From: Sedimentisphaerales bacterium
Lineage (GTDB): Bacteria; Planctomycetota; Phycisphaerae; Sedimentisphaerales; UBA12454
Length of the DNA stretch: 33,231 nucleotides
Direction of reading: 5' to 3'
Assembly: GCA_016930635.1 (NCBI GenBank)
Contig: JAFGGI010000005.1
Coordinates: 1 to 33,231, forward strand
Below, in pieces: positions 1 to 33,231 of this stretch. The notes beneath the pieces were generated by a model. The model was not told where the DNA came from. It worked only from the letters and a program-made list of their open reading frames with translations, and did no database searches. Every line of letters begins with the position of its first letter. The first letter of the stretch is position 1. The position numbers were made by a program, and so were the translations under genes.

Positions 1-1764
1 ACTGCTACATACTTCAAGGGCGATATAGACAATGTAATGCTGTTCAACAAAGCCTTAAGCGAAGATGAAATAGCAGGCTTGTACAATAGCGGCAGCGGTA
101 CTGAAGATATGCCGGCTCCTGTTGTTGATATGACCGTATCACTCGGCAGACCTGTTGTGCCTGACGTAACAGGCATGACCCCGGCAGATGCAAATACTGC
201 AATCCTCGCGGTAGATAATCTGCAAGTAGGCAGTATAACTTACGATTACAACGATTATGTGGCTGCAGGCCTGGTAATAAGCCAGAACCCAACAGGCGGT
301 ACTGAAGTAGATACAGGTTCTTCGGTTGACTTCGTGGTATCGCTTGGACAATCTCCCAGTGACGACTTCGATGATAACAAACGAGGAGCAATGTGGTTAG
401 TTTTCGAAGAACAGAACACCGCAATAGATGAGGATGTGAACAGGTTAAATGTCAGCGCTATCCAGCAGATAGACTTAATGCCTTCATGTGTAGGTCATTG
501 GAAGTTGAATGACAACTATGACACCCGAATAGTTTTAGACAGTTCAATGGCTGATAATAATGGCATTTCAGCACGAGATGTAGATCTTATAGCAACTACA
601 GGATATATAAATGGTGCATTCAACCTCAACGGAACAAGTGATTATGTAGCAATTACTGATATGATAGGCACCGGTTCATATACAAAAGCGGCATGGATAA
701 ATCTGAAATCAGCAACAACGACAAATAATCAGAATATTCTGTCCGGCGAGCCCAGCCAGGCATTTTGGGCACCAAACCTGTATGGCAACAGGCTATCGGC
801 CGGGCACAACGGTATCTGGAATCAGGTACAGGATCCAAATGCTTTGCTTAACAATGTCTGGTACTTCGTAGCAGTAACTTATGATTCAATTACTAACACC
901 CTGGTTCTTTATAAAAACGGGGTAATCGTCGACACTGGCAATACGAACATACCAAATTCTCTAAACGAATTAAGTATCGGCAGATATAACAGCAGTTCCA
1001 CATATCTCAAAGGTATTATCGACAATGTAATGCTGTTCAATAAAGCACTGGACGAAGATGAAATAGCAGCGTTGTACAATGGCGGCAGCGGTACCGAAGA
1101 TATGCCGGCACCTGTCAGCGGCAATAGCGAGTTTTCAGCTAATGGGTGGAGCATCGACGCTAATGAGAATTTCCAGGCGGAAGTTGACTTTTATTACAAT
1201 GCGGTTAGCAGTCCACCTGCCTGGATCGGACTGACTATCGAAAAAGATATCGATAATTATATCTCTATTTTGGCAGGTGCGGACAACAGTACACCGCGTT
1301 TCTGGTATGAGCAGGTTGTAAATGGAGGCGTAATATCCTCCGGACAGATATTGCGAACTTCAGACACCGGTACACTCTATATGTCCTATGACGCTACCGT
1401 AGATAAAGTATATCTAAGCTACACCGGCTATGGCGCTGCTAACGCATGGCAAACTATAACAGGACTATTGGCTGGGCAGTGGAATTTTGAATCGGTCAAA
1501 GTGGTACTCGGCGGCGGCTCCGATGGCGGCAGCATAGATAACAGCCAGGCTTATTTAGATAATTTCGAATTTACTTCCGGACGGGTTCTCGGATGGCCTC
1601 CAATAACTGATCTTGATGAAAGCGGGTTTATTGACTGGGGTGATATTCTTGTAATAGGTGAAAACTGGCTTGCAACAGGTCCTAATACTCCAGGCGATAT
1701 CCACAAGGATGAAAATAACATTGTGAACTTTAAAGATTTTGCCGACTTCGGCCTGGTTTGGTAA
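1..1764 (+). CDS. Partial secreted LamG/PASTA/dockerin-like protein (5' end outside window)
   Basis: The frame is open from the first base, so the N-terminus lies outside the window; 587 residues are visible. In order: the tail of a LamG (concanavalin-like) domain (residues 1-40), a PASTA-like domain (about 50-117, starting VVPDVTGM), a complete LamG domain (about 160-365, with GHWKLND at its start and the linker DEDEIAALYNGG at its end), a beta-rich module (about 370-530), and a C-terminal dockerin-like tail (about 535-587, with Asp-rich loops and INWGD/VNFKDF-type repeats). LamG folds usually bind carbohydrate or protein ligands, and dockerin-like tails are common on exported planctomycete proteins. 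The ligand is unknown. The gene converges on batE with a 25-bp gap and no clear terminator. Confidence 0.85.
   Translation, partial: TATYFKGDIDNVMLFNKALSEDEIAGLYNSGSGTEDMPAPVVDMTVSLGRPVVPDVTGMTPADANTAILAVDNLQVGSITYDYNDYVAAGLVISQNPTGGTEVDTGSSVDFVVSLGQSPSDDFDDNKRGAMWLVFEEQNTAIDEDVNRLNVSAIQQIDLMPSCVGHWKLNDNYDTRIVLDSSMADNNGISARDVDLIATTGYINGAFNLNGTSDYVAITDMIGTGSYTKAAWINLKSATTTNNQNILSGEPSQAFWAPNLYGNRLSAGHNGIWNQVQDPNALLNNVWYFVAVTYDSITNTLVLYKNGVIVDTGNTNIPNSLNELSIGRYNSSSTYLKGIIDNVMLFNKALDEDEIAALYNGGSGTEDMPAPVSGNSEFSANGWSIDANENFQAEVDFYYNAVSSPPAWIGLTIEKDIDNYISILAGADNSTPRFWYEQVVNGGVISSGQILRTSDTGTLYMSYDATVDKVYLSYTGYGAANAWQTITGLLAGQWNFESVKVVLGGGSDGGSIDNSQAYLDNFEFTSGRVLGWPPITDLDESGFIDWGDILVIGENWLATGPNTPGDIHKDENNIVNFKDFADFGLVW
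28..122 (+). repeat. 95-bp direct repeat, copy 1 (LamG C-terminal edge)
   Basis: This stretch, from GACAATGTAATGCTGTTCAA to GCCGGCTCCTGT, recurs at 1021-1115 with only scattered substitutions. It encodes the end of a LamG domain and its linker (DNVMLFNKAL ... GSGTEDMPAPV). It indicates recent duplication of a LamG module inside the gene. Confidence 0.85.
1021..1115 (+). repeat. 95-bp direct repeat, copy 2 (LamG C-terminal edge)
   Basis: Second copy of the 28-122 repeat, in the same frame, ending the second LamG domain. The module after copy 1 is PASTA-like, while a different beta-rich module follows copy 2, so the repeat marks a domain-shuffling boundary. Confidence 0.85.
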
Positions 1765-1789
1765 AACACCACACAGACTTATCCTGAAT

Positions 1790-2602
1790 TCAAATCAACT
1801 CAGCACTATTTTCGGGAATCCACGCGACACTATCGTCAGCAAGTTTTATGTAAAACCAGCCCGGTCGTTTTTCAAGCAACTCGAATTCAGTACCTTCATG
1901 AAGAGGCTCTTTGAAACTTGGCGGGTAATTTTCTCCGTCACCCTGACGAGCCGTAACCTGGGCATCTATTATAACACCACAGACATTATTTATATCCACT
2001 CTGTATTCTATAATAACTGATACTAACAAGCTCAATGTCAGGATGCTGCAGATTATTGCCGGTGTTATCCATACAGTATTTCGGCCAAACCAGACTGTGC
2101 CGGCAATGCATAAACAAAAAGCACCAAAGAAAATGCAAGTAAGTAAAAACTTGGCTTTGAGAGAAAAGTCATAATGCCAGAAGAACAGTGTGTGCAGAAC
2201 TTTCTTTTCGGTTTTTACTATAATTTTATCAGTTTTCTTGCTGCGTGCAAATGCCAGGTTCTTTTTTATGTTCTGGTCAGAATCATCTAACTTTTCAGCT
2301 TTGCGATAATTCAAAACAGCTTTGCCGAGCTGACCGGTCAGAAAATAGGCATTAGCCAGATTATAATATAATTTGGCATTTTCAATTCGGCCGGCATCTA
2401 TAACCTTCTCAAAGTTCAGTATTGCATTTTTGTAAAGTTTTTCGGCCTCGTCCGGCATCTGAGCTGAATTGGCCTGCCTGAAGCTCTCGTTTGCCTGACG
2501 GTATAATTCCTGCATCTGCGATTGCGGCAGCTCGGCGACGGCAACAGTCGCTATTGCCGACAAAAACAAATAGAGCACAAATATTTTTTTACTGGCTGTC
2601 AT
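1790..2602 (-). CDS. batE: BatE-like TPR/SH3 membrane protein
   Basis: 270 residues. A signal peptide (1-23) is followed by TPR-like helices (about 30-115, with YYNLANAYFLTGQLGKAVLNY), two transmembrane segments (about 151-172 and 178-199) and a C-terminal bacterial SH3-like domain (about 209-266, with ARQGDGENY and the ending WIPENSAELI). TPR plus two membrane helices plus SH3 is the usual layout of BatE proteins, which are thought to scaffold the Bat complex at the membrane. The start ATG overlaps the batD stop by 4 bp (ATGA), implying coupled translation. It is the last gene of the Bat operon. Assignment rests on architecture and position; the exact molecular role of BatE is not established. 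Confidence 0.82.
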   Translation of the reverse strand: MTASKKIFVLYLFLSAIATVAVAELPQSQMQELYRQANESFRQANSAQMPDEAEKLYKNAILNFEKVIDAGRIENAKLYYNLANAYFLTGQLGKAVLNYRKAEKLDDSDQNIKKNLAFARSKKTDKIIVKTEKKVLHTLFFWHYDFSLKAKFLLTCIFFGAFCLCIAGTVWFGRNTVWITPAIICSILTLSLLVSVIIEYRVDINNVCGVIIDAQVTARQGDGENYPPSFKEPLHEGTEFELLEKRPGWFYIKLADDSVAWIPENSAELI

Positions 2603-4431
2603 TTTCCGGATTTTTTTTCAATTGTTTTAATCAACTTTACCACATCTTCTATTTTAAGGGATTCAAGATCACCTGCCGTGGACGCATATCGAGCAGCTTC
2701 ACAGTCTGCTATTATTTGTCTGTATTGTTCAGCGGACCGATTATCTTTTGTTTCTTCAAGAACAACTTCAAAACAGTCATCAGATGTAAGGGAACCTGCA
2801 GTTTTATCAAAACGGTCACCTATATACTGTTTCATTATCGAGGCCAGCAGTTCATAACGCTGGCCCGCAGAGCAGGAAGCAATTTTCTTTAATTGACCGA
2901 CAGCTTTGCCGGCCGATGTTCGTCTGCGCTTAGCTGCGATTTTTTCCGGGGTCGTATATGTAACAATTTTTGTAATTGAACTTATAATTAATAAAATCAA
3001 AGGTCCGCCCCATATCGACAAATAAGGCATACTGAATGCAGCAACTAAGGGCGAGAAAGTCTGGTTGACCAGTGCGTCAAGGTCTTCATAATTTGCCGAA
3101 AGTCCTTTCCTAATAGCTTCGACTTCTTTATTAACAGGTGCGAAATCGAAATCTCGGCCTTCCAAATCTGCATTTGTCAAAATTTTCGTCGGCGAAACTT
3201 CAAGCTTTATCGGTTCAGTTTGAGCTATATCATACCTGCCCGTATCTGCATTGAAATAAGCAAGCGGTATTGATGGTATTTCAGTAATTTTGTCGTTGTT
3301 GGCACGTATTGTCTGTGTAAAAACTTTGTATCCGTTTTCAATTACCGGCGATGCTTTTTCCAATGGTATCTTAAAGTTATCAGCAAATTCAGGGATCTGC
3401 TGTAAATCGGGCCATTGAACCGGTTTTAGATATTTTCCGCCACCGACTCTGATCGTAAGTGTAATCGGATCACCGACACTAACCTTCGTCGGCACAGCGG
3501 ATGCTGAAATAGTGTACTGACCAGTCAGGCCATAAAACTCAGTCGGCCTGCCCTGGTCAGGAAGCGGCAATACTGTCAGATTTAAAGGTTTTGAACTTAC
3601 AATAAATCGTTTATATTCTTTGCGTGAGCCGAAGAAACCCTCAAAAAAACTATCTCTTGAACGCGTTGTGCCCACTGCAACATCGGCAGAGACCGAAGTT
3701 GGTGAAATCATAATTTCACCAGAATGTTTAGGAATCAAAATTTTGCTAAAAGACAGTAATATTGACTCTTTGCCTTTATGAGTTGTGCGGTACTGGCTTA
3801 CGCTGACAACTATGCCGTTACCAAGATTATATTCTTTGGCCTGTGGTGGTGTATCATCCGGCTGTTCCACATAAAAGTCGCCGCTGGTAAATGCAGGGAC
3901 ATCGAATCCAAAATCACCAATGTCAGCGGAGATATAGAATTTTACTGTCATAACTATCGGCTGACCTACGAAACACTTCTGCTGGGACAAGATTGTCTCT
4001 ACATCTAACTGGTCGGTCGTGCCGGGTTTAATGATATTTACCATCACAGGATTGGTTTTGTAATCCTTTCCGTCAATAGTTACCGTAACAGGCGGAAGCT
4101 GTATCTGTCCTACCTGGTTACAGACAAGAGAATAACCCATCACATATTGCTTAATAACTGTTCGGCTTGTTTTACCATTTATAATACTGATGGATGTTTG
4201 TGAAACATCTCTGTTGCCGGTACTTTGCGGATTATACCGGGCAAGAGGCGAGGTATTGACCAGCCCTGCTTTATTGTCGCCATCTATAATTATCTGATAA
4301 CTGAATCTTTCGCCGACATAAATATCCCCTGAACTGTCAACCTGGGCAATAACTTGTATCTGGGCGGCAGCATTTCCCGAAAGCAAAGCTAAAAAAAGTA
4401 AAGCAACAATATTTCTTTTAAGCCAGTTCAT
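2599..4431 (-). CDS. batD: BatD-like protein (oxygen tolerance family)
   Basis: 610 residues. It has a cleavable signal peptide (1-23, ending GNAAA), a long extracytoplasmic beta-rich region with repeated immunoglobulin-like segments (for example VGERFSYQI, VGQPIVMTV, VGDPITLTI), a single membrane helix (about 471-491) and a basic, helical cytoplasmic tail of about 118 residues. This matches the BatD family in length and topology. BatD proteins lie beside the VWA proteins BatA/BatB and are inferred to contribute the periplasmic part of the complex. One base separates its ATG from the batC stop, and it overlaps batE by 4 bp. Confidence 0.88.
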   Translation of the reverse strand: MNWLKRNIVALLFLALLSGNAAAQIQVIAQVDSSGDIYVGERFSYQIIIDGDNKAGLVNTSPLARYNPQSTGNRDVSQTSISIINGKTSRTVIKQYVMGYSLVCNQVGQIQLPPVTVTIDGKDYKTNPVMVNIIKPGTTDQLDVETILSQQKCFVGQPIVMTVKFYISADIGDFGFDVPAFTSGDFYVEQPDDTPPQAKEYNLGNGIVVSVSQYRTTHKGKESILLSFSKILIPKHSGEIMISPTSVSADVAVGTTRSRDSFFEGFFGSRKEYKRFIVSSKPLNLTVLPLPDQGRPTEFYGLTGQYTISASAVPTKVSVGDPITLTIRVGGGKYLKPVQWPDLQQIPEFADNFKIPLEKASPVIENGYKVFTQTIRANNDKITEIPSIPLAYFNADTGRYDIAQTEPIKLEVSPTKILTNADLEGRDFDFAPVNKEVEAIRKGLSANYEDLDALVNQTFSPLVAAFSMPYLSIWGGPLILLIISSITKIVTYTTPEKIAAKRRRTSAGKAVGQLKKIASCSAGQRYELLASIMKQYIGDRFDKTAGSLTSDDCFEVVLEETKDNRSAEQYRQIIADCEAARYASTAGDLESLKIEDVVKLIKTIEKKSGK

Positions 4432-4432
4432 A

Positions 4433-5578
4433 TTACCAGTCTTTTTCTACTCTCCGGAAACCTTCCTGCTGAAGTATCTGTCTCTGCTTTTTTTCCTTTT
4501 GTTCCTTATCCAGGATATCCTGTGCCGTTGAGTCAGGCGCAACGGCGGCTTTTTGCTGCTGTTGGGATTGTTGGTCTTGCTGTTGTTCCTGACCAGACTG
4601 ATTCGGGTCTTGTGTTTGTTGTTGACCTTGTTGTTCCTGCTGCTGTTGGGGCTGTTGAGATTGCTGATCAGACTGTGATAATGCCTCCAGGGATTTTTCA
4701 ATGTGCTGGGCAGCTTTATCTTCAAAATCTCCAGCAGCCCGAGGATTGGCAGAGTCCAACTGTTTTTGGGCTTCAGACTGAGCATCCATTGCCTGTTTGA
4801 GTTCGTCTGCTGCCTTTTCCATTTGCTGTTGTTGAGGATTATTGGGGTCCTGCTGCTGGGCCATCTGCTGGGCTATTTGTTCTGTTTTATCTTTAAGCTG
4901 GGACTGCTGGTCAGCCTGATTTTGATAATCCTGTTGGGCCTGGTCTTGGCTGATTTGGTCTTTATCAGCAGCATCTTTTGTTTGCCGGGTTTTATCAGCG
5001 AGGGCTTTCTGCTGAGCGGCAAGTTCTTTTAGCTGCTCAGCCATTTGCTGCTGTTGTTGTGCCCGTTTTTGTTGATCCTCTTTTTGCTTATTGATCTGGT
5101 CGATAATGTCCTTGATAGTCAGGCGGGCAACTTCAATATTTCTTGCGGCTTTTTCATTTTCAGGATTAAGCTCTAATGCACTTCGCCAATAGCCGATGCT
5201 CGTTTGCAAATCTTCCATCGCTTTTTGGAGGTCTGAATCTTTCTGTTTTGTTCCCCTCTGAAAGTAACTGTTGCCAAGATTATATTTTGCCTTTTCAACC
5301 AGCTTCATATCCTTACTTTCAGCAGCTACTTCGTTGTAAAGGTCTATCGCTTTAGCCAGATCATCAAGTTGGAAATAGCAATTGGCTTTATTGAATTTCG
5401 GTTCAAGCACCTGGGGCTGTTCGATAACAGCCTGGTCATATTCAGCCAGGGCATCATTGAAATTTCCGCTGTCATACAGCTTATTGCCCTGATGCACCAT
5501 ATCACCTGCAGAAGCTGCCATAGCTGCCTGAGCAAATACAAGAACAAGTATTATTGTTTTAAGCTTTTTTGCTCTCAC
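4433..5578 (-). CDS. batC: BatC-like TPR protein with a Gln-rich tail
   Basis: 381 residues, GTG start preceded by GGAG about nine bases upstream. A signal peptide (1 to about 24) is followed by TPR helices (about 25-150: GNKLYDSGNFNDALAEYDQA, NKANCYFQLDDLAKAIDLYN, NLGNSYF). From about residue 160 to 365 the protein is strongly Gln-rich with Lys/Asp/Ala and likely coiled-coil or disordered, ending in a short basic tail (EGFRRVEKDW). BatC proteins are periplasmic TPR partners of BatB, and a low-complexity polar C-terminus is common in the family. The start lies inside the end of batB (20-bp overlap). The Gln-rich stretch is in frame throughout with no sign of a frameshift. Confidence 0.83.
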   Translation of the reverse strand: MRAKKLKTIILVLVFAQAAMAASAGDMVHQGNKLYDSGNFNDALAEYDQAVIEQPQVLEPKFNKANCYFQLDDLAKAIDLYNEVAAESKDMKLVEKAKYNLGNSYFQRGTKQKDSDLQKAMEDLQTSIGYWRSALELNPENEKAARNIEVARLTIKDIIDQINKQKEDQQKRAQQQQQMAEQLKELAAQQKALADKTRQTKDAADKDQISQDQAQQDYQNQADQQSQLKDKTEQIAQQMAQQQDPNNPQQQQMEKAADELKQAMDAQSEAQKQLDSANPRAAGDFEDKAAQHIEKSLEALSQSDQQSQQPQQQQEQQGQQQTQDPNQSGQEQQQDQQSQQQQKAAVAPDSTAQDILDKEQKEKKQRQILQQEGFRRVEKDW

Positions 5579-6572
5579 TTATTAAATACTCCCATACTAT
5601 CAGGACCAATCCTAACACCAGAAATATCTGGAACTTTTCATCATACCGCATCATAGTGGCCGACTCAAGCTCTCGTTTTTGAGCTGAGACGATAAGCCCT
5701 TCGTAAATCTGTCCCAAATCCAGTGTTGTGCCCGGCTCTACCGACAGATATTTTCCACCATCAGTAGCATATGCTAATTCACGAAGAGTGTCTCCATCAA
5801 GTTTTGACCAGACTTCCTGGCCCTTATATTTCATAAAAGTTTTTTGCCCGTCAGGACCTGTAATCGGAATACGTGAACCCGTATTTTCATCACCAAGACC
5901 GATGACAATAATTCTGATACCATCTTTCGCTGCTTTCTCGGCAGCCTGGACCGGGAAACTGTCATGATCTTCACCATCGGTAATCAAAATAATATCTTTA
6001 TACTCCCGGCTTTGTTTATCAAACACATCCTCGGCTGCTTTGCGGATGGCATCACCAATCATTGTACCGCCTCTGTTGGTGCTTTCTGTCGATATGTCAG
6101 CCAGTACCATTCTCACAAAGGCATAATCCTGCGTTAAGGGGCACTTTACCGTTGCATTGCCGGCAAAAGTCACAATCGCTATTCTATCGCCCTGCAGAGT
6201 TTCCATCAAGTCGCGTATAGCGATTTTGGAACGTTCAAGCCTGCTCGGTTTTATATCTTCTGCCAGCATCGAACGTGAAGTATCAAGCAGGATACATACA
6301 TCCCTGCCCTGGCGTTTTATTTTCTGACTCTGCGGGTTCCATCGTGGTTGTGTCAGCGCAAGAACTATAATCACAAAGGCTGATATTAAAAGAATTGCTT
6401 TAAATATTTGTTTTTTCAAACTTACAGAGACATTGATCTTTTTCAGCATATCACTGCTTGCCAATATCCTGAGCGTCTTGGCCTTTCGCCAGAAACACCA
6501 GATATAGGCCGGTACTAAAATTACCGGCACCACAAATAATAACCATAATGCTGTATCATTGCCTAAATTCAT
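5559..6572 (-). CDS. batB: BatB-like VWA-domain membrane protein
   Basis: 337 residues. Two N-terminal membrane helices (about 8-28 and 56-74), a von Willebrand A domain (about 90-290) and a C-terminal membrane helix (about 315-331). The MIDAS metal site is intact: DTSRSM at 97-102 with the later ITDGEDHDS motif; the following LAEDIKPSRLERSK is typical of BatB. The VWA domain between membrane anchors should bind a partner in a metal-dependent way. It follows batA by 7 bp and overlaps batC. Confidence 0.9.
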   Translation of the reverse strand: MNLGNDTALWLLFVVPVILVPAYIWCFWRKAKTLRILASSDMLKKINVSVSLKKQIFKAILLISAFVIIVLALTQPRWNPQSQKIKRQGRDVCILLDTSRSMLAEDIKPSRLERSKIAIRDLMETLQGDRIAIVTFAGNATVKCPLTQDYAFVRMVLADISTESTNRGGTMIGDAIRKAAEDVFDKQSREYKDIILITDGEDHDSFPVQAAEKAAKDGIRIIVIGLGDENTGSRIPITGPDGQKTFMKYKGQEVWSKLDGDTLRELAYATDGGKYLSVEPGTTLDLGQIYEGLIVSAQKRELESATMMRYDEKFQIFLVLGLVLIVWEYLISESKKA

Positions 6573-6579
6573 AATTGTC

Positions 6580-7668
6580 TCACGGTATTTTACGAAATAT
6601 TGTGCATCCAGCCAAAATTTCCAGCCCCAAAACTATAAGTGCTGCGAATGTCCATGGACCGAAATGCTCTGAATATTGAGCATACTGGATAGATTTGACT
6701 TCTGTTTTTTCCAATTTGTTAATTTTCTCAACGATCTCTACGAGAGTTTCAGCACTATCTGCCCTGCCGTAAAATCCACCGGTCTTTTCAGCTATTGCTT
6801 TGAGCAAGCCTTCGTCAAGATTTTGCCCGGTCGGCATCTTATAAGTCCCTAAAGGTGTCTGAATTGTCGTGTAAGCCTGTGCTGAACCGATGCCGATGGA
6901 ATATATTTTTATGCCCCATTTTTCAGCCAGTTCAGCAGCAGCTATAGGGTCATATTCGCCCGCATTGTTCATACCATCAGTAAGCAGGATAATGACTTTA
7001 CTCTTGATTATAAAATCAGCTTCTGGTTTATCTGTATCTTCGCCTGATTCGAGAAGTTTTACTTTTCTCTGTTGGATTTCCTCTTCAGCCTTTTTCAAAC
7101 GTGCTGCCGCCAAAGCAATCGCATCGCCGATAGCTGTGCCGTCTTCGCTGCGGAGCCTGACGATGTCGGTTTTCTTAAGAAACTCAAGCAGGACATTATG
7201 GCTAAGCACTAAAGGGCAGGTTGTATCAGCGAATCGGGCGAAAGTAATCAAACCTATAAGGTCGCCGCTTCTGCCGGTCAGGCCCTTTTTATTGCCCTCG
7301 ATAAAATCTGCGAAAACTTTTTTAACTACCTCAAAGCGGTTCAGTTCCTGGCCGAAATAGTCCATTTCTGCCTGCATACTGCCGGAACGGTCGGCTACGA
7401 CCTCTATAGCTACGCCTTCGGTAGAGATCTCCGAAAGTATAGTGCCTTTTCTCGGCCTGGCGATCGCTATTATTAACAGGGCTATGCAGACAAACCTTGC
7501 TATATTCAATATCGGTCTGAGCTTTTGGCGCAAAGATACAGGACAATGCAGAATGTCCTTGAGGCTTGGGAATTTTATCGCCGCAGATGAATGCCTGCGC
7601 AGCTTAATAAATGCCAAGGCCGGCAGAATCAAAAACAACAATAATATCCATGGAGAATACAGTTCCAT
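6580..7668 (-). CDS. batA: BatA-like VWA-domain membrane protein
   Basis: 362 residues. It has membrane helices near 3-21 and 54-72, a VWA domain (about 85-320) and a C-terminal helix (about 338-357). The MIDAS motif reads DRSGSM (93-98) instead of the more usual DVSGSM but keeps the D-x-S-x-S residues; the LLTDGMNNAGEYDP segment is also typical. The VWA domain carries a charged insertion (KLLESGEDTDKPEADF). The start ATG directly abuts the stop of the upstream lipoprotein gene. Together with BatB it would form the core of the complex served by the MoxR ATPase. Confidence 0.9.
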   Translation of the reverse strand: MELYSPWILLLFLILPALAFIKLRRHSSAAIKFPSLKDILHCPVSLRQKLRPILNIARFVCIALLIIAIARPRKGTILSEISTEGVAIEVVADRSGSMQAEMDYFGQELNRFEVVKKVFADFIEGNKKGLTGRSGDLIGLITFARFADTTCPLVLSHNVLLEFLKKTDIVRLRSEDGTAIGDAIALAAARLKKAEEEIQQRKVKLLESGEDTDKPEADFIIKSKVIILLTDGMNNAGEYDPIAAAELAEKWGIKIYSIGIGSAQAYTTIQTPLGTYKMPTGQNLDEGLLKAIAEKTGGFYGRADSAETLVEIVEKINKLEKTEVKSIQYAQYSEHFGPWTFAALIVLGLEILAGCTIFRKIP

Positions 7669-8709
7669 TTACACACTCACCGCATCAGTTTCTGTAACAT
7701 CAATTTTCTTTTCTTCAGATTTAGTTGTTTCTATAAAGTCTTTAACCAGATCAAAAGTTTTTTGTATTTGCTCAGTTTCAGGATTATGTTTTGCAAACTT
7801 GACCAGGTCGCAATGTGTCAAGAATTCTTCCAGTTTTTGCTGGTCCGACAGCGAGAGTATACCAGCAGATGAAAGCTCAGTCAGAAATTCTTCTGTTGTT
7901 CTCTCTGGCGCTCTCAAGTCAAAGCGGTGTTCAATATAGTGCCGGAGAATATCACTGATACATTCATAAAACTCTTTTATCTTACCCGCTTTTACCAAAT
8001 CCTGTTTTACCAAAGCCCGCAGGCGGTTGTATGCAATTTCATGAGCAGGTTTGAATATCCTTATCAGCTCCTGTACTTTTTTACGGCGCAGTCTCAGCCA
8101 TAAGCTGATAACAGCAACAATAACTGTGACACCTAATAACCACGCCCACCAATAAGAAGGCTCTTTCGGTATTTCAACAACACCTTCGATATCGGCTATC
8201 TGCAGGTTTTCCCTGTCCTCGCCGAGAAGAGATGTAACCTCAATATCTATCGGCTCAGTTGTAAGTTCGTGTTTATTTTCTTCGGGGCTGTTTGCATCGA
8301 TAAATTCAAATGTAAAAGCCGGTATTTGAAAACTGCCTGAAAGAAAAGGCTCAAGACGATAGCGATATGTACTAACTACATTGTTATTTTCATCGAGCTT
8401 GTCTCCGAGATTATCCCAATCGACAATGCCGAAGTTTGTAAGCACTTCGGCTATCTGGGGCATTTTAACCTCAAAACCAGGTTCTATACCTGCCTGGAGT
8501 TCCAACAAAATAGTCTCAGCTATAGTTACTGTGGATTTATCTACACGGACATGAACGGTCAAAGGGCCTCTTTGGTAGTCCTTATCTATCTCGAACTTTT
8601 TGTCAGTGCTTTTAACAGATGTATCTTCTCTGCAACCGGCCAGGCCGAGCGTAAGTGCACAAATTAAAAGCACGATATAAATTTTATTTATACGATTGCC
8701 GCTTTTCAT
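7669..8709 (-). CDS. BatD/DUF4381-like lipoprotein of the Bat operon
   Basis: 346 residues. A lipoprotein signal with lipobox LAGC (Cys26), a beta-rich extracytoplasmic region (about 48-160, with VRVDKSTVTIAETILLELQA resembling the BatD immunoglobulin-like repeat), one membrane helix (about 187-205, WWAWLLGVTVIVAVISLWL) and a helical cytoplasmic domain (about 210-335). In other Bat operons the slot between DUF58 and batA often holds a one-helix protein (DUF4381 type) with a similar WW-containing helix and helical tail, so this may be that protein fused to a BatD-like ectodomain. Family assignment is inference. It lies 1 bp from the upstream gene. Confidence 0.65.
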   Translation of the reverse strand: MKSGNRINKIYIVLLICALTLGLAGCREDTSVKSTDKKFEIDKDYQRGPLTVHVRVDKSTVTIAETILLELQAGIEPGFEVKMPQIAEVLTNFGIVDWDNLGDKLDENNNVVSTYRYRLEPFLSGSFQIPAFTFEFIDANSPEENKHELTTEPIDIEVTSLLGEDRENLQIADIEGVVEIPKEPSYWWAWLLGVTVIVAVISLWLRLRRKKVQELIRIFKPAHEIAYNRLRALVKQDLVKAGKIKEFYECISDILRHYIEHRFDLRAPERTTEEFLTELSSAGILSLSDQQKLEEFLTHCDLVKFAKHNPETEQIQKTFDLVKDFIETTKSEEKKIDVTETDAVSV

Positions 8710-8710
8710 A

Positions 8711-9793
8711 TCACTTTACATCTGCTCCTGTAAATGCAGTGTTGTGAATGATAACATCATATTTATCCATCAATTGTTTTATCAATTGCTGCTGTACATC
8801 TTTTGTCTTCTGGCCGATAAGCTCCGAAATTACCTGTTCCCTGACCTGGTCAAAGCTTTTCTGACGGTCTGAAGAGTTAGGGTCATTTGCATCAGCCGGG
8901 GCTATATATCTGGTTTTATTAGCCTGGTAATAGGTTTGCAGATCTGTCTCGGTAATGTTAATTTTGCCCGCCAGTTCCTGATTCATCCGCTGCTGACTTA
9001 AAGCGCTGCGAACTATGTCGTCAATAACACTTTTGGTTTCGGGCTCTTCGGATAGTTTATCATCCAGAGCCTGGCGGTATAATACCTCCTGCATAAGCCA
9101 GGATTGCAGAAACTCTTTTTTAGCCAAGGGGCTTTTGTATTGTTCGAGGATCTTCTGTTTTTGTTCGTTCAACTGCTCGGCTGTCATAAATAACGATACG
9201 CCAGCAAGCTGATTGTCGATGGTTTTCTCAATAGTCGCATCAAGATCGGCCTGGGTAATTTTTTCTGCGCCTATCTCAGCAACAATTTTACTTCCTGCCT
9301 GCTCTGATTTATTAAAGCTCGTCCTGTCCATCAATTCGTATCGCAAGGCCGAAAATTTACCGAGTTTCTGGAAGCAATCCTTGATATGAGCATTTATCTG
9401 TGATTCTAACTCTGAAAGTTTGGCTGTAATCTCACTGCGATAATAATATTCGATAGCCTGCTCATATTGGCCTGCTTTTTCGAACAGCGTACCTATCTGA
9501 AAAAGGGTTTTTGCACGTTCAGCATCTGGTATTTCGGCAACAGCCAGGTAGTCCTGCCAGACCTTTGCAGCCCTGTCGTATAAGTTACGCCCGGCAAGTT
9601 TGGAAGCCAGCTCTCTGACTTTGTCTTCAGACAGTGATGTTGTAGCTTGTTGAACTGAACCTTTATAAGCAGGCTTTAGAAAATTAGCTGCTGTCAGTCC
9701 GATCAGAACTAAAAGCAATATAACCGATAACGCCGGTATGAAAGACTTTTTTTGTTTTTTCTCGGGTAACGAAAAATCTAATTTTTCTTCCAT
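8711..9793 (-). CDS. TPR/SurA-N-like membrane-anchored protein
   Basis: 360 residues. A short cytoplasmic N-terminus and one membrane helix (about 19-39) anchor an extracytoplasmic region: TPR-like helices (about 55-150, with TLFQIGTLFEKAGQYEQAIEYYYRS), then a segment resembling the chaperone part of SurA/PrsA foldases (about 185-345; VAEIGAEKITQADLDATIEKT, then helices and ITETDLQTYYQANKTRY). No parvulin rotamase domain is visible, so it would be chaperone-like rather than an isomerase. Its place between DUF58 and the lipoprotein suggests a role in handling exported clients of the Bat complex. Similarity was judged by eye only. Confidence 0.6.
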   Translation of the reverse strand: MEEKLDFSLPEKKQKKSFIPALSVILLLVLIGLTAANFLKPAYKGSVQQATTSLSEDKVRELASKLAGRNLYDRAAKVWQDYLAVAEIPDAERAKTLFQIGTLFEKAGQYEQAIEYYYRSEITAKLSELESQINAHIKDCFQKLGKFSALRYELMDRTSFNKSEQAGSKIVAEIGAEKITQADLDATIEKTIDNQLAGVSLFMTAEQLNEQKQKILEQYKSPLAKKEFLQSWLMQEVLYRQALDDKLSEEPETKSVIDDIVRSALSQQRMNQELAGKINITETDLQTYYQANKTRYIAPADANDPNSSDRQKSFDQVREQVISELIGQKTKDVQQQLIKQLMDKYDVIIHNTAFTGADVK

Positions 9794-9828
9794 AACTTAC
9801 GCCTCGCCTATAATAAATCAACTACAAG

Positions 9829-10704
9829 TTAACGGCGTCTATGCCGCATATGAAAAAATCTCACCAAATCCTGTATATATGGTTTATCAGTGCTTATACT
9901 GATACAATCGACATTAATAGCTCTAAGCATATTTTTTAAATCGCCGAAACGCTTTGCCGCTGTGCCGCTGTATTTATTTCTAAACTGCCTGCTCGATGTA
10001 TCGACAAGAATAGTTTCACCTGTCTCAGCATCGGCAAATTCGATCAGGCCTATATTAGGCAAAGTAATTTCCGCGAGGTCACGAACCGAAACGGCGATAA
10101 CATCATGCCTTTTATTGAGCAGACTGAGAGGCTTTTTGAAATCTGCCTCTATAAAGTCAGACACCAGAAATATAGTCGCTTTTTTTCGTGTAACCCTGGC
10201 AAGATATTCCAGGGCCCGCGGCGTATCGGTCTTTCTTTTCGGCATTTTGAAATATAAAAGTTCGCGAACCAGCCTCAGCATATGACTGACACCCTTTTTA
10301 GGCGGGATATACAATTCTATCTGGTCGGTAAAAATCAAAAGGCCTACTTTATCATTATTTTTTGCCGCTGCAAAAGCCATTACAGCGCAAAACTCTGCGG
10401 CCAGTTCATTTTTAGCTTTGTTTACTGTACCGAAATCTCCGGAAGCACTCAAATCAACTGCGAAGATAACGGTCATTTCTCTTTCTTCGACGAAACGTTT
10501 TATATAAGGCTTGCCGCTGCGAGCGGTAACATTCCAGTCAATCGACCGGATGTCGTCGCCGGGCATATATTCACGGACCTCATCAAATTCCATACCCCGG
10601 CCTTTGAAGACACTTTCATATTGACCCGCAAAACTGGCATCTACCGCTCTTGAGGTATAGATTTGAATCTGCCTAATCTTTTTTATCAGTTCCTGATGTA
10701 TCAT
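9829..10704 (-). CDS. DUF58 domain protein (VWA-like)
   Basis: 291 residues, no membrane segment. It carries the DUF58 signature YMPGDDIRSIDWNVTARSG...KRFVEERE (about 47-76) followed by a VWA-like fold starting AVDLSASGDFG (82-92). DUF58 proteins are nearly always encoded next to MoxR ATPases and are thought to be their cytoplasmic partners or substrates. It lies 20 bp downstream of moxR and begins the block leading to the Bat genes. Confidence 0.9.
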   Translation of the reverse strand: MIHQELIKKIRQIQIYTSRAVDASFAGQYESVFKGRGMEFDEVREYMPGDDIRSIDWNVTARSGKPYIKRFVEEREMTVIFAVDLSASGDFGTVNKAKNELAAEFCAVMAFAAAKNNDKVGLLIFTDQIELYIPPKKGVSHMLRLVRELLYFKMPKRKTDTPRALEYLARVTRKKATIFLVSDFIEADFKKPLSLLNKRHDVIAVSVRDLAEITLPNIGLIEFADAETGETILVDTSSRQFRNKYSGTAAKRFGDLKNMLRAINVDCISISTDKPYIQDLVRFFHMRHRRR

Positions 10705-10724
10705 CGTTCTGGCTCTTTAAAGTT

Positions 10725-11714
10725 TTACGGAACTTCAATATTGTCGAATATCATCTTGATAATGTCGTCGCTGGTCTTATCTTCCGCCTCGGCTTCATAG
10801 CTGACAATCACCCTGTGCCGCAGGACATCAGGACCGATACTTTTTACATCCTGAGGAGTAACATAACCCCTCTGCTGGATAAAGGCATGTGCTTTTGCCG
10901 CGACAGCAAGATAGATCGTAGCTCTCGGCGAGGCACCGTAATTGATAAAATTGCCCATCTCTATTCCATATTTTTTCGGCTCCCTGGTCGCACAAACTAC
11001 ATCGACAATGTAATCCTTAATTTTCTCATCGATATAAATTTCATCAACAACATTTCTTACCTGGGCAATATCCTCTGGCTTGATAACAGGTTTAATATCA
11101 AATTTCTTATCCGTTACTGCCATTCTGTCGAGAATCTGACGCTCCTGTTCTTTGTTCGGATAATCGATTTTGAGTTTCAGCATAAAACGGTCGAGCTGAG
11201 CTTCCGGCAGCGGATAAGTGCCTTCCTGCTCGATCGGATTTTGTGTTGCAAGCACAAGGAACGGGCTGGGTATCTCAAAAGTTTCATCACCAATTGAGAC
11301 CTGTCTTTCCTGCATAGCCTCCAGTAATGCGCTTTGCACTTTTGCCGGTGCCCTGTTTATCTCATCAGCCAGAATAATGTTGGCAAATATTGGACCTTTG
11401 CGCGTGTAGAATTGGCCGTCCGATTGGCGGTATATCTGTGTACCGATCAAATCTGCAGGCAACAAGTCCGGCGTAAACTGTATCCGCCTGAACTTTGCAT
11501 TGACAGCCCGCGAAAGAGTCGTCACCGCCATTGTCTTTGCCAGGCCGGGCACACCTTCCAGCAATATATGACCGTTGGCCAGCAGCCCGACGAGCATCCG
11601 TTCAAGCATATATTGCTGACCGACAATTACCTTGTCAATCTCGCCAAGCAGAGCCCTTACAAACTCGCTTTTTTCCTTAACCAAATTTCCAATCTGTTTT
11701 ATATCTGTCGCCAT
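10725..11714 (-). CDS. moxR: MoxR-family AAA+ ATPase
   Basis: 329 residues. Walker A GVPGLAKT (54-61), Walker B IILADEIN (113-120), the segment LATQNPIEQEGTYPLPEAQLDRF containing sensor 1 and arginine-finger regions, and a C-terminal lid domain with GASPRATIYL. This is a standard MoxR protein. MoxR ATPases are believed to remodel or insert cofactors into VWA-domain partners, here DUF58, BatA and BatB. The ATG is preceded by AAGGAG at good spacing. First gene of the operon; the inverted repeat at 11771-11815 lies about 60 bp upstream. Confidence 0.93.
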   Translation of the reverse strand: MATDIKQIGNLVKEKSEFVRALLGEIDKVIVGQQYMLERMLVGLLANGHILLEGVPGLAKTMAVTTLSRAVNAKFRRIQFTPDLLPADLIGTQIYRQSDGQFYTRKGPIFANIILADEINRAPAKVQSALLEAMQERQVSIGDETFEIPSPFLVLATQNPIEQEGTYPLPEAQLDRFMLKLKIDYPNKEQERQILDRMAVTDKKFDIKPVIKPEDIAQVRNVVDEIYIDEKIKDYIVDVVCATREPKKYGIEMGNFINYGASPRATIYLAVAAKAHAFIQQRGYVTPQDVKSIGPDVLRHRVIVSYEAEAEDKTSDDIIKMIFDNIEVP

Positions 11715-11770
11715 AAATTATTTCTCCTTGAAATCTTATCGAAACAATTGAATTCCGTGGTTTAGACCTT

Positions 11771-11815
11771 GTGTAAGGCCGTAAAAGATAATGTAAATTA
11801 TTTTACGTCTTACAC
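11771..11815. repeat. 45-bp interrupted inverted repeat upstream of moxR
   Basis: Left arm GTGTAAG (11771-11777), CGTAAA (11780-11785) and ATAAT (11788-11792); GTAA loop (11793-11796); right arm ATTAT (11797-11801), TTTACG (11802-11807) and CTTACAC (11809-11815). Arms pair along their whole length except for a few unpaired bases. There is no U-run suited to a terminator on either strand right after the right arm. It could be an operator or a structured 5' leader of the Bat transcript. Confidence 0.7.
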
Positions 11816-11828
11816 CCAAGAATGGTTC

Positions 11829-11859
11829 ATAATATGCAAAAAAAAATGACGAAAATCAA
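11829..11859 (-). promoter_or_regulatory. Candidate promoter for the moxR-bat operon
   Basis: On the minus strand TTGATT (11859-11854) and TATTAT (11834-11829) are separated by 19 bp. The match to the sigma-70 consensus is moderate and the spacer is long. If used, transcription would start near 11822, placing the 11771-11815 inverted repeat at the start of the leader. Confidence 0.25.
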
Positions 11860-12165
11860 GTGTTTGATAAACTAAAAATTTTATTATACAAACCAATTTA
11901 ACGGGCATAAGTCCTTAATTTACAAGCCGTTACAATCATAGCTCGGCTGAACAGGACAATGAATTAATAATCCGAAATATCCTTTATAACCCCCTATTTA
12001 GCAATAAGTTATATGCGTGTTTTTGGCTGAAAATGAGGATTACAAGTGAACCCAAGTGAAGTATACAAATAGTTTACAACCGGCAACTGATGCAATAGTG
12101 ACACGGATAGCTGTTTGCCTATGAGGCACAATACCGGTAAAATCATTGTTTTGTATGGACATTAC

Positions 12166-12381
12166 ATGACTTGTAAGTGGTATAATATTTGCCCGTTAAG
12201 GAGATTAGAAAAAGAAGGAAAGCTGGCTGACTTCTGGGCACAGAATTATTGCAAATCAGCCGGCAATTGGCAGCACTGCAAACGCTACCAATTGGAGGAA
12301 AAAGGTATTTATCACCCGGATAATATGCTGCCTGACGGCCGAATCGATGAATCAATTATAAATAATGAAAATGGGAAATGA
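12166..12381 (+). CDS. Small Cys-containing conserved protein (CKWYxxCP family)
   Basis: 71 residues from the chosen ATG (MTCKWYNICPLRRLEKEGKL). Conserved-looking elements are CKWY..CP near the N-terminus, then NYC, NWQHCKRYQLEEKGIYHPDNMLPDG. Four cysteines in this pattern suggest a small metal or Fe-S site. Similar short proteins occur in many anaerobes, sometimes labelled uracil-DNA glycosylase-like on weak grounds; no catalytic domain fits in 71 residues. In-frame starts further upstream (TTG 12115, ATG 12121) are possible, but similar proteins begin at M-x-C-K-W-Y. It ends 6 bp before the HIT gene. Confidence 0.7.
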   Translation: MTCKWYNICPLRRLEKEGKLADFWAQNYCKSAGNWQHCKRYQLEEKGIYHPDNMLPDGRIDESIINNENGK

Positions 12382-12387
12382 CTGCTT

Positions 12388-12780
12388 ATGGCATCAGAAA
12401 CAAAACTTGACTGTCCTTTTTGTTCGGCAGATATCGAATCGAAGATTATCGAAAAATTTGGAACCGTTATAGCTATCGAGGACAAAACTCCGGTAACAAA
12501 AGGACATATTTTAATTATTCCTGTGCGTCATACGCAGGACTTTTTCTCTATGACCAATGAAGAAAAAAAAGACACTGATAATTTAATTCAGCTTATGCAA
12601 GAGAAAATTAAGAAAGCAGACCCGACAGTTACAGGTTTCAATATCGGTGTCAATTGCGGAAAGAGTGCGGGTCAGAGTATTATGCACACTCATATTCATC
12701 TCATCCCCAGGCGGGACGGCGATACCACAGAACCTAAAGGAGGTGTTCGCGGCGTAATACCCGACAAAATGGGATATTAG
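12388..12780 (+). CDS. HIT family protein (histidine triad hydrolase)
   Basis: 130 residues. The triad HTHIHLIPR places His at 100, 102 and 104, and a CPFC zinc-binding pair lies at 9-12, as in many bacterial HIT proteins. HIT enzymes hydrolyse nucleoside phosphoramidates or dinucleotide polyphosphates through the middle histidine. Length and the GHILIIPVRH strand are typical. It is likely cotranscribed with the small Cys protein and ends 17 bp from the converging oxidoreductase gene. Confidence 0.92.
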   Translation: MASETKLDCPFCSADIESKIIEKFGTVIAIEDKTPVTKGHILIIPVRHTQDFFSMTNEEKKDTDNLIQLMQEKIKKADPTVTGFNIGVNCGKSAGQSIMHTHIHLIPRRDGDTTEPKGGVRGVIPDKMGY

Positions 12781-12797
12781 ACAAACCAAAGTCTCTG

Positions 12798-14144
12798 TTA
12801 CTTGACCTGACAGACAACATCTTCAGCAGCTTTTATCAACGGATACGTTGTAGGCGGTGCCGTTAATAACGGATGGGTTCCTATTTGTGCGGTCAGAATA
12901 GAATTTACACTCATCCGATTTTGAATTACAAATCCTATCAAATTTGTCAACTCACCGACACTTGCACCACCCATTACTTCTCCGCCAAGAACTACACCTG
13001 ATTCTCTGGCAACAATCAATTTTATGAATTGTTTATGCGTGTCCGGCAATGTTCCGGGATGTCTGTCAACACCTTCAAAAGTACCAATAACAACATCGAA
13101 TCCTTCTTGTCTTGCCATTTCTTCAGTCAAGCCCGCCGCACCAAAACCGGTATCACCAATAGCAGTGGAGAAAATAGCAATTGTGCCGCTGATCGTTTTA
13201 AGTGTGGAAAGTTTATATAGATTCATTCCTGCCACTCTGGCTTCAGCACAAGCTGTGGAGGCAAGCATAACTGTACTGTGTTTCCTCGTGATAAAGTTAC
13301 GCTTCTCAGCACAGTCACCAACAGCAAAAATGTCGGGATTGTGCGTCCTCATATATTCATCCGCAGCAATAAAACCTTCTTCTGTAATACTTAATCCTGA
13401 TTCCTGTGCCAATGAAATATTTGGACGATATCCCATAGCTAAAACAATAGCATCAGCATTTATTTCTTCAGAATTATTTAATAAAACGCCACTGACCTTC
13501 TTGTCTCCCAGAATTTCCTTAACTCCGATCCCCGTCTTTATATGAACCCCTCTGGCACAAAGGATTTTCTCCGCCTCAATCGCCAGTTCTTTATCAAAAG
13601 CAAGCCTTAAGATAGTCGGCAGTATTTCAATTAACGTTACATTCTTACCTTTCTTGTTCAGTTCGTCTGAAACCTCAACTCCGATGAAACCGCCTCCTAC
13701 GACAATAATATTATGGCAATTACCAAGTTTGGTAAGCATTTTATCAATATATACTTTGTCTTTAGGAATGATAAACACATTTTCTAAATCCGTACCTTTG
13801 AGCCATTTCGGAACATGTGGTACAGAACCTGTTGCAAATACTAACTTTTCAAAGCCAATTTCCGTATCATCGTCGATTTTACAGATTTTTTCTTCCTGAT
13901 TTACGGAAACAACTTTACCGGTTTTCAGGTTAACACCTTTTTTAGTCAATACTGCATCCGGTATAAGATTTTTTTCTGTGCTGTCCAAAGAGCCGAAAAT
14001 ATACGGAATCCCGCATGGAACAACTACCTGCTCTTCCTTTCGTACGACCAGAAAATCCTTATCAGGATAAGTACTCTTCCCAGTTACTGCCGCTACGATA
14101 CCGGCTGCGCTTCCGCCAACTATCAAAACATCTGTTTTTTCCAT
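12798..14144 (-). CDS. FAD-dependent NAD(P)H oxidase / CoA-disulfide reductase family
   Basis: 448 residues from ATG 14144, chosen because AAAGGA lies just upstream; an in-frame start 9 codons earlier is less likely. FAD-binding motif VLIVGGSAAG near the start, redox-active Cys at about 44 (VVPCGIPYIFG), NAD-binding motif IIVVGGGFIGVE, second FAD motif DIFAVGDCAE, and a C-terminal dimerisation domain ending GTHPLLTAPPTTYPLIKAAED. Single-cysteine members of this family are NADH oxidases/peroxidases or disulfide (CoA, persulfide) reductases; the exact substrate cannot be told from sequence. It is the last gene of the large cluster and may have its own promoter in the 90-bp gap upstream. Confidence 0.88.
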   Translation of the reverse strand: MEKTDVLIVGGSAAGIVAAVTGKSTYPDKDFLVVRKEEQVVVPCGIPYIFGSLDSTEKNLIPDAVLTKKGVNLKTGKVVSVNQEEKICKIDDDTEIGFEKLVFATGSVPHVPKWLKGTDLENVFIIPKDKVYIDKMLTKLGNCHNIIVVGGGFIGVEVSDELNKKGKNVTLIEILPTILRLAFDKELAIEAEKILCARGVHIKTGIGVKEILGDKKVSGVLLNNSEEINADAIVLAMGYRPNISLAQESGLSITEEGFIAADEYMRTHNPDIFAVGDCAEKRNFITRKHSTVMLASTACAEARVAGMNLYKLSTLKTISGTIAIFSTAIGDTGFGAAGLTEEMARQEGFDVVIGTFEGVDRHPGTLPDTHKQFIKLIVARESGVVLGGEVMGGASVGELTNLIGFVIQNRMSVNSILTAQIGTHPLLTAPPTTYPLIKAAEDVVCQVK

Positions 14145-14201
14145 AAATTTCCTTTCTGCTTTTGACAGCACAATTCCTCGATGATTAAATCTGCTAAGCT
14201 G

Positions 14202-14230
14202 ATATTATCAACATAGGATATAATAAGCAA
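14202..14230 (-). promoter_or_regulatory. Weak candidate promoter before the flavin oxidoreductase gene
   Basis: Minus strand TTGCTT (14230-14225), 17-bp spacer, TAATAT (14207-14202). Each hexamer is a partial match. The 90-bp gap is the largest within the cluster, so a separate or internal promoter is plausible here. A short AT-rich inverted repeat (TATTAT/ATAATA, 14203-14225) overlaps it. Confidence 0.22.
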
Positions 14231-14234
14231 TAGT

Positions 14235-14609
14235 TTAGGATATCTTTTCTGCTCCGTTGTATATTTCTTCTATATGCATTATGACGGCAGCAGCTCTCGG
14301 CAGTTTGTCAGGTACCCAATTCTGGACTTCATCATACATAGGTCCCTGCTCAAGTCTTTCAGCGACGCCTTTGACCTGAAACGATCCTTTTTCTTCATCA
14401 AGAACAACTAACGCGATTTTACTATTTTTTAATATATTATCTCGCGTTTTATTAAAATAGTTATCTGCGATCAGAATTGTCTGGTCATCTACAACCTTTA
14501 GATATTTAATATACACAACATTAGGTATTCTATCCTTAGAACTGGTCGCTACGGGAATAACTTCCTGGTCGGATATTGCTTTTTTTACTGCTTCTGTTAA
14601 TTTTGCCAT
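14235..14609 (-). CDS. Pyridoxamine 5'-phosphate oxidase-fold protein
   Basis: 124 residues. The order of strands and motifs (IPVATSSKDRIPNVVYIKYLKVVDDQTILIAD, then TRDNILKNSKIALVVLDE and FQVKGVAERL) matches the small split-barrel flavin-binding family. Such proteins bind FMN or F420-like cofactors and are often of unknown substrate. AAAGGA precedes the ATG at good spacing. It lies 13 bp after the radical SAM gene. Confidence 0.83.
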   Translation of the reverse strand: MAKLTEAVKKAISDQEVIPVATSSKDRIPNVVYIKYLKVVDDQTILIADNYFNKTRDNILKNSKIALVVLDEEKGSFQVKGVAERLEQGPMYDEVQNWVPDKLPRAAAVIMHIEEIYNGAEKIS

Positions 14610-14622
14610 ACTAAATTCCTTT

Positions 14623-15615
14623 CTAATTTAAATCGCCTTTCTGACAAACAGCTTTATAATAAAGCCGTTGATTTTGCGGCCTGGCTTCGATTTTACCTTC
14701 CAAGGATAATTCTTCTATATATTTAACGACCTCATTTCGATGAAGACCAAGACCTGCAGCAATATCCTCAACAGAACATGGACGTCGACGCAAAAGTATC
14801 AGGACATCCTGGCGTTGTGCGGAAAAATCCTGTTGCTTATGAACATTGTTATAGTCAGCAATAACTTCCGCTTCGCTGTATAACTCTTTAGCTATAGCTT
14901 GTAATTGTTTCTGCGGTACAGGGTCAGCAAAATCTTCGGCAGGCGGACGAGTAACGGTATTTACCTGAACTTTATCGGGTAGTATGGCTGCTATGCAGGT
15001 ACTCAATCTTTTAATCTCTGCTTCCGGCGTAGTTATGCCTGCCAAAAGGAATACTTCCAGCCAATATTTACCGCTAAAATCATTGCGCAAATCCACAAGA
15101 CCCTGGAGCATATCACTGAAATTAATACCATTATGAGGTCTGTTGGCATACTGAAAAACCTGATTACATCCCGCATCAAGGGAAGGAACAACCATATCAG
15201 CGAATTTCAGAGCATTTCTTACTTCCGGCAACCATAATAATGAACCGTTCGTCAGCACAGCTACAGGAACATCAGTAATGTTCTTAATTTTTAAAATAAG
15301 CTCTTTCAATTTTGAATGAAGTGTCGGTTCACCCGAACCGGAAAGAGTTATATAATCAGGTTTGGTATCGAGCTTGGCCTTGAGTTGGTCTATAACAATA
15401 TCGATTGGCACCCATTCCTTTCTTTCCATGGTTTTGTTTGTTGTCCTGCCCAACTGACAGTATATACAATCATAACTGCATGTTTTAAAAGGCACCAAAT
15501 CAATACCAAGCGATCTTCCTAATCGCCGGGAAGGGACCGGCCCAAAAACATATCCTCGCATCTTTTTTTCAGTAGTAATCTTATCACTCATATTACCAGC
15601 AGCCTTAGTGATCAC
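14623..15615 (-). CDS. Radical SAM protein with C-terminal winged helix
   Basis: 330 residues from a GTG with AGGAG upstream, overlapping the NifX-like gene by 11 bp; internal ATGs at 15591 and 15561 are alternatives. It begins with VFGPVPSRRLGRSLGIDLVPFK and the cluster motif C46-SYD-C50-IY-C53 that binds the SAM-coordinating [4Fe-4S]; a SAM-binding GSGEPTLH motif follows. The last 80 residues (about 250-325; DVLILLRRRPCSVEDIAAGLGLHRNEVVKYIEEL) look like a winged-helix DNA-binding domain. This family (COG0731-like) is common in anaerobes; substrate unknown. Confidence 0.85.
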   Translation of the reverse strand: MITKAAGNMSDKITTEKKMRGYVFGPVPSRRLGRSLGIDLVPFKTCSYDCIYCQLGRTTNKTMERKEWVPIDIVIDQLKAKLDTKPDYITLSGSGEPTLHSKLKELILKIKNITDVPVAVLTNGSLLWLPEVRNALKFADMVVPSLDAGCNQVFQYANRPHNGINFSDMLQGLVDLRNDFSGKYWLEVFLLAGITTPEAEIKRLSTCIAAILPDKVQVNTVTRPPAEDFADPVPQKQLQAIAKELYSEAEVIADYNNVHKQQDFSAQRQDVLILLRRRPCSVEDIAAGLGLHRNEVVKYIEELSLEGKIEARPQNQRLYYKAVCQKGDLN

Positions 15616-15943
15616 AGATATTATCTCCTGTTACAAGGCTACCATCCAGGTAAGCTGATATAAGTTCTTCCGGGTTGCCGGATTGTGCCCCGATGACAAC
15701 TTTAACACCATTTTGTACAAAAAGCTGTTGCGCCCGCTGGCCCATCCCGCCGGCTATGATAACATTTACTCCCATACCACCAAGCCATTGCGGCAGAACT
15801 CCGGGTGCATGGTTAGGAGGTACTTCATTATTTCTGCTGATAATTTTTTTAGTCTCATCACTAACTTCAAATACAGCAAACTGGTCGCAATGACCAAAAT
15901 GCAGACTAAATTGTCCCTGTACTAATGGAATTGCAATACGCAT
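15605..15943 (-). CDS. NifX/NifB-fold (dinitrogenase cofactor biosynthesis family) protein
   Basis: 112 residues. RIAIPLVQGQFSLHFGHCDQFAVFEV at the N-terminus and IIAGGMGQRAQQLFVQNGVKVVIGA in the middle are the marks of the NifX/NafY/ORP fold, which binds Fe-Mo or Mo-Cu-S clusters. A short His/Cys-containing tail (GDNICDH) ends it. It is one of three such proteins in the cluster and sits just downstream of the Mrp ATPase, the same pairing found in ORP-type loci. RBS AGGAG upstream. Confidence 0.88.
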   Translation of the reverse strand: MRIAIPLVQGQFSLHFGHCDQFAVFEVSDETKKIISRNNEVPPNHAPGVLPQWLGGMGVNVIIAGGMGQRAQQLFVQNGVKVVIGAQSGNPEELISAYLDGSLVTGDNICDH

Positions 15944-15970
15944 TTTTTAATCTCCTATAAATTTCGCTTC

Positions 15971-16795
15971 CTAATTAAATTTTAATAATGGCGCCATTGC
16001 TTCTTTAAAAGCCTTGGCTGCCTGGCTCGAACTATAATATTGTATATACGGCCGGCCCGAATCACAGGCTTGTACGACCTGAGGGTCAATCGGTACTCGA
16101 CCCAAAAAAGGCACTTTCATTTGTTCTGCCATTTGCTGACCTCCTCCGGACTTGAAAATGTCCGTTCGCTGACCACATCCTGGACAAACAAAGCCACTCA
16201 TATTTTCAAGTACCCCGATCACAGGCAGATGTAATTGTTCACAAAAGGTAATACATTTGCGAACGTCGGAAAGTGCTACTTCCTGAGGTGTAGTAACTAT
16301 AATCGCACCGTCGGCATTTTCCAGAAGCTGGACGATTGAAAGCGGCTCATCGCCCGTGCCGGGAGGCGAATCAACAATCAGAAAATCCAAATTGCCCCAA
16401 TCTACATCTTTTAAGAATTGCTTTATCATCTGATACTTCATCGGCCCTCTCCAGATAACAGCATCATTGTCTGTCCGCAATAGAAAACCTATAGACATAA
16501 CCTTCAGGTTTTCCGCCATTGTAATCGGTAAAATCACACCTCCTGTCGCCTGGATAGCCTTTCCTTTAAGATTTAGGATCTTCGGAATACTCGGCCCGTG
16601 AATATCAATGTCGAGAAGCCCAACTTTTTTACCCTCAAGAGACAAAGATATCGCAAGATTAGCCGCGACAGTACTTTTACCAACACCGCCTTTGCCGCTA
16701 AGCACAAGTATCCGATGTTTAACCTGCTTTATTCTCTCCCGAATCTGCTCCTGCTCAGCCTGCATTTGCTTTTGTTGTTCCTCATTAAAAGGCAT
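15971..16795 (-). CDS. mrp: Mrp/NBP35-family P-loop ATPase (Fe-S carrier type)
   Basis: 274 residues from ATG 16795, preferred because GGAGG lies 10 bases upstream; the ATG three codons earlier is only one base from it. Deviant Walker A SGKGGVGKST (33-42), DIDIHGPSIP, VDSPPGTGDEP, and the C204-x-x-C207 pair (CPGC) used for bridging Fe-S cluster binding in Mrp/NBP35 proteins. The N-terminal 25 residues are Gln/Glu-rich and helical; the DUF59 domain of some Mrp proteins is absent. Known relatives carry and transfer [4Fe-4S] clusters. Overlaps the upstream MinD-like gene by 11 bp. Confidence 0.9.
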   Translation of the reverse strand: MPFNEEQQKQMQAEQEQIRERIKQVKHRILVLSGKGGVGKSTVAANLAISLSLEGKKVGLLDIDIHGPSIPKILNLKGKAIQATGGVILPITMAENLKVMSIGFLLRTDNDAVIWRGPMKYQMIKQFLKDVDWGNLDFLIVDSPPGTGDEPLSIVQLLENADGAIIVTTPQEVALSDVRKCITFCEQLHLPVIGVLENMSGFVCPGCGQRTDIFKSGGGQQMAEQMKVPFLGRVPIDPQVVQACDSGRPYIQYYSSSQAAKAFKEAMAPLLKFN

Positions 16796-17672
16796 CAGTA
16801 ACATTCCTCCATAAGGTTTTTATATCTTCTGATATTGCTTCATTGGTATACTCGACTACTGAACTCTTCATAACCTGCGCCTTTGTAAAGGCCTTATCAT
16901 AACGTATTCTCCCAACGACTTTAATATCTTTTTTGAGGGCATCTTTTTCGATCTGCTCTGCCATATCAGCGTTTAAATCGAATTTATTAACTGCGACCAT
17001 AGTAGGGATATTGAAGCTGGCAGTTAAATCCGCAACCCTCTCCAAATCATGTTTTCCAGAAAGTGTCGGCTCTGTAACTATCAGTACTAAATCCGCTCCG
17101 GTAATTGAAGCTATCACAGGACAGCCTATACCCGGAGAGCCGTCAACAATAATTAAATCTTTTTTTTGTTCCTCAGCAATTCTTTTTGTTTCCTTGCGAA
17201 TGAGACTGACTAATTTACCGCTGTTTTCCTCTGCAATCCCAAGTTTGGCATGTACCATCGTTCCAAATCTGGTATCCGATATAAACCATTGACCGTTGAT
17301 ACTATCACGAAACTCAATCGCATCAGCCGGGCAAAATTCAACGCACACTTTACAGCCTTCACAGGAAACAGGGTCAATCGTGAAAGTCTTAGCTACAAAA
17401 TCATTTGCCTCGCCGTTACGATGCGGCGCATCAAATCTGCATAAACTCTCACATTTACCGCAACCAAGGCATTTTTCGGTAATAATAGATGCTCGTTTGC
17501 CGCCGGAAAAATCTGAAGTCTGTTTCACATTCGGCTCCAACACAAGATGCAAATCTGCCGCATCAACATCACAATCGGCAAATACAGCATTTTTCGCAAG
17601 TGCCGCAAAAGAGGCCACTATACTTGTCTTACCTGTCCCTCCCTTGCCGCTTATTACAACCAGTTCCTTCAT
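16785..17672 (-). CDS. MinD-type ATPase with inserted 2[4Fe-4S] ferredoxin domain (A)
   Basis: 295 residues. Deviant Walker A SGKGGTGKTS near residue 8, then a ferredoxin insertion with two full CxxCxxCxxxC sets (Cys 68/71/74/78 and 104/107/110/114, CEGCKVCVEFCP), then the ATPase resumes with LIIVDGSPGIGCPVIAS and VAVNKFDLN. This is the MinD/ferredoxin fusion family found in pairs in ORP loci of sulfate reducers and in many anaerobes, thought to couple ATP hydrolysis to cluster assembly or electron flow. A similar protein (B) is encoded at 19243-20091. Weak AGGA RBS. Confidence 0.9.
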   Translation of the reverse strand: MKELVVISGKGGTGKTSIVASFAALAKNAVFADCDVDAADLHLVLEPNVKQTSDFSGGKRASIITEKCLGCGKCESLCRFDAPHRNGEANDFVAKTFTIDPVSCEGCKVCVEFCPADAIEFRDSINGQWFISDTRFGTMVHAKLGIAEENSGKLVSLIRKETKRIAEEQKKDLIIVDGSPGIGCPVIASITGADLVLIVTEPTLSGKHDLERVADLTASFNIPTMVAVNKFDLNADMAEQIEKDALKKDIKVVGRIRYDKAFTKAQVMKSSVVEYTNEAISEDIKTLWRNVTDAF

Positions 17673-17702
17673 TTATATAATCCTAATTACCTAATATTGT
17701 AT

Positions 17703-18263
17703 TTACCTTACGTTCTTACTACGAAAACCTGTTACCCATAGCACTTGCTTGCGCTCAATTTTTCTAATACAAATCTCTTCGAATCCAGCCTTACGAAGAT
17801 AAGCCGTTAATTGCCTGCTGGTATAGTAATCCTCATCCCATAATTTTCGAGCCAATGAGTTACGAGGAAACTCAACAATAATTATTTTACCGCCCGGCCG
17901 TAAAACACGTCGAGCCTGGCGCAAAATCGACTGAGGTTTTTCCATCTCATGCAAAGCCCAAAATATCACCACCGCATCTATCGTTTTGCTTCGAATAAAA
18001 CTAAGCTTGGCCGCATCCTTACGAATATAGCGGATATTTTTAGCATCTTTGCTAACACCTCTTCTTTTAGGAAAACTATTAGAAGAAATGTCCACTCCTG
18101 TAACTTTTTGGTTATAAGTTCTTGATAAATACCGTATAAGTTCACATGCACCGCAACCCAGATCAAGCACACGATAAGCCAAACGCAATTCCTGACCTAT
18201 GCGTTGATGTAAACGCGGCTTAATCTTATCGTAAAAGTTAACTATCGGCTTAGAAACACTCAT
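17703..18263 (-). CDS. Class I SAM-dependent methyltransferase (second of a pair)
   Basis: 186 residues from ATG 18263, chosen for AGGTG six bases upstream; a GTG at 18272 is possible. Motif I VLDLGCGACELIRYL, acidic motif GVDISSNSF, motif IV-like IDAVVIFWALHEMEKP and RVLRPGGKIIIVEFP fit the Methyltransf_11/25 family of small-molecule methyltransferases. Substrate unknown. It follows directly on another methyltransferase gene, to which it is only distantly similar, and precedes MinD/ferredoxin A. Confidence 0.88.
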   Translation of the reverse strand: MSVSKPIVNFYDKIKPRLHQRIGQELRLAYRVLDLGCGACELIRYLSRTYNQKVTGVDISSNSFPKRRGVSKDAKNIRYIRKDAAKLSFIRSKTIDAVVIFWALHEMEKPQSILRQARRVLRPGGKIIIVEFPRNSLARKLWDEDYYTSRQLTAYLRKAGFEEICIRKIERKQVLWVTGFRSKNVR

Positions 18264-18272
18264 CAAAAACAC

Positions 18273-18869
18273 CTAAAACAATTTTGTTCCCTTTATAATG
18301 TAAAGACTCGCTAAATCAATATCCTCGCTTTGGAATATCTGAGTCCCTTTAATACCTAAAAAATATTCAGTTTCGACAAAAAAATATCCTGCAATTACCT
18401 TCTCAATCTCCTTCAAATCCGTGTGTTTAATTCTGTTTACGTAAGAATCAGGCTTTTTTATTCTTTCCTTAAAAAATCCAGACTGCGGATTAAGAAGCAT
18501 AATCAGCAGTTTGCCGGCCGATTTGAGAACACGAGCAGTCTCCTTAACAGCCTGTTTATATCCTTCAATAAATTGAAGAGAGGCTATATAAACAGCTGCA
18601 TCAAAACTGCAATCTGCAAAGTTCATCTTTTCCGCCGAACCTGCTGCTGTTCTTACACTATCCGGCACATGGTCTAAAGCCTCTTCGGAAATATCCAGAC
18701 CGGTAACATTAAAACCATTCTCAGCTAAACCTTTTTCTATAATCGCAGGACCGCAGCCAACACTTAGAATATCCTTAGCTCCTCCCAGCCAGCGCAAAAT
18801 ATAGTCTGACTCCGCCTGGAATACTTCCTTCCAGAAGTCCGACTTACATGATTGTAAATACTTTTCCAT
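18273..18869 (-). CDS. Class I SAM-dependent methyltransferase (first of a pair)
   Basis: 198 residues from ATG 18869; a GTG start at 18914 would add 15 residues and overlap the J-domain gene by 28 bp. No clear RBS decides between them. Motif I ILSVGCGPAIIEKGLAENG, GLDISEEALD, SFDAAVYIASLQFIEGYKQA and RVLKSAGKLLIML place it in the Methyltransf_11 family. The insertion with GFFKERIKKPDSYVNRIKHTD may form the substrate lid. Substrate unknown; the location inside an Fe-S/metal operon is unusual. Confidence 0.85.
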   Translation of the reverse strand: MEKYLQSCKSDFWKEVFQAESDYILRWLGGAKDILSVGCGPAIIEKGLAENGFNVTGLDISEEALDHVPDSVRTAAGSAEKMNFADCSFDAAVYIASLQFIEGYKQAVKETARVLKSAGKLLIMLLNPQSGFFKERIKKPDSYVNRIKHTDLKEIEKVIAGYFFVETEYFLGIKGTQIFQSEDIDLASLYIIKGTKLF

Positions 18870-18886
18870 ATTAATATATTTTGTGC

Positions 18887-19237
18887 TTAACCGAAAAATT
18901 TCTCGCGCCACCACAAAAAGTGGCCCCAGGGGTTATCGAGCTTATATTTCTCGTCTTCAGGAACACCCGGCCAGGAATTTATCTCCTTTAACAACTCAGG
19001 ACAGGGCTTATCCTCCGCCAAAAGTTCATACGCACATTTGACTAAAGTAAATTTTTTATTCGCGTCTGAATCATCTGGGTTTTTATCGGGATGAAATTGC
19101 AACGCAACTCGCCTGTAAGCTTTTTTAAGCTGTTTCTTGTCTATCATTTCATCTACTTCAAGAACCTTACAAGCTATACGACGAGCCTCCAGATCAAGGA
19201 TTATCTTTTTCATAAAGTCAGGGTCATATTTTTTCAT
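18887..19237 (-). CDS. Small J-domain (DnaJ-like) protein
   Basis: 116 residues. The J domain runs from about 23 to 75 with the HPD motif at 49-51 (FHPDKNPDD) that stimulates Hsp70. A short Trp-rich tail ([15 protein letters not shown]) follows; no zinc-finger or client-binding domain is present. Dedicated J proteins such as HscB help hand Fe-S clusters on, so a role with an Hsp70 in cluster delivery is possible but not shown. Preceded by AAAGG and 5 bp after MinD/ferredoxin B. Confidence 0.88.
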
Positions 19238-19242
19238 TTACT

Positions 19243-20091
19243 TTAGCCTTTCAGTACTTTCAAAAGATTTTCATAAAGACTCGCAAATCCTTTGTCATAT
19301 TTGGGCAAAACATCTACAATCATTTTACCAACTGAATAGGCCTCTGCTATTTTTCTGTCGTCCGGCAGCTCAAAAATAATATCTATGTTTTCATCGCGAC
19401 AATACTGATTTATCATTTGCTCATCTGGTTCGCTGCGATTCACTGCAACTGCAAAGGGGATTTTTAATACTCTTACCATTTCAACTGCTAATTTCAGGTC
19501 ATTTAGACCGAACGGCGTAGGTTCGGTTACAAGCAAAACAAAATCTGTAGCTTTTACCGCTTCGATTACCGGACACGACGTCCCCGGCGGAGCATCTATA
19601 ATAACAACACCTTCATTAAAAGCTTTGTCTTTAACTGCTTTTATAACCGATACCGAATGTATGTCACCGATTTTTAGCCGGCCCTGACCGAATTTGACAT
19701 TGTTTGACAAGCCGAAATCGGTAAAACCAACTTCTCTGGGTATTTCCTCAATGGCACCGGTCGGACAGACTCTCATACACCCGCCGCATGAATGACATAA
19801 CTGGTCAAAAACAAGAGCTTTATCTTTCAGGCATATTATAGCGCTGTATTGACAAAGCTGACCGCATTTGCCGCATCCGTTACATTTGTCAATATCAACT
19901 TGAGGTACAGAGATATTAACACTTTGCGTCTGGTTTATTTCAGGCTGCAGAAATATGTGCCCGTTCGGTTCTTCGACATCGCAATCAAGATACTGCACGG
20001 CTTGACCTGTCCGAGCGATCGAACAAGCCAGGTTTATCGCTATTGTCGTTTTACCTGTACCGCCTTTGCCGCTGGCAATTGCTATCTTCAT
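19243..20091 (-). CDS. MinD-type ATPase with inserted 2[4Fe-4S] ferredoxin domain (B)
   Basis: 282 residues from ATG 20091; the frame is open 40 codons further upstream but those codons overlap the 76-residue gene. Deviant Walker A SGKGGTGKTT (7-16), DCDVEEPNGH, ferredoxin insertion with Cys 70/73/76/80 and 99/102/105/109 (CNGCGKCGQLC, CHSCGGCMRVCP), then VIIDAPPGTSCPVIEA and AVNRSEPDE. It has the same architecture as protein A at 16785-17672 but is diverged, so the two probably form a heteromeric pair as in ORP-type loci. Confidence 0.9.
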   Translation of the reverse strand: MKIAIASGKGGTGKTTIAINLACSIARTGQAVQYLDCDVEEPNGHIFLQPEINQTQSVNISVPQVDIDKCNGCGKCGQLCQYSAIICLKDKALVFDQLCHSCGGCMRVCPTGAIEEIPREVGFTDFGLSNNVKFGQGRLKIGDIHSVSVIKAVKDKAFNEGVVIIDAPPGTSCPVIEAVKATDFVLLVTEPTPFGLNDLKLAVEMVRVLKIPFAVAVNRSEPDEQMINQYCRDENIDIIFELPDDRKIAEAYSVGKMIVDVLPKYDKGFASLYENLLKVLKG

Positions 20092-20092
20092 T

Positions 20093-20323
20093 TCAAAGTT
20101 GCTCCATAACCATATCAATCTTGTTCCAATCAAATTTATCTTTTGCGATCCAGCCCTGCTGTGGTAAAGAATCGAAACAAACCGGCTGCGGATTACACCA
20201 CCGATGACCATCGAGAATATCCCATTTCGTGTACCTGTTCATCGGAGAAGCTGTCTTATCTATTCTATAACCTGATGGATGAAATCCGACAGTAACGTCT
20301 TTGACATTAAGCATCGTATCCAT
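20093..20323 (-). CDS. Unrecognised 76-residue protein
   Basis: I do not recognise this family. The gene has CAGGAG at good spacing before its ATG, starts 3 bp after the DUF1847 gene and stops 1 bp before MinD/ferredoxin B (TGA-A-ATG), so it is well embedded and very probably real. The product has no membrane segment and no repeat; it is rich in aromatic residues (HPSGYRID, RYTKWDILDGHRW, GWIAKDKFDW) with two Cys (CNPQPVC). The spacing suggests co-translation with the downstream ATPase. Confidence 0.72.
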   Translation of the reverse strand: MDTMLNVKDVTVGFHPSGYRIDKTASPMNRYTKWDILDGHRWCNPQPVCFDSLPQQGWIAKDKFDWNKIDMVMEQL

Positions 20324-20326
20324 AAT

Positions 20327-20932
20327 TTACTCCTGTTTCATATCTTCATTAAAACGTTTTCGAATATACTTACAGTAAACAGCCGATGCGGGATTATGTG
20401 CTAAAACTCTGTCTTTAGCTATAAGAGTAGTTACCGGAGCATCTGATATTTTAGTAAAAACTGCATCATGGCCGACACAAAGCCCGCATAAAACGTTAAG
20501 TTGAGTCTCTGCGTCATTAAGTATCTGGGCCTGACCAGCCGGGTTACACATAACCTCCTGGTCTTCTGACGAAATCTGAGGCAGGTCAAATTCCTTTTTG
20601 TCAATTCCGCAAACCTTGCAGCAAATTGATACCACATCAAAATGCTTTGAGAGAATTTGCTCAATAACTTTCGCTTCTTCGCTCAAGCCAATACAAAAGG
20701 CCAGGCCTATCCTCTTATAGCCCATCTCCTTAGCAAAGAGTATTATTTCGCCTAATCGTGTTTCTTTTCCATAATAGCGTCCCTCAATCGCTGAGGCAGT
20801 CTTGTGCAATTTCGCTATTAGACTGTCCTGATACAATTGCCTGTGACCATCGGCCTGCGAAAAACAATCCTTGCCGTCACGGCATTTCTTATCTTCGCAT
20901 CGTCCGCAAAGCGGTGATATTTTTTTACTCAC
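20327..20932 (-). CDS. DUF1847 Cys-rich metal-binding protein
   Basis: 201 residues from a GTG with AAAGGA upstream. The Cys pattern (CGRCEDKKCRDGKDC near the N-terminus, CCKVCG in the middle, CNPAGQA, CGLCVGHD) and segments such as RIGLAFCIGL and APVTTLIAKDRVLAHNP match the DUF1847 family of putative metal-binding proteins seen in anaerobes. The function of the family is not established. It is followed after 3 bp by the 76-residue gene. Confidence 0.85.
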   Translation of the reverse strand: MSKKISPLCGRCEDKKCRDGKDCFSQADGHRQLYQDSLIAKLHKTASAIEGRYYGKETRLGEIILFAKEMGYKRIGLAFCIGLSEEAKVIEQILSKHFDVVSICCKVCGIDKKEFDLPQISSEDQEVMCNPAGQAQILNDAETQLNVLCGLCVGHDAVFTKISDAPVTTLIAKDRVLAHNPASAVYCKYIRKRFNEDMKQE

Positions 20933-20953
20933 CCGTCTATTCCTTTAGAAAGT

Positions 20954-21721
20954 TTATTTACCAATTTTTTTCTGAGCGATTATAACTGCCTCGTTCGGAC
21001 ACTCCGATACACAGGCAGCACAAGCGGTACAGGCCTCATCGTTAACGACTGCTTGTTTACCATCAACTTTAATGGCACCTGTCGGACATACATCAACACA
21101 AATACCGCATCCACCGCATTTTTCATAATCAACAACCGCAACAGCCTTTCGCCCACTTCCAAGCTGGGTTATTCTTTGCTCCAATTGCTGCTTCTGCTTT
21201 TCAAGCATTGCTGCCTGTTGTCTTAGCTCAGCCAATTCCTGTTCGGGACTCTGCTGCCCGGCATTTGGCGCAAAGCCTCCTGAAGCTGCCATACCCATGC
21301 CTCTTCCCATTCCGCGTCCCATTCCCATTCCGCCGCCTCGACCCATTCCACCACCGCCGCCCATACCAAAATGACTGGCTACATTCGGCCCGGCAGCAGA
21401 AGACAAAGAACCTGCCCTGAATTGTTCGACTGCATTACGCACAGATCCACTAACACCAACAATAACCTGAATTCCTGCCTGGCCGAAAACATTAAATGCG
21501 TTAGGGCCGCAGTTGCCGGTCAATACTGTTGTTACTCCCTTTTGTGACATCAACTGAGCCGACTGAATACCGGCACCACCGCCGAGAGCGATATTGGGAT
21601 TCTCCATAGGTTCACACTGCATTGTATCAGTATCAATAATCAAAAAATATGCACATCGACCAAAACGAGCCTCTACATTATCATCCAGCCCGGGGCCTGT
21701 AGACGTTACTGCAATTTTCAT
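20954..21721 (-). CDS. NifX-fold protein fused to a 2[4Fe-4S] ferredoxin via a Met/Gly linker
   Basis: 255 residues, three parts. Residues 1-118 are a NifX/ORP-type domain (MKIAVTSTGPGLDDNVEARFGR, VLTGNCGPNAFNVFGQAGI). Residues 119-147 are a Gly/Met/Arg-rich linker (GMGMGRGMGRGMGM), followed by a coiled-coil segment (about 158-188). Residues 195-250 hold a ferredoxin with Cys 202/205/208/212 and 231/234/237/241. A NifX domain tied to two [4Fe-4S] clusters could link cofactor binding to electron transfer; the Met-rich linker could bind soft metals such as Cu(I), but this is a guess. RBS AAAGG upstream. Confidence 0.88.
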   Translation of the reverse strand: MKIAVTSTGPGLDDNVEARFGRCAYFLIIDTDTMQCEPMENPNIALGGGAGIQSAQLMSQKGVTTVLTGNCGPNAFNVFGQAGIQVIVGVSGSVRNAVEQFRAGSLSSAAGPNVASHFGMGGGGGMGRGGGMGMGRGMGRGMGMAASGGFAPNAGQQSPEQELAELRQQAAMLEKQKQQLEQRITQLGSGRKAVAVVDYEKCGGCGICVDVCPTGAIKVDGKQAVVNDEACTACAACVSECPNEAVIIAQKKIGK

Positions 21722-21733
21722 AACATAACCTTT

Positions 21734-21934
21734 CTAATTTAACGGACACGTTCCCGTCGGACAACTGTCACTGCCCGATGACTTCGAACCGCTGCCTGCA
21801 GAAAAAGTTGAAAAAAGTTTTTTCATATCATCGCTGCCGCATTTTTCGCAGGTATGTTTTTGGCCGCTGTCCGCTTTTTCGAGAAATTCGGTCTTGTGCC
21901 CGCATTTGCCGCATTTGTATTCAAATATAGGCAT
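21734..21934 (-). CDS. FmdB-type zinc ribbon protein
   Basis: 66 residues. MPIFEYKCGKCGHKTEFLEK and HTCEKCGSDD form the CxxC...CxxC zinc ribbon of the FmdB regulatory family; the tail CPTGTCPLN is also typical. FmdB proteins are small and of unclear function, and often lie near metal-enzyme genes (the name comes from a formamidase/formylmethanofuran dehydrogenase regulator). AAGGA-like RBS. It lies 12 bp before the NifX/ferredoxin gene. Confidence 0.88.
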   Translation of the reverse strand: MPIFEYKCGKCGHKTEFLEKADSGQKHTCEKCGSDDMKKLFSTFSAGSGSKSSGSDSCPTGTCPLN

Positions 21935-21968
21935 AATTCATTTTTCCTTATTTAAACACACTTTCATT

Positions 21969-23666
21969 TTATAATCCGGTACAAAATTCTTCTTTTAATT
22001 GTTCCACCGTTTGAGCTTCGAATAATTTTTCAGCAGTCTGTGCCAAATAAGTGCTGTATCCGCCTGACAGGCTTTTCGTATCGAATCCTTTCTGCCGCAG
22101 AATTCTGGAAGCTATATAGCTGCGAATTCCTACAGCACAGGACAGATTAATCACTTTGTCTTTCGGCAACTCATCCAATCTGTCTCGAAGCTCATCAATG
22201 GGTATATTTATCGCGCCGGGTATCGAACCTCTGGCAATCTCAATGCCCCGGCGAACATCCACTATAAAGTCTTCACTGTCAAGTTTATCATAATGCTGAA
22301 CATCGAATGTGCCGTCAAGTATATTACCGCCTACAAAACCTGCCATATTTACAACATCTTTTCCGCTGCCGTAAGGAGGAGCATAAGCAAGTTCCAGATC
22401 CTGAATATCAAAAACAGTCATACCTGCACGAATCGCGGTCGCGAAAACATCAATTCGTTTATCAACACCATCACTGCCGATGATTTGAACGCCCAGAATT
22501 TTACCTTCAGGCTTTGTGAACAAAAGTTTTATATGCATCTGTTTAGCACCGGGATAATAACCTACGTGATGGGCTGGGTGTATATATAGTCTTTCATAAT
22601 TTATATCCGTTTTTTTCAAAGCCTTTTCACTAACGCCGGTCATTGCAGCGACTAAGTCAAATACCTTTAAAATAGCTGTACCCTGAGTACCTTTGTACTT
22701 TACACTCCTGCCGCATAAGTTATCCGCCGCTATTCTTCCCTGTCTGTTTGCCGGCCCGGCAAGAGGTATCAAAGTATCAGTGCCAAGCACAAAATCTTTT
22801 ACTTCAATAACATCGCCTACCGCATAAATATCCGTATCGCTTGTTTGAAGATATTCATTTACTTTTATACCTCCGCGATTACCAATTTCCAAACCAGATT
22901 CACGGGCAAGTTTAGCCTCCGGCTTAACACCAATCGAAAGAACCGCAAAATCACAGGCTAATTCCATTCCGGATTTCAAACTGACCATCAACTTTGAGTC
23001 AGTCCGGCTAAAACCGGAAACACCGTCATTCAACCATAGCGCGATACTTTGCTCGTGCAGATGCTGATGCAGAAGGTTGGCCATTTCCTTATCCATAGTC
23101 GGTACAACCTGGTCAACCATTTCGACAATCGCTACCAGTAAACCACGCTTGCGAAGGTTCTCAGCCATTTCTAAGCCTATATACCCCGCCCCGACCACAA
23201 CCGCACGTTTGGGCTTGTGTTTTTCAATAAAATCATTAATCAAATCGGCATCAGGCACATTCCGCAGAGTAAAAATCCGGTCAGAATCAATACCCGGTAT
23301 AGGCGGTTTTGCAGGCCTGGCTCCGGGCGACAAAATTAATTTGTCGTAACTTTCAAAATACTTTTCTCCCGTAGCTAAATTTACTACTTCAACCTTCTTC
23401 TCGTCTCTGTTAATGCTTAAAACTTCATTTTCCGTCCTTACATCAACATTAAAACGAGCTTTAAATCTCTTCGGCGTTTGAAGAAGCAGTCTTTCACGCT
23501 TCTCTATGGTACCTCCCACATAATAGGGAAGACCGCAATTCGCAAAAGAGATATACTCACCCCGTTCAAACAGAATTATCTCTGCTTGTTCATCTAATCG
23601 GCGCAACCTGGCTCCAGCGGATGCACCGCCGGCCACTCCGCCGACAATCAAAACCTTTTTAGCCAT
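21969..23666 (-). CDS. CoA-disulfide reductase with C-terminal rhodanese domain
   Basis: 565 residues. N-terminal FAD motif VLIVGGVAGGASAGARLRRL, active Cys44 in SFANCGLPYY, NAD motif AVVVGAGYIGLEMAENL, DIYAVGDVIEV, dimerisation domain with IHPAHHVGYYPGAKQ, then a rhodanese domain (about 465-555) with catalytic Cys510 (LSCAVGIRSY). This is the CoADR-Rhd architecture. Characterised relatives reduce CoA disulfide, CoA persulfide or polysulfide with NADH, the rhodanese handling sulfane sulfur. In this cluster it could supply reduced sulfur for cluster building. All key residues are present. RBS AGGAAG. Confidence 0.93.
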   Translation of the reverse strand: MAKKVLIVGGVAGGASAGARLRRLDEQAEIILFERGEYISFANCGLPYYVGGTIEKRERLLLQTPKRFKARFNVDVRTENEVLSINRDEKKVEVVNLATGEKYFESYDKLILSPGARPAKPPIPGIDSDRIFTLRNVPDADLINDFIEKHKPKRAVVVGAGYIGLEMAENLRKRGLLVAIVEMVDQVVPTMDKEMANLLHQHLHEQSIALWLNDGVSGFSRTDSKLMVSLKSGMELACDFAVLSIGVKPEAKLARESGLEIGNRGGIKVNEYLQTSDTDIYAVGDVIEVKDFVLGTDTLIPLAGPANRQGRIAADNLCGRSVKYKGTQGTAILKVFDLVAAMTGVSEKALKKTDINYERLYIHPAHHVGYYPGAKQMHIKLLFTKPEGKILGVQIIGSDGVDKRIDVFATAIRAGMTVFDIQDLELAYAPPYGSGKDVVNMAGFVGGNILDGTFDVQHYDKLDSEDFIVDVRRGIEIARGSIPGAINIPIDELRDRLDELPKDKVINLSCAVGIRSYIASRILRQKGFDTKSLSGGYSTYLAQTAEKLFEAQTVEQLKEEFCTGL

Positions 23667-23712
23667 AAACTATCTTCCTGAAGCTATAAAGCTAATGCTT
23701 CGACTGTTCTTA

Positions 23713-24114
23713 TTATTTGCTTTCTACCTGGTTTTCGAGCTCTTCGATCCGCTTCTTGATACCGTCAAGAGCATCTTCGAAATATTCTGCCTGGCCTTTT
23801 AAACTATCAAGCTCCTGCTGAGGTGCAATCGCTCCGGCATACGGCGCAGCACCATAAGCATACGGATTTACTGCAGCACCATAAGCATATGGATTTACTC
23901 CAAAGCCGTATCCTGCTCCTGCCCAGCCTAAACCTCGGCCAAAACCTCGACCAAAGCCTCGGCCTCGGCCAAAACCTCGGCCAAAGCCCCTGCCCATACC
24001 AAAGCCGCCAACAGGGTTAGCATAACCCGGTACCGGATAACCTGCACAAAAACCAGCAGCTCTACCTGTCATTGGTCCCATACCAGCAGGACCTGTTCCA
24101 TCACCACGTGGCAT
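23713..24114 (-). CDS. DUF5320-like Gly/Arg-rich protein with coiled-coil tail
   Basis: 133 residues. It begins MPRGDGTGPAGMGPMTGR followed by FCAGYPVPGYANPVGG, typical of DUF5320 proteins, then repeated GFGRG units, a tandem VNPYAYGAA pair, and a C-terminal coiled coil (about 98-130). Such proteins accompany NifX-fold proteins in many anaerobes; their function is unknown. The tail resembles the coil of the NifX/ferredoxin protein. RBS GAAAGGAG at good spacing. Confidence 0.82.
   Translation of the reverse strand: MPRGDGTGPAGMGPMTGRAAGFCAGYPVPGYANPVGGFGMGRGFGRGFGRGRGFGRGFGRGLGWAGAGYGFGVNPYAYGAAVNPYAYGAAPYAGAIAPQQELDSLKGQAEYFEDALDGIKKRIEELENQVESK
23846..23899. repeat. Tandem 27-bp repeat (two copies)
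   Basis: Copies at 23846-23872 and 23873-23899 differ by one base (GCAGCACCATAAGCATA-C/T-GG...). Each encodes nine residues on the minus strand (VNPYAYGAA). A recent in-frame duplication within the DUF5320-like gene. Confidence 0.9.
23925..23997. repeat. Low-complexity GFGRG-coding repeat
   Basis: Short units of the form CCTCGGCCAAAA / CCTCGACCAAAG repeat imperfectly and encode GFGRG/GRGFGRGFG on the minus strand. Likely expands and contracts by slippage; not a CRISPR, because there are no unique spacers. Confidence 0.8.
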
Positions 24115-24138
24115 AATAAATCTCCTTTCAAAAAAAGT

Positions 24139-24384
24139 TTAACTTCTTGTCATTCTTGTCCCGCATTTGGGACACACTTTCTGGTTACAGGGTTGCCCGG
24201 CAGTATGAGGAGCTGTTGTGCCGCAGTTCGGACATACACAATTTCCGCCCGGCCCCGCAGCAAACGGTCCGCCCATTCTGCCTCTACCCTGGCCCTGGCC
24301 TCTACCCTGACCCTGGCCGCGACCTAAGCCTCTGCCCGATCCCGGTCCTTGGCCACTCGGCCCTGTTCCATCACCTCTTGGCAT
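24139..24384 (-). CDS. Small protein: DUF5320-type N-terminus plus zinc ribbon
   Basis: 81 residues from ATG 24384, chosen because AAAGG lies nine bases upstream; the ATG three codons earlier abuts it. It starts MPRGDGTGPSGQGPGSGR, continues with Gly/Gln/Arg repeats (GRGQGQGRG), and ends in a zinc ribbon (CVCPNCG ... CNQKVCPKCGTRM). Thus the N-terminal leader of its neighbours is joined here to a metal-binding domain. Function unknown. Confidence 0.8.
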   Translation of the reverse strand: MPRGDGTGPSGQGPGSGRGLGRGQGQGRGQGQGRGRMGGPFAAGPGGNCVCPNCGTTAPHTAGQPCNQKVCPKCGTRMTRS

Positions 24385-24437
24385 AACAACCATCCTTTCT
24401 GCAACTTATCCCTTAGGGACTATTTGCTAATTTAAAT

Positions 24438-24680
24438 CTACCACCAATAACCAAACCTGCCTATACCACGACCCAAACCCCAGTAAAAATAAGGATTAGC
24501 CCGGCCGGGATAAGGCATCCTGAAATTATTAACTTTTCGGCTAATGGGCCTGCCTTGCAGTCCCGCCAAACCCTCTACCTGTCCGGGATTTTCTTTGGAG
24601 CTTTTCAAAACACAAAAACCCCGACCTCTTCCCGTCATCGGGCCCTGACCTAACGGCCCTGTACCATCAAAACCCGGCAT
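24438..24680 (-). CDS. Small DUF5320-type protein
   Basis: 80 residues with a strong RBS (AAGGAGG). It opens with MPGFDGTGPLGQGPMTGRGR and GFC, the same leader as the next two genes, but the rest is different: a central polar part and an aromatic/Gly-rich tail (NPYFYWGLGRGIGRFGYWW). No membrane segment. Function unknown; first of three tandem members. Confidence 0.8.
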   Translation of the reverse strand: MPGFDGTGPLGQGPMTGRGRGFCVLKSSKENPGQVEGLAGLQGRPISRKVNNFRMPYPGRANPYFYWGLGRGIGRFGYWW

Positions 24681-24719
24681 TTAATTAACCTCCTTAATCA
24701 AATCAATTTTTCTCAACAT

Positions 24720-25082
24720 TTAAACCCAATGCCCTTCGACATTGGCTTGACTTACTTCTTTCAGTTTGCCTGCCTTGAACGCCTCTATCGCATCAGCAAC
24801 GGTTTGCTCACCAGCAAGGTATATCTTTATACTGGCAGCACTGAGCGTCTTAAAAGCATTCGGCCCTACATTGCCTGTTATCACAGCCTCAGCGCCAAGA
24901 TTAGCAATATTCTGTCCGGTCTGAATACCTGCTCCCTGAACGGCATTTAAATTCAACTCATTATCATGCACTTCGAAAGCGTTTGTCTCCGTGTCAACTA
25001 CAAGCAAAAACTTAGCTCGTCCAAATCTAAGGTCGATTTGGCTTGATAAATCCTGTCCTTGCGATGTTATTGCAATTTTCAT
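24720..25082 (-). CDS. NifX/NifB-fold protein, single domain
   Basis: 120 residues. MKIAITSQGQDLSSQIDLRFGRAKFLLVVD and AVITGNVGPNAFKTLSAASIKIYLAG are typical of the NifX/ORP family. It is closest in motif wording to the NifX part of the protein at 20954-21721 (GNxGPNAF). RBS AAAGGA. It directly follows the DUF134 regulator, a common arrangement for these families, and could be the main cluster-binding protein of the operon. Confidence 0.88.
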   Translation of the reverse strand: MKIAITSQGQDLSSQIDLRFGRAKFLLVVDTETNAFEVHDNELNLNAVQGAGIQTGQNIANLGAEAVITGNVGPNAFKTLSAASIKIYLAGEQTVADAIEAFKAGKLKEVSQANVEGHWV

Positions 25083-25108
25083 ATAGTCATCCTTTCAATC
25101 TATATAAT

Positions 25109-25477
25109 TTACCGGCCCCTGCCGCCGCGCCATCGCCGTCCGCCCCGATAGCCCATTGGGAAACCCTGCGGCATTTGCGGCAAAGCAGCACTTGCAACGG
25201 GGCCTCCTTCGATAGATATTGCTTTGCCTTCAGTTAATGCCTGGGCAATCTTTTTTCTGGCACTGGCATAAACACGAGTTACCGTCGGCCTGGATACACC
25301 CATTAACTGAGCAACCTTTTCCTGATCGAGTCCTTCGTAATCAAGCAGGCGTATTGTTTCGAACTCATCCAGTCCGAGAATAAGCCATTCCAGAGTTCTT
25401 GCAGGAATACCGGCCGGCTTATAAACAACTGAGCCGGGCTGGCCCCCAATAAAACGGTTTTTAAATGGTCTCGGCAT
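25109..25477 (-). CDS. DUF134 helix-turn-helix protein (probable regulator)
   Basis: 122 residues from ATG 25477 (MPRPFKNRFIGG), matching the family's usual start; an in-frame ATG at 25504 lies inside the palindrome and is less likely. A sigma-70 region 4-like HTH is visible at about 50-80 (LDQEKVAQLMGVSRPTVTRVYASARKKIAQAL), preceded by LGLDEFETIRLLDYEGL. The C-terminus is Gly/Arg-rich (GYRGGRRWRGGRGR), echoing its neighbours. DUF134 genes are usually found with NifX-type genes. It is the first gene of the cluster, with a palindrome over its promoter, so autoregulation is likely. There is no Shine-Dalgarno sequence upstream. Confidence 0.87.
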   Translation of the reverse strand: MPRPFKNRFIGGQPGSVVYKPAGIPARTLEWLILGLDEFETIRLLDYEGLDQEKVAQLMGVSRPTVTRVYASARKKIAQALTEGKAISIEGGPVASAALPQMPQGFPMGYRGGRRWRGGRGR

Positions 25478-25483
25478 ATTATA

Positions 25484-25505
25484 ATTATACCATATTATGA
25501 ACATA
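25484..25505 (-). promoter_or_regulatory. Predicted promoter of the DUF134-led cluster
   Basis: On the minus strand the -10 TATAAT (25489-25484) is a perfect match; a -35-like TGAACA lies inside the palindrome about 16 bp upstream. The start point would then fall about at the DUF134 ATG, which implies a leaderless message. Confidence 0.5.
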
Positions 25506-25516
25506 TGTTCATAATA
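25493..25516. promoter_or_regulatory. 24-bp perfect palindrome, probable operator
   Basis: Each half is TATTATGAACAT and its reverse complement follows with no spacer, so all 24 bases are symmetric. It overlaps the -35/spacer region of the predicted DUF134 promoter, the position expected for a repressor site. The DUF134 HTH protein is the obvious candidate to bind it. Confidence 0.8.
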
Positions 25517-25709
25517 ATTTTCGGCAAAATTTGATGATTAATAAAGAAAAATTTGATTAAAACTTGTAAGTTTATATATTTCAAGAGGTTACACGATTTG
25601 CTTCCTGCGACAAAAAACCCCCTGTTTTATGAGGCTGGAAATTATCCCGAAGGGTCCCAGGCTTCGCCCCAGAACCCAGATATGATAAGACTCGTAAGCC
25701 AATTATCCG
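25517..25709. other. Intergenic gap upstream of the DUF134 gene
   Basis: 193 bp between the stop of the giant surface protein and the palindrome. The left part (to about 25580) is AT-rich; the right part contains a weak hairpin (CGAAG/CTTCG near 25650-25670) without a clean U-run. No gene is seen. Confidence 0.5.
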
Positions 25710-28700
25710 CTATTCATTCATCCAGTTTTCCGCCATTAATGCAAAGTCAAGAGCATTGACAATTCCATCACCAAGCGGTGGAGGTGCTATATCTGACTGA
25801 GGATCAAAGTCCAGCCAATAGAGCGAAAGCCTCCACAAATCCTCCATATTGACAAGCCCGTCATTGGTCACATCTCCAAAAACAGGTTCCAGTACTAAAT
25901 GATTCGAATGCATATTCGTAGTATAGGTAATAGATGTTCCCATCAGGGTAAAAGTGGCTCGCCAGCTTATTAAAGCAACATCAATCGGTGTTAATGTATT
26001 AACCCGAATTGTAAACGTATCATCACTAACAGCAGAGGAATGTGCATCTATAGACAAAAATTCAACAAGAGAATCTATCAGGACTACATTAGCAGGAGTA
26101 TCAATTAATTCCACCTGTACATCAACCAGGTTTACATCACCATCGTTATACAGGGTCATAGTATAGGCATAATCAAATTCTGTACGGCCAACACGTACCT
26201 TGCTTACAAGATTGTACGACTGTAAAACAAGGTCTCCATTGGAAGTAGCCTCTTGTGTATTTCCGTATGCTCCCATATTAATTCTTCCGCCATCAGGCTC
26301 AGGTTCCAAAGAGAAATCAGAATTCGGATCGCCGGCATCGATGCAGGGTGAATAAGGTGCCAGATGATAGTCGCCATTCACAGCATCAGCAAAACACGGG
26401 TCTTCATCTATATTTCCTACACCGCCAAAGCCGCCGAAAATATCACTGTAAGCTGCTGCAACAGTCGAACAGCCCTCGATATAAATTTCATTGCCGTCAT
26501 TTTCCAGGATACAGTTAATAATTGTTGCTGTGCCGCAGTTGCTGTCCGATACGCAGCTAAGTGCCCTGCCATCGGCTGAGTTGTTGTCAACTATCGTACA
26601 GTTAACCAGATACGGACTGCTGCCGTCACAAAATACTGCACCGCCAAGACCGCCACCAGCCATACCGCCTGTAAGAATACATTGCTCTATAGTGGGCCAG
26701 GCCTGATGCAGATACAGCAAACCTCCATCGCCCGGAACAGAGCCGTTTTGCATCGTAAAGCCCCTGATTAAACAATTAGGATCACTGATGTCGTGCAGAT
26801 AAAATGCCCGGCCGGCGCCTTCACAATCGATTGTGGTTACTGTGGGCCCATCTAGACTCTGCAGTGATATGATCTTATCAATACTTATATCCCGATTGCC
26901 GGGACCGGTATATACACCCGCCAAAACAAATATATTGCAATCGTCTATTGACGAATTGACTGCTGATTGAATCCTGCTGAATGGATATTGCATTGTGCCG
27001 TTCTCCATACCGGAGATATTGTTTACATCAACATATATCGTCACAGACTGGAACAACTCAAAGGCGTCAACAGCAGCACAGTTAACATCATCAGCACGTA
27101 CAACATCAACATCAAGAAAAGCTGGGGAAGCTAAACCGAAAGGAACCCTGCAGAAAATCTCACTATTCTGCCACGAAACAAGCTCGTCAGTCGCCAACAC
27201 ATCGAAGAAAACATTGCCGCTAACATCGCCGAAGTTATCTCCTGAAATCCTCACATAACTTCCCGCCGGTCCGCTATCAGGCGTAACAGCCGATATAGCA
27301 GGTACAGTAACGGGTATCAGTTCGAATTCAACTACTACTGTTTTATTTTCAGTTATAGTAACAGTATTGATGTTCGTATCAAAAGCAGGAACATTATCAG
27401 CGTCGGTCCATGATTTGACCCTGTAACCGTCCTGCGGATAAGCAGTCAGTACCACAATAGTACCTTCATCATAAACGCCGCCGTCCGGCTGGACATCGCC
27501 GTTACCGATTATCTGGACATCTAACTCATATGTATCCGGCGGCAAAGGCTCAAACCCAACAGAAACAGTTTTGTGGGAATTCATCGTTACAATATTTGAG
27601 TTGTTTCCAGTTGCAGGTGCATAATCGGCTCCGCTCCAATACTTAACACGATAGCCGGAATTTGGATAAGCGTTCAATAAAACCACTGTCCCGGCTTCAT
27701 ATTCGCCGCTGACATCAGAAACCGTACCATTACTATCATCAGCAGATACCGTAAGCGTATACATAATCCTTGTATAAACACCGCTCGCTGCTGTTGTCTG
27801 ATAAGCTTCAATAATTACTTCCTGCCCGTTAGGTTCATTCCAGCCTTCAACAGAGGCAAACGTCAGCGAATGTGTCCCTGTTGCCAATCCTGTTACGACA
27901 TCGCCGCTGTCATACTGAATCGGGCTTCCATCGATTTGCCAGTAAGCACCATCATCAATCGCCGCCTGCGGCTCTATTGTTACAACCAATGAGCCGACCG
28001 GTGCTGCTGCCGGCAAATAGGATGCCGACAATTCCTGCGTATAACCTGCAGTAATAAGAACATCTCCAGATGCAGGTGCTATCCAATCATTAATCTCTTT
28101 AAATGAGACTGTGTGAATGCCGCTGGAAATCCCGTCGAGAATATCATTACTGTCCATCCAGCTGCCGTCATCAAGCTTCCACTGAGCACCTGCAGCAACT
28201 GCTTCGGTTGGGCTAAGCACAACTCTCAGAGAACCATGTATCGGCTCATGACCGAAAATAAGTGTATAAGAACCGCTGCCTGCATAGTCAAATATGTGAA
28301 TAAGTCTTTCATTATAAGGTTCCTCGTCTTGTTCTCTGATAACGCGATTCGTTACCCAGGCATTATAACCTGTTAATATAGGTTTGCTGTCGGAACGAGT
28401 CGCAGAGACAAGATAGAATCCGTCTTCAACCGGGTTCGGCACCCTTATATAATTCCAACCTGAACCCACAGAGGCAGAAAGCTCAACTGTTACCGTGGTC
28501 GGTTGCTCGTTAACGTCAAGAACCATACCGGCAAATACATCAACCGGTTCGATCGTACCATCATCGAGATAAAGTGTATCAGGCATACCATTGGCGTCAT
28601 TTATGTCGTTGACAAGAAAATCAACGATATTGTTGTCGGCCGGATAATCAGCACGAACAACATGAATAAGCTCGTGAACATTAATACCGCTTATCAGAGA

Positions 28701-31700
28701 CAGCCTTGGGTCGCCCAGTGGATCCACATGCTCAAACGAAGCATTGTAGGATGTAAACTCTCCCTGCAGTGATGATACCATTAACCACCTTGCCACCGCA
28801 GTTGAATATGGCGCGATATCACCCAGATCAACTGTGAGCGATGGTGTCATTTCAGCACTGCCCACCTGTGTTCCTATCAGCGAAAAGTCAACCAGTATGT
28901 CTTTGTCTTCCTCATGCCTGATAATTTGCGGTTGTGCCGAGGCTATCGTAACATCATAAGCTGCACCGGCTCCGTTATTGCTCATTATCAAACCGAGCGA
29001 GAAAGGTTCATTCGGCTCGATAACCTCCTCGGTAAACGGATCATCGGCGTAAACCTCCTTCTGATAGAAATAGTCAAGAACAAGATTGGCATCAGGTGTA
29101 ACCGTTATCTTATCAGGCAATAGTGGCAGAATTACTTCAAGACCATCTATACTATAAATAATCTGCCCACCGATATAATAATCAACCGGCTCGAGCGGTG
29201 CGGCCTGAGAAGTCGGCAGAATGATCCACTCTGCCTTCATATTGCTGCCGCCTGGCAAATCTGCTGTACCATCAACTGCAGATATTCCACTGAGAGTCGG
29301 AGGATAAATACCAAATAAATCACTTGAATCATTGCCGTTGGCATCTTCAATATCAATAACAACCAGAAGATTATCAAGCGAAGATTCACCCTGGTTGGTC
29401 AGATCAAGCACAGCCTCAAAGGCAGAACGGCTCATCACAGCCTCCTGTGTTACTTCAAGAGCAACTTTTGCACAAACACCTTCACTCGGACTGCTTAGCG
29501 CCACTTCAAGATCTTCCAGTGCAGAATCAACACCATCTAAAATATCTGTAAATCCGTCATCAATACACTCTTGTGCGGAATCTGCAGCCATTTCCCAATT
29601 TGACTGATATACATCGGCACCGATAAAATCAGGATTAGCATTTGGATCAAGATCAGATGCTGTAAATACTCCCGTCTCCCAGTAATCCAGCGTTCTGTTC
29701 CATCTTTCGCAGGTATTATTTACATCAGCAATAGTCATATTGCTCGGGATCGGCATCACAAACATAGCCGCTTTTTCATCTTCGCTTATCCACTCGTTGG
29801 CGTCACCTGCAGCATCGATAGCCAGCGAAAATGCTTCAATCAGATCAGCCTGTATACCGCTCTCGCAGGGATCTACGCTGAACCAGGCGGGGTCTCCAAA
29901 AATATCCGTTATAGCTTCCATTATATTCTGGAGCCTGGCACCCTGTTCCTTTAGAACTTCGGCTGCATATTCAGGATCCGGCGGCATATCTGTTGAATAA
30001 TAATGATTTATAAGCTGTGAATAATGGGTAACCGCTTCGGCATACGCCGGTGCACTTGAACTGTCACAGGCCGTTGCTATATCAATTACACACCAGATAA
30101 CATTCCACGCTACACCTATTGGAGACAGGTCCTTTACACACGAAGCAACACCACCTACAACAGCGCCGGTGCAATTCTTCAGACAGTTCAGCGACCATAC
30201 GCCGCTGGTGGTACAGCTTGAAGCGCACTCGTATGCACCCTTTACAAGAGTCAATGGACAATTCAGAGGCAAAAAGCTCACAGCACAATTCGCAATGGCA
30301 GCTAACCGTTTGGCCGGACATGGGTCACATGCACTGCCTTCAATGTCAACCTCCGTAAAGTTATAAGTTACGGTTGGATTTCCCGGGCCTGAGCCGCCTC
30401 CGCCACCGCCGCCGCCGCCGACTACACCGCCGCCGCCGCCTTTTTGAGTTGAAGAACCAGTACCGCCGCCCGTGCTGCCAGGCGGTTCATCGTCCCCCCC
30501 GTCATCTTCATCATCTTCATCCTGACCGCCCGGAGTTGGAGGCGGAGGATTCGGTCTTGTAACTTCTTTCACTTTCCTGCCGGGACATACCCAGAATCCG
30601 ACGTAAACAGGAACATAATGCCATTTCTTGTCGTCACCGCATACGATCGTATAGGTAACAGACCCGGTAAAATGCGTGTCGCAATTTTCATCGTCTGACA
30701 CTGTTTCTAAAGCTATCATAGACGACTCCGGCTGCATCGCCGGGTGTTCTGTATCAATAATCATTGCCGGCACAGTAATTGAGGATTGCGGTTCAACCCT
30801 GCCGTTATAATCGGTCAGAAGAACAACTTCATATCTCGAATCTTCCTCGAACTCGAGATGTGCTTCCTCGGCTGCAACGAGACCGTGGTTCGTTATAACA
30901 AAATTGACCTGCATCATACCATTCTGCAGCTGAGCAAGATCTACTCTGGCCGGGCTGATCGTAATTACCGGCGCAGGCACACTCGTCTCAAATATCGTAT
31001 TGAGCGTTATATTGTACTTATCCTCTATGACCGTAGGCGTTACGGTCCAGCTATACTTAACAAGCTGACGCGGCATAAACGCCGTGATTTCTGTTTCCGT
31101 ACCAGCCGCTACAAAAACAGTAGCATTATAACTGCCATGATCTTCAGCCGTAATTCGAAGATTATAGTAACCTTCGGTGACATTTTCATTGATCAGTACA
31201 CCGTTGACATCCGTAGTTTCTGCCCAGGCAAGATTTTGTGTTACGACATCACGAAGTGTCATTGAAGCACCTTCCACATTTGGCGCACCTGCCGCATAAA
31301 ATGTGAACTCATCGACTACAGTGATTTCCAAAGTGCCTACCTTGTCACTTATACAGTTGAATTCAAACGGTATAACCTTGTTCACTCCGACACCATAGAC
31401 AATAATAGTACCTGTATACAGGCCAAGCGGTAAATTCTCTGCAGGCTCCAGGGCAAGACCGACTGCGGCAGTCTGACCCGGACCGATCTGCGGAATCTTC
31501 TGCGGCGTTGTCAGACGCAGCCACGGCACCTGAGGTATTAACACATCAAGCTGCCCTGTCGGTGCGCCGCCGGAATTGCTGAGATCGAACTGAAGAAGTT
31601 TCTGCTGTCCTCTGACCATACCTGTCTTCAAAGACTGCGGAGAAACATTAACAACAAAATTAAGAGGAATAACATTCACATTAAGCGTGGTCGAAGCTGT

Positions 31701-33231
31701 CGCTCCCTCATTGCTTGAAAAATTAATTACAACTGTACTGCTCAGTACCGAATCATCCAGCGCGGTAATAGTATAATTTACATCGATTACAGCAAGCTCG
31801 CTCATATTCGGATCATAATCAAGCTGTATATCAAGATTGCCGGCTGCTCCGTTCACATCAGCAATTATTCCGCTAAGCGGAACATCCGTCAAATTAGTCA
31901 GTGTTATAGTTCCGCTTACCGGCTGTGACGGGTATAGCCAGATATTTCTGGTCGCAGGTGCACTCCGCATGCCGTAGATCGTGAAACTGTCCTGGTCCGT
32001 TGTATGAACACCATACAGATGACTTGCGCCGATATGATACACCCCTCCCTCGCCCGGCAGAGGCACAAGTGTAGTTGTAAACTGACCGTTCGAATCAGCA
32101 GTCAGAGCTATATTTCTTGAAATACCTTTTACAAGAATATCCACCCTTACCGGTACATTCGGTGCGTTGATATCGGAATCAAGCCAGTAAGCCTGACCTG
32201 ACAGAGTAACAGGCTCCGGTGATACTGCTGTTTCCACACCGGCCCAAACCTCGGCCCCATAGCTTGGCGGTACTTGAAGCTGCCATGCTTCATCATCGCT
32301 GCCGACTTCATTTTCAGCTCTTATCGTAATATTATGTGGACTGCCGGCAACAACAGGATTCGGCCATTGAACCTGACCTGTCGCAGTATTTATCGTCATA
32401 CCCGCAGGGGCTGTAACCAGCGACCACGTTATCGGTGATGCCCCGGCATCAAGAACCGGCAGCGGCCCCAAATAAGGTATCATTTCAATTGCATTATGGT
32501 CTGCAACATCAGCTATTAACGGCTTATCAAGCACGGTAAGCTGCCATGTTTTCGTATCTGTTCCGGCGATATTAGTCGCCCTGACAGTAATATTGTACGG
32601 TGTTGGCAAACTGACAGGACTTGACCAGCTTACAGCGCCGGTTGACGGATTGATAGTCATACCCGCCGGTCCATCGTCAAGACTCCACGACACCTCTGTC
32701 CCGCCAAGAAGAACCGCAGCAGGAGAAGTGAACGGCACGCCGGATGCAATCGTCATATTTGCGATGTCAGCGATAACAGGAGGTTCCACAACCGTTATCT
32801 GCCATGCTTCAGTATCAGAACCAACGATATTTGATGCTTCTATAATGACAGCATATGGTCCGCCGCTTATTACAGTCGGCCAACTGACAACACCGGTAGT
32901 ATTATTTATTGTCATACCTGCCGGTCCGCTTGACAGTGCCCAGTTAATCGGCTCTGCTCCCTGATAAAGGCTCGGCGTCGGACCGGTATATGCCGAACCG
33001 ACAGCTACTGATATATCCGGTATCGGCACAATCAGCGGCAGACGAAGTACCGTCATTTGCCAGCTTTGCTGCGCACTTCCAACTGCATTGGATGCGCGGA
33101 TCGTTATAGTATAGGGACTGGCCACGCCACTGACATTTGCCCACGAGACAACACCCGTAGATGGATTAATTGTCAGACCGCTCGGACCTGAAACAATTGA
33201 CCACGTTATCGGTGCTGTCCCGGCAAGCAGT
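25710..33231 (-). CDS. Partial giant mosaic surface protein with dockerin-like tail (5' end outside window)
   Basis: The frame is open to the window edge; about 2,506 residues are visible. In order from the N-terminal side: at least four putative-Ig (He_PIG-like) repeats of about 85 residues (33230 to about 32280; AGMTINxxTGxVSW), beta-rich Ig-like/CARDB-like domains (to about 30600), an acidic then Gly-rich low-complexity linker (about 30550-30370), a Cys-rich segment (about 30345-30060), helical and beta domains, PEGA-like repeats (about 28240-27770), two InlB-B-type repeats (about 27770-27310), an IPT/TIG domain (about 27310-27060), a right-handed beta-helix (about 27050-26250), a DUF11-like domain and a dockerin-like tail (25900-25713). 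An exported adhesion or polysaccharide-related role is likely; no catalytic domain was recognised. Confidence 0.88.
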   Translation of the reverse strand, partial: LLAGTAPITWSIVSGPSGLTINPSTGVVSWANVSGVASPYTITIRASNAVGSAQQSWQMTVLRLPLIVPIPDISVAVGSAYTGPTPSLYQGAEPINWALSSGPAGMTINNTTGVVSWPTVISGGPYAVIIEASNIVGSDTEAWQITVVEPPVIADIANMTIASGVPFTSPAAVLLGGTEVSWSLDDGPAGMTINPSTGAVSWSSPVSLPTPYNITVRATNIAGTDTKTWQLTVLDKPLIADVADHNAIEMIPYLGPLPVLDAGASPITWSLVTAPAGMTINTATGQVQWPNPVVAGSPHNITIRAENEVGSDDEAWQLQVPPSYGAEVWAGVETAVSPEPVTLSGQAYWLDSDINAPNVPVRVDILVKGISRNIALTADSNGQFTTTLVPLPGEGGVYHIGASHLYGVHTTDQDSFTIYGMRSAPATRNIWLYPSQPVSGTITLTNLTDVPLSGIIADVNGAAGNLDIQLDYDPNMSELAVIDVNYTITALDDSVLSSTVVINFSSNEGATASTTLNVNVIPLNFVVNVSPQSLKTGMVRGQQKLLQFDLSNSGGAPTGQLDVLIPQVPWLRLTTPQKIPQIGPGQTAAVGLALEPAENLPLGLYTGTIIVYGVGVNKVIPFEFNCISDKVGTLEITVVDEFTFYAAGAPNVEGASMTLRDVVTQNLAWAETTDVNGVLINENVTEGYYNLRITAEDHGSYNATVFVAAGTETEITAFMPRQLVKYSWTVTPTVIEDKYNITLNTIFETSVPAPVITISPARVDLAQLQNGMMQVNFVITNHGLVAAEEAHLEFEEDSRYEVVLLTDYNGRVEPQSSITVPAMIIDTEHPAMQPESSMIALETVSDDENCDTHFTGSVTYTIVCGDDKKWHYVPVYVGFWVCPGRKVKEVTRPNPPPPTPGGQDEDDEDDGGDDEPPGSTGGGTGSSTQKGGGGGVVGGGGGGGGGSGPGNPTVTYNFTEVDIEGSACDPCPAKRLAAIANCAVSFLPLNCPLTLVKGAYECASSCTTSGVWSLNCLKNCTGAVVGGVASCVKDLSPIGVAWNVIWCVIDIATACDSSSAPAYAEAVTHYSQLINHYYSTDMPPDPEYAAEVLKEQGARLQNIMEAITDIFGDPAWFSVDPCESGIQADLIEAFSLAIDAAGDANEWISEDEKAAMFVMPIPSNMTIADVNNTCERWNRTLDYWETGVFTASDLDPNANPDFIGADVYQSNWEMAADSAQECIDDGFTDILDGVDSALEDLEVALSSPSEGVCAKVALEVTQEAVMSRSAFEAVLDLTNQGESSLDNLLVVIDIEDANGNDSSDLFGIYPPTLSGISAVDGTADLPGGSNMKAEWIILPTSQAAPLEPVDYYIGGQIIYSIDGLEVILPLLPDKITVTPDANLVLDYFYQKEVYADDPFTEEVIEPNEPFSLGLIMSNNGAGAAYDVTIASAQPQIIRHEEDKDILVDFSLIGTQVGSAEMTPSLTVDLGDIAPYSTAVARWLMVSSLQGEFTSYNASFEHVDPLGDPRLSLISGINVHELIHVVRADYPADNNIVDFLVNDINDANGMPDTLYLDDGTIEPVDVFAGMVLDVNEQPTTVTVELSASVGSGWNYIRVPNPVEDGFYLVSATRSDSKPILTGYNAWVTNRVIREQDEEPYNERLIHIFDYAGSGSYTLIFGHEPIHGSLRVVLSPTEAVAAGAQWKLDDGSWMDSNDILDGISSGIHTVSFKEINDWIAPASGDVLITAGYTQELSASYLPAAAPVGSLVVTIEPQAAIDDGAYWQIDGSPIQYDSGDVVTGLATGTHSLTFASVEGWNEPNGQEVIIEAYQTTAASGVYTRIMYTLTVSADDSNGTVSDVSGEYEAGTVVLLNAYPNSGYRVKYWSGADYAPATGNNSNIVTMNSHKTVSVGFEPLPPDTYELDVQIIGNGDVQPDGGVYDEGTIVVLTAYPQDGYRVKSWTDADNVPAFDTNINTVTITENKTVVVEFELIPVTVPAISAVTPDSGPAGSYVRISGDNFGDVSGNVFFDVLATDELVSWQNSEIFCRVPFGLASPAFLDVDVVRADDVNCAAVDAFELFQSVTIYVDVNNISGMENGTMQYPFSRIQSAVNSSIDDCNIFVLAGVYTGPGNRDISIDKIISLQSLDGPTVTTIDCEGAGRAFYLHDISDPNCLIRGFTMQNGSVPGDGGLLYLHQAWPTIEQCILTGGMAGGGLGGAVFCDGSSPYLVNCTIVDNNSADGRALSCVSDSNCGTATIINCILENDGNEIYIEGCSTVAAAYSDIFGGFGGVGNIDEDPCFADAVNGDYHLAPYSPCIDAGDPNSDFSLEPEPDGGRINMGAYGNTQEATSNGDLVLQSYNLVSKVRVGRTEFDYAYTMTLYNDGDVNLVDVQVELIDTPANVVLIDSLVEFLSIDAHSSAVSDDTFTIRVNTLTPIDVALISWRATFTLMGTSITYTTNMHSNHLVLEPVFGDVTNDGLVNMEDLWRLSLYWLDFDPQSDIAPPPLGDGIVNALDFALMAENWMNE
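32280..33230 (-). repeat. Tandem Ig-like (He_PIG) domain repeats
   Basis: About four consecutive units, each with a WSL/WSI...GPAGMTINxxTGxVSWP core, then NITIRAxNxVGSDxxxWQ, then a linker (VIADIANM, LIADVADH). Units begin near 33230 (partial), 33040, 32790 and 32540. DNA identity between units is moderate, so they are not very recent copies. Confidence 0.8.

Follow-up and report, generated by a model that had tools for sequence, protein, structure and literature searches.

A perfect 24-bp palindrome upstream of a gene encoding a DUF134 protein in a Sedimentisphaerales bacterium is, with a probability of roughly 0.87, the operator of that protein, which would bind it as a dimer, occlude the promoter, and repress its own gene and the adjoining gene cluster until a signal relieves the repression. 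The sequence itself shows that the site exists and is conserved, that it overlaps promoters and goes with operon promoters, and that it matches the DUF134 recognition helix. A previous sequence-only reading had noticed the palindrome and proposed it as a candidate DUF134 target; the observation is right, and the interpretation most probably is as well. An autoregulated helix-turn-helix (HTH) protein is an ordinary kind of system, but in the literature searched the family has no reported target: open-licence papers reported neither a DNA target nor a role for DUF134, nor any operator matching the palindrome strings. The window referred to below is the whole 33,231-nucleotide stretch analysed (contig JAFGGI010000005.1), and the genes and promoter elements described in it lie on the reverse strand.

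The palindrome and the DUF134 gene cluster

The inverted repeat TATTATGAACAT/ATGTTCATAATA, the proposed DUF134 operator, has no spacer and occupies positions 25493-25516 (assigned to neither strand). No other perfect palindrome in the 33-kb window is as long, the runner-up measuring 14 bp. At the local base composition, 12 consecutive pairs have a probability of about 1.8e-7 per position, and a palindrome this long is expected by chance at about 4e-5 per 200-bp promoter region and about 0.006 for the whole window. The range first given, 25484-25516, also takes in a TATAAT box at 25484-25489. No second copy of the 24-mer with up to three mismatches was found in the window or in the 2.45-Mb genome. 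The 20-bp core TTATGAACATATGTTCATAA (25495-25514), which recurs upstream of orthologous DUF134 genes, has two matches with three mismatches in its own genome, both of which look like background.

The DUF134 gene (25109-25477) encodes a protein of 122 amino acids starting with MPRPFKN, a true member of the DUF134/UPF0251 family (PF02001, 86.3 bits against a curated cut-off of 27), whose Pfam matches are confined to DUF134/HTH and weak hits to Sigma70_r4. The conserved MPRP start lies at 25477; the ATG at 25504, inside the palindrome, is not the conserved start. Alignment places the motif SRPTVTR (residues 62-68; 25274-25294) at the beginning of the recognition helix, predicted to span residues 63-83. 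Many DUF134 proteins (e.g., those of L049 and L100) carry a cysteine at position 7 that might serve as a metal or redox site; in the SRPTVTR clade that bears the operator, to which the window protein belongs, this residue is asparagine or aspartate.

About 15 same-strand genes, mostly close-packed, follow DUF134 and form with it a cluster of about 16 genes of Fe-S/NifX/Mrp type. The next gene of the presumed operon, after a gap of 26 bp, encodes a NifX/NafY-like protein (PF02579; 24720-25082). Profile matches then indicate three small Gly-rich DUF5320-type proteins (24438-24680, 24139-24393, and 23713-24114, the second scoring below the Pfam cut-off), a CoA-disulfide-reductase-like flavoprotein with a rhodanese domain (21969-23666), an FmdB-like zinc ribbon protein (PF09723; 21734-21934), and a protein combining a NifX-like domain, a Gly-rich linker, and a 4Fe-4S domain (20954-21721). 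The remainder of the cluster, within 14623-20932, comprises DUF1847, two MinD-ferredoxin ATPases, DnaJ, two methyltransferases, an Mrp/NUBPL ATPase, a NifX/MrpORP-like domain, and a radical SAM protein. NifX-like, DUF5320, MinD-ferredoxin, and Mrp genes also stand beside DUF134 at loci L139-L143, L148, and L152. Directly upstream of the DUF134 promoter lies a very long same-strand gene (25710-33125; 2471 aa listed), whose product contains repeated Ig-like segments followed by a dockerin-like region at its end.

Conservation of the site upstream of DUF134 genes

The nearest relatives of the window organism within its family mostly lack DUF134, and conservation was therefore assessed at the level of the order and beyond. 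Phylogenetic footprinting, the check proposed with the original observation, found the same palindrome upstream of orthologues and variants of it before DUF134 genes in many phyla. In 59 related genomes, DUF134 genes at 66-80% identity are preceded by TTATGAACATA(T/A)GTTCATAA or a near copy, located at -32 to -44 from the start codon, and more distant DUF134 genes have sites that share this frame but differ in their inner bases (TTATGAGCATATGCTCATAA, TTATTGGCATATGCCAATAA, TTATTAGCATATGCTAATAA).

For a wider survey, 80 DUF134 loci from genome contigs and further ones from whole genomes were combined into 151 non-redundant genes, and sites were scored by the frame TTAT-NNN-CATATG-NNN-ATAA only, with a threshold of at least 12 of its 14 bases within 100 bp upstream. 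Such a site precedes 82 of the 151 genes, compared with 0/151 in the reversed control. The named carriers belong to about 17 bacterial phyla, many further carriers being anonymous genomes, and the position of the site varies little (median -41, with quartiles at -45 and -36). In five genomes where DUF134 is distal in its cluster, the site is absent directly before DUF134 and is found 2-8 kb off, ahead of the gene that opens the cluster, as predicted for a regulator of the operon promoter. An exact scan with a strict pattern across 392 genomes of the phylum matched the window site alone; the pattern is strict, and the remaining orthologues that carry an exact site were not part of the sample.

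By the strict criterion, 69 of the 151 genes have no proximal site, some being operon-internal and some near misses (L029, L060, L168, L074). No recognisable operator was found upstream of seven genes with the SRPTVTR helix, mostly from Desulfobacterota (L067, L084, L189, L191, L192, L196, L197), and Asgard DUF134 genes, with SQPTFNR, have no site of the TTAT..CATATG..ATAA form. The archaeal gene L074 carries TTATGAATATAAATTCATAA immediately upstream of its start. Genes without the site may be operon-internal, may have other targets, or may mark a limit of the model. A different palindrome, TGATAAGCTTTTGCTTATCA, was noted at L084.

Additional copies were also observed away from DUF134. Genome G051, whose own DUF134 gene has the operator TTATGAGCATATGCTCATAA, contains two more exact copies of it: one (L146:922-941) just after a gene of Fe-S hydrogenase/NADH-oxidoreductase type and before a PilB-like gene, the other (L147:3529-3548) 47 bp before an AsmA-like gene, and a wider regulon is possible in this genome. 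Exact and near-exact operators of the window type occur in genome G035 (L144:2024-2043 and L145:2691-2710), one located 29 bp before a flavoprotein gene and the other inside an open reading frame; DUF134 was not found in this genome, which is 84% complete.

Promoter overlap and the probable binding protein

In the window, the best promoter-like match upstream of DUF134, of a score that shuffled sequence can also yield, combines a weak -35-like TGAACA within the operator (25511-25506), a 16-bp spacer, and a TATAAT box (25489-25484) extended by TG at 25492-25491. The operator thus overlaps a predicted extended -10 promoter, a reading that appears fair in context and weak if taken alone. The right arm of the operator contains CATAAT (25494-25499), which corresponds to the -10 position in many orthologues; a good -35 box for it was not found in the window. 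A second TATAAT (25483-25478) follows the first, and the two boxes adjoin the DUF134 start codon (TATAATTATAATATG, 25477-25489). No Shine-Dalgarno sequence is evident before the start at 25477. A -10 box at 25489-25484 would place the transcription start near that codon, which suggests a leaderless DUF134 transcript in the window lineage. Several orthologues, unlike the window, have a short leader that includes a purine-rich ribosome site.

The orthologues offer a clearer arrangement. At many loci, aligned on their sites, TTGAC lies 8 bp upstream of the operator and is separated by a 17-bp spacer from a -10 box, YATAAT, made up of right-arm bases and the base that follows the arm. TTGAC occurs 16-18 bp before the right-arm -10 box in 29 of 81 sites (0.3 expected), and at a further 16 loci the promoter -10 overlaps the left arm. 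The proposal that the palindrome covers the -35 box and spacer is plausible for the window but does not describe a conserved placement, since most orthologues with a recognisable promoter have the -10 inside the right or left arm; the window promoter, with its TG-extended TATAAT and weak -35 in the operator, may be a variant of that arrangement. The more general suggestion, that the position fits autorepression, agrees with the many orthologue sites predicted to overlap a well-formed sigma-70 promoter.

We propose that DUF134 binds as a dimer in which the SRPTVTR helix of each of the two subunits enters one TATGAACA half-site. A bound dimer would cover the -10 box and exclude RNA polymerase, and DUF134 would in this way repress the Fe-S/NifX/Mrp-type cluster that runs in the same direction as well as its own gene. 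Position by itself does not fix the sign of regulation, and DUF134 might be an activator or dual regulator: the -35 boxes of the window and of several orthologue promoters are weak, and activators of the MerR type bind palindromes in promoter spacers. The spacers here are of normal length (16-18 bp), however, and in many orthologues the promoter is a strong TTGACA-17 one apart from the operator lying over its consensus -10 (TATAAT/CATAAT), an arrangement that agrees with occlusion; activation or a dual role is improbable, though less so than the other alternatives. Repression by DUF134 would be released by a signal, for which iron or Fe-S status is no more than a reasonable guess, prompted by the storage of iron and sulfur by IssA, which is related to the NifX-like proteins and has a Gly-rich tail (PMC5524996).

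The identity of the binding protein was approached through half-site positions 5-7, which were kept out of the site search and compared with the recognition helix, SRxTzwR. Proteins with SRPT(V/F/L)TR have GAA in 28 of 30 half-sites, those with SRQTFGN have TGG or TAG in 18/18, and those with SRQTFGR and SRPTFGR mostly have GAG, GGG, or AAG. The association amounts to 0.53 bits between helix residue 6 and base 7 and to 0.44 bits between residue 7 and base 5, values reached in none of 2000 permutations, which ignore relatedness. On a tree built without the helix columns, residue 6 changed five times and base 7 six times, residue 7 and base 5 twice each, too few switches for significance to be attainable in an independent-pairs (sign) test. 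Because the half-site varies with the DUF134 helix, this association is strong but not conclusive evidence for DUF134 as the probable binder, and together with the orthologue footprint it sustains the view of the palindrome as a candidate DUF134 target.

A site conserved upstream of a gene need not be bound by the product of that gene, and another regulator, e.g., a global Fe-S or redox regulator, could control DUF134 operons generally; the co-occurrence of the site with DUF134 in unrelated phyla, and specificity bases that vary with the DUF134 helix where the DeoR complex (see below) leads one to expect it, render this quite unlikely. Still less credible is binding by LexA to the palindrome as an SOS box. 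The genome contains a weak LexA-like gene, and the core GAACATATGTTC has the letters of the Gram-positive LexA box, a string present in a review of the SOS response (PMC11442139). We consider this assignment very unlikely: a genome search for GAACATA(T/A)GTTC gave one further exact match, inside the pyruvate phosphate dikinase (PPDK) gene; the box is absent from the examined upstream part of the LexA-like locus; and elsewhere DUF134 operators combine the TTAT..CATATG..ATAA frame with GAG, GGG, TGG, or TAG, none of which gives a LexA box and whose choice follows the DUF134 helix. An RNA hairpin, terminator, transposon end, or chance repeat has a negligible probability: although a 24-bp inverted repeat is able to fold, the absence of both a loop spacer and a T-tract speaks against a terminator or RNA hairpin, the proposed promoters would transcribe part of the palindrome at most, conserved sites can lose symmetry yet keep the DNA frame, and the sequence is unique in its genome, with only about 4e-5 copies expected in the promoter region.

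On balance, we lean towards a broader view of DUF134 proteins as an ancient, cross-phylum group of small DeoR-like autoregulators, in which helix residues 3, 6, and 7 would specify bases 5-7 and the protein would occlude an in-operator -10 of Fe-S/NifX/Mrp-type operons. DUF134 is widespread and still annotated as being of "unknown function"; a candidate operator with predicted specificity would give the family a molecular function, make its regulons predictable from sequence, and connect it with operons that encode NifX-like, Mrp, and DUF5320 proteins, whose part in anaerobic Fe-S metabolism is poorly known. The helix-to-base pattern predicts that T67G would shift recognition to GAG half-sites and R68N to T-containing half-sites.

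Comparison with known systems

The closest known system is Bacillus subtilis DeoR (SorC/DeoR subfamily), the repressor acting at the dra-nupC-pdp operator, with which DUF134 shares a homeodomain-like HTH (SRPTVSR in DeoR, SRPTVTR in DUF134). The DeoR DNA-binding domain is the top PDB sequence match by profile (E 9e-6), and 40 residues of the predicted DUF134 HTH core (pLDDT ~92) superimpose on it at 0.5 Å with 32% identity (Foldseek E 0.23, such values being weak owing to the shortness of the domain). We take the last arginine of SRPTVSR to be R39, by our own count on the known DeoR sequence. In the complex with the operator ATTGAACAAAATTTCAAT, the solved DNA complex nearest to DUF134, R39 contacts G4, in a structure determined at 3.7 Å whose authors urge caution over contacts (PMC11229326). 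When aligned on their dyads, the DeoR operator and the window site have a TGAACA half-site at equal distance, its G lying 5.5 bp from the dyad, and DUF134 proteins with asparagine in place of the R39-equivalent arginine have T in place of the contacted G. In both systems the TGAACA half-site lies at a promoter, and DeoR is a repressor (PMC11229326). Unlike DeoR, the 122-residue DUF134 lacks a C-terminal Rossmann-like sugar-binding effector domain, whereas DeoR is tetrameric, has a longer two-part operator, and controls other genes.

Region 4 of sigma factors, e.g., sigma-E region 4 with -35 DNA (2h27), has the same HTH fold, scoring equal to the DeoR domain in Foldseek, in keeping with the weak Sigma70_r4 matches; DUF134, in contrast, is a small stand-alone protein with a predicted symmetric operator rather than a -35 element. 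The Gram-positive LexA/SOS box shares its core with the window operator but differs in that DUF134 sites keep TTAT/ATAA flanks, their specificity bases vary with DUF134, and no association with SOS genes was seen among the exact core matches in the genome or in the examined part of the LexA-like locus. IssA/MrpORP iron-sulfur proteins have in common with the operon partners in the window the NifX-like domain and, in one case, a Gly-rich stretch (PMC5524996); proteins of this type are possible targets of the regulation and not a comparable operator system.
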